Made by a program: the position numbers and the translations under genes
Notes under the pieces: model-generated
The model's database searches: none
What the model saw: the letters and a program-made list of their open reading frames with translations, nothing else
Told to the model about the DNA's origin: nothing
Source: Thermoanaerobaculia bacterium
GTDB taxonomy: Bacteria > Acidobacteriota > Thermoanaerobaculia > Thermoanaerobaculales > Sulfomarinibacteraceae
Length of the DNA stretch: 36,595 nucleotides
Direction of reading: 5' to 3'
Assembly (NCBI GenBank): GCA_027067575.1
Contig: JAMOVQ010000109.1
Location: 1-36,595 of the forward strand
Part shown: in pieces, positions 1 to 36,595 of the stretch
How the letters are laid out: each line of letters begins with the position of its first letter
How positions within the stretch are numbered: position 1 is the first letter of the stretch

Positions 1-842
1 CCGGCGCCCTGGGCGAGGTCCCAGGAGTCAAGGTGGGCCCCGGCGAGGATCACCTCGTCGGGGTCGCGTCCCGGGATCTCCGCCACGATATTGGCGGCCC
101 GTGCCTCGAGCCGTTCGGCGAGGAGGACCACCCGGACGACGGGATGCTCACCCGCCGCGTCGAGCCGTGTCCACCAGTCCGCCATCTGAGCGGTGATCGA
201 GAGTGCCGGGATCGGCCCGGCCGAGCCGTTCAGCGTGACGGTGCCGGTCCGGACCGGTTTCTCCGGGGTCTCCGGGGCGTACAGGAACGCCGCAGCGCCG
301 GCGGCCACCGCTGCGGCGTACTTCTCGCTCCGGTGCATCCACCGGGTGCCCTTCGGCACGCCGGTCCGGACCACCAGTGCCGCACCGGACACCCTCTCGC
401 CGAGGGCGGCCAGTTCCTCCGGCGTCCCGTGGCCGGCGTCCACGACCGAAAGGCGGAGACCCTGGGGCGGGGTGGAGCCCGAGTTGGCCAGCGGAACCGT
501 CCGCGCCGCGGCGAAGGTGGGCTCCTCGAGCGTCACGCTGGCCCGCTGGACCCGCCAGAGCGGCACGTCGAACGGCTCGGTGCGGACCAGCGGCACACCG
601 GTCTCCCGGTAGATCCGCTCGGCCAGCGCCTGAGCCCGGGCGCCGTTCGGCGTCCCCGTCGGCCGGCCGCCGACACCGTCGAGAAGCCTGTGCGCGGCCT
701 CCCGAAGGAACGGGGAGCGCAGGGTGAGGCCCACGAGACGGTCGAGCTGGCCGTCGTCGGGCTGCTGGGCGAAGGCCGGGACCGAGCAGAGAAGGAGAAC
801 GGTACCGGCTATGGCAGGCAGGGAAGGATGAAGCCGTTTCAT
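1..842 (-). CDS. Secreted M28-family metallopeptidase, N-terminal part (cut by window edge)
   Basis: Reading leftward from ATG at 842 gives 280 codons that run off the left edge. The N-terminus is a signal peptide: basic start MKRLHPS, a hydrophobic stretch, then VPAFAQQ as a likely cleavage region. Residues about 95-230 resemble the PA insert domain of M28 peptidases. The last visible residues include GAHLDSWD, the M28 motif (HxDS) that supplies a zinc-binding His and the catalytic-site Asp. The second zinc-ligand region lies outside the window, so activity cannot be judged. The family comprises secreted or periplasmic zinc aminopeptidases and carboxypeptidases. The gene is divergent from the tonB-like gene. 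No ribosome binding site precedes the ATG; a TACCAT hexamer sits 7 nt upstream. Confidence 0.85.
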   Translation of the reverse strand, partial: MKRLHPSLPAIAGTVLLLCSVPAFAQQPDDGQLDRLVGLTLRSPFLREAAHRLLDGVGGRPTGTPNGARAQALAERIYRETGVPLVRTEPFDVPLWRVQRASVTLEEPTFAAARTVPLANSGSTPPQGLRLSVVDAGHGTPEELAALGERVSGAALVVRTGVPKGTRWMHRSEKYAAAVAAGAAAFLYAPETPEKPVRTGTVTLNGSAGPIPALSITAQMADWWTRLDAAGEHPVVRVVLLAERLEARAANIVAEIPGRDPDEVILAGAHLDSWDLAQGA

Positions 843-849
843 GCACACC

Positions 850-855
850 ATGGTA
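850..855 (-). promoter_or_regulatory. Candidate -10 element of the M28 gene, leaderless spacing
   Basis: TACCAT on the minus strand lies 7 nt before ATG 842. A TTCCAG hexamer (873-878, minus) is 17 nt further upstream, a weak -35 match. With this geometry transcription would start at or next to the ATG. Confidence 0.4.
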
Positions 856-893
856 TCCGGGTCCACGGCCGTCTGGAACTCTCCGTGGGATTT

Positions 894-909
894 CGGCAGG
901 GGAATTGCT
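894..909 (+). promoter_or_regulatory. Possible sigma-54 -24/-12 element upstream of the tonB-like gene
   Basis: CGGCAGGGGAATTGCT has the invariant GG and GC separated by 10 nt and a TTGCT -12 block. It mismatches the consensus TGGCACGRNNNTTGCW at two positions. The predicted start near 920 would make the GTG at 922 essentially leaderless. A TAGAGT sigma-70-type hexamer (909-914) overlaps it, so the two readings compete. Confidence 0.35.
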
Positions 910-921
910 AGAGTCCTCGGC

Positions 922-1869
922 GTGGACCGGAACCGGACCGTCTTCCGCCGCGCGCTGGCGATCTCGATCGTGCTGCACCTCCTGGCGCTGTTCGTACTGC
1001 TGCCGTCGTTGCAGCGGCTGTGGCCGGCGTCGTCCGAGCTGGCCCGAAGAATGACCGTCGTTCCGGACCAGGACTCGGAGCCGCCGTTGAAGTTCGAGCT
1101 CGTGGACATCCCGGCGAATGAGGAGAAGCCCCTGGATGACCGGAAACCGGTGCTGTCGGACCAGGACCGGCGGGCCCACGGCGGTGAGGGCGAGAACCGC
1201 GCGAGCCGGCCGGCAGTGACGGGCAAAACGCCGGAGCTCGTCCGGGCCCAGGGCGGCACGCGCCCCGGGCGGGGGGCGCCGCCGGTCCGGACCGGGCCGC
1301 GGACCGTGCCCCAGCCGGTGGAGCGGCGGCCGCAGCAGCCGAAACGGCCGGAGGAGACCGCCCGGCCCGAACGGAAGGGCGCCGGGCGCGAGGCGCGGCG
1401 GGAGGAGGCTCCGAGGGCGGCGGTGGCACCCGCGATCCAGCTTCCGCCGCCCGGGGCGGCTCCGATGCCCCCGGACATCGGGGGCCTCGACCAGAGCCCG
1501 GATCGTGGGGGGGGGCAGGTCGACACCGGCACGCTCTCCTTCGACACGCGCTGGTACGACTGGGGTCCGTACGCCGCGAAGATGCTCCGGAAGATCCGGC
1601 GCAACTGGGAGATTCCCGAGATCGCGAAGCTCGGGGTGTCGGGCGTGGTCAAGATCCGGTTCTTCATCGAGAAGGACGGCTCGGTCTCGGGGCTGCGGAT
1701 CGTCGACGAGTCCGGCAAGCCGCCGATGGACTTCTCCGCCCGCGACGCCATCGCCAACGCCTCGCCGTTCGAGCCGCTGCCCTCGGACCTGACCGGCGTG
1801 GACCGGGAGGGCGTCACCATCACCTTCTACTACAACACCCGCCCGCCGGACGAGATGGGCGGGGAGTGA
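922..1869 (+). CDS. TonB-family energy-transducer-like protein
   Basis: About 315 residues from GTG 922. An in-frame ATG at 841 would overlap the divergent M28 start codon, so I prefer the GTG. One N-terminal membrane helix (residues about 12-30, AISIVLHLLALFVLL) is followed by a long Pro/Arg/Glu-rich periplasmic spacer. The C-terminal TonB/TolA-type domain (last about 100 residues) includes the pattern VVKIRFFIEKDGSVSGLRIV and then SPFEPLP. TonB proteins transmit proton-motive force from ExbB/ExbD to outer-membrane receptors. The neighbouring exbB and exbD genes, 9 nt downstream, fit this or an analogous TolA role. The spacer is very Arg-rich, which is unusual beside the Lys/Pro spacers of classical TonB. 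Confidence 0.8.
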   Translation: MDRNRTVFRRALAISIVLHLLALFVLLPSLQRLWPASSELARRMTVVPDQDSEPPLKFELVDIPANEEKPLDDRKPVLSDQDRRAHGGEGENRASRPAVTGKTPELVRAQGGTRPGRGAPPVRTGPRTVPQPVERRPQQPKRPEETARPERKGAGREARREEAPRAAVAPAIQLPPPGAAPMPPDIGGLDQSPDRGGGQVDTGTLSFDTRWYDWGPYAAKMLRKIRRNWEIPEIAKLGVSGVVKIRFFIEKDGSVSGLRIVDESGKPPMDFSARDAIANASPFEPLPSDLTGVDREGVTITFYYNTRPPDEMGGE

Positions 1870-1878
1870 GGAGCGCAC

Positions 1879-2514
1879 ATGCACATCATCGACATCCTGA
1901 TTTCCGGCGGTCTCGTGATGATCCCGCTGGGGCTCCTGTCCCTGGCGGCGTTGACCATCGTCCTCGAGCGGCTGTGGGTCCTCAGGCGGGGGCAGTTTCT
2001 CCGGCCCGAGGTCGTGTCGGCGCTGTCGAACCTCCTGTCGCAACGTGAGTTCGACAGGGCCCTGGAGTACTGCCGGCGGCACAGGGGGCCGTTCACCGAG
2101 CTCGTGGCGACGCTGATCGAGAACCGTGAGGCGCCGTACGACGAGCTCCGGGAGGTGCTGGAGGACACGGGCCGGCACCAGCTCTCGGGCCTCCAGCGCG
2201 GCCTGCCCGCGCTGGCGACCATCGTCGCGGGGTCGCCGCTCCTTGGGCTGCTCGGTACGGTCGTGGGCATGATCAAGATCTTCACCGTCGTGGCGAGCTC
2301 CGGCGGTGCCGTGACGGAGCAGCTCTCCGCCGGCATCGCCGAGGCGCTGGTCACGACGGCGACGGGCCTGATCATCGCGATCCCGGCGCTGTTCGTCCAC
2401 GCCTACCTGGAGGGCCGCGCCGTGGAGATCCTCGAGGACATCGAGGAGCAGCTGCTCGACTTCCTGCACCTCGTGCGCCGCCCGCGGAAGCCGCGGGAGG
2501 AGCAGGCGTCATGA
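1879..2514 (+). CDS. exbB: ExbB/TolQ/MotA-family proton channel protein
   Basis: 211 residues. An N-terminal helix (about 8-28) precedes a cytoplasmic loop, and two helices follow in the second half. The family signature SPLLGLLGTVVGMIKIF begins the first of these, and TATGLIIAIPALFVHAYL is the other. With ExbD it forms the inner-membrane proton-driven stator that powers TonB or TolA. It starts 9 nt after the tonB-like stop codon and overlaps exbD by 4 nt (ATGA), so the three genes are very probably translated as one operon. Length is close to the ExbB norm. A TolQ assignment cannot be excluded because no tolB or pal gene is nearby to settle it. Confidence 0.9.
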   Translation: MHIIDILISGGLVMIPLGLLSLAALTIVLERLWVLRRGQFLRPEVVSALSNLLSQREFDRALEYCRRHRGPFTELVATLIENREAPYDELREVLEDTGRHQLSGLQRGLPALATIVAGSPLLGLLGTVVGMIKIFTVVASSGGAVTEQLSAGIAEALVTTATGLIIAIPALFVHAYLEGRAVEILEDIEEQLLDFLHLVRRPRKPREEQAS

Positions 2515-2933
2515 AGCTCGGCCGCGGGATCCAGCGCAGCAAGCCCGAGGTGATGATCGCGCCGCTGATCGACGTGGTCTTCCTCCTGCTGATCTTCTAC
2601 GCCGTGACGACCCAGTTCGTGCAGGATCAGCGGCTCAAGCTCAAGCTGCCCGAGGCGAAGACCGCGGAGGATGTGGGCCAGGGCGCGGCGACGAAGCCGC
2701 CGGTGATCACCGTGGCCTCGGACGGGAGCGTCTGGATCGATGGGGAAGAGGTTCCCGAGATCCGGCTCGACGAGGCGGTGAAGCAGGCGGTGAAGGGGTC
2801 GAAGGACGGCTCCGTGATCATCAAGGGCGACCGGGAGGCGGACTACGGTGTCGTGGTGAAGGTGCTCGACGTCGCGCGGTCCGCCGGGGCGAAGACGATC
2901 CAGATGTCCGCGGTCAAGCCAAAACCGCAGTGA
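2511..2933 (+). CDS. exbD: ExbD/TolR-family protein
   Basis: 140 residues with one N-terminal membrane helix (about 15-36). The sequence PLIDVVFLLLIFYAVTTQF carries the conserved membrane aspartate of ExbD/TolR. A periplasmic domain follows, including VITVASDGSVWIDGEEV and a C-terminal VVKVLDVARSAGAKTIQMS segment typical of the family. The partner is ExbB, whose stop codon overlaps this start. The gene ends just before a 9-bp inverted repeat that may terminate the operon. Confidence 0.9.
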   Translation: MKLGRGIQRSKPEVMIAPLIDVVFLLLIFYAVTTQFVQDQRLKLKLPEAKTAEDVGQGAATKPPVITVASDGSVWIDGEEVPEIRLDEAVKQAVKGSKDGSVIIKGDREADYGVVVKVLDVARSAGAKTIQMSAVKPKPQ

Positions 2934-2937
2934 CCGC

Positions 2938-2976
2938 GGCCGCCCCTCACCGATGCGGGAAGAACGGGGGGCGGCC
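2938..2976 (+). terminator. Candidate terminator after exbD
   Basis: GGCCGCCCC (2938-2946) pairs perfectly with GGGGCGGCC (2968-2976) across a 21-nt loop, 5 nt after the exbD stop. No T-run follows, so an intrinsic terminator is only plausible. Confidence 0.4.
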
Positions 2977-2982
2977 TAGTGT
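2977..2982 (+). promoter_or_regulatory. Candidate -10 element of the dodecin gene
   Basis: TAGTGT lies 35 nt before the dodecin ATG and directly after the terminator-like stem. It leaves a leader of about 29 nt that contains the GGGAGG ribosome binding site. No convincing -35 was found. Confidence 0.3.
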
Positions 2983-3017
2983 TGGAGGAAGTGACAGAGA
3001 CCATCGGGAGGTTTGCC

Positions 3018-3224
3018 ATGGGCGAGAAGGTGTACAAGAAGATCCGTGTGGTGGGGTGCTCCACTGAGAGCTACGAGAAGGCGATCGAGGCTGCCGTGGC
3101 GAAGGCGGCCGAGACGGTCGACGGGTTGGCCTGGTTCGAGGTCGTGGAGCACCGCGGCGCCATCGCGCACGGCGGGGTCGCCGAGTACCAGGCCACAGTC
3201 GACATCGCCTTCAAGGTGAACTGA
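3018..3224 (+). CDS. Dodecin family flavin-binding protein
   Basis: 68 residues from ATG 3018, the normal dodecin length. GGGAGG (3006-3011) is 6 nt upstream and decides this start over an upstream in-frame GTG at 2979. The family pattern is visible: KIRVVGCSTESYEKAIEAAV, then GLAWFEVVEHRG with the conserved flavin-stacking Trp39, then EYQATVDIAFKV. Dodecins form hollow 12-mers in the cytoplasm that sequester flavins. The gene appears to be its own transcription unit. Confidence 0.93.
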   Translation: MGEKVYKKIRVVGCSTESYEKAIEAAVAKAAETVDGLAWFEVVEHRGAIAHGGVAEYQATVDIAFKVN

Positions 3225-3398
3225 GTCCCCGGGTGGGTGGGCGTCTGCCGGTCTGCTTCCCGGCACGTCACGGGCGGCCGTGGGAAGAGCATCGTGGTGC
3301 ACTCGTGAGAGGCGAACCGGCGGCCGGCCCCCGCGCTTCGCGCGGATGACGCGTCCCGGCCTGCCGTCGCGGTGGAAGCGAGCTTCCCCCGCGCCGTC

Positions 3399-3440
3399 CG
3401 GCCGTGCCGCTGGCGCCGCATGCGGCGTCGCTGCCGGCCG
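3399..3440. repeat. Long imperfect inverted repeat (hairpin or cruciform)
   Basis: The two arms, about 22 and 20 nt, meet at the palindrome GCCGCATGCGGC. Inner pairs run from A3420-T3421 outward to T3411-G3430 with two wobbles, and outer pairs CGGCCG/CGGCCG close at 3399/3440 with small bulges. It could be a structured RNA, a REP-like element or a protein-binding site. Confidence 0.55.
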
Positions 3441-3627
3441 CCTGAGCTTCGTTGGAGAGCTTCGAGTCATCGTCATTTGTATGAACGGGGCCGCGAGTCT
3501 CGCACCCCGGGACCGCCCCGCCCCCACGCCGGCCCGTTCCTCGTGGGGCGCTCGAGCACTGGATGGCCGAGGGCTCCGCTGTGGGGGCAGTCCCGATCGT
3601 GAAGGGACCGGTGCTTCGGGAGGAGAG

Positions 3628-3652
3628 ACGGAAATCGCTTCGCGCGTTCCGT
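3628..3652 (-). terminator. Candidate terminator downstream of the beta-propeller gene
   Basis: ACGGAA (3628-3633) pairs with TTCCGT (3647-3652), with an inner CGC-TTC-GCG stem. It lies about 42 nt past the stop of the leftward gene ending at 3694. No T-run is present. Confidence 0.3.
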
Positions 3653-3693
3653 TTCACCGGCTGGTGGCTGGGCACTTCCGGAAGGGCTTGGCC

Positions 3694-5889
3694 TCACGTG
3701 CCGGCCCGGCCGGACGGGTGACGGGCCGGGGCGGGTGGGACAGGACGGACGGCGAGGGAGAGTGCCGTGACGGCGGGGACCGGCATTCCGGGCGTGGGCG
3801 TCGTGAACAGAGGGGGGACGTCCTCGGCGGACCACGCGGCGTAGTACATGCGGTACTCACCTTCGTGGAGCAGGACGTGGACACCGGTCAGGAGGCCCCA
3901 TCGCTCCGAGGGACATGCGGCATCCCAGCGGAAGTCGGGTTCCTCGCCGTACTCCGGCGTCCAGTGGACCCCGTCCTCGCTGGTGGCGTGCCAGAAACCG
4001 AAGGCGTGGAACAGGAGTGCCGGGATCCGGGCGGTATCGCTGGGCCGGTCGTTGGTGAACCACATCTCGTACCGGCCGATGGAGGGGTTCCACAGTACCG
4101 ATGGCTGCTGGCCAGAGGTGGGTTCTCCGGGCCTGCTGAGGGTCGGGAGGGGGTTGCCGGGGCTGGGTGTCCAGTGGATCCCGTCCGTTGAGCTGGCGTG
4201 GGCGATGCCAAACGCCAGGGGGGCTCCAGAGGAGTCGCCGGCGTAGCTGGACATCCACATCCGGAGGGTTCCGTCGGGATCTACGACGAGGGTGGGATCG
4301 GCCACGACGCCGAGGGCCATTTCGGACGTTCCGGCCAGCACCTCCTCGCCGCGCAGGACCAGGCCGGCCTCGCCGTAGGGCGATTCGGCAGCCGGCAGGC
4401 GGGAGAACGTCCGTCCGTCGGACGAGAACGCCAGTCCGATCTCGTAGCACGGCGCGTCGCCGACAGTGCAGGCGCCAGCGTTGCCTCCGGAGTAGTAGAG
4501 GAGGTAACGGCGTTCGGGCGGGTTGCCGGGGACCTTGATGACGAACGGCGTCTCGGCGTTCGTCCCGTCCCATGCGGTCGGGTCGCCAAGATCGGTTGCG
4601 AAGGCGAGCTCCCGCTGGACCTTCCACTGGACGCCGTCGGGGCTTTCGGCGTACCGGATTCCGTTGACGGGTGGTCCGTCGGGCCCGTAGATTCCCATCA
4701 CGGTGGTGGACCACCACGCCTTGAAGAGCCCGTCTTCCTCGTCCCAGATCACCACGGGGTCCGCGATGGCCAGATCGGTCTCTCCCTCGTCCATCAGCCC
4801 GAACGGCTCGGCGATGGGGTTGGCAGGACTCCGGGCCCAGTCGGTGACGATTTGCATGAGGGGCCACGGGGCCGCGGTCGCCCCAACGGCCGGGTTTCCG
4901 CCGCCGGCCGGCTTCCCCTCGAACCAGAGCCTGACGGTTTCGCCGTCCAGGATTGCGGAGGGCGCCCGGACACCGCCCCCGTCCCACGAGCCGGCGTCAC
5001 CCGGTTCGAGCACGGGGCCAGAGGCCCGGTCCCAGGGGCCCACGGGCAGGGGGGACCGCGCCAGGCCGATCGCCGGCGGTTCGCCGTCGCGGAGGATGGT
5101 GAAGAACAGGTAGAACAGACCGTCGGGGCCGGCCAGGACCGCGGGGTCGGCGAGGCCCTCGCTGGGATCGGTGCCGCCGAGGATCGGATCCGCCAGCTTG
5201 CTCCAGCTCCGCCAGCCGTACGAGACGGCGCCGAGGATCGTCGGCCCCGGGCCGCGGTTGCCACATGCCTCGTCGGTGCACCGCCCGTCGTGAAGCATCC
5301 AGATCCTGCCGTTCCACCCGGCGATGGTGGGCCCCGAGACGCCGTCGGCGTCGTACCACGGCTCGTCCGGAGCCCAGGAGACCCCTGGCACGAGGACTGG
5401 TGCCTCCTGTGTCCGCTGGAAGTGGACACCATCGGCCGCGGTGGCGCGGCCGATCCCCTGCCAGGGCGAGGGGCGGTTCCATCCGGTGGGGGAGCGCCCT
5501 CCGTAGAACAGGTCGAACCCGCCATCCCGTGAAACGAGGCAGGGTGCTCCGACCTCCTCGTCCCATGAGCCGTGGAGGCCGTCGAGCACAGGCGGCTCGG
5601 GCCCGGGACCAGCGGTGGGAATGGCTGGAGCCCACTGGATCCCGTCGTTGGAGACGAGCTCGACGATGACGGTCCGGTCAGGATCGGACCGGCGGTCGGT
5701 GTGGACCAGCCGCCAGACGCCATCCGAGTGGACGACGGACGGGGAGGCGGCAAAGCCCCACCCCCTCACCGCGGGGGAGGCGGGATCCCGGAAACGGTGC
5801 CACTCGACGCGGGTCCCGCCGGCGAGTGCTGCCGGGATCACGGCGAGGCTGACGAGGGTCAAGACGGCGATGTGTTTCCTGGTGCCCAC
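3694..5889 (-). CDS. Secreted beta-propeller protein resembling GH43/GH32-type glycosidases
   Basis: 731 residues starting at GTG 5889. A signal peptide (KHIAVLTLVSLAVIPAALAGG) leads. The body shows repeats typical of five-bladed propeller hydrolases: SNDGIQW, AADGVHF, SPDGVQW, SSDGRTF, STDGIHW and SEDGVHW, each near a WY-rich strand (LFYGGR, FYLFFT, YLLYYSGG, YRMYYAAW). The number of blades suggests two tandem propellers. I cannot point to a confident catalytic Asp/Glu triad, so a glycan-binding or inactive role is possible. The start has no ribosome binding site but a TATCCT hexamer 6 nt upstream. It follows another secreted-protein gene by 33 nt on the same strand. The last 30 residues are Pro/Ala-rich without a membrane helix. 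Confidence 0.75.
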   Translation of the reverse strand: MGTRKHIAVLTLVSLAVIPAALAGGTRVEWHRFRDPASPAVRGWGFAASPSVVHSDGVWRLVHTDRRSDPDRTVIVELVSNDGIQWAPAIPTAGPGPEPPVLDGLHGSWDEEVGAPCLVSRDGGFDLFYGGRSPTGWNRPSPWQGIGRATAADGVHFQRTQEAPVLVPGVSWAPDEPWYDADGVSGPTIAGWNGRIWMLHDGRCTDEACGNRGPGPTILGAVSYGWRSWSKLADPILGGTDPSEGLADPAVLAGPDGLFYLFFTILRDGEPPAIGLARSPLPVGPWDRASGPVLEPGDAGSWDGGGVRAPSAILDGETVRLWFEGKPAGGGNPAVGATAAPWPLMQIVTDWARSPANPIAEPFGLMDEGETDLAIADPVVIWDEEDGLFKAWWSTTVMGIYGPDGPPVNGIRYAESPDGVQWKVQRELAFATDLGDPTAWDGTNAETPFVIKVPGNPPERRYLLYYSGGNAGACTVGDAPCYEIGLAFSSDGRTFSRLPAAESPYGEAGLVLRGEEVLAGTSEMALGVVADPTLVVDPDGTLRMWMSSYAGDSSGAPLAFGIAHASSTDGIHWTPSPGNPLPTLSRPGEPTSGQQPSVLWNPSIGRYEMWFTNDRPSDTARIPALLFHAFGFWHATSEDGVHWTPEYGEEPDFRWDAACPSERWGLLTGVHVLLHEGEYRMYYAAWSAEDVPPLFTTPTPGMPVPAVTALSLAVRPVPPAPARHPSGRAGT

Positions 5890-5895
5890 GGTACG

Positions 5896-5901
5896 AGGAT
5901 A
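5896..5901 (-). promoter_or_regulatory. Candidate -10 element, leaderless spacing, of the beta-propeller gene
   Basis: TATCCT on the minus strand is exactly 6 nt before GTG 5889. CTGACA (5921-5926, minus), one mismatch from TTGACA, is 19 nt upstream and overlaps the stop codon of the preceding gene. Confidence 0.45.
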
Positions 5902-5922
5902 CAGCAGGCGCTGTTGCGGATG

Positions 5923-7410
5923 TCAGTCGGAAGCGGAACCGGTTGCTGCAACGACACGTACGGTACGGCCCGTTCGCCCGGCGGGGCGGCGGGCGCTTCG
6001 CCGGCGGATGCGCCAGGCGTGGACGACTGGAGCAGCCCCGTTCCCGAACGGCTCGAGGATCCAGAGAATGCCTCGTTCCCGGTCGAAGGCTGCGGCCCCG
6101 AGCCGGGTATGCCGTTGGTTCCCCCGGCCGAGGTACACCGCGGCGTCCTCGGATAGGGGCCGTCCGAGGAGCGTCCGGTCCACGTCCAGGACGGCGTACG
6201 GCTGGGGCTTCCACGGCTCCTCGCGTCCCTCGGCCACGGCGGCCAGCTCCTCCGGGTCGTAGAGAAGAAGCACGGCATCGAACGACGAGGCCCACCAGCC
6301 GCGGCTCTCCTCCTCCACGTCGGCATCCCGGCACGGCGCCATGTCCTCCTCCGTGCAGGGTGTCTCGCCATCGGGCCGGACGCACATGACGTCGCCCACC
6401 GTGTAGACACACGGCGCACCTTCGGGCCACCCCGGTGCGGGGGGGACGTCGGCGGGCGTCTGGAACCCGTACCAGGTGTATCCCGAGCCCCGGGTTCCGG
6501 CGAACACCACCGCCGAGCCCGAACCGCTCTCGATCCAGGCTCCGCCGCTCCACTCGTCGGCGGCGCTGTAGCCATCGAGGCGGTGGGGGCCCCGATTGGC
6601 CACGGAATAGCGGATCAACGGTGTGTACGGAAGCTCGGTTTCCGGTGGGGGAGGATCGCCCTCGAGCCAGGGGCCGATGGCCACGAGCTCCGGTCCCATC
6701 CCGGACCATCCACCATCGCGGAACCGGCCCGTGGCCAGTGCCCGTCCCCCCGTGTGGGCAGCGGCCCAGGAGGTGGGGATGGCGAACAGGTAGTCGTTGA
6801 CGGCGTAGATCAGGCCAGCCTCGTTCTCGGAGGCGGTGCCGACCCACCACGCCCCCTCGGTTCGGGGGTTCCCGAGGTCGAGATCGCACCGGGCATGGGT
6901 CGGGGCGACCTCCGGTCCGGGCTCCTGATAGTGCTGACCCCAGGTGAGCCAGATGTGAGGCCCTGCTTCGCCGGGCTGTGCTGGAAGCCATTCGATTCCG
7001 GCCCGGGGGAGCTCCGTGAACGTCGGGAACAGGCCTCCGCGAACATCGGAGAACGGCTGGAGGAACGCAGCGGCCGGAAGGATAGCCGGGTCGCGGTCCA
7101 TGGTGGGCGCCGGGATCGTGATCTCGGCCACGAGGCATTCTCCGTCGAACCCTGTCACGAGGAGAGACCCCGGGAAGCCGTCGGCCGGACCGTCGGGATC
7201 GCCTCCCGGCACGTATGTCATGGCCTGGCCACCCCAGTCCCAGGTCGCCGGGGGCTCACCCGCATCCGGCGGTAGCCGGAACGCCCCAACGTACTCGAGG
7301 GCCGATGGTGCCAGCCTGGCCCCAAGGGACAGCCGGGGTGGCGCCGCGAGGAGCACCACGGTCAGGATCCCCGCCGTCATCGAACGCTGTGCCAGTGGGA
7401 AGCGGCTCAT
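5923..7410 (-). CDS. Secreted protein of unknown function
   Basis: 495 residues from ATG 7410. The N-terminus is a signal peptide (MSRFPLAQRSMTAGILTVVLLAAPP). The mature part begins LEYVGAFRLP and continues with repeated W/Y/G-rich strands (WGGQAMTYVPGG, LLVTGFDGECLVAEITIP, IWLTWGQHYQEPG), which look like a beta-propeller, but I do not recognise a named family. A Cys-rich insert (CVYTVGDVMCVRPDGETPC through CRDAD) suggests disulfides outside the cytoplasm. An in-frame ATG at 7446 is an alternative start; TACATT (7433-7438, minus) fits transcription starting between the two and so favours 7410. It is probably co-oriented with, and perhaps partly co-transcribed with, the secreted propeller gene that follows after 33 nt. 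Confidence 0.7.
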   Translation of the reverse strand: MSRFPLAQRSMTAGILTVVLLAAPPRLSLGARLAPSALEYVGAFRLPPDAGEPPATWDWGGQAMTYVPGGDPDGPADGFPGSLLVTGFDGECLVAEITIPAPTMDRDPAILPAAAFLQPFSDVRGGLFPTFTELPRAGIEWLPAQPGEAGPHIWLTWGQHYQEPGPEVAPTHARCDLDLGNPRTEGAWWVGTASENEAGLIYAVNDYLFAIPTSWAAAHTGGRALATGRFRDGGWSGMGPELVAIGPWLEGDPPPPETELPYTPLIRYSVANRGPHRLDGYSAADEWSGGAWIESGSGSAVVFAGTRGSGYTWYGFQTPADVPPAPGWPEGAPCVYTVGDVMCVRPDGETPCTEEDMAPCRDADVEEESRGWWASSFDAVLLLYDPEELAAVAEGREEPWKPQPYAVLDVDRTLLGRPLSEDAAVYLGRGNQRHTRLGAAAFDRERGILWILEPFGNGAAPVVHAWRIRRRSARRPAGRTGRTVRVVAATGSASD

Positions 7411-7432
7411 GCCCGGAGTGTCGGTCGGCAGG

Positions 7433-7438
7433 AATGTA
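7433..7438 (-). promoter_or_regulatory. Candidate -10 element of the secreted unknown gene
   Basis: TACATT on the minus strand, 22 nt before ATG 7410, within a 268-nt divergent intergenic region shared with the MATE gene. No clear -35. Confidence 0.3.
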
Positions 7439-7666
7439 GTGTCCATGGCCCGGGGCGACAGGAACCTGCCCCATCGCGACAGATCCAGTTCTCGCTCCGG
7501 GGCCAGGGCGGCCGCTGCACGGGAGCGTTCCGCACGGTCCACATCTGGCGCACCGGCCTCCATCGCGGCCAATGAGATGGGCACGGACGCGATCACCGTC
7601 ACCCTTTCCAACGGGGTGCTGCGATCTGTGCCCCGGCATCCGGACTGCATGTCCGGCAACGGGAGG

Positions 7667-7672
7667 TACAAT
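7667..7672 (+). promoter_or_regulatory. Candidate -10 element of the MATE gene, leaderless spacing
   Basis: TACAAT is exactly 6 nt before GTG 7679. GGGAGG (7661-7666) lies just upstream of it and would not be in the transcript if the start is about 7 nt after the hexamer. Confidence 0.45.
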
Positions 7673-7678
7673 CCTGCG

Positions 7679-9013
7679 GTGCCGCACGATGCACGGCTCC
7701 TCGACGCCCCCGTGATGCCGACGCTGCTCCGGCTGGCCGCGCCGATGGCCGCCGGAATCGTCGCGATCATGTTCTTCAACGTGGTGGACACGTTCTGGGT
7801 CGGCCGGCTGGGACCGGAGGCACTCGCGGCCATGGGGTTCACGTTCCCCGTGACCTTCATCCTCAAGTCGATCACCATCGGTCTCGGGGTGGGGATCACG
7901 GCGACCATCTCGCGGGTGCTCGGCGCCGGCGACGGCGGCCGGGTCCGGGTCCTGACCACCGACAGCCTCCTCCTCGGCCTCCTCGTGGTGGGCGTGGTCT
8001 CCGCCGGCGGTCTCCTCGGGATGGACCGGCTGTTCGGGGCGCTCGGCGCGGGGCCGGCGCTCCTTCCCGCGATCCGGAGCTACATGGTGCCGTGGTTCGC
8101 CGGGATCGGGCTGCTCGTGGTGCCGATGATGGGGAACGCCGCGATCCGTGCGACGGGCGATACCAGGACGCCTGCGGTGATCATGATCCTCGCGGGCGGG
8201 ATCAACGCGATCCTCGACCCGTTCCTGATCTTCGGCCTCGGGCCGTTCCCGGCCCTCGGCCTGCGGGGCGCGGCACTGGCCAGCGTCGCCTCGTGGGCCG
8301 TGGCGCTGACGGCCTCAACCCACGTCCTCGGCTGGCGGCTCCGGATGCTCTCGCCGGAGCCGCCCCGGCTCGGCCGCTTCCTCGCGTCGTGGCGGCCCGT
8401 CCTCGGGATCGGTGTTCCCGCCGCGGCCACCAACCTGCTCGGACCGCTGACCGTGGGCGTCGTCACCCGGCTCGTGGCGGAGCACGGCCCCCGCGCGGTG
8501 GCCGGGTTCGGCGTGGCGACCCGCCTCCAGAGCATGGCGCTGATCGGCCTGATGGCCATGGGGGCCGCCATGACCCCGTTCGTCGGCCAGAACTTCGGCG
8601 CCCGCTCCTGGGACCGGATCCGTGCCGCGTTCCGGGCCGGCGCGCTCTTCTCGCTGGCGTGGGGCGCGGGGTCGTTGCTCGTCCTGGCCCTGCCCGCACC
8701 GGCGTTGATCCGGCTGTTCAACGCCGATCCCGTCGTCGTCTCGAGCGGTTCCCTGTTCCTCCGGATCGTGCCGTTCAGTCATTGGGCCGTCGGGATCGGA
8801 CTGCTCGCCGGGTCGATCTTCAACGCACTCGGGCGGCCTCTCGCCGCGGCGACGCTCATGGTCTTCCGGCTCCTTCTGCTCGCCGTTCCCCTGGCGGTCT
8901 TCGGTTCGCGCCTTCTCGGTCTGCCCGGGATCTTCGCGGGGCTCGCCGCCGCCAACGTCCTCGGTGCCGCCGTCGCCTGGACCTGGCTCCGGCACACCCT
9001 CCGTCACGCCTGA
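7679..9013 (+). CDS. MATE-family multidrug/toxin efflux transporter
   Basis: 444 residues from GTG 7679, the usual MATE length. About twelve hydrophobic helices are visible. N-terminal family signatures include LLRLAAPMAAGIVAIMFFNVVDTFWVGRLGPEALAAMG, reported here in part. The second half repeats the pattern with GPLTVGVVTRLVAEHGPRA and MALIGLMAMGAAMTPFVGQN. Such proteins export cationic drugs or metabolites by Na+ or H+ antiport across the inner membrane. An ATG at 7715 would remove 12 residues and is an alternative start. The gene is convergent with the SGNH-hydrolase gene (29 nt between stops). Confidence 0.92.
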   Translation: MPHDARLLDAPVMPTLLRLAAPMAAGIVAIMFFNVVDTFWVGRLGPEALAAMGFTFPVTFILKSITIGLGVGITATISRVLGAGDGGRVRVLTTDSLLLGLLVVGVVSAGGLLGMDRLFGALGAGPALLPAIRSYMVPWFAGIGLLVVPMMGNAAIRATGDTRTPAVIMILAGGINAILDPFLIFGLGPFPALGLRGAALASVASWAVALTASTHVLGWRLRMLSPEPPRLGRFLASWRPVLGIGVPAAATNLLGPLTVGVVTRLVAEHGPRAVAGFGVATRLQSMALIGLMAMGAAMTPFVGQNFGARSWDRIRAAFRAGALFSLAWGAGSLLVLALPAPALIRLFNADPVVVSSGSLFLRIVPFSHWAVGIGLLAGSIFNALGRPLAAATLMVFRLLLLAVPLAVFGSRLLGLPGIFAGLAAANVLGAAVAWTWLRHTLRHA

Positions 9014-9042
9014 CCGCGGCGCCCGGGCGTTTCCGGGGATCC

Positions 9043-10005
9043 TCAGCCGAACAGGATGCCGAGGAGCGCCACGGTGTCGTCGCCGTCGGTGTCGCCGTCG
9101 GCGTCCATGTCACCGCAGGAGAACGGCCCGTGGCAGCCGATCTGTACGGCGAGGTCCCCTGCGTCGGCGTCGCCGTCCTGGTCGAGGTCGCCCGGCACGC
9201 CGGTGCCGCCGACGAGCTCCCGGGCCACCGCGTACCAGCCCGTCGCGATCCGGATCGAGCCGTCGGAGTTGAGGTGGCCGCCGTCCGAGCTGTAGTCGGC
9301 GTACAGCTTCTGGTACGTCTCGCCTCCGGACGTGAAGGTGACGGCGGTGCCGTCGGGCCGGTGGGCCTCCATGTCGGCGATGTCGAACAGGAGCTTCCCG
9401 TTGTCCCGGCAGAACTGGCGGACGGCGGCGTTGTACCGGTTCCTCAGGATGTTGTTGGAGTCCTCCGCGGTGGTCAGCGGCATGGTGGTGTAGACGAACC
9501 GCGTGGTGGGGTAGTCGTCCTCCAGGTCCTGCATGGTCTGGAGGTAGGTGGCCGCGTCGGCGTTCTGGTCGATGTAGCAGAGCTTGTCCATGGCGGCGTC
9601 CACGGCGGGCAGGTGCCAGCCCGAGGTCCGGACGGAGTTGTCGAAGATCTGGAACTTGGCGGACCAGCCGGGGTTCCCGCGTTGGCATTCGTAGATCGTG
9701 CCGGCCACGGTCGGTTCCGGCGGATCCTCGACCCGTTCCTCGCCCGACAGGTACGACACGGAGACCGGGTCGAGCTGGTAGCGGGTGGGGTCCGAGGAGT
9801 GGAGGGACTCCATCCCCGAGATGATGTTCCCGCCCACGGAGGCGTGGGTGAACAGCCACCGCTGCTGCCCGATGGCGTCCATGACGGACTGCGGGTACGA
9901 GGCCACGGCGTCGATGGCCCCGTGATCGACGATCTGGGCGGCCGCGGGCGCGGCAATGGCGGACGCTGCGAGCAACGCCGCGAAGAACGTGGACGAACGG
10001 CCCAT
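9043..10005 (-). CDS. Secreted SGNH/GDSL-like hydrolase with C-terminal dockerin-like repeats
   Basis: 320 residues with a signal peptide (ATG 10005; LLAASAIAAPAAAQ). GGGAGG sits 6 nt upstream of the ATG. The catalytic-type domain (about 25-265) has HASVGGNI at 54-61, a Ser-containing block I variant seen in some SGNH proteins, and DGGHLN at 241-246, which fits the Asp-x-x-His pair. Residues 272-316 carry two EF-hand-like calcium loops, DLDQDGDADAGDL and DMDADGDTDGDD, spaced like dockerin type I repeats. Family members are esterases or acetylhydrolases acting on polysaccharide substituents; the substrate here is unknown. No cohesin gene is in the window, so the repeats may simply be a calcium-stabilised tail. 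Confidence 0.75.
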   Translation of the reverse strand: MGRSSTFFAALLAASAIAAPAAAQIVDHGAIDAVASYPQSVMDAIGQQRWLFTHASVGGNIISGMESLHSSDPTRYQLDPVSVSYLSGEERVEDPPEPTVAGTIYECQRGNPGWSAKFQIFDNSVRTSGWHLPAVDAAMDKLCYIDQNADAATYLQTMQDLEDDYPTTRFVYTTMPLTTAEDSNNILRNRYNAAVRQFCRDNGKLLFDIADMEAHRPDGTAVTFTSGGETYQKLYADYSSDGGHLNSDGSIRIATGWYAVARELVGGTGVPGDLDQDGDADAGDLAVQIGCHGPFSCGDMDADGDTDGDDTVALLGILFG

Positions 10006-10116
10006 CGGAACCTCCCTCTTCCCCGGTCTTTGCTGGAACCCCAGTCTTCAGGCTATCGGCCGGACCTGCCGGATGCCGTGACGCCAGTCACCCGGGATGG
10101 CTCTTCGGCACGCAGG

Positions 10117-10130
10117 GCGGAGCGCTCCGC
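10117..10130. repeat. Perfect 14-bp palindrome
   Basis: GCGGAGCGCTCCGC is fully self-complementary with no loop, as in a dimeric repressor operator. It lies between divergent genes, 250 nt from tatA and 112 nt from the SGNH start. Confidence 0.45.
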
Positions 10131-10357
10131 GCCGATCCGGCGTCCGCGGAGGGTGGCGGGACCTTGGTCCGCACCACGTCGACGAGCCCGCGGTCCGTCA
10201 GCCGCAGCTCGGAGATCACCTCGAGCGCCAAGGGAGAGGGGCACGAACGGGTCCCGCCCGGTCCCGGGTTCTGTGACTGCCTCTTCGCACTCACGGACGC
10301 CCCGGGCGGCTTCCTCGGCGGGGCTGGGCTCATCAGGCCCGCCACGGGCAGCGGCGG

Positions 10358-10363
10358 TATACT
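10358..10363 (+). promoter_or_regulatory. Candidate -10 element of the tat operon
   Basis: TATACT, 16 nt before the tatA ATG at 10380, with GGGAGG (10369-10374) 5 nt before the ATG. The -35 region has no TTGACA-like match. Confidence 0.4.
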
Positions 10364-10379
10364 GGCGCGGGAGGCCGGC

Positions 10380-10640
10380 ATGTTCGGTTCACTCGGGGTT
10401 CCCGAGCTGATGATGATCTTCGTGGTCGCGCTGCTGCTCTTCGGCCCGAAGAACCTGCCGAAGATCGGGAGGACGCTCGGGCGGGCCATGGCGGAGTTCC
10501 GCCGGGCCTCGAACGACTTCAAGCGGACCATCGAGGAGGAAGTCGCGGCCTCGGAGATCCGTGACGTCAAGCGGGAGATCGACGAGGCGGCCCGCGGCCG
10601 GTCGCCGGAGGGCGGCGACGGGGACGGTGCCGGTGGCTGA
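10380..10640 (+). CDS. tatA: Sec-independent translocase subunit TatA/TatB family
   Basis: 86 residues from ATG 10380, chosen because GGGAGG is 5 nt upstream. It has one short N-terminal membrane helix (VPELMMIFVVALLLFGP), then the hinge FGPKNLPKIGRTLGRAMAEF and an amphipathic helix, followed by a charged tail. This is the TatA/B layout that forms the pore for folded twin-arginine substrates. Only one A/B-type gene is present beside tatC, so it may serve as a bifunctional TatA. The tatC start codon overlaps its end. Confidence 0.92.
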   Translation: MFGSLGVPELMMIFVVALLLFGPKNLPKIGRTLGRAMAEFRRASNDFKRTIEEEVAASEIRDVKREIDEAARGRSPEGGDGDGAGG

Positions 10641-11415
10641 TCCGGCACCCGAGCTCGAGAGCGGTCCGGCGGAAGGGGGCGAGCTCCCGAAGATGACGCT
10701 CGTCGAGCATCTCGAGGAGCTGCGCCGCCGGCTCTTCGTCTCCCTGATCGCCGTGTTCGTCGGTTTCCTCGTCGCCTGGGCGTGGTCCCAGGAGATCTTC
10801 CACTGGCTGGAGGTGCCGATCCAGCAGTTCCTGGAGCCCGGCGACAAGCTGGCGTTCACGGCGCTGGCGGATCCGTTCATGCTCTACATCAAGGTGGCGC
10901 TGCTCGCGGGGATCTTCGCGGCCTCGCCCGTGGTGCTGCTCCAGCTGTGGTTGTTCATCCGGCCCGGCCTCTACCCCCACGAACGGCGGATGGTTCTTCC
11001 GTTCCTGTTCTTCACCACCGTGTTCTTCCTGGGCGGCGGCTATTTCGGGTACCGGGTGGCGTTCCCCATGGTGGTGCGGTTCCTGCTCGGGGTGGGCAAG
11101 GACTTCAAGCAGGTGGTGACGATCCAGTCGTACTTCGCCATGATGTCGAAGATCCTCCTCGGGCTGGGGCTCGTCTTCGAGCTGCCGATCCTCGTGTTCT
11201 TCCTGGCCCGGCTCGGGCTGGTGACGGCGCGGATGATGGTCCGCGGCCTGCGGTGGGCGATCCTGGCGATTTTCATCATCGCGGCGGTGATCACGCCGAC
11301 CCCGGACGTGGCCACCCAGACGGTGTTCGCGGTGCCCATGATCCTGCTGTACCTCCTCGGGATCCTCGTGGCGGCCGTGTTCGGCCGCAAGCGGCGGCCG
11401 GCGGACGGGGGCTGA
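10633..11415 (+). CDS. tatC: Sec-independent translocase subunit TatC
   Basis: About 260 residues. The start is GTG 10633 (or GTG 10627), overlapping the tatA stop. The signature MTLVEHLEELRRRLF precedes the first helix. Six hydrophobic helices follow, with the family loop IRPGLYPHERRM after helix 2 and FELPILVFFLARLGLVT later. TatC binds twin-arginine signal peptides in the inner membrane and works with TatA. Its TGA overlaps the ATG of the next gene (ATGA-type junction), so the TtcA-like and radical SAM genes belong to the same transcript. Confidence 0.95.
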   Translation: MADPAPELESGPAEGGELPKMTLVEHLEELRRRLFVSLIAVFVGFLVAWAWSQEIFHWLEVPIQQFLEPGDKLAFTALADPFMLYIKVALLAGIFAASPVVLLQLWLFIRPGLYPHERRMVLPFLFFTTVFFLGGGYFGYRVAFPMVVRFLLGVGKDFKQVVTIQSYFAMMSKILLGLGLVFELPILVFFLARLGLVTARMMVRGLRWAILAIFIIAAVITPTPDVATQTVFAVPMILLYLLGILVAAVFGRKRRPADGG

Positions 11416-12188
11416 TGGACCGCAGGCGGTGCGGCAAGGCGGCGGGCCGGCTGTTCGCGAAGGTCCGGCGCGCGTGCCTGCGGTGGGATCTGCTGCCGCC
11501 GGGGGAGCCGGTGGCCATCGGGATCTCGGGCGGACCGGACAGCCTGGCGCTGGTGGCGATGCTGGCCCGGCGGAACCGGATGCTCGAGGTCAAGAGCCGC
11601 CTCGTGGGGCTCCACGTGGCGCTCCGTGGGGACGGGGAACCGTGGAGCCTCCCGGAGGCGATTCGGGACTGGTGCCGCGAGCAGGGCGTCGAGGTCGAGA
11701 CCGTGGTGCCGCGGGTCGATCCCGGCGAGGCGTTTCCGATGACCTGTTTCCGGTGCGCGGGGATCCGGCGGCGCACGCTGCTGGAGGCCGCCGACGCACG
11801 GGGTTGCTCCCGTCTCGCGCTGGGGCACCACGCCGACGACGTGGTGGAGACGTGGCTGATGTCGCTGTTCTACACGGGGACGGGCGACGTGCTCCCGCCT
11901 GTGCGGAGCTACTTCGGTGGCGTGGTCACGGTGGTCAGGCCGATGTACGAGGCCCCGGCGCGGGAGATCCGGCGGGTCGCGTCGCTCTGCGGCTACCCCG
12001 TGGACCCCGTGCGGTGCCCGGTGGAGGGCTCGGCCAGGCGGAACAGGGTCCGGGAGGTTCTGGCGGCCCTCGGCCGCGACCAGCGCCGGGTCCGCCGGGT
12101 GCTGTTCCGGACGATCGTCCGGTCGTACGGAGCGCCGGCGGACGGGGTGGTAGAATCCGCGCCGGGAGGGGACGGATGGCGAGGTTGA
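11415..12188 (+). CDS. TtcA-like PP-loop ATPase (tRNA thiolation family)
   Basis: 257 residues. The ATP-binding PP-loop SGGPDS is at 38-43. A CxxC (C111-F-R-C114) and a further C201 occupy the places of the three Fe-S-ligating Cys of TtcA, and LGHHADDVVET is the usual family motif. TtcA adds sulfur to cytidine 32 of tRNA using cysteine-desulfurase sulfur and ATP. The layout fits this, but related Cys-bearing PP-loop proteins modify other targets, so the substrate is inferred. It overlaps tatC by 1 nt and the radical SAM gene by 13 nt. A partner role with that protein is possible. Confidence 0.8.
   Translation: MDRRRCGKAAGRLFAKVRRACLRWDLLPPGEPVAIGISGGPDSLALVAMLARRNRMLEVKSRLVGLHVALRGDGEPWSLPEAIRDWCREQGVEVETVVPRVDPGEAFPMTCFRCAGIRRRTLLEAADARGCSRLALGHHADDVVETWLMSLFYTGTGDVLPPVRSYFGGVVTVVRPMYEAPAREIRRVASLCGYPVDPVRCPVEGSARRNRVREVLAALGRDQRRVRRVLFRTIVRSYGAPADGVVESAPGGDGWRG
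12151..12156 (+). promoter_or_regulatory. Possible internal -10 element before the radical SAM gene
   Basis: TAGAAT lies inside the end of the TtcA-like gene, 19 nt before ATG 12176. It resembles the other -10 hexamers in the window but overlaps coding sequence, so it may be chance. Confidence 0.2.
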
Positions 12189-13501
12189 ACCCGGGCGAGC
12201 TGGAGATCGATCTGTTCTGCAAGGGGTTGCGGATCGACCCCTCGTGCCGGCTGGACCGGGACGCACGGCTGTTTTCGCGGACGAGGGCCGGTCTTGGGTC
12301 GGGACTGGAACTGATCATTCCCGGGGACCTCAAGGATATCTGGATGAACGCGCCGGTCGAGGAAGACTTCTGCGCCCTCTCGCCGTACTTCCTCCGGTGG
12401 GAGGAAGGGCGGGGCTACCACGTGGTGGACACGCGTTCAGACGAGGCGTACGACGTGACGATCCCGCCCCAGCCTGCGTGGTACGAGCGGACGACCTCGT
12501 CAGGGGTGCCCATGTCGCGGGTGGGTGTGCTCCAGGGGACGTACCTCGGCATCTACGTCTCCGAGGCATGCATGTTCTGGACTCCCCAGGAGAACGCGAA
12601 CTGCAAGTTCTGCACGTCCGGCGTCAACGTCGGCGTCAACGAGGTGACACGCAAGCGCGTCCGGGACGTGGTGGAGGTCGCCCGCGCGGCGAAGGAGGAG
12701 TCCGGCGTAACCTTCGTCCACTTCAACGCCGGGTACCAGTGGGAGGACCTGCCGGAGCACACCCGTGCCCACGGCCTCAACCGGGCGGCGCCGTTCGTCA
12801 AGGCGATCCGCGAGGAGGTCGGGCTGTTCACTGGAGTGCAGGTCGCCCCGGTGTTGCCGCGGGACCACTGGAAGTACGACTGGCTCGTCGAGCTCGGCGC
12901 GGACCATTTCTCGTTCTGCTACGAGTTCCACAACCCGGAGTACTTCGAGCGGTTCTGCCCGGGCAAGAAGCGCCACCTCGGTCAGGAGGCGTTCTTCGCC
13001 GCGCTGGAGTACACGTCGAAGCTGCTCGGAAAGGGCAAGGTCTCGGGCGAGATCATCGCGGGTCTCGAGCCGATCGAGGACACGTTCCGCGCGATCGACT
13101 ACATCACGTCGGTCGGCGCGTTCCCCACGGTCTGTATCTTCCGGCCGCTGATCGGTGCGGACCTGGAGCACTATCCGTCGCCCCCGTACGAGGACATGCG
13201 CCGCGTGTTCGAGCACGTGTGGCACGCCATGGTTCGGAATGGGATCCCCATGGAGATCGTGCCCAACATCGAGGTCAGCCTGGTGGTGCAGCCTGGTGAC
13301 GCGGCGTACCTCGTCGAGCGGGACCTGCGGTGGCGGGCGTACCGGGCGAAGAATGCCGTCCTGCGGTTGTTGGCAAGACCGCTCGTGCGCTGGAAGCTGA
13401 AACCCCATCCGGTCAGGGCCTCGGCGACGGACCACCCCAACCTCCCGCCGCGCCTGCCGGTGGCGGAAGGGGCCGAGCGCCGGGACGGGGAGGCGGCATG
13501 A
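12176..13501 (+). CDS. Radical SAM protein with atypical CX10CX2C cluster motif
   Basis: 441 residues from ATG 12176, with GGGAGGGG about 5-9 nt upstream. The probable [4Fe-4S]/SAM site is C132-x10-C143-x2-C146 (within YVSEACMFWTPQENANCKFC) instead of CX3CX2C. Downstream features suggest a TIM-barrel fold: FVHFNAGYQWEDL, VQVAPVLPRDHW, HFSFCYEFHNPEYFERF, EIIAGLEPIEDTFRAIDYI. Three early Cys (15, 24, 66) precede the motif. I do not recognise the subfamily or substrate. The gene overlaps the TtcA-like gene by 13 nt and the 140-residue unknown by 4 nt (ATGA), so the three are probably functionally linked. Confidence 0.75.
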   Translation: MARLNPGELEIDLFCKGLRIDPSCRLDRDARLFSRTRAGLGSGLELIIPGDLKDIWMNAPVEEDFCALSPYFLRWEEGRGYHVVDTRSDEAYDVTIPPQPAWYERTTSSGVPMSRVGVLQGTYLGIYVSEACMFWTPQENANCKFCTSGVNVGVNEVTRKRVRDVVEVARAAKEESGVTFVHFNAGYQWEDLPEHTRAHGLNRAAPFVKAIREEVGLFTGVQVAPVLPRDHWKYDWLVELGADHFSFCYEFHNPEYFERFCPGKKRHLGQEAFFAALEYTSKLLGKGKVSGEIIAGLEPIEDTFRAIDYITSVGAFPTVCIFRPLIGADLEHYPSPPYEDMRRVFEHVWHAMVRNGIPMEIVPNIEVSLVVQPGDAAYLVERDLRWRAYRAKNAVLRLLARPLVRWKLKPHPVRASATDHPNLPPRLPVAEGAERRDGEAA

Positions 13502-13920
13502 TCCGCCAGGTCGACCAGGAGCGCGCACTGGAGAGCGCTGCGGGGATTCCGGGCGGCGCGGCGGTGCTCGGGCGCTTGAAGGAGCGGAGCGAGCCGTTCG
13601 TCCTCGTCCCGGAGGGCGCGGGGCTGGAGTGGGGTGTGGCCAACGAGGTCAAGGGCGCCCCGAACCGTGCGCGCCTCAAGCTGTTCGTGCCGGAGGGGCG
13701 GGACGACATCGTGGTGCTGCTGGCGTACAAGACCTCGCAGGTCGAGTGGTCCCGCGACCGGTACGCCTACGGTGTCTGGGAGATTCCGGTGACGGACGGC
13801 GAGACGGCCATCGACCCGGCCGTTCTCGACACCTGGATCGACTTTCAGGTCAGCGGGTTCCACCCCGAGCGCCGTCCGGACACCCTCGTCCGCCAGATCT
13901 CCTACGACATCCCGGCCTGA
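13498..13920 (+). CDS. 140-residue protein of unknown function, coupled to the radical SAM gene
   Basis: 140 residues from ATG 13498, whose codon overlaps the radical SAM stop (ATGA). No signal peptide, membrane helix or Cys is visible. It contains NEVKGAPNRARLKLFVPEGRDDIVVLLAY followed by a Trp/Tyr-rich stretch (VEWSRDRYAYGVWEIPV), consistent with a small beta-rich cytoplasmic domain. I do not recognise a family. The tight coupling suggests an accessory subunit or substrate of the radical SAM enzyme, an inference from position only. A strong stem-loop follows 30 nt after the stop. Confidence 0.65.
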   Translation: MIRQVDQERALESAAGIPGGAAVLGRLKERSEPFVLVPEGAGLEWGVANEVKGAPNRARLKLFVPEGRDDIVVLLAYKTSQVEWSRDRYAYGVWEIPVTDGETAIDPAVLDTWIDFQVSGFHPERRPDTLVRQISYDIPA

Positions 13921-13950
13921 GCAGACAGAGCGTCTTCCGGACAGGGAGAG

Positions 13951-13977
13951 TCCCGCCCCGGTGCGCCCGGGGCGGGA
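13951..13977. terminator. Bidirectional terminator between convergent genes
   Basis: An 11-bp perfect GC-rich stem (T13951-CCCGCCCCGG with CCGGGGCGGG-A13977) has a 5-nt loop (TGCGC). It lies between the ends of the 140-residue gene and the aminotransferase-fold gene. There is no T-run on either side. Confidence 0.6.
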
Positions 13978-13999
13978 GCGAGCAGAGCAGGTGCCGGGG

Positions 14000-15142
14000 T
14001 CAGAGTCCGATTTTCTCGAGGATCCGATCCAGGGCCTCGAGCTCGCCGCGGGTGGTGTAGAAGTGGGGCGAGAACCGGACGAACCCTTCGCGGACGCTAC
14101 AGACGATGTGCCGTTCCGCCAGCCTTCTGACGGCCTCCGTGGGCTCCACTCGCGGGTGGCGGGCGGCCACGATGCCGGCGACGGGATGGCCCGGTCCTGG
14201 GGAGAACAGCTCCCACCCGTGGGCGATCAGGATTCGCATCAGCTGCCGTATGAGCATCTCGACGCGGGTCTGCACCACGTCCGTCCCGACCTGGGTGAGG
14301 AGGTCGAGCGCCGCGGCGAGCCCGGCGACGGCGGCTCCGTCTGCCGTACCCGGCTCGAACCGTCGGCCGTCGAGGTGAAAAGTGAGCTCCTGGAGGAAGA
14401 AGTCGTCCGGGCCGAGCCCGGTGTTCCGCCACCCGGCGAGGACCGGCCGGAGCTGCGAGCGGAACGCCGGGCGGGTGACGAGGAGCGCGATCCCCTCCGG
14501 TCCGAGGAGCCACGTGTGCGCGCCGGCGACCAGCGCGTCCACGCCAAGCGCCCGCACGTCCATCGGGAGGATGCCGAGACCCTGGATGGCGTCCACCACG
14601 AGGAACGCGCCGTTCTCGCGGCAGAGGGCCCCGAGCTGGGCCAGGGGCGCAACCCATCCGGTGTGGAACGAGACCCACGAGACGCTGACGATACGCGTGG
14701 CGGGCCCCACGGCCTTCGCGACATCCTCGAGGCGAACCCGGCCTCCGGGCTGCGGGAACCGGACGACCCGGACCCCGCGCCGTTCCAGAGCGAGCCACGG
14801 GGCGGCGTTGGCGGCGAACTCCTCGTCGCCCACGACGACCTCGTCGCCCGGCTGCCATTCGATCCCCTGGGCGATCAGGCTGAGGCCGATGCTCGTGGAG
14901 CCGACGATCGCCACGTCTTCCGGCGCCGCCGCCGTCAGCTCGGCGCCGAGGTGACGGCACGTCATCGCGTGATGGGCCCAGTCCTCCTCGGCGAGTCGCC
15001 CTGCGTTCTCCCGCTGGCCGATCCGTTCCCGCATCGCCTGGGCCACCGAGCGGGGTAGTGGTGAGAGCGCGGCGTGGTCGAGGTACAGACACCGGTCGCG
15101 CACGGGGAACTCGGGAAGCCAGCGGGTCAGGTCCAGCTGCAT
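14000..15142 (-). CDS. Class V aminotransferase / cysteine-desulfurase-fold protein lacking the PLP lysine
   Basis: 380 residues from ATG 15142. The fold-type I signatures are well preserved: YLDHAALSPLP, GSTSIGLSLI, WVSFHTGWVAPLAQL, VVDAIQGLG (Asp184 for the pyridine nitrogen) and VDALVAGAHTWLLGPEGIALL. In the last, families normally read HKW or YKW, with the lysine forming the PLP Schiff base; here codon 14513-14515 is ACG, giving Thr210. Only two lysines exist in the whole protein (143, 377), neither nearby. So either the enzyme is not a conventional PLP enzyme or the base is a sequence error (AAG to ACG is one change). Relatives include SufS/CsdA-like desulfurases and isopenicillin-N-epimerase-like proteins. 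It is convergent with the TtcA/radical SAM operon. Confidence 0.8.
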   Translation of the reverse strand: MQLDLTRWLPEFPVRDRCLYLDHAALSPLPRSVAQAMRERIGQRENAGRLAEEDWAHHAMTCRHLGAELTAAAPEDVAIVGSTSIGLSLIAQGIEWQPGDEVVVGDEEFAANAAPWLALERRGVRVVRFPQPGGRVRLEDVAKAVGPATRIVSVSWVSFHTGWVAPLAQLGALCRENGAFLVVDAIQGLGILPMDVRALGVDALVAGAHTWLLGPEGIALLVTRPAFRSQLRPVLAGWRNTGLGPDDFFLQELTFHLDGRRFEPGTADGAAVAGLAAALDLLTQVGTDVVQTRVEMLIRQLMRILIAHGWELFSPGPGHPVAGIVAARHPRVEPTEAVRRLAERHIVCSVREGFVRFSPHFYTTRGELEALDRILEKIGL

Positions 15143-15148
15143 GGGCGG

Positions 15149-15154
15149 ATCATA
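15149..15154 (-). promoter_or_regulatory. Candidate -10 element, leaderless spacing, of the aminotransferase-fold gene
   Basis: TATGAT on the minus strand is exactly 6 nt before ATG 15142. No ribosome binding site and no TTGACA-like -35 are seen. Confidence 0.45.
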
Positions 15155-15215
15155 GCGTAGCCGTCACCTTGGCGAGGGTGAGGGCGGGCACGGACCGGTG
15201 GCTCGGGCGCTGCCG

Positions 15216-15221
15216 TACAAT
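15216..15221 (+). promoter_or_regulatory. Candidate -10 element of the nitronate monooxygenase gene
   Basis: TACAAT, 32 nt before ATG 15254. The leader between them contains a long GGGGAGGGGAGGGGG purine run as a ribosome binding site. Confidence 0.4.
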
Positions 15222-15253
15222 GGCTTCCCGCGCGCGGGGAGGGGAGGGGGCGC

Positions 15254-16237
15254 ATGGCACGGAGGATCCGTACGGAACTGACCGAGCGGCTCGGGGTCGA
15301 TCACCCCATCGTCCAGGGCGGGATGATGTGGGTGTCGAGGCCAGCACTCGTTGCCGCCGTTGCCGAGGCGGGCGCGTTCGGGTTCCTGACCGCCTTGACG
15401 TTTGGCAACCCGGAGGGACTGGCCGAGGCGATCGACGAGACACGGCGGCTGACGGATAAGCCGTTCGGGGTCAACCTGACCTTCCTGCCCACACTGGTCC
15501 CCGTGGACTACGGTCCCTTCATCGACGTCATCGTGGAGAAGGGGATCCCCGCGGTGGAGACCGCCGGCCGGAACCCGGAGCCGTACATCGACCGGATCAA
15601 GGCCGGCGGTGCCATCGTCATCCACAAGTGCACGTCGATCCGCCACGCGAGGAAGGCCGTTGCCATCGGGTGCGACATGATCTCCATCGACGGGTTCGAG
15701 TGCGCGGGCCACCCCGGCGAGGACGACGTCACGTCGCTGATCCTGATCCCCCGGGCCGTCGACGAGCTCGACGTCCCCGTCATCGCCTCGGGCGGGTTCG
15801 CCGACGGCAGGGGTCTGGCGGCCGCTCTCGCCATGGGCGCCGTGGGCGTCAACATGGGGTCACGGTTCCTGGTCACGGAGGAGGCGCCCGTCCACGAGAA
15901 CGTCAAACGGCGGCTCGTCGAGGCCTCCGAGACCGACACGCTGCTCGTCATGCGGACGCTTCGCAACACCGAGCGCGTGCTGGCCAACGAGTGGGCCCGG
16001 AAGATCGTGGCCATGGAACGGGAAGGTGCGGGGCTCGAGGAGCTGGCACCGCTGCTCTCGGGGAAGAACGGGCTCAGGGCGATCACGGAGGGAGAGGTGG
16101 ACGCCGGCCTCATCGCCGCAGGGCAGGCGATCGGCCTGATCCACGACATCCCCCGGGTTGGTGAGCTCGTGGAGCGTGTCGTCGGGGAGGCGGTGGAGAT
16201 CATCGGTTCTCGTCTCCCGGAGCTCCTGACCTCCTGA
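15254..16237 (+). CDS. Nitronate monooxygenase (2-nitropropane dioxygenase family)
   Basis: 327 residues. The FMN-binding TIM-barrel family signatures are present: HPIVQGGMMWVSRPALVAAV at the N-terminus, AGAFGFLTA, PFGVNLTF, GFECAGHPGEDD with the conserved His, PVIASGGFADGRGLAAALAMGA, and GVNMGSRFLVTEEAPVH for phosphate binding. The family oxidises alkyl nitronates, detoxifying propionate-3-nitronate; some members are enoyl-reductase-like (FabK), so the substrate is not certain. A strong purine-rich ribosome binding site precedes the ATG. It is convergent with the response regulator, 55 nt away. Confidence 0.88.
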   Translation: MARRIRTELTERLGVDHPIVQGGMMWVSRPALVAAVAEAGAFGFLTALTFGNPEGLAEAIDETRRLTDKPFGVNLTFLPTLVPVDYGPFIDVIVEKGIPAVETAGRNPEPYIDRIKAGGAIVIHKCTSIRHARKAVAIGCDMISIDGFECAGHPGEDDVTSLILIPRAVDELDVPVIASGGFADGRGLAAALAMGAVGVNMGSRFLVTEEAPVHENVKRRLVEASETDTLLVMRTLRNTERVLANEWARKIVAMEREGAGLEELAPLLSGKNGLRAITEGEVDAGLIAAGQAIGLIHDIPRVGELVERVVGEAVEIIGSRLPELLTS

Positions 16238-16292
16238 GCGTCCCGTCGCTTGTCCGTTACGGTGCTGAATGCGTTGTCCGGGCTGGCGGGGA

Positions 16293-17726
16293 TCAGCGGT
16301 CTGCCGGCCCGGTCGTGACGGCGGAACGCCGCAACCGCGTCTCCAGGATTCGGCGCGTGGTGCCGAGCCGTTCCGCGATCTTTGCGTGGGAGAGACCGGG
16401 CCAGGCCGCCATGGCCCGCCGGATCAACGCAAGTTCGGCCTCCTCTGTCAGCTCCATGAGACGGCGGAAGCCGTTCTCGAGAGGGATGGCATCGAGCGGG
16501 GATCGTTCCTGGCGGCGGGGTGCCGGGATCGGGACCTCGGTGAGGATGCCCGGTTCGGGGGAGAGCACGATGCTCCGTTCGAGGAGGTTCTCGAGCTCCC
16601 GGACGTTGCCGGGGAAGGTGTACTCTGTCAGCGTCTCCAGCACGCCAGGGAGGACCCGCACCGGTGCGCGGCGGAGACGGCGGCAGATCTTGGCGACCAG
16701 GTGGTCCACGAGCTCGGGAAGGTCCTCGAGGTGCTCCCTGAGCGGCGGCACGCGGACAGGGATCGTGTCCAGGCGGTGGAAGAGGTCCTCGCGGAAGGCG
16801 CCTTCCGCGATGGCCTTCTCGAGGTCGCGGTGGGTCGCCGCCAGGACGCGGACGTCCACGCGGCGCTCTCGGCGGCCGCCGACACGCTGGACCGTCCCCT
16901 CCTGCAGGAAACGGAGCAGCTTGGGCTGGAGCGCCACCGGCATGTCGCCGATCTCGTCGAGCAGCAGCGTGCCGCCGTCCGCGTCCTCGATCCGGCCGCA
17001 CCGTGAGGTGGTGGCTCCGGTGAAGGCGCCCTTCTCGTGCCCGAACAGCTCACTCTCGATCAGCTCCCCGGGGATCGCCGTGCAGTTGACCACGACGAAC
17101 GGGCGAACCCTACGGGGACTCTGGTTGTGGATCAGGCGGGCCACGAGCTCCTTGCCCACGCCCGTCTCACCGCGGATGAGCACGGTGGAGTTCACGGCGG
17201 CGAGCCTGGAGATGGTGTTACGGAGCCGTTCCATGACGGCGCTGGAGCCGACGAGGGTGTCGAACCGGCCGGGGTCGCCGGTGCGGTCCCTGAGGTCGCG
17301 ATGTTCGGTCTCGAGCCGGCTGGCGTCCAGCGCGCGCTCGACCTGGAGGAGCAGCTCGTCGGGGTCCACAGGCTTGGCCAGGTACTGGAACGCGCCGGCG
17401 CGCATCGCCGCGACGGCGGAGCGGACGGAGGCGTACGCCGTGATCAGGATGACCGGAAGGCGCGGGTGGCGTTCACGGATCGCCTCCAGCAGCCGGATCC
17501 CGTCCATCCCCGGCATGGCGACGTCGCTGACGACGACGTCGAAGCCGCCCGTGCGTTCGAGAAGCTGGAGGGCGGTCTCCCCGGAGGTTGCGGTTGTCAC
17601 ACGGAAGCCGGCTTCGTCCTCGAGCAGGAGCTGGATCGTTCGCAGAAGACCTGGGTCGTCGTCCACGAGCAGGACGTTCGCGTTCACCGCTGATCCCTTC
17701 CGCCGCCTCGTGCCATCTCGCGTCAC
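16293..17726 (-). CDS. Sigma-54-dependent response regulator (NtrC family)
   Basis: 477 residues from GTG 17726, supported by AGGAGG 7 nt upstream; GTG 17687 is a weaker alternative. Domains in order: receiver (15-130) with VDDD and phospho-acceptor Asp68 in SDVAMPG; AAA+ activator (about 155-385) with Walker A GETGVGKE (186-193), the sigma-54 contact loop GAFTGA (233-238) and LLDEIGDM as Walker B; and a C-terminal Fis-type helix-turn-helix (HAKIAERLGTTRRILETRL). It should act as a phosphorylation-dependent activator of sigma-54 promoters. The partner kinase is the upstream gene, 66 nt away on the same strand. A -24/-12-like element lies directly upstream. Confidence 0.95.
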   Translation of the reverse strand: MTRDGTRRRKGSAVNANVLLVDDDPGLLRTIQLLLEDEAGFRVTTATSGETALQLLERTGGFDVVVSDVAMPGMDGIRLLEAIRERHPRLPVILITAYASVRSAVAAMRAGAFQYLAKPVDPDELLLQVERALDASRLETEHRDLRDRTGDPGRFDTLVGSSAVMERLRNTISRLAAVNSTVLIRGETGVGKELVARLIHNQSPRRVRPFVVVNCTAIPGELIESELFGHEKGAFTGATTSRCGRIEDADGGTLLLDEIGDMPVALQPKLLRFLQEGTVQRVGGRRERRVDVRVLAATHRDLEKAIAEGAFREDLFHRLDTIPVRVPPLREHLEDLPELVDHLVAKICRRLRRAPVRVLPGVLETLTEYTFPGNVRELENLLERSIVLSPEPGILTEVPIPAPRRQERSPLDAIPLENGFRRLMELTEEAELALIRRAMAAWPGLSHAKIAERLGTTRRILETRLRRSAVTTGPADR

Positions 17727-17743
17727 GGGGGCACCTCCTCTCC

Positions 17744-17759
17744 TGCAAGGGGTGTTCCA
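17744..17759 (-). promoter_or_regulatory. Sigma-54 -24/-12-like element upstream of the response regulator
   Basis: TGGAACACCCCTTGCA on the minus strand has GG and GC separated by exactly 10 nt and a full TTGCA block. The predicted start near 17733 would fall at the end of the AGGAGG site, leaving a leader of about 7 nt, which weakens the case. The TGGAAC half matches the RHS-gene element. Confidence 0.5.
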
Positions 17760-17792
17760 GCTCGATTCTACAGGAAAGGAACGTCCCGTGTG

Positions 17793-20291
17793 TCACTGCC
17801 AGCGTGGTGGCGCACCGGCCGGTACGGTGGACGCACCGTCGCGTGCCACGCTGGCGTCTTCCCCTTTCCCCGGCGGGGGGCGGCGCGCGAGCCGGACGGT
17901 GACCACGGCACCGCCGCCCTCCCGGTTGCCGGCGGTCACCTCCCCCCCGTGGTCCCTGGCGATCCGCCTGACGTTGGCCAGCCCGAGACCCGTGCCCAGC
18001 CTGCGGGTGGTGTAGAACGGCTCGAACGCTCTGGTGAGACTCTCCGGCGTGAACCCGGTCCCGCGGTCGAGTACGGCGATCTCGGCGCCGAGCACGCGTC
18101 CGTCCGGGTCGCGCCACGGCCGGACCTCGGTCTCGATCGTCCCGCCGGTGGGCATGGCCTGGCGCGCGTTGAGTAGCAGGTTGAGGAGGAGGCGGCGGAT
18201 ACGCTCCGGGTCGGCGACGATCCGGGGTGTGGCGGGATCGATCCTGGTCTCGATCGTTACGCCGGCCGAGGCCAGCTCGTGCTCGAGGAGCGTGGCGAGC
18301 TGACCGACCAGCGGGCCGAGCTCGAGCTCCAGCGGTGCGGCGTTCCCGGGTCGGACCCATGAGAGTACGTCGCCGATGGTCCGTTCGAGCCGGTCCATTT
18401 CCTGCTCGATGATCTCGGTCAGCTCCGCGCCCCGGGGGTCGCCAGCCATCCGGCGGCGGAGGACGGCCGCCGAGCTCTTGACCGCGGCCACCGGGTTCTT
18501 CAGCTCGTGGGCCAGGGCGCTGGTCGCGGCGCCGACGGCGGCCAGCCGTTCGCCCAGCGCCCGTTCCTCGAGCAGGCGGCCGCGGTGGATCAGTGGTCCG
18601 GCCATCCCGGCCAGGGTCGTGAGGAGGTCGAGATCCTCCGGCAGGTAGGGTGCGTCCAGAGGCCGGGGTCCGACCAGGAGCACACCCAGGGTTTCCCCGG
18701 ACTCCCGGATCGGAACGGCCAGAGCCACCCGGCGTCCCCCGGGCAGGACGATCTCCTCGGGCCGGCTCCTAGGCGGCGCGTCGAGGAGCGATCTGATCGC
18801 TTCAATCTCCTCCGGCAACGGTTCCTCGAACGCCTCGTTCCCGAGCCGGAGCCATTCGCCGCTATCGCGTGCACGGACCAGCACCTCCGTCCATGAGGGT
18901 TCCAGCAGCGCCTCGATCCGTTCCCGGAGGAAGCGTGCGGCTGCCGTGGGGTCGAGGATTCCTGCCAGTCGCTCCGCGGTCTCCCGGACGGCCTGGCGGT
19001 AGCTGTACCGGCGGCTGTACAGACTTCGGTCCACCGCCTCCTGGACCCGCCTCCGGATCGGGGAGAACGCCAGCACGCTGACGGCGGCGGCCAGAGCCGT
19101 GACCAGGGTGTCGAGGGACGGTGCACGGCGGTGGACGAGCCAGCCGGCTCCGGAGACGGCGGCGACGAAGATCGCGGCGGCGCCCGCCGATGCCAGCCCA
19201 TAGACGAGGCCGTACCGGACGAGGATGTTGATATCGAACAGGTGGTGCCGGACGATGGCAGCGGCGATGGCCAGCGGGACGACCACGTCGAACAGCGCCT
19301 GGGACTGGATGGGGATGAGAGAGACGCCGGTCAGCCGGAGGGGAAGCTCCCAGAACAGGACCTGGAGCGCCACCAGGAGCGCGAGGGCGGAGAACAGGAG
19401 CCGGGCTTGCGGGCGGACCGTGAGGTCCCCGGCGTGGCGGGAGGCCCCCCCGAGGGAGATGGCGCCGCCGAGGTACGCCAGGACGACGCTGACGTCGTAC
19501 GCGGTGCTGGCCGCCCGGTGAAGCGTGGGGGCCGCGAGAAGAGTGGTCAGAGCGGGGAATACTGTCGGCAGGTAGTAGACGAGACCCAGAAGAACCGCGG
19601 CGCCGTAGGCCACGGGGAGGATGATCCGGAGCCGCCGCTGGAGCGGGCCCCGCGCGGGGAAGATCAGGAACAGGTGGAGCAGCAGCGCAGGGCCAAGCAG
19701 GCTCGTCATGGTGTAGGCGAAGGTCAGGACCCGCCCGTGCCAGCTCGTGCCCCCCATGCTGACGAGCGTACAGGCGTCGTTGATCGCGGTGCTCGCGCAG
19801 AACAGCAGGAAGAGGAGGGTCTCCGGGGTTCCCGGCCGCAGGAGGTACGTCCCGGCGCCGACGGCGAGGAGCAGGAGGATCGCCACGGCGACGGGAAGGA
19901 GACGGCCCGGCGCCAGCCCCCCGGTCACCCCCGTCTCGAGCTCGAGGAGGCGCCCGCCCCGCCGGACCGTCCAGCGGGCCGTGTCGCCGGGGCGGTGGCG
20001 TTCCCATGCGTCGCCGAGGTCCGTGCCGTTCTCGAAGCGGCGCCCATCCAGCGCCACGATGTCGTCCCCGGGCCTGATCCCCGCCGAGTCCAGCACGCCG
20101 CCCCGGGCGACGAGGAAGACGTGGGCCGCGCCGTTCCAGAACCGGATGTTCGACTGGAGCGGCTGGGGGCTCGCCCCCGCCGTCAGCAGCGCCGTCGCGA
20201 TCACCGCCAGGGCGTACAGGAACACCCCTGCGGCGAGCACCGTCCGCCAGCGGGTGCCGGTCCCCGGTTGGTCGGCGGCGGAGAGGGTCAT
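17793..20291 (-). CDS. Membrane sensor histidine kinase with PDZ-like and GAF-like regions
   Basis: 832 residues from ATG 20291. In order: a membrane helix (about 15-38); a PDZ-like segment (about 45-110, including GGVLDSAGIRPGDDIVALDG); roughly eight membrane helices (about 118-410); a GAF-like region (about 440-575); a HisKA domain with His595 in SALAHELKNPVAAVK; and a HATPase domain with NLLLNARQAM (N box), DRGTGFTP (G1) and GTGLGLANVRRIARDHGG (G2). It should phosphorylate the NtrC-type regulator encoded next. The multi-helix plus GAF plus kinase layout recalls PrsK of PEP-CTERM systems, but the PDZ-like insert differs. No ribosome binding site; GATAAT lies 6 nt before the ATG. Confidence 0.92.
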   Translation of the reverse strand: MTLSAADQPGTGTRWRTVLAAGVFLYALAVIATALLTAGASPQPLQSNIRFWNGAAHVFLVARGGVLDSAGIRPGDDIVALDGRRFENGTDLGDAWERHRPGDTARWTVRRGGRLLELETGVTGGLAPGRLLPVAVAILLLLAVGAGTYLLRPGTPETLLFLLFCASTAINDACTLVSMGGTSWHGRVLTFAYTMTSLLGPALLLHLFLIFPARGPLQRRLRIILPVAYGAAVLLGLVYYLPTVFPALTTLLAAPTLHRAASTAYDVSVVLAYLGGAISLGGASRHAGDLTVRPQARLLFSALALLVALQVLFWELPLRLTGVSLIPIQSQALFDVVVPLAIAAAIVRHHLFDINILVRYGLVYGLASAGAAAIFVAAVSGAGWLVHRRAPSLDTLVTALAAAVSVLAFSPIRRRVQEAVDRSLYSRRYSYRQAVRETAERLAGILDPTAAARFLRERIEALLEPSWTEVLVRARDSGEWLRLGNEAFEEPLPEEIEAIRSLLDAPPRSRPEEIVLPGGRRVALAVPIRESGETLGVLLVGPRPLDAPYLPEDLDLLTTLAGMAGPLIHRGRLLEERALGERLAAVGAATSALAHELKNPVAAVKSSAAVLRRRMAGDPRGAELTEIIEQEMDRLERTIGDVLSWVRPGNAAPLELELGPLVGQLATLLEHELASAGVTIETRIDPATPRIVADPERIRRLLLNLLLNARQAMPTGGTIETEVRPWRDPDGRVLGAEIAVLDRGTGFTPESLTRAFEPFYTTRRLGTGLGLANVRRIARDHGGEVTAGNREGGGAVVTVRLARRPPPGKGEDASVARDGASTVPAGAPPRWQ

Positions 20292-20297
20292 GTCCCG

Positions 20298-20303
20298 ATT
20301 ATC
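20298..20303 (-). promoter_or_regulatory. Candidate -10 element, leaderless spacing, of the histidine kinase gene
   Basis: GATAAT on the minus strand, 6 nt before ATG 20291, five of six matches to TATAAT. No -35 match. Confidence 0.4.
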
Positions 20304-20515
20304 GCCGATCCATGCGGTGCGACCTCTTCCGGGGACGGTTCCGTTTCCGCACGGGGGCGATGTCTCGCGGACGGAGCCAGAATCGCCGCAAGCACCCTCG
20401 GTGGTCGGTACGACGGCGGAGGGACGCTCACCTGTCCACGTCCGACCCCTACCGATGGCCCAACTTCTCCCCGGCCTCCCTGGCTTCAGCATCGTCCCGG
20501 CGGGTGGATCTTCTC

Positions 20516-23416
20516 TCAGGCCGTCCGCCGCAGGACGGCGATCCCGCCTCCGAGGAGGAGCAGTACCAGGAGGGCCGCGCCGGTTCCGGAGAGCACGGGG
20601 ATCGGGGGCGCCTTGGCGCCGCCGTCCTCCGCGTCCCGCCCCGAGTCCGTCGCCGGTCCTCCGGAGGCGCCGTCTGACCCGGACGCTCCGCCCGTGGCGA
20701 GGAGGTCCGGCAGTTCGAGCCACTGCCACGCCGGAGGCTGGTCCGCCCTTTTCGCCGTCCGGTTCGCCACGACGAACGCCAGGTCGGCGGCGTCGGTCCG
20801 GCAATCCCAGCTCGCGTCCGGGGGATCGCCGGGAGGAACCGGGTCGGTGAAGAGCCAGGCGAGTACCGCGAGGTCGTCGTCGGCGGTCACATCGTCGTCT
20901 CCCGTCACGTCGCCCCTGACGGCGCTGCCGTCGCCGAACCCTGCGGCGATGGTCGTATCACCGTCCAATGTCAGTGTGCAGGGACCGGCCCCGGGACAGC
21001 CGCTCCACGACCATCCGCCGAAGGTGGCGCCGGAACCGGGATCGGCGATCAGGATGACCGTGTCGCCTGCGGGAAACCGCGCCGAGCATTCCGGGGCGCA
21101 GGCGATTCCCCCGGGGGCGGAGAGGACCGTGCCCGACCCAGGGCCACAGGAACGAACGGTGAGTGTGGCGTCCGCTCTTGCCTGGGGCTCGAAGCGGGCT
21201 ATGACAGCGGTGTCGGTCTCCACCGTCAGCTCCAGCGGGCCGGCGCCTGCAACGGCGATGCCCTCGAGGATCCAGCCCGTGAACCGGTCCCCGGGGGCCG
21301 GGACGGCCTCCAGCCGGACGTGGGTTCCCGGTGTCAGGGTCGTGGAACAGTCACTCGGACAGCCGATTCCAGCGGGGTTGGAAGTCACCGTTCCCGTACC
21401 CAGACCATCGAGAGTGACGGTCAACTCGGCCTGTGGCGCCGGCGAGGGCTCGAACTCCGCCGTCACGGTGATGGAGGCCGTCACGGTCACTGTGCACGGA
21501 CCGGTTCCGCTGCACCCTCCCCCGGAAAATCCGGTGAACACGGAGCCCGGAAACGGGCTCGGGGTCAGGGTGACGCTCTCGCCGTCGGGGACGGGCACGG
21601 AGCAGTCGGTCCCGCAGGAGAGACCCACGGACGTGCCGACCACCTCGCCCCTTCCGGCGCCGGTCCGGGCGACGGTCAGGGTGTGCTCCTCCGGGATCTC
21701 CTCGAAGACGGCGACGAGGGCCGGGGGACTGGTGGGATCGTCGCCTGCGATGTCGTCGAACTGCAGAAAACCCGCAGAGGAGCGGACGGTGAACGGGTTC
21801 TCGATGGCCGCTCCTGCACGCGATTCGTATTCGACCGTCAGGCCGGCAAACGACATCCAGCGCCATAGCCAGTGGCGAAAGCGCCAGCCGGGTGCCGGTA
21901 CGGCGGTGAACTCCTCGGGGAATGCCGATGCATCGAGGGCGATCGTGCAATCGTCTGCGCAATCAACATCGCCCGAGGCGGAAAGAATGTGACCCTGGCC
22001 CTCGACGAAGAAGGAAGCGTCCACGGGGTCGGGTGCGGCGTCGGTCGTCGAATGTCCATAGATCGGCATGTCGATCAGAGTGTGCGGCTGGTAGGGATCC
22101 CTGTCCCAGACGTACAGGTGCGTGAAGTGTTCGGCCGGGCCGTCTGTCGGTTCGTATCGGAGGCGGATGGAACATGCGTCTCCCGGGCCGAGGCTCGTCC
22201 ATTCACAGCTGTTCTCGACCCGGGAGATGGATGGCTCGTTGCTTCCGGGTTCGTGAAGGAACCGGACGTTCCCCGTCTCGACCCGGCCATGGCCGATGTT
22301 GACGATGCGGACACTGAATTCGGCATGTTCACCGACCGGTGTGACGGGGAAGAGATAGGCGTTGTAGTTGGAGTGGTAGATGGAGAGAGGGGTCGAGGGA
22401 TCGACGACCAGTTCGCCCGCACCGGTCACGGCGGGGCCGCCGGGATCGACGACAACGCCGTTGGCCGTCAGGTCGGCGTCCCCGTCGCGTCCGTCACAGT
22501 AGGCGAGGGCGATCCGCATCCGGTCCCCGTCGTGATGAAGACGCGCGCCGTGTCCCTTCTCGAAGTCGAACCGCCACCAGTGGTCGGTCGTGTCCGACGC
22601 CGTCGGACCGTACTTCCAGTAATCGACCAGCTCCGGATCGTCGGGCATGAACAGATTGGCGGTGAAGCAGGCACCCGGGCTCATGCCGGAGAACGTCAGC
22701 TCGAGGAACCCGAGGGGGAACAGGTCCACCGGAGCGTCGGAGGGCGACGGGTTGTCCACGGCCGCGGCGTGGGAGAGCACGATGCCGGGGGGCGCCTCCA
22801 CGGTCAGGTAGCGGCCCCCCCGGTACGAGGGGAACGAGACGACCCGGTCCTCCAGGTAGTCGGGAACGCCGTTCCCGTTCCCGTCCCACGAGGGGTCGTC
22901 GCCGTCCGGCCCCATCTCCAGCGTATCCTCCACGTCGTCCCCGTCCGTGGCCCCGTCGGTCCGGGCGAAGTACGCGCCGACCGTGGTGTCGCGGGTCACG
23001 TCGATGGTGGCCGTGGAAGCGGTGCCCGACGCGGCCCCCGTCCACCCGGCGAACCGCCACCCCGACGCGGGTGTGGCGGTCAGCGTGACGGTGAACGGTC
23101 CGGACGCGGTCCGCGTGCAGTCTCCCGGACAGTCGATGCCGGTCCCGGCGACCGTCCCGCCACCGGCCGGGCCAGCCACGACGTGGAGGCTGACGCCCCC
23201 GGTCTCCGCGGACGAGGCGGTCATCCCCCCGGCCCGGTTCCAGGCGAACGACTCGTGACCGGCCGTCCCGTGCTCGGCCCGGACGAGCCGCCCCGCCGGA
23301 TCGTAGGCGTAGGTCGTGGTCCGCTCGGTCTGGGCCGCCGTGTCGAGGCTGACCAGGGCGGCCGCCACGATCAGCGCCGCCACGGTTACGGAGTTGGGGA
23401 TACCGGTCCGTTCCAC
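20516..23416 (-). CDS. Secreted multi-domain surface protein: YD-repeat stub, choice-of-anchor-U-like region, B-repeat-like units, dockerin-like segment, IPTL-like tail
   Basis: 966 residues from GTG 23416, with AAGGAG 6 nt upstream. A signal peptide is followed by one or two YD units (TYAYDPAGRLVRAEHG, SFAWNRAGGMTAS). Five units of the form GxGTV..I.C..DC......GW.F.GW resemble divergent bacterial B-repeats. Residues about 155-330 (VPDYLEDR, YWKYGP, DGRDGDADLTANGVVVDPGGPA) match what I recall of choice-of-anchor U domains. The middle (LSIYHSNYNAYLF, DACSIRLRYEP) is ASH-like. GDVTGDDDVTADDDLAVLAWL resembles a dockerin repeat. The end, PIPVLSGTGAALLVLLLLGG then VLRRTA, is a sorting-tail layout like IPTL-CTERM: PxP motif, helix, basic end. 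A surface or sorted protein is inferred. Confidence 0.75.
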   Translation of the reverse strand: MERTGIPNSVTVAALIVAAALVSLDTAAQTERTTTYAYDPAGRLVRAEHGTAGHESFAWNRAGGMTASSAETGGVSLHVVAGPAGGGTVAGTGIDCPGDCTRTASGPFTVTLTATPASGWRFAGWTGAASGTASTATIDVTRDTTVGAYFARTDGATDGDDVEDTLEMGPDGDDPSWDGNGNGVPDYLEDRVVSFPSYRGGRYLTVEAPPGIVLSHAAAVDNPSPSDAPVDLFPLGFLELTFSGMSPGACFTANLFMPDDPELVDYWKYGPTASDTTDHWWRFDFEKGHGARLHHDGDRMRIALAYCDGRDGDADLTANGVVVDPGGPAVTGAGELVVDPSTPLSIYHSNYNAYLFPVTPVGEHAEFSVRIVNIGHGRVETGNVRFLHEPGSNEPSISRVENSCEWTSLGPGDACSIRLRYEPTDGPAEHFTHLYVWDRDPYQPHTLIDMPIYGHSTTDAAPDPVDASFFVEGQGHILSASGDVDCADDCTIALDASAFPEEFTAVPAPGWRFRHWLWRWMSFAGLTVEYESRAGAAIENPFTVRSSAGFLQFDDIAGDDPTSPPALVAVFEEIPEEHTLTVARTGAGRGEVVGTSVGLSCGTDCSVPVPDGESVTLTPSPFPGSVFTGFSGGGCSGTGPCTVTVTASITVTAEFEPSPAPQAELTVTLDGLGTGTVTSNPAGIGCPSDCSTTLTPGTHVRLEAVPAPGDRFTGWILEGIAVAGAGPLELTVETDTAVIARFEPQARADATLTVRSCGPGSGTVLSAPGGIACAPECSARFPAGDTVILIADPGSGATFGGWSWSGCPGAGPCTLTLDGDTTIAAGFGDGSAVRGDVTGDDDVTADDDLAVLAWLFTDPVPPGDPPDASWDCRTDAADLAFVVANRTAKRADQPPAWQWLELPDLLATGGASGSDGASGGPATDSGRDAEDGGAKAPPIPVLSGTGAALLVLLLLGGGIAVLRRTA

Positions 23417-23559
23417 GGTTCGCTCCTTCCGTCGCCGGAGAAAGGGACCCCCGGGACCCGACGGGGAGGAGCCCTGGCCGAGCTCCTTCCGCCGCAGGCC
23501 CCGGGGGGCCGGCTCGAGGCCGGCTCGGGGGCTGACCACCCGGTGCCCCGCCTCGTGTC

Positions 23560-26500
23560 TCACGGCTCCATCTCCCGGTACTGCCGCTGCCACTTGTTGT
23601 AGGTGCTCCACGAGATCCCCTTCGCCTCCAGGAGATGGCGAAGGTAGCGCAACTCGTCGGCCGGGTCGCGGTCATCGGGAGCGGGGGACATGGCCCAGGT
23701 CACCGCCTCGTCTACGGTGATGAAATGGTGGTCCTTCGCGATCCAGATCGGCATGTGGCCGAGAATCCGCCCGATGACGACGCCGGCAACGGCCGAACTG
23801 AGAACGGAGATGCCGATGGTGGCGGCGCTCGCCTCTCCGAGGCTCTCCATCAGCAGGACGTGCCGGTAGTAGCCGAAGTATGCCAGGTAGTTGATGTTGA
23901 ACTCGTTCCGGGCGGTGCGGAGCCATTCTGCCGCTCCCCGGTACGTGCCGGAGGTCGTGATCCAGCCGGAGAGACGCTGGCCCATCCCCACGAGGCCGGT
24001 GGATTCGGAGACCGCCGCGGTCTCGGCCTCGATGGCCGCAAGCTCCACGGGACCGCTCTCCAACGCGAAGTCCCGGGCGGTGTGCTCCATGATGGACATG
24101 CCGCTCTCCTTCAGGAGACGGGCGGCCCACTCGATGGGAACGTTGTAGCCCATGGTCTCCTCGACCAGGCCGCTCCCCATCCAGACCTGGTCCATGTACT
24201 GGGCCGCCTCGGGGTACACGGCCTCCAGGTACTGGGCGCTGACCGTTCCGTGGACGGCGGCGGCGTCCCGGAGGCCGAGCTGCACCCCGCGGAACGTCCA
24301 GTCCCAGGCGAACTCGTAGATCGCCGGGTCGGCGAGCATCTGCTCCTCGCCGGCGAGGCCCGTGGGGTCCACGTGGCCGATGGGGTCGCCCAGGGCGTAG
24401 GCGTACGGGTTCCCGGTGGCCGCCACGCCCAGCGGATCGGGGGAGAGGAACTGCCCGAGAGACGGGTCGTAGGCTCGGGCGCCCATGGCGGGGAGGCCCG
24501 AGGGTCCGGTCAGGACACCGATGCAACCCCCGAACCCGAACGGCACGTCCTGGAGTGTGCCCACCGTGGCGGTCGGGTTCCCGAAGGCGTCCCAGGAGCG
24601 CGCAAGGAGCACGGTTCCGGAGCCGCCGGTGATCACGGCGGCGTTGCCGCGCTCGTCGGGCAGGTACACCCGGATCCCGCCTCCGGCCTCCACCGAGTAC
24701 AGGAGGCGGCGGCCGGCCCAGACGTGCCGTTCCACCACTGAACCGGTGCCGTCCATCGTCACCACGGGGCGGCCGTCCAGCCGCAGGAACCGGAGGGTCG
24801 TGGCGCTTCCGGCGAGCTCCACCAGGTCGCCGGCCGGATCGTACCGCCAGGCGACGGTCTCGCCGTTGCGCTGGACCGTCGCCGGACGTTGGAGGGCGTC
24901 CCAGGTCACCTGGAGCCCCGGTGCGGCGAGCAGCGCCCCTGCCACGTCGTGGGTGACGGGAAGCGTCCCCCCGCCGCTGCTGACGCTCTCCAGGCGGTCA
25001 CCCGGCCCCCGGGCGAGCTCGATGGACCGCTCGGCCAGGGCCTCTGGCGCGCCACCCGTTCGGCGCACGGAGACGGTCCGTCCCGCGGCGTCCCTCGTGA
25101 TCTCGACCTGGAGGAGCAGGACGCCGCCGGGCCCGGTGTGGCGCAGGGAGGTCAGCGCGCCCCGGGCGTCGCGCCCGTACTCCGTCCGGACCCCTCCGGG
25201 CAGGTCGATGGCCGTCACGCGGTTCGCGGCGTCGTAGTGGAACACCGTGGTGTTCCCCGTCCAGTCCACGATCCGTTCGAGCCGTCCCGCCGTGTCGTAC
25301 CGGTAGTCCGCCGTCACGCCGCTGGGATACTCCAGGGCGTCGAGCCGGCTCCCCGGCGTCCAGCTGCTCCGGACCGTGTTCCCCCAGATCCCCGTGTGGG
25401 CCACGCGGCGGCCCATGAGGTCGAGGGCGTCGGTCACCGTCTCCCCGTTGCACGAGGCCGTCCGCGTCTCCCCGGAGCTCGAGAACGTTCGGGTGTAGTC
25501 GATGGTGCTGCCGTCGGGCAGGGTCATGGAGGTGACCTCGTCGTCCCCGTTGTACGTCCAGGAGAGCTGTCTGCCGTCCGGGAGCGTCCGGGAGATCAGC
25601 CTGCCCGCCCCATCCCAGGTGGAGCGGGTGACGGCCCCGGCCGGATCCTTCGTCTCCGTCACACGCCCGGCGCCGTCGTACGTCCAGCGCCAGGTGGACC
25701 CCTCTCCGTCGGTCAGGGCGAGGAGCCGGCCGCGGCTGTCCCGCTCGTGGAGGACATGGGCGCCGTCGGGAAGCTGGAGGCTCCTGATCTGCCCGTCGTC
25801 GGTGTGGACCTCCACGAGCTGCCGCCCCAGGGGGTCGGTCCGGACGATCCGGAGGCCGTCGTCGGAGTAGGCCACCGTGGCCCGGTTGCCCAGCGGATCC
25901 TCCGTCGCCGTCGGCCGGCCGTCCGCGTCCCACTCGAACGTCCATCGGGCGCCGTCGGGCTCCACGATGGCCGTCAGGTTCCCGTTGGCGTCGTGCTCGT
26001 ACCGGCGGTGGCCGCCGCCGGGCAGCACAATCTCCCGCCGGAGGCCCCGGTCGTCGTAGAGCCACGACGTCACCACGCCGTCGGGGTCGGTGCGGCTCGT
26101 CAGGTTGCCGTCCACGTCGTAGGTCATGTGGATCTCGCCGCCGTAGGCGTCGCGGACGGTGACGAGCTGTCCCGCGGCATCGTACGTCCAGGAGGTCGTC
26201 GCGCCTGTGGGGACGAAGGCCCGGGAGGTGACGTTCCCCTCGCCGTCGTGGGCGAAGGTCGTCCGGCGGCCCTCGGGCGTCTGGACCCATTCGAGGTTCC
26301 CGGCGAGGTCCCGGGAGAGCGTCAGGGTTCCGATGGAGCCGGGACGTTCGATGGACGACACGTGTCCCGTGGTGTCGTACCCCCAGGTGACGGTGTTCCC
26401 GAGCGGGTCCGTGACGGACTCCAGCTGGCCTCCCGCCGTCCATCCGAGTTCCGAAGGCCCCGGGTCTGCACCGTTGCGGATCTGGCTGACGCGTCCGTCA

Positions 26501-28680
26501 CCGTCGTACGCGAGGGTGACGTCCTCGCCCCCGGCGGAGGTCAGCCTTGTCGGCCGGCCATTCGCGTCCCACTGGAACTGATCCGACGCTCCCGACGGGT
26601 GGACGATCTGCGCCGGCCGTCCCGATCCATCCCGCACCAGGGTCGCAACGGCGCCGCCGGCGTTGACCACGGACTCGATCCGGCCGTTCGCGTCGCGGTT
26701 GAACTCCACCATCCGGCCTGCCTTGTCCACGATCCGCGCGAGATGCCCGTCCTCCCACGCGTACCGGGCCGTCTCGCCCAGGCCGTCCCCGGCGGCCACC
26801 ATGCGGCCCGCGGCGTTGTAGACGCGCCGCACCGTCCGCCCCGAGGGTGGGGTGACGGTAACCTCGAGGCCGCCGGTCCCCACGGGGGTGCGGGTGAAGG
26901 TCGTGGTCTGGCCGAGGGCGTCGGTTTCCGTGGCCACACGCCCCTGGGCGTCGTACGTCACGGTGAGAACCGTCTCGCCACGGCGGTCCTTCGCCGTGAG
27001 CATCCGGTGGGATCCGTCGTAGGTGTGCTGCCACGAGTGTCCCAGCGGATCGGTGATGGTGAGCAGGTTCCCGGAGGTATCGTAGGTCATGGCGGCGAGA
27101 TCGGACGCGGAGAGGGCCGCGCACCGGACGGCGGCCAGCCGCCCCGAGGCGTCGTAGGTGAAGTCGAACTGGCGGCCGAGTGGGTCGGTGACGTGGTCCA
27201 CGTGACCCGCGGCGTGGGTGACCGTCAGGGCGTCGCTCGTGCCGTCGGAGATCGCCAGCAGCGATCCCGAGGCATCGAACTCCGCGTCGAGGCCTCCGGG
27301 GAGGTGCAGCCTCACACCACCTCCTCCGGTGTCCTCGAGCGCCGCATCGGTGGCCCCCCCGGCGGGGGTCCATGGATCGCCGGCCTGGCCCCGTACGAAC
27401 CGCTGGACATGCCCGTCGGGGAAGGTCACGGAGGTGGAGGTCGCCCCGACCGTGGCCTTCATCGCCCAGGAGTGGGTCCAGCCGTGGCCCACGGGACCGT
27501 CGTCCCCCGCCTTCGCCGAGTTGTACGTCAGGGAAAGTCCGAACCCGAGGGTCCTCGTTGCGGGGAAGAAGCAGGCGGTGTGTATTGTGTGGAGGTTTCC
27601 CGTGTACGCGCAGACCGGGTCGTCCTCGTCGTCCGGCTGGTCCCCCAGGCGGTGGTCGGGGTCATCGGGCGTGTCGTCGGGGGTCATCACCAGATCGAGG
27701 CGTGTGACCGGAGGGGGGCTGGCGGGGAGATCCACGTGGGCGGCGGTTCCGGCATATCCCGGGTTGTGAGGGGTCACATCGTAGCTGCCCGGTGCCGGGG
27801 CGTGGATCAGATAGACCGCTTCGGGAGGATCGGTACGGTCGGCTCGGGAGCCCGAGGTGTCCGTGGCGATCACCGTCGCTCCCACGAGGGGCTCGCCCGT
27901 GTCCGATGCCGTCACCGTACCGACGATCACCGCACAGGGGCGGACAGTGTACGTCTCCGTCTCGCTGGCCGTGGCGGTGCCGCTGGAGGCGTGGACGGTC
28001 ACAGTGTACGTTCCGGCTTCGTGCCACTGGTGGGACACGGCCCTCCCGGTGGCCGTCGTGCCGTCACCGAACTCCCAGTCCACCAGGTCGGCGATGCCCG
28101 TGAACTCGAACTCCACCGTCTGGTCGCGGCAGACCGTCGTGTCGGGGGGGCCCCTGAAACCGGCCGTGGCACAACCCGTGATGGCGAACCGCTGTGAGGG
28201 CGTGGTGAACGGCCCTTCGTGTTGCGCGCCCCACACGGAAAACGCCAGAGACCCCTCGCCGCACCCGGTGACAAGGAACTCGAAGCTCGGGGTGCCGAAC
28301 CATGTCGGAGAGAACTCCCGGTACGGGTTCCATGTACACGTGCCACCGGCCGGACCACCGGTGGGGACGTCGGTGTAGTCCATGATCTCGTCGTCGATCA
28401 GGCACGGGAGGCCGGTCCAGCCGTAGTGGTCGAACCAGGCGCGAACGAGCTGGAGGCCCGACGGGATGGGATCCACCCCTTCCGATCCCCAGCCGTTGAC
28501 GGAGGTCCTGACGATCACGTGGCTTCCATACTCGACCGAGCCCGCAATGGAGAAGGAGAACCCGGCCGGATTGGGCTCGGAGGCCGAGCCGGGGAACGAG
28601 GCGGCCATCACGAGCACGAGCGCGAGAAGGCCGTGACCTGCGTCTCCGCGAGTGGGTCTGCCGATGGAGATGGAACGCAT
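23560..28680 (-). CDS. Giant secreted RHS/YD-repeat protein with a unique C-terminal tail
   Basis: 1706 residues from ATG 28680, with GGGAGG 5 nt upstream. In order: signal peptide (to about 34); a PKD-like domain (180-247, WEFGDGTTATGRAVSHQW then AGTYTVTV); a carboxypeptidase-regulatory-like domain (250-332); a DUF6531-like start of the RHS shell (about 356, GLSLTYNSAKAGDDGPVGHGW); about 25-30 YD repeats; and the RHS core end (DERGNAAVIT through GQFLSPDPLGV, NPYAYALGDPIGHVDPTG, about 1447). The 259-residue tail has no domain I recognise; it includes a hydrophobic segment (about 1619-1641). Such proteins encapsulate a variable toxin or effector. No obvious immunity gene follows. A -24/-12 element lies about 50-66 nt upstream. 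Confidence 0.9.
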   Translation of the reverse strand: MRSISIGRPTRGDAGHGLLALVLVMAASFPGSASEPNPAGFSFSIAGSVEYGSHVIVRTSVNGWGSEGVDPIPSGLQLVRAWFDHYGWTGLPCLIDDEIMDYTDVPTGGPAGGTCTWNPYREFSPTWFGTPSFEFLVTGCGEGSLAFSVWGAQHEGPFTTPSQRFAITGCATAGFRGPPDTTVCRDQTVEFEFTGIADLVDWEFGDGTTATGRAVSHQWHEAGTYTVTVHASSGTATASETETYTVRPCAVIVGTVTASDTGEPLVGATVIATDTSGSRADRTDPPEAVYLIHAPAPGSYDVTPHNPGYAGTAAHVDLPASPPPVTRLDLVMTPDDTPDDPDHRLGDQPDDEDDPVCAYTGNLHTIHTACFFPATRTLGFGLSLTYNSAKAGDDGPVGHGWTHSWAMKATVGATSTSVTFPDGHVQRFVRGQAGDPWTPAGGATDAALEDTGGGGVRLHLPGGLDAEFDASGSLLAISDGTSDALTVTHAAGHVDHVTDPLGRQFDFTYDASGRLAAVRCAALSASDLAAMTYDTSGNLLTITDPLGHSWQHTYDGSHRMLTAKDRRGETVLTVTYDAQGRVATETDALGQTTTFTRTPVGTGGLEVTVTPPSGRTVRRVYNAAGRMVAAGDGLGETARYAWEDGHLARIVDKAGRMVEFNRDANGRIESVVNAGGAVATLVRDGSGRPAQIVHPSGASDQFQWDANGRPTRLTSAGGEDVTLAYDGDGRVSQIRNGADPGPSELGWTAGGQLESVTDPLGNTVTWGYDTTGHVSSIERPGSIGTLTLSRDLAGNLEWVQTPEGRRTTFAHDGEGNVTSRAFVPTGATTSWTYDAAGQLVTVRDAYGGEIHMTYDVDGNLTSRTDPDGVVTSWLYDDRGLRREIVLPGGGHRRYEHDANGNLTAIVEPDGARWTFEWDADGRPTATEDPLGNRATVAYSDDGLRIVRTDPLGRQLVEVHTDDGQIRSLQLPDGAHVLHERDSRGRLLALTDGEGSTWRWTYDGAGRVTETKDPAGAVTRSTWDGAGRLISRTLPDGRQLSWTYNGDDEVTSMTLPDGSTIDYTRTFSSSGETRTASCNGETVTDALDLMGRRVAHTGIWGNTVRSSWTPGSRLDALEYPSGVTADYRYDTAGRLERIVDWTGNTTVFHYDAANRVTAIDLPGGVRTEYGRDARGALTSLRHTGPGGVLLLQVEITRDAAGRTVSVRRTGGAPEALAERSIELARGPGDRLESVSSGGGTLPVTHDVAGALLAAPGLQVTWDALQRPATVQRNGETVAWRYDPAGDLVELAGSATTLRFLRLDGRPVVTMDGTGSVVERHVWAGRRLLYSVEAGGGIRVYLPDERGNAAVITGGSGTVLLARSWDAFGNPTATVGTLQDVPFGFGGCIGVLTGPSGLPAMGARAYDPSLGQFLSPDPLGVAATGNPYAYALGDPIGHVDPTGLAGEEQMLADPAIYEFAWDWTFRGVQLGLRDAAAVHGTVSAQYLEAVYPEAAQYMDQVWMGSGLVEETMGYNVPIEWAARLLKESGMSIMEHTARDFALESGPVELAAIEAETAAVSESTGLVGMGQRLSGWITTSGTYRGAAEWLRTARNEFNINYLAYFGYYRHVLLMESLGEASAATIGISVLSSAVAGVVIGRILGHMPIWIAKDHHFITVDEAVTWAMSPAPDDRDPADELRYLRHLLEAKGISWSTYNKWQRQYREMEP

Positions 28681-28730
28681 CGCATCCTCCCGGTGGGGCG
28701 CCCGGTGGCCACGGGCCCCGCTCCCGGTGG

Positions 28731-28746
28731 AGCAAGAGCCGTTCCA
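28731..28746 (-). promoter_or_regulatory. Sigma-54 -24/-12 promoter of the RHS gene
   Basis: TGGAACGGCTCTTGCT on the minus strand mismatches the consensus TGGCACGRNNNTTGCW at one position, and GG and GC are exactly 10 nt apart. The predicted start near 28720 gives a leader of about 40 nt that retains the GGGAGG site. This is the best promoter match in the window. Confidence 0.7.
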
Positions 28747-28804
28747 GGGTGGCCGGGCACCGGGCGACCCGTCGTGGCTTCCTTCCCCATGGGCGGAACC
28801 CCCG

Positions 28805-28828
28805 CGGCTGCACCGTCGGGTGCGGCCG
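28805..28828 (-). terminator. Stem-loop downstream of the B12-type radical SAM gene (terminator or activator site)
   Basis: CGGCTGCACC (28805-28814) pairs with GGTGCGGCCG (28819-28828), a 10-bp stem with one G-T wobble and a 4-nt loop, 30 nt past the stop at 28858. It is also about 60 nt upstream of the RHS -24 element, so it could be an enhancer site for the sigma-54 regulator. Confidence 0.45.
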
Positions 28829-28857
28829 GCGCACGGAGAGGTGCAGAGGTGGATCGC

Positions 28858-30447
28858 TCAGCTGGGAGTGGGCGTTTGGGGAAGCGGGGCGGAGGTGATG
28901 AAGTGCCAGGGTGGGGGGCCGCCGTCCCACGGTCCGAGCAGCGGCTCGATCCGGTCGGCGTACCGGGCCATCGCGCGGGCCGGCGTCTCGCCCGCGGCGA
29001 GGGCCTCGAGGAGGGGGAAGGCCTCGACGCCGGCGCGGCCCAGGTACCCCTGCCAGCGGGCCTCACGGACCGAGGGCCGGTCGAGCCGGAACCCGGGCAG
29101 CCCGGTGAGGGCGCGTTCGATCCGCCGGAGGCGCCGGCGTGCCTCCCGGCGCTCGAGCATCCCCACGGCGTGGTACGGGGTGTACGGCTTCGGGACGAGC
29201 ACGTTGACGCTGGCCCGCAGCCACGGGCCCCCGCGGCCGGGCCTCGGGGTGGAGGCGCCGATCCGGTGGATCTCCCGGATCAGCCCGGCGATGGCGTCGA
29301 GGTCGCCGTCCGTCTCGCCGGGGAGCCCGACGATGAAGTACAGCTTGATGCCGGTCAGGCCGCACCGGAACCCCGTCTCCACGGCGGCCAGGATCGCCTC
29401 GTTGGTGATCGGCTTGCCGAGAGCCCGGCGCAGGGCGTCGCTGCCGGTCTCGGGCGCGATGGCGACGGAACGGGCGCCGGAGGCCACCAGCGGCTCGAGC
29501 ACCTCGGGCACCATGGCGGGGATCCGGAGGGAGGAGAGCGCCACGTCGAGGCCCGAGTCCACGGCGGCGGCGAGGATCCGCCCGATCTCCGGGTGGTCGC
29601 CCACGGCCGTGGCGACGAACCCGATCCGCGACGTGATGCGGGACAGCTCGTGGACGCGGGTGAGGATCGCCTCCGTGGCGTACGGCCGGAGGTTCCCGGC
29701 GGTGTGGCTGATCCAGCAGTACCGGCACGACTCCGGGCATCCCCGCGACATCTCCACCAGCCCGCGCGACCGGTACTCCGCCTCGGGCGTGACGGCGTGG
29801 GAGGCCGGGACGGCGTCCGGGGGGAGCGTCTCGAGCCGGCGCTTCTCGAGCCGGCGCAGCCGCCGGATCGGCCGTCCTGCGCCGTCGAGGTGCCGGGAGG
29901 GGACGAGGTAGCCGTCGCGGGAGGCCAGCTCGTCCAGGAGCGTCTCGCGGTCCGTGCCGTCGCGGAGCAGCTGGAGGACCGCGGGCCAGGTTCGCTCGGC
30001 GGCACCGAGGCAGAACACGTCCACTGCCGGGGCCAGGGGGAGGGGGTTGATCGTGGCCACCGAGCCGCCGAGGACCACGAGCGGATCGCCCGGCCTGCGC
30101 TGCTCGCGGCGCGGGGCGATCCCGGCGGTACGCAACATCCGGAGGACGTTCGGGGCGTCGGGCTCGAACGCCATGCTGAACGCCACGGCGTCGAACGCGG
30201 CGAGGGTGGCGCCCTCCTCCAGCGTGGACCCGAGGAGCGGCCCGTCGGCGAACGCCCGCTCCACACCGACGTCCGGCTCCCGCCCGGTCAGCTCCGTGAC
30301 CCACTGGAACGCCAGGGAGGCCATGGCCACCCGGTAGGTGTTCGGGTACGCCACGGCCACGCGGACGGCGCCGTGCCGCGGCGGCGTCACGCGGTACCGC
30401 TCGGAGTCGAGCAGCCGGTTCCGGAGCGTCCTCGCGTCGTCCCCCAC
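28858..30447 (-). CDS. B12-binding-type radical SAM protein
   Basis: 529 residues from GTG 30447. The N-terminal part (about 25-165) has the layout of a cobalamin-binding-like domain: VAVAYPNTYRVAM, VAFSMAFEPDAPNVLRML, PLVVLGGSVATINPLPLAPAV. The radical SAM domain follows with C237-x3-C241-x2-C244 (SRGCPESCRYC) and later VAIAPETGSDALRRALGKP and GIKLYFIVGLPGETDGDL, all typical of the YgiQ/TIGR03960-like class. No His in a DxHxxG B12 motif is clear, so cofactor binding is uncertain. The substrate is unknown. A TACCCT hexamer is 6 nt before the GTG and no ribosome binding site is present. Confidence 0.85.
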   Translation of the reverse strand: MGDDARTLRNRLLDSERYRVTPPRHGAVRVAVAYPNTYRVAMASLAFQWVTELTGREPDVGVERAFADGPLLGSTLEEGATLAAFDAVAFSMAFEPDAPNVLRMLRTAGIAPRREQRRPGDPLVVLGGSVATINPLPLAPAVDVFCLGAAERTWPAVLQLLRDGTDRETLLDELASRDGYLVPSRHLDGAGRPIRRLRRLEKRRLETLPPDAVPASHAVTPEAEYRSRGLVEMSRGCPESCRYCWISHTAGNLRPYATEAILTRVHELSRITSRIGFVATAVGDHPEIGRILAAAVDSGLDVALSSLRIPAMVPEVLEPLVASGARSVAIAPETGSDALRRALGKPITNEAILAAVETGFRCGLTGIKLYFIVGLPGETDGDLDAIAGLIREIHRIGASTPRPGRGGPWLRASVNVLVPKPYTPYHAVGMLERREARRRLRRIERALTGLPGFRLDRPSVREARWQGYLGRAGVEAFPLLEALAAGETPARAMARYADRIEPLLGPWDGGPPPWHFITSAPLPQTPTPS

Positions 30448-30453
30448 GGTGGA

Positions 30454-30459
30454 AGGGTA
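30454..30459 (-). promoter_or_regulatory. Candidate -10 element, leaderless spacing, of the B12-type radical SAM gene
   Basis: TACCCT on the minus strand is exactly 6 nt before GTG 30447. No -35 match. Confidence 0.4.
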
Positions 30460-30544
30460 GCGGGGTTCGTCCGTTCCTGCACGTGGACCCGGCCGGGGAT
30501 CAGCGGTTCAGGCGCTCCTGGCGGCGGTCCGAACGGTCAACCGG

Positions 30545-32494
30545 TCAGGAGAACGGGGTCCACCACTCGGGGTCGAGGAACGGGAACGGAAGATCGTCCC
30601 GGGCCCACAGCGGAAGGCGCTCCATCGTGGGCGGCGAGGCCAGGAGCTGCTGGAGCCGCCGGCGGTGCTCGGCGAACCGTTCTTCGGCGTAGTCCCGCGC
30701 GGCCCCCGTGGTGACGAGGAACGGCCAGTCGGAGGCGGCGAGGATCATCAGCTGGTTGAGGACGGCGCGCTTGTACGTCGTGGTCGCCGGCCGGCCGCAG
30801 GCGGCCTGGACGGCGAACTCCGAGGAAGCCAGCTCGTGCCACATCCACTCGGTGTCCGGGTTGACCCAGACGCGGTGGTCGCCGCCGTCGCCCCAGGACC
30901 CCTCGGGGAGGGCCATGCGCGTCGTGGGCGGGTCGGTCTCGAGGTAGCCACCGGCGGAGACGGGGGCGAGCAGCGGATGCGCGGAGGCCCGGCGGAGCAC
31001 GGCCTCCAGCCAGGCGGGCCCCTCGAACCACCAGTGCCCGAACAGCTCGGTGTCGAACGGGCAGACGGCCACACCGTCGTCGAGACCCGCCAGGTGGGCG
31101 ACGAGCTCGACGAAGTGCTCGGCCTGCACGGCGACGGCCTCGGCCGCCGCCTCGGGGTCGTACGGCTGCTTGTCCGCAAGGTCGGCGCGGGGGTGCGTCA
31201 CCCGCCACAGGCGCAGTCCGGAGGGCCAGTGGCGCTTGTGGAAGTCCAGATAGCGGGGGTCGCCGGGGTAACCGTAGTCCCGCGACCAGACCTGGAGGGC
31301 GGAGCGCGGCTCGCGGACGAAAGCCGCCACGGAGCTGGAGTCGATCAGGACGGGGTGCGCCACGGCGCCTTCCACGATCTCCGGGGCGGTGGCCGGATCC
31401 CCGCCCGACGACACGGTGGCCGAGCCGCCGAGGACGAGGTGGGTGTCCACGACGGTCCACCGGATGCCGTGCCGTTCGAGGAACGCCTCGACGCCGGGGC
31501 GCACGGTCTCGCGGGCCCCGGTGACCGGGTGCTGCCAGGGCCCTCCGGGCCGGTAGGCGCACTCGGGCATCCACGCGCCCATCGGGCGCCGCCCGAACAG
31601 CCGCTCGTGGAACGACACGGCGGTGGCGAGCTCGAGGTTGATCAGTTCCTGCGTGTGGGTCAGCGGGAGGTAGGCGTGGGTCGCGGCGCAGGTGGCCAGC
31701 TCCACGACCCCCTCGCCGGCGAGGTCGGCCAGGGCGCCCACGATGTCCCGGCCGATCCGCTGCCAGATCGTCGTCAGGCCGTCGTACCGGTCGGCCCACC
31801 ACGCGGCCAGTGGGGAGACGTGGATCGTCTCCCGGGCCGCCTTGTGCCGCTGGGCGAGGTAGCGGTCCACGAGGGATCGCGTCCGCGGGTCGGCGAGCTG
31901 GGAGGCGAGCACGGGGGTGACGGAGATCGTCAGCAGATCCCGGAGCCCCTCGCGCCGGAGCCGGTCGAGCACGTCGACGAGTGGCAGGTAGCAGTGGACC
32001 ACGGCCTCGGCCAGCCAGTCCTGCCCGTGGGGCCAGGTGCCGTGGCCCAGGACCCACGGCAGGTGCGTGTGCAGGATGAACGTCAGCTTTCGGGGCCGGG
32101 CGGAACCGGTCACGGGGATCGGCGAGCGGACCTCGGCCTCGGTGATCGCGGGGCGGTGCGCGGCCTCGGGGCCGGGTTCGGTGGGGTGGGGTGGGGCCGC
32201 CGGGCCATCCTCCTGGGACGTCCGTCCCGGACCGCGGTCCGGGACCGCTGCGGCCTCACCTGCGGTGGTGGAACCGGTGGCCGGGACACTTCCCGTCGTC
32301 TCGGTGCTCGATGCCGCAGGCTTCCATGCAGCCCAGCGGCGGACGGTGGAAAGGGCGAGACCGAGCCGTCCGGCGGCGGCGCGGAGGTCTCCCCCGAGGC
32401 GGTCCACGGTTTCCGCGATCTCGGCCCGGGCCGCGTCGCGGACCGCCGCGTTCCGGCTTCTCAGGCGCCGGGAGATATCGTTGGTCTCAGGCAT
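30545..32494 (-). CDS. GH57 1,4-alpha-glucan branching enzyme with an N-terminal helix-turn-helix
   Basis: 649 residues from ATG 32494, with GGAGG 5 nt upstream inside galT; it overlaps the galT stop by 8 nt. Residues about 25-56 form a Fis-like helix-turn-helix (AEIAETVDRLGGDLRAAAGR then LGLALSTVRRWA). A Pro/Ala/Glu-rich linker (57-134) joins it to the GH57 domain. The latter has HTHLPWV, GAWMPECAYRPG with catalytic-type Glu311, and PFDTELFGHWWFEG with Asp481, the GH57 branching-enzyme signatures. It would form alpha-1,6 branches in glycogen-like glucan. The DNA-binding-like head on a metabolic enzyme is unusual; it might bind a partner or DNA, or be vestigial. Confidence 0.88.
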   Translation of the reverse strand: MPETNDISRRLRSRNAAVRDAARAEIAETVDRLGGDLRAAAGRLGLALSTVRRWAAWKPAASSTETTGSVPATGSTTAGEAAAVPDRGPGRTSQEDGPAAPPHPTEPGPEAAHRPAITEAEVRSPIPVTGSARPRKLTFILHTHLPWVLGHGTWPHGQDWLAEAVVHCYLPLVDVLDRLRREGLRDLLTISVTPVLASQLADPRTRSLVDRYLAQRHKAARETIHVSPLAAWWADRYDGLTTIWQRIGRDIVGALADLAGEGVVELATCAATHAYLPLTHTQELINLELATAVSFHERLFGRRPMGAWMPECAYRPGGPWQHPVTGARETVRPGVEAFLERHGIRWTVVDTHLVLGGSATVSSGGDPATAPEIVEGAVAHPVLIDSSSVAAFVREPRSALQVWSRDYGYPGDPRYLDFHKRHWPSGLRLWRVTHPRADLADKQPYDPEAAAEAVAVQAEHFVELVAHLAGLDDGVAVCPFDTELFGHWWFEGPAWLEAVLRRASAHPLLAPVSAGGYLETDPPTTRMALPEGSWGDGGDHRVWVNPDTEWMWHELASSEFAVQAACGRPATTTYKRAVLNQLMILAASDWPFLVTTGAARDYAEERFAEHRRRLQQLLASPPTMERLPLWARDDLPFPFLDPEWWTPFS

Positions 32495-33527
32495 CGGTGC
32501 CTCCGTCGGGGTCGGCGTCGCGGAGGAAGCGTGCGGCCTCCTCCGGCGGTGTCGGGTTGATGGTGAACCCCGAGCCCCACTCGAACCCGGCGATCCGGGA
32601 GATACGGGGGACGATTTCCAGGTGCCAGTGGAAGTCGTACTCCAGCGTCGTCCAGTCATCGGGGTGGCCGGGACGGGGGTGGGGGCTCGGTGCAGTGTGG
32701 AGCACCATGTTGAACGGCGGGTCGTCGAGCAGTGCCCGGAGCCTCCGGGCCACGTCCACGACGATGGAGGCCAGCGCCCGGAGCTCGGGCTCCGGCGCCG
32801 CCGCGAAGTCGTGCATGTGGGTCCGGGGAAGGATCCACGTCTCGAACGGGAAGCTCGAGGCCCAGGGGGCGAGAGCGACGTACCGCGGCGACTCCAGGGC
32901 GATCCGCTCGCCGTGTTCGAGCTCCATCCGGATGACGTCGCAGAACAGGCACCGTTCCTTCCGGCGGAAGTGGCGCCTGCAGGCGGCCAGCTCCTGCGTG
33001 ACGAACTCGGGGATGATCGGCGTGGCGATCAGCTGGGAGTGAGGGTGGGCGATGGAGGCGCCGGCCTCGAGGCCGTGGTTCTTGAACAGCAGGATGTACC
33101 GCAGGCGGGTGTCGTTCCGGAGGTCGAGCAGGCGAGTCCTCCACGCCTGGAAGATTGCCTCGACCTCCCACGTTTCCATGTCGGCGAGCTCCCGGTCGTG
33201 GTCGGGGTGCTCGACGATCACCTCATGGGCCCCAACGCCGGAGATCGAGTCGTACGGTCCGTACCCCCGCCGTTCGATCGTTCCCTCCACGCGGAGCGCC
33301 GGGAACTTGTTCGGCACGACCCGGACCTGCCATCCCTGCCCGTCCGGCCTCGGGATCCGCAGGATCTCCGGGGGGGTCAGCGACTCTCGTCCCGGCTCGA
33401 AGGGGCATCGCGAGGGGTCGGGCGTGGCGAGAAAACGCGGCCGGATCAGCTCGTGCGGGCGGAGGCGGCGTTCCGGCGCCACGATCACCCATCGGTTCCG
33501 GATCGGATCGAATCGCAGCTCGGACAT
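32487..33527 (-). CDS. galT: Galactose-1-phosphate uridylyltransferase
   Basis: 346 residues. The ATG at 33527 abuts the stop of the preceding GH57 gene (TAG-ATG, zero gap). The active site AHPHSQ (HxHxQ) is intact, NKFPAL and ISGVGAHEVIVE are family signatures, and FHWHLEIVPR is near the end. GalT exchanges UMP between UDP-glucose and galactose-1-phosphate. The zinc-ligand CxxC reads C41-P-F-E44, so the second Cys is Glu; a second CxxC (CLFC) lies after the active site. In this operon it may act on another hexose-1-phosphate feeding glucan or mannose metabolism. Confidence 0.92.
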   Translation of the reverse strand: MSELRFDPIRNRWVIVAPERRLRPHELIRPRFLATPDPSRCPFEPGRESLTPPEILRIPRPDGQGWQVRVVPNKFPALRVEGTIERRGYGPYDSISGVGAHEVIVEHPDHDRELADMETWEVEAIFQAWRTRLLDLRNDTRLRYILLFKNHGLEAGASIAHPHSQLIATPIIPEFVTQELAACRRHFRRKERCLFCDVIRMELEHGERIALESPRYVALAPWASSFPFETWILPRTHMHDFAAAPEPELRALASIVVDVARRLRALLDDPPFNMVLHTAPSPHPRPGHPDDWTTLEYDFHWHLEIVPRISRIAGFEWGSGFTINPTPPEEAARFLRDADPDGGTDA

Positions 33528-35528
33528 CTACAGCTCCTCATCCACGGGCCACGGCTCGAGCCCGAGTACTCCACGGACAGGAATCGCTCCCCGGCCCTCG
33601 CCGAGGTTCAGGTGCAGGGTCCAGCCATCCCGGGCATCCCATGGTATCGCGATCTCTGCGACCCGGCCCACGGCCCACCGGATGGCCCCCGATCCGCCGG
33701 GACCGGGGCCGATGGCGAGCTCGGTGACCGTCCCGTCGGGGCTGGTGAGCTCCACCTCGAGCGGTGCGCCCTCGAGCACCGCGTCCATCCTGTCGCCGTC
33801 GCCCAGCATGAGGAACAGCGTCCGGCCGTCGGACCAGAGACCCAGCCGCAGGCCGGATGCCTCGACCCACGCCGCCAGCGACCACTCGAAGTAGCTGGTC
33901 ACCCGGCCGTCGAGCACGGGGGTCCGCCACCGCTCGGAGACGGGGACGCGCACCGGCCGGATCTCGGGTTTCAACGGGGCGTCGAGCTCCGGGGGCGGCT
34001 CCACACCCGCCTCGCGGCAGGCGTCAGCGAGGTGGGTCCGGAAGATCCGGTCGTAGAGTGGCGCCAGGGCCGTCGGGTTGTCGTCTCCCAGCCACCAGAA
34101 CCAGTCGGACCCTTCCGCGAGGACCATGGAACGGGAGAGGGAGGCCGGGTCGTCGGGAAGCAGATCTCTGACGGCGGCCAGCAGGGCCCACGCCCGGGAC
34201 TTCTCCGGGTGGCCGATCCACGTGGAGAAGGTGCCCCCGATCCAGGAGCCGGGGTGGAGCCGCGGCAGCGGGCGGGCCCGCTCCGGGTCGGCCAGGGCCG
34301 CGAGCGGAACGGCGTCCATCCCCGTCTCGCCCCGGCCCACGGCATCGAACAGCGTCCGGAGGAACACCCCGCCGGCCCGGGCGTAGTGCGGCCAGGGGTT
34401 CTCGCCATCCAGCGCCAGTACCACGGCAGCCTCCGGGCCCAGCCGCTTCGAGAGCGCCCGGAGCCGATTCACCAGGTCCCGGGCCGCGGCGGCCTCGTCC
34501 TCGAAACGCCCGTAGACGAACCCGATCCGGTCCGACAGCTCCCGGTCACGGAACAGGATCACCGGGCCGTCGGATCCCCGCCGCCACGGGACGTACAGCT
34601 CAGGGAGCCCCCCGGAGGCGTCGCGCACGGGGCGACCGAGGGACCGTTCGAGGATCCCCTCGTCGGTCACGAGCCACCGCACGCCGCACCGGCCGTAGAG
34701 CGCCACGGCGTCGTCCGACACCGAGCCCTCGGGCGGCCAGCACCCCTCGATCCGGAAGCCTCGCTCCTCCATGAACCGGAGCCCGGTCCGGATCTGGTGC
34801 TCCGCGTCGCCAGGCCGTGAGAACGGCGGAACCTCCGGTGCGGGCTCCGGCGCCCAGCTCTCCCGGACGATGGAGGTGCCGATCAGGAGTGGCACGATAG
34901 GGTGGGCGAAGGGGCTGGTCGCGATCTCCACGCCGGGGACGTCCGAGAGCGTCCGGAGGCGTTCGAGCAGCTCGGCGGGCTGGCGTTCGAGCCACGTGGC
35001 GGCGTCGGAGTGGTGCCGGGGCGTGAACCGCCGTCCCCGCCGGAACAGTGGCTCGAGAAGGGGATCTCGCCACGCGCGGTCCCCCGCGTGGGCCAGGATC
35101 GTCAGCACCTGCAGGTCGCGGAGCTCCGCGGGGCCGAGGGAACGCTCCAGCGCCTCCGGGGTCTCGGCCGCCCGCCGGCGCATGGCCAGCTCCTCGAGCC
35201 GCGGCAGCCGCTCCATCTGTCTGGGGGCGACGTGGAACGCCCAGTCCGCCAGGCGACACCGGGCGTCCCGGTCGAGCTCCGCGATGGGCCGGAGGAGCAC
35301 CTCGAGAACGGGGTCCGTCACCGAGCCGTTCGCGTACGCCTCCAGCTGTTCCACCAGCGAGGGCACGAGGTTGACCACCTGGCCCGGGGCCCGGGTCTCC
35401 ACGATGGCGTCCACCAGGGTGCGGTACGTCCCTCCGGCGTGCAGCGCGACCCACGGCGCGTGGGCCGTGCCGTCGGCCGTCCGGTAACCCGGCTGGTGCA
35501 GGTGCCAGAGGAGGCTCAGGGTCGGCAT
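33528..35528 (-). CDS. Glycoside hydrolase family 57 protein (amylase/glucanotransferase-like)
   Basis: 666 residues. HQPGY (11-15) is GH57 conserved region 1. GCWPPEGSVSDD has the nucleophile-type Glu267. ALDGENPWPHY carries the acid/base-type Asp374. WFWWLGDDN follows the barrel. The last about 170 residues form a beta-sandwich-like tail. GH57 enzymes hydrolyse or transfer alpha-1,4-glucans in the cytoplasm; no signal peptide is seen. It starts 7 nt after the phosphomannomutase stop and directly abuts galT, so all four genes to the window edge form one operon. The exact activity (amylase, 4-alpha-glucanotransferase or other) cannot be set from sequence alone. Confidence 0.88.
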   Translation of the reverse strand: MPTLSLLWHLHQPGYRTADGTAHAPWVALHAGGTYRTLVDAIVETRAPGQVVNLVPSLVEQLEAYANGSVTDPVLEVLLRPIAELDRDARCRLADWAFHVAPRQMERLPRLEELAMRRRAAETPEALERSLGPAELRDLQVLTILAHAGDRAWRDPLLEPLFRRGRRFTPRHHSDAATWLERQPAELLERLRTLSDVPGVEIATSPFAHPIVPLLIGTSIVRESWAPEPAPEVPPFSRPGDAEHQIRTGLRFMEERGFRIEGCWPPEGSVSDDAVALYGRCGVRWLVTDEGILERSLGRPVRDASGGLPELYVPWRRGSDGPVILFRDRELSDRIGFVYGRFEDEAAAARDLVNRLRALSKRLGPEAAVVLALDGENPWPHYARAGGVFLRTLFDAVGRGETGMDAVPLAALADPERARPLPRLHPGSWIGGTFSTWIGHPEKSRAWALLAAVRDLLPDDPASLSRSMVLAEGSDWFWWLGDDNPTALAPLYDRIFRTHLADACREAGVEPPPELDAPLKPEIRPVRVPVSERWRTPVLDGRVTSYFEWSLAAWVEASGLRLGLWSDGRTLFLMLGDGDRMDAVLEGAPLEVELTSPDGTVTELAIGPGPGGSGAIRWAVGRVAEIAIPWDARDGWTLHLNLGEGRGAIPVRGVLGLEPWPVDEEL

Positions 35529-35535
35529 CGCCGTG

Positions 35536-36595
35536 TCAGCGTTCCTCTCGGATCCACGACTCCACGAGCTCCTCGTATTTCCGCAGCCAGGCGCCCGCGC
35601 GGTGGGAGCTGTCCGCCTCGACGATCAGGTGGAGACGGGGCGCCGTCCGGTCGGCCCGGAGCATCACCCAGCCGTGGTCTTTCTCGAGCCGGATCCCCTC
35701 GGCCAGCGAGGCGCTCCCGTGGCCGGCCAGCTCGGCGAACCGCCGGAGCACGGCGCCCTTGCGCTCCATTGGGCACGGGATCGAGCGGCTGGCGTAGGGG
35801 ATCGCCGGCAGTTCCTCCGCGATGGCGTCGAGCGAGGTGTCCGCCCGGGCCAGCAGCTCCAGCAGCTTCCCCACGCCGAACATGGCGTCCGGCGCTGCGT
35901 GGAGGGCGGGGAAGACGAGGTCGCCACTGCCCGAGGAGGCGAAGACGACGCCCGGTGCCGAGGCGGCGCGCATGATTTCGCGCGGGTCGGAGGAGACGAG
36001 CTGCACGGCGAACCCGGAGCTCTCGAACATCCGGACGAGGGGCGACGGGACGTAGAGCGGCAGGACCACGATCCGCCCCGCGCTCTCCTCGAGCGGCATC
36101 CTCGAGAGCATGGCGCCAAGGAGCATCAGCAGGTCCATGCCCCGCCAGGACCGCCCCCGCGGGTCGGCCAGCACGAGCCGTTCCGAGCCCGGCTCGATCC
36201 AGACACCGAGATCCGCGCCGAGGGTGTGCACGATGGACGCGAGCTGCTCCTGGGCCGTCTGCACATCACCGGCCTGAAGGGCCCGGTGCCCTCCCTCGGT
36301 CTGAGCGTTGAGGGAGACCTGGCTCGCGCCCAGCCGTCCCAGGAGGGTGGGGAGGACCACGGAGGATGACGAGTGGGAGTAGTCGACGACGACACGGAAG
36401 CTGCGCTCCCGGATCGCGGCGCCGTCGAGACGTTCGAGGTACGCCTCCTGGTAGAACTCCAGGAGGGCCGGGTGGTCGTGGATGACGCCGACGCGGTCGT
36501 GGTCCACGCGGCGGAAGTCCTCCCGGAAGAAGACGCGTTCGATACTCTTGGCGCCGTCGGTGGAGATCTCGGAACCGTTTGCGTCGTAGAACCGG
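35536..36595 (-). CDS. Phosphomannomutase-like C-terminal part of a nucleotidyltransferase/phosphomutase (cut by window edge)
   Basis: The frame is open to the right edge, giving at least 352 residues; the start is outside. The first visible residues, RFYDANGSEISTDGAKSIER then VFFREDFRRV, match the linker of the alpha-D-phosphohexomutase half in mannose-1-phosphate guanylyltransferase/phosphomannomutase fusions. Mutase domains continue (VVVDYSHSSSSVVLPTLLGRLGA). The phosphate-binding loop SSGSGDLVFP and the C-terminal EADS segment are visible. The active-site Ser loop would be upstream and may be absent in this type. It probably interconverts hexose-6- and hexose-1-phosphates or makes NDP-sugars for the glucan genes downstream. 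Confidence 0.82.
   Translation of the reverse strand, partial: RFYDANGSEISTDGAKSIERVFFREDFRRVDHDRVGVIHDHPALLEFYQEAYLERLDGAAIRERSFRVVVDYSHSSSSVVLPTLLGRLGASQVSLNAQTEGGHRALQAGDVQTAQEQLASIVHTLGADLGVWIEPGSERLVLADPRGRSWRGMDLLMLLGAMLSRMPLEESAGRIVVLPLYVPSPLVRMFESSGFAVQLVSSDPREIMRAASAPGVVFASSGSGDLVFPALHAAPDAMFGVGKLLELLARADTSLDAIAEELPAIPYASRSIPCPMERKGAVLRRFAELAGHGSASLAEGIRLEKDHGWVMLRADRTAPRLHLIVEADSSHRAGAWLRKYEELVESWIREER

Follow-up and report, generated by a model that had tools for sequence, protein, structure and literature searches.

The 36,595-nt stretch of DNA analysed here (hereafter the window), from the 3.08-Mb acidobacterial genome of a Thermoanaerobaculia bacterium, carries at positions 12176-13920 a genuine two-gene module that is conserved across phyla. 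Its first gene encodes an atypical radical SAM enzyme of the NF045502 variant_rSAM group (P0002, 441 aa; 12176..13501, + strand) and its second a small partner protein of an unnamed family (P0003, 140 aa; 13498..13920, + strand). We estimate at roughly 0.5 the probability that the two products form a two-part radical SAM system whose partner either binds the substrate or performs a second step. The original prediction had grouped both genes with the TtcA-like PP-loop ATPase gene that touches them upstream (P0001, 257 aa; 11415..12188, + strand) in a three-gene cassette abutting tatC. All of its coordinates hold: the end of tatC at 11415 coincides with the ATG start of the ATPase gene (TGATG), the ATPase and radical SAM genes overlap by 13 nt, and the radical SAM and small genes by 4 nt. 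That all three open reading frames are real genes follows from their homologs across whole genomes, those of the second and third being found in several phyla. They are not, however, one machine; the ATPase belongs to the preceding block and only the other two genes are a real pair.

All three proteins were used as queries against 199 genomes of the phylum and the complete set of 37 from the order, the neighbourhoods were fetched and their genes called with a codon-usage caller; those relatives that carry a name are metagenome-assembled Acidobacteriota, one of them a Thermoanaerobaculia. Of the 29 genomes from Acidobacteriota, Planctomycetota, Latescibacterota and Eisenbacteria on which the pairing count is based, 24 have the small gene and the radical SAM gene side by side on one strand. 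The linkage that the original prediction expected across genomes was thus borne out for these two genes and failed for the ATPase, which is linked to tatAC instead. Both gene orders occur, suggestive of a link kept through rearrangement. In the window and five relatives of its family, the enzyme gene comes first and the small gene overlaps it by 4 nt; G405 has the enzyme gene broken across two contigs, with the small gene after the second part. The pair is also present in three further acidobacterial families, Latescibacterota, Planctomycetota and Eisenbacteria; three of these loci have the small gene ahead of the enzyme gene. Searching 392 genomes of Planctomycetota returned the small gene in 12, always beside the enzyme gene (12/12), its position in two of these loci having been taken from a profile match as the gene caller had missed it. 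The window's family comprises six genomes with both genes, none with either alone and 14 with neither. Over the phylum, enzyme homologs were found in 8 of the 9 genomes with the small gene compared to 44/199 overall (Fisher p 2.5e-5, not corrected for relatedness).

Of the five exceptions to adjacency (5/29), four come from a single acidobacterial family (f10) and the fifth is genome G247. In f10, the small gene lies after aroF-cysS, and the same site or its vicinity carries the enzyme gene in two other genomes of this family. G247 encodes a degenerate small-protein homolog (L134:2227-2655) devoid of K78, S85, D87 and R88, and no radical SAM enzyme of this group was found in its genome; the only homolog to lack these four residues comes from a genome where the enzyme was not found. 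A search for the enzyme also found none in G109 (94% complete), whose partner is intact. The enzyme is the commoner of the two (44 versus 9 of the 199 genomes) and stands without the partner in many genomes, among them those of the sister family f69 and of an entire deep clade. In a tree of 55 enzymes, the partner-bearing rows all fall in one of two deep clades, where they are intermixed with partner-less ones such as those of f69. This topology would fit an old pairing with several losses. Since the enzyme is kept without the partner, the core radical step cannot depend on the latter in every lineage.

P0002 scores above the curated cut-off of the NCBIfam model NF045502 (178.8 versus 125 bits), while its match to Pfam Radical_SAM reaches 14.6 bits against a cut-off of 29.5. 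Its cluster motif is C132-X10-C143-X2-C146 (12569..12613, + strand), and the three cysteines are present in 55/55 homologs. The spacing is X10 in 47 of these, X11 in six and X9 in one, with one unparsed; all parsed rows thus read CX9-11CX2C rather than the classical CX3CX2C. C248 and C320 are equally invariant (55/55), as is C15 in all 51 rows that reach this N-terminal position. The structural model of the enzyme (pLDDT 78.2, with low confidence in the cluster and SAM loops) matches the complete-barrel folds of LipA, BioB, HydE, NifB, MqnE and PylB with Z scores of 13.7-17. The closest solved folds are those of lipoyl synthase, biotin synthase, HydE and NifB (best Z 15-17), from which the enzyme differs in its cysteine spacing and with which it shares 10-17% identity. 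LipA has an N-terminal CX4CX5C motif and BioB a set of [2Fe-2S] ligands; the enzyme has neither.

The enzyme is a sibling of NitD (MSMEG_0568, TIGR04043) from the Nit1C nitrilase cluster, with 27-28% identity over about 80% of the length and the odd motif in common, in the form CX9CX2C in NitD and CX10CX2C in the window enzyme. It falls below the TIGR04043 cut-off (109.4 versus 303.7 bits), does not have the CGKCGAC with which NitD ends and possesses the three cysteines C15, C248 and C320, which NitD lacks. None of the Nit1C neighbours (nitrilase, GNAT acetyltransferase, AIR-synthase-like protein) was found among the window genes, either by scanning with models or by inspection of the translations. 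NitD was placed near the 'biotin synthase-related' COG2516 by Podar et al. 2005 (PMC1199592), and we infer that the window enzyme belongs to COG2516. As far as the account in PMC11049912 goes, it does not settle what NitD does in cyanide assimilation clusters. We found no reaction assigned to the variant_rSAM/NitD group, and a literature search under the family identifiers returned no description of this enzyme family. Plasmid matches of the enzyme were NitD relatives, and no relatives were found in viral contigs.

The small protein has no match in Pfam, NCBIfam, PHROGs, PADLOC or PDB sequences, and no relatives were found in phage or plasmid records; a defence system was rejected as there was no PADLOC match. 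The alignment of 29 sequences reveals a signature Y/F-K-x-S-x4-S-x-D-R-[FY]-[AS]-Y-G at residues 77-92 (13726..13773, + strand), in which S80, Y91 and G92 are constant (29/29) and K78, S85, D87 and R88 are present in 28/29, changing only in the degenerate G247 copy or in one row. R57, P127 and P139 are also unchanged over the 29 sequences. The AlphaFold model built from 15 sequences (pLDDT 88.5, pTM 0.85) is an alpha/beta structure with a five-stranded sheet, two helices and a further helix at the C-terminus. The invariant polar residues map to the start of the first, the end of the second and the start of the third of the predicted strands 58-63, 71-79 and 88-97, an order that would bring them to a shared sheet edge if the strands pair as hairpins. 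By this strand order, about ten polar residues that are invariant across phyla appear to cluster at one edge of the sheet. The Foldseek comparison proposed earlier gave no convincing solved relative (E above 0.4 for all PDB chains; no match at E 0.001 in the PDB and viral fold libraries), the missing match being no proof of a new fold. The best structural row is frataxin/CyaY (4jpd; VIA Z 6.0, rmsd 3.3, 84 residues), a Z score in the range of common or chance arrangements. Frataxin homology was rejected as a structural hint only (hhalign probability 0.2%, no Pfam match); canonical frataxin is encoded by 19/149 genomes of the phylum and was not found in the window's own.

Because these invariant polar residues appear to cluster, the small protein looks like an enzyme or a ligand-binding protein rather than a docking subunit. 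A putative basic/polar site would comprise R57, K61, K78, S80, S85, D87, R88 and R132, and the combination of such a compact, mostly basic site with a radical SAM enzyme suggests a reactive product that is then bound or finished by the partner. In the chemistry that we envision, C132, C143 and C146 would hold a [4Fe-4S] cluster that splits SAM to the 5'-deoxyadenosyl radical, which would act on an anionic small molecule or nucleic acid; C248, C320 and C15 may form an auxiliary-cluster site or serve as hydrogen-atom donors. The partner site would bind the substrate or an unstable radical product and complete the reaction, by analogy with MoaA and MoaC. MoaC is a small enzyme that acts after the radical SAM enzyme MoaA, on the MoaA product. 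What the two systems would have in common is the succession of a radical SAM enzyme and a small enzyme; no similarity in sequence to MoaA or MoaC was found for either window protein.

Another possibility, which we hold to be unlikely though the strongest of the alternatives, is that the small protein, without catalysis of its own, serves the radical SAM enzyme as a docking or activating subunit, a role comparable to that of the peptide-binding partners of RiPP radical SAM enzymes. The close pairing with 4-nt overlaps would agree with such a role, as would the fact that the partner is dispensable in several lineages. Its absence there nevertheless speaks against a subunit that the radical step could not do without, the neighbourhoods contain no recurring peptide-like small open reading frame, and the invariant residues are polar or charged and apparently grouped at one sheet edge. 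The original prediction had favoured an accessory or docking subunit, which the near-invariance of R57, K78, S80, S85, D87, R88, Y91 and G92 makes less likely than an active or ligand-binding protein.

It is rather improbable that the small protein is itself the substrate, with the enzyme modifying or activating an invariant Ser, Lys, Tyr or Gly, despite the one-to-one pairing and the constancy of S80, Y91 and G92 in all sequences. The enzyme is often kept without its partner, and the conserved residues describe a dispersed site rather than one modified motif. The original prediction had argued from the lack of Cys in P0003 that it is not a Cys-modified substrate. The lack of Cys was confirmed for the window protein and is a local trait, many homologs having one to four unconserved cysteines; the argument holds, as the family has no conserved Cys.

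Slightly more doubtful still is a role of the pair in the synthesis of the molybdenum cofactor or another pterin-type compound. This possibility stems from an operon-like run rSAM-small-comM(YifB)-moaC-mogA that recurs in Planctomycetota (L265-L274, e.g. L267:2778-7085) and hints at molybdenum-cofactor chemistry; upstream of the enzyme gene lies a divergent gene for a C-terminal processing peptidase. moaC occurs in the fetched flanks of 8/12 partner-bearing loci and mogA in five, some of them tightly packed. The arrangement is nonetheless restricted to one phylum, and as the peptidase gene and comM are retained too, it may represent inherited gene order; neither moaC nor mogA lies near the pair in Acidobacteriota, and no moaA model was listed for P0002 at E up to 1 in NCBIfam. 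In related Planctomycetota (L269, L271, L272), the pair is followed by elongation factor P and preceded by an asparaginase gene. The clues to the substrate indeed conflict, pointing to moaC/mogA in Planctomycetota, to aroF-cysS in one family, and to radical SAM/SPASM genes resembling AhbD or TIGR04053, which lie near the gene of the variant enzyme in four Acidobacteriota genomes from three lineages (L079:7409-8572; L093:1796-2947; L086:12570-13697; L088:13205-14200).

The joint chemistry attributed to all three genes by the original prediction, a sulfur insertion such as thiolation of an RNA (tRNA) or peptide or thioether formation, is very improbable and was rejected on gene neighbourhoods: the genes do overlap in the window and all six window-family genomes with the enzyme also carry the ATPase, but in seven relatives the latter lies in tatA-tatC-ttcA at a distance from the pair, the pair is missing from two genomes that have the ATPase, common descent of the family genomes alone may explain the co-occurrence, and outside the family the pair has no linked ATPase. 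The block in question begins in the window with tatA (10164..10640, + strand; Pfam TatA_B_E at residues 77-126), the listed TTG start of which is probably too far upstream as the domain begins near residue 77, followed by tatC (10627..11415, + strand; Pfam TatC, 235 bits). In 7/7 family relatives that have it, the ATPase gene occupies the third position of tatA-tatC-ttcA; in these seven it is never beside the radical SAM gene and mostly has further genes of its own behind it, and two of these genomes contain no radical SAM gene of this kind. The presence of both genes in the six family genomes says little, as these are close kin. tatC is the true operon partner of the TtcA-like gene, whose contact with the radical SAM gene would result from the chance joining of two operons in this genome. 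Pfam and NCBIfam identify the ATPase as a PP-loop protein nearest to TtcA, the tRNA 2-thiocytidine(32) synthetase, which is its best NCBIfam match (98.6 bits, under the curated equivalog cut-off of 272). The PP-loop (SGGxDS, S38-S43) and the three cluster cysteines of TtcA (C111, C114, C201) are kept and invariant in seven aligned proteins. Judged by these motifs, it is an ordinary TtcA-like tRNA-sulfur enzyme, distinguished from TtcA in being a fixed partner of tatAC in this family. Thus, a 13-nt overlap in one genome comes without shared function, next to a 4-nt overlap that comes with it.

We note several other features of these neighbourhoods. A dodecin gene lies head to head near the enzyme gene in family relatives (L171:6816-7022, L178:7754-7960, L133:7502-7708); that of the window (2979-3224) is 9 kb from the enzyme gene. 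Genes with a CxxCH motif account for 16/357 genes within four genes of the enzyme compared to 3/444 in 36 other readable stretches of enzyme-carrying genomes (p 6e-4); they are not clearly fewer farther along the same loci (4/203, p 0.16). This comparison was made post hoc and some of the 16 genes do not encode cytochromes, such that a cytochrome link to the enzyme is a lead only. A SufS/EgtE-like PLP enzyme is encoded convergently with the small gene in the window (14000-15142, - strand); in G078, a gene of this type lies on the same contig as the pair about 6 kb off, a distance at which it is probably unrelated to the pair. Elsewhere in the window, all on the - strand, are genes for a 320-aa secreted-looking protein with no Pfam match and dockerin-like DxDxDG repeats at its C-terminus (9043-10005), a 1706-aa RHS-repeat protein with PKD domains (23560-28680), and a second radical SAM protein (Radical_SAM_N2 type) beside two GH57 family glycosyl hydrolase genes (28858-35528).

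Tentatively, and with less confidence than we place in a two-part system as such, the pair may represent an undescribed radical SAM pathway found in several phyla with few cultured members. Small enzymes of a new family, which would have a new active site and might have a new fold, would there complete the reaction of a variant radical SAM enzyme to yield a cofactor or a modification. A partner with fixed, likely active-site residues provides a handle on the chemistry of the variant_rSAM/NitD group; it could be co-expressed with the enzyme, and may reveal the substrate.

Follow-up and report, generated by a model that had tools for sequence, protein, structure and literature searches.

A class V aminotransferase-fold protein encoded in the window (the whole stretch of 36,595 nucleotides analysed here) carries Thr at the position of the lysine that forms the Schiff base with PLP, and the same replacement is found at the orthologous gene in other members of the order, where the simplest reading of our data is that it arose about three times independently. 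The gene (14000..15142, minus strand) is an open reading frame of 380 amino acids, and the replaced residue is codon 210 (ACG; 14513..14515, minus strand). This codon lies within VAGAHTWLLGP and is Lys in 28/28 Lys orthologue rows of the order; the Schiff-base lysine of a functional PLP enzyme is absent. Pfam Aminotran_5 matches residues 20-368 (E 3.6e-50, 171 bits against a cut-off of 21.5), and the AlphaFold2 model, built on an alignment of 35 homologues, has a pLDDT of 94.3. Comparison by VIA-align gives Z of 43-46 against SufS, C-DES and kynureninase chains (top PDB match Z 46.0), the nearest solved folds being SufS-type desulfurases and C-DES. The first-pass annotation had read this gene as a class V fold with Thr (ACG) for the PLP lysine, and the codon itself, the Pfam match and the alignment all bear it out; the protein does, as was also claimed, contain only two other lysines (K143 and K377).

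Most of what surrounds the missing lysine is kept, and our alignments agree with the earlier statement that the remaining signatures, Asp184 included, persist. Asp184 (14591..14593, minus strand), which pairs with the PLP pyridine nitrogen, is invariant in alignment A1 and in 5/5 Thr proteins, as is Arg356 (14075..14077, minus strand) of the substrate-carboxylate motif VRFSPHFYTT; Gln187 (O3') and His209, immediately before the lysine position, are likewise present in all five. When aligned with SufS, position 210, Asp184, Gln187 and His209 fall in the columns of the PLP-lysine, pyridine Asp, Gln and His respectively, Phe109 occupies the column of the stacking His, and the Asp207 of Lys-bearing relatives coincides with a Ser three residues before the lysine. 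The functional roles attached to these positions are those of the SufS literature. The SufS persulfide-cysteine loop, which precedes the C-terminal Arg, is a gap in the profile alignment of the window family. No compensating lysine was found close to the site, and the lysines of the Thr proteins share no nearby position.

Our sample of the order comprised 37 genomes, 35 of which have a homologue at E 1e-40; the residue was readable in 32 (the copies in G012, G028 and G029 are fragments), with Lys in 27/32 and Thr in 5/32. The Thr genomes are that of the window (G000), one from another genus of the same family f1 (G006), and G021, G023 and G027, which are all the genomes of genus g12 in family f2. 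Identity to the window protein is 66% for G006 and 33-35% for the g12 proteins, and the nearest other homologue inside the G000 or G006 genome reaches only 33-34%. All five Thr reading frames are intact and without stops. The pattern H-[ABN codon]-W-L-L-G-P matches just these five of 148 class genomes, once each, and distant Lys-family rows have Lys in 33/33. The G027 protein is identical to that of a public record, L066 (Thermoanaerobaculum sp. SKYB76), which in turn equals the L083 protein.

These observations bear directly on whether the replacement exists at all. The first-pass annotation had allowed for an isolated change, either a recent mutation or a sequencing one, to be expected if homologues all had Lys; the homologue alignment instead places Thr in 5/32 genomes of the order, spanning three genera, and that option is refuted. 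For codon 210 to have been misread or misassembled would require little, ACG being one base away from AAG, but such an error would have to have struck five independent assemblies, one of which (g12) is matched by a public record, and it does not account for the alteration of Asp207; we regard it as wildly improbable. Because Thr recurs in G006 and three g12 genomes, a single-assembly error is excluded, and the Lys-to-Thr replacement is real. In a separate search for other non-Lys variants, permissive patterns matched 17/396 phylum and 40/147 class genomes; the 33 loci examined (L106-L138) gave no tblastn match to the query and are therefore chance matches.

The replacement is accompanied by changes nearby. 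Residue 207 (codon 14522..14524, minus strand; Gly in the window), three before the lysine position, is Asp in 28/28 Lys rows of the order but G, A, P, P and V in the Thr rows, and residue 219 (14486..14488, minus strand; Ala in the window) is Gly in 28/28 Lys rows but A, A, C, T and A in the Thr rows, while residue 221 is Met in 26/28 Lys rows and Leu in 5/5 Thr rows. Among distant Lys relatives Asp207 is present in 29/33, whereas residue 219 is Gly in 18 and Ala in 15; the change at 219 is less telling, since distant relatives that retain Lys often carry Ala. Over 122 near-invariant positions, the window protein differs at 8, G006 at 5 and the g12 proteins at 47-53, against 0-8 (mean 2.1) for 27 Lys rows left out in turn. 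Apart from 210, G000 and G006 have three changed positions in common (hypergeometric p 5e-4 if independent). Both retain Thr83, Phe109, Asp184, Gln187, His209, Arg351 and Arg356. The g12 proteins have retained Asp184, Gln187, His209 and Arg356 and lost Thr83, Phe109, Asn112, Gly190, Gly265 and Arg351; the structure predicted for g12 has lower confidence (pLDDT 83.8, with residues 223-237 below 50).

How often did the change occur? We generated gene trees from 52 rows and, with loop columns dropped, from 36 rows. Within f1 the window protein takes the basal position, and G006 is sister to the Lys gene of G004 (L041; support 97-98/90-94), a pairing that survives removal of the loop columns. The g12 proteins group with f2 in the 52-row tree and stand on a long branch at the root, as drawn, of the 36-row tree. 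AU tests of constrained topologies gave p-AU 0.29 (52 rows) and 0.084 (36 rows, without loop) for G000 and G006 as one clade, and 0.071 (52 rows) for all five Thr rows as one clade; the gene tree by itself does not reject fewer than three origins. A species tree from gyrA and rpoB (25 genomes, three of them without rpoB; 2005 columns) has the same branching order, joins G006 and G004 with support 99/97, and rejects a grouping of G000 with G006 (p-AU 0.0011), so that Thr requires three changes on it. In passing, the reading frame of gyrA in G030 (L178) is intact but for a single in-frame TAG, reflecting either an error or read-through.

Gene order points the same way. The G006 Thr gene is flanked by HrcA, GTPase, LysM-SLT and FGE-sulfatase genes, like the Lys gene of G008 (L033), and the g12 Thr genes are divergent to an Asn-synthase gene, like the Lys genes of L043 and L044 (Asn synthase 50-51% identity; tblastn). 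We note that in five f2 loci the homologue, whether Lys or Thr, has an Asn-synthase-like amidotransferase gene divergent to it (L043 3070-5001, L044 3006-5001, L081 3103-5001, and matching places in L082 and L083), and a functional link between the two is possible. Taken together, the two kinds of tree and the gene order suggest, under vertical descent, three independent Lys-to-Thr changes, although two origins plus a local transfer could also produce the distribution. One such alternative is a single Thr origin for G000 and G006, with the loop spread by transfer or gene conversion. The two proteins do have AHTWLLGPEGIALL in common, they agree at 75% of residues 201-240, where four Lys relatives reach 48-62%, and the gene-tree AU test leaves the one-clade topology standing. 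However, identical synonymous codons in windows 181-220 and 201-240 amount to 60-67% against 48-67% in three comparisons of the window protein with Lys relatives, so there is no excess and we reject gene conversion of the loop; moreover, G006 still groups with G004, its sister in the species tree, when the loop columns are left out, and its gene occupies the chromosomal position that the Lys gene has in G008. We therefore consider a single origin for these two rather unlikely.

Do the Thr genes remain under selection? With dS near saturation all dN/dS values are rough, but the g12 pair G021-G023 gives 0.13 (dN 0.178, dS 1.36) against 0.02-0.11 for four neighbouring genes, G021-G027 gives 0.22 against 0.16 for Asn synthase, G006 (Thr) versus G008 (Lys) gives 0.18 against 0.20, 0.26 and 0.44 for three neighbours, and Lys-Lys pairs lie at about 0.065-0.12. 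The g12 genes are thus faster than the Lys genes yet constrained by purifying selection, and g12 combines fixation of Thr (3/3 genomes) with continued constraint (rough dN/dS 0.13-0.22), as a pseudoenzyme should. In f1, branch lengths for the gene and for gyrA+rpoB are 0.41/0.13 in G000, 0.23/0.06 in G006 and 0.34/0.096 in the Lys sister G004; these relative lengths are alike, so the two f1 Thr genes have not sped up.

A class V protein without this lysine has no internal aldimine and no lysine proton transfer. Loss of Lys210 would accordingly remove both the PLP internal aldimine and the lysine acid/base, and with them ordinary turnover. We favour, with confidence only somewhat better than even, the view that the Thr protein is a pseudoenzyme of the class V (SufS/C-DES-like) PLP fold, kept for a non-classical role. 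The pocket that remains could bind PLP or PMP non-covalently, or a preformed PLP-amino-acid aldimine, much as an engineered Lys-to-Ala mutant of C-DES does, and the bound adduct might then serve in binding, sensing or a subunit role. Since the pocket is otherwise retained in the window protein and in G006, binding of PLP or a PLP-amino-acid adduct by a pseudoenzyme is the most likely activity for the window protein, though the conservation in these two may reflect little time, because the loss could be recent on their terminal branches. In g12 the change would be older, and loss of phosphate-site and stacking residues may have left a scaffold or a different binding role. Against the pseudoenzyme interpretation, the substitute is Thr every time, which purely passive loss would not predict, and no partner or regulatory gene for the Thr protein was identified. 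The gene context of distant Lys relatives indicated no function.

The main rival to a pseudoenzyme is a lysine-free PLP/PMP enzyme that binds its cofactor without a Schiff base and uses His209, Thr210 or another residue as acid/base in the manner of ColD/E1, which supply a precedent (Lys to His with PMP; PMC8987622). In favour of such an enzyme, the pocket of G000 and G006 is almost intact, and by a crude, post hoc calculation (from AAG, transitions weighted 2) the chance of an identical residue three times is 0.037 and of Thr three times 0.0014. Yet Thr is a poor acid/base, Asp207 disappears along with the lysine, neither a reductase partner nor an amino donor is known, and g12 has the same Thr with stacking and phosphate-site residues gone, so that we judge lysine-free catalysis possible but improbable. 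Similarly doubtful is the more specific proposal that the G000 and G006 proteins are active lysine-free PLP/PMP proteins, Lys-to-Thr with the changes at 207 and 219 having repeatedly given new chemistry or a receptor for amino-acid/PLP aldimines; if true, evolution would have a path out of Schiff-base catalysis that can be taken repeatedly. Next after ColD-like catalysis comes plain loss of function, in which the enzyme was no longer needed and the Thr copies are relics in the course of being lost. Losses on single terminal branches in G000 and G006 could indeed be recent, and divergence in g12 is fast (G021-G023 path about 0.37 versus 0.042 in gyrA+rpoB); against this, no stop has appeared in any of the five reading frames, the g12 dN/dS after the loss stays close to that of neighbouring genes, and the changes run parallel within one loop. 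Relics are in our view an unlikely explanation.

The surroundings of the window gene had suggested to the first-pass annotation a sulfur donor for a nearby TtcA-like gene. This proposal finds no support: no neighbours are shared between the window gene and 21 other compared loci (from crude gene calls), the cysteine loop is missing, and the top NCBIfam model, SufS TIGR01979, scores 123.3 bits against a cut-off of 475.1. The cluster in question (10561-13920, plus strand) is tight, comprising TatC, a TtcA-like PP-loop ATPase (98.6 bits to TtcA against a cut-off of 272), a 'variant_rSAM' radical SAM protein and a 140-aa protein without family, the last three reading frames overlapping or abutting. 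Between the convergent genes, at 13952-13980, a G+C-rich inverted repeat without a T tract is visible by eye; a terminator and promoter scan of 13850-15350 found nothing.

Lysine-less PLP-fold proteins are known yet few, and here the same swap seemingly arose about three times in one bacterial order and in one orthologous gene. With Lys sisters, lightly changed proteins (G000, G006) and long-remodelled ones (g12) side by side, the transition from enzyme to pseudoenzyme becomes directly testable. Automatic labels such as 'cysteine desulfurase' or 'aminotransferase' are probably wrong for the Thr genes.

Among known systems, the SufS and CsdA cysteine desulfurases are the closest relatives in sequence and fold, and their PLP-site Asp, Gln and His align with those of the window protein, which differs in lacking the PLP lysine, in having Phe109 for the stacking His and in the gap at the SufS cysteine loop. 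C-DES (L-cyst(e)ine C-S lyase, PDB 1elq; K223A in 1n31 and 1n2t) shares the fold of the window protein over 364-369 residues (rmsd 1.9) and, like it, has no persulfide cysteine (for C-DES, PMC8300815). Its engineered K223A form, a class V protein without the lysine, carries PLP joined to Gly or cystine (1n2t and 1n31, by their entry titles); the cystine complex, 1n31, matches the window model at Z 45.6 and rmsd 1.9 over 369 residues (VIA-align). Judging from these titles, a class V protein can retain PLP joined to an amino compound even when the lysine is gone. C-DES is, however, only 25% identical and has the lysine in its wild type, whereas the loss in the window protein is natural, and to Thr.

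Natural replacement of the catalytic lysine in an aminotransferase fold is described for the sugar 3-dehydratases ColD and E1 (PMC8987622), but these are homologues of sugar aminotransferases with His as replacement and a known activity, where the window protein has Thr. SPTLC1 and the antizyme inhibitors are PLP-enzyme homologues turned non-enzymic regulators or subunits, and the B6 database drops sequences without the lysine, rare known exceptions aside (both PMC2748086). SPTLC1 and the antizyme inhibitors differ from our case in being eukaryotic, in belonging to other folds or subfamilies and in having a known active partner, which the window protein does not. Lysine-less PLP-fold homologues are already recognised, and a literature search, with subscription journals mostly outside its coverage, found no report of this Lys-to-Thr case.
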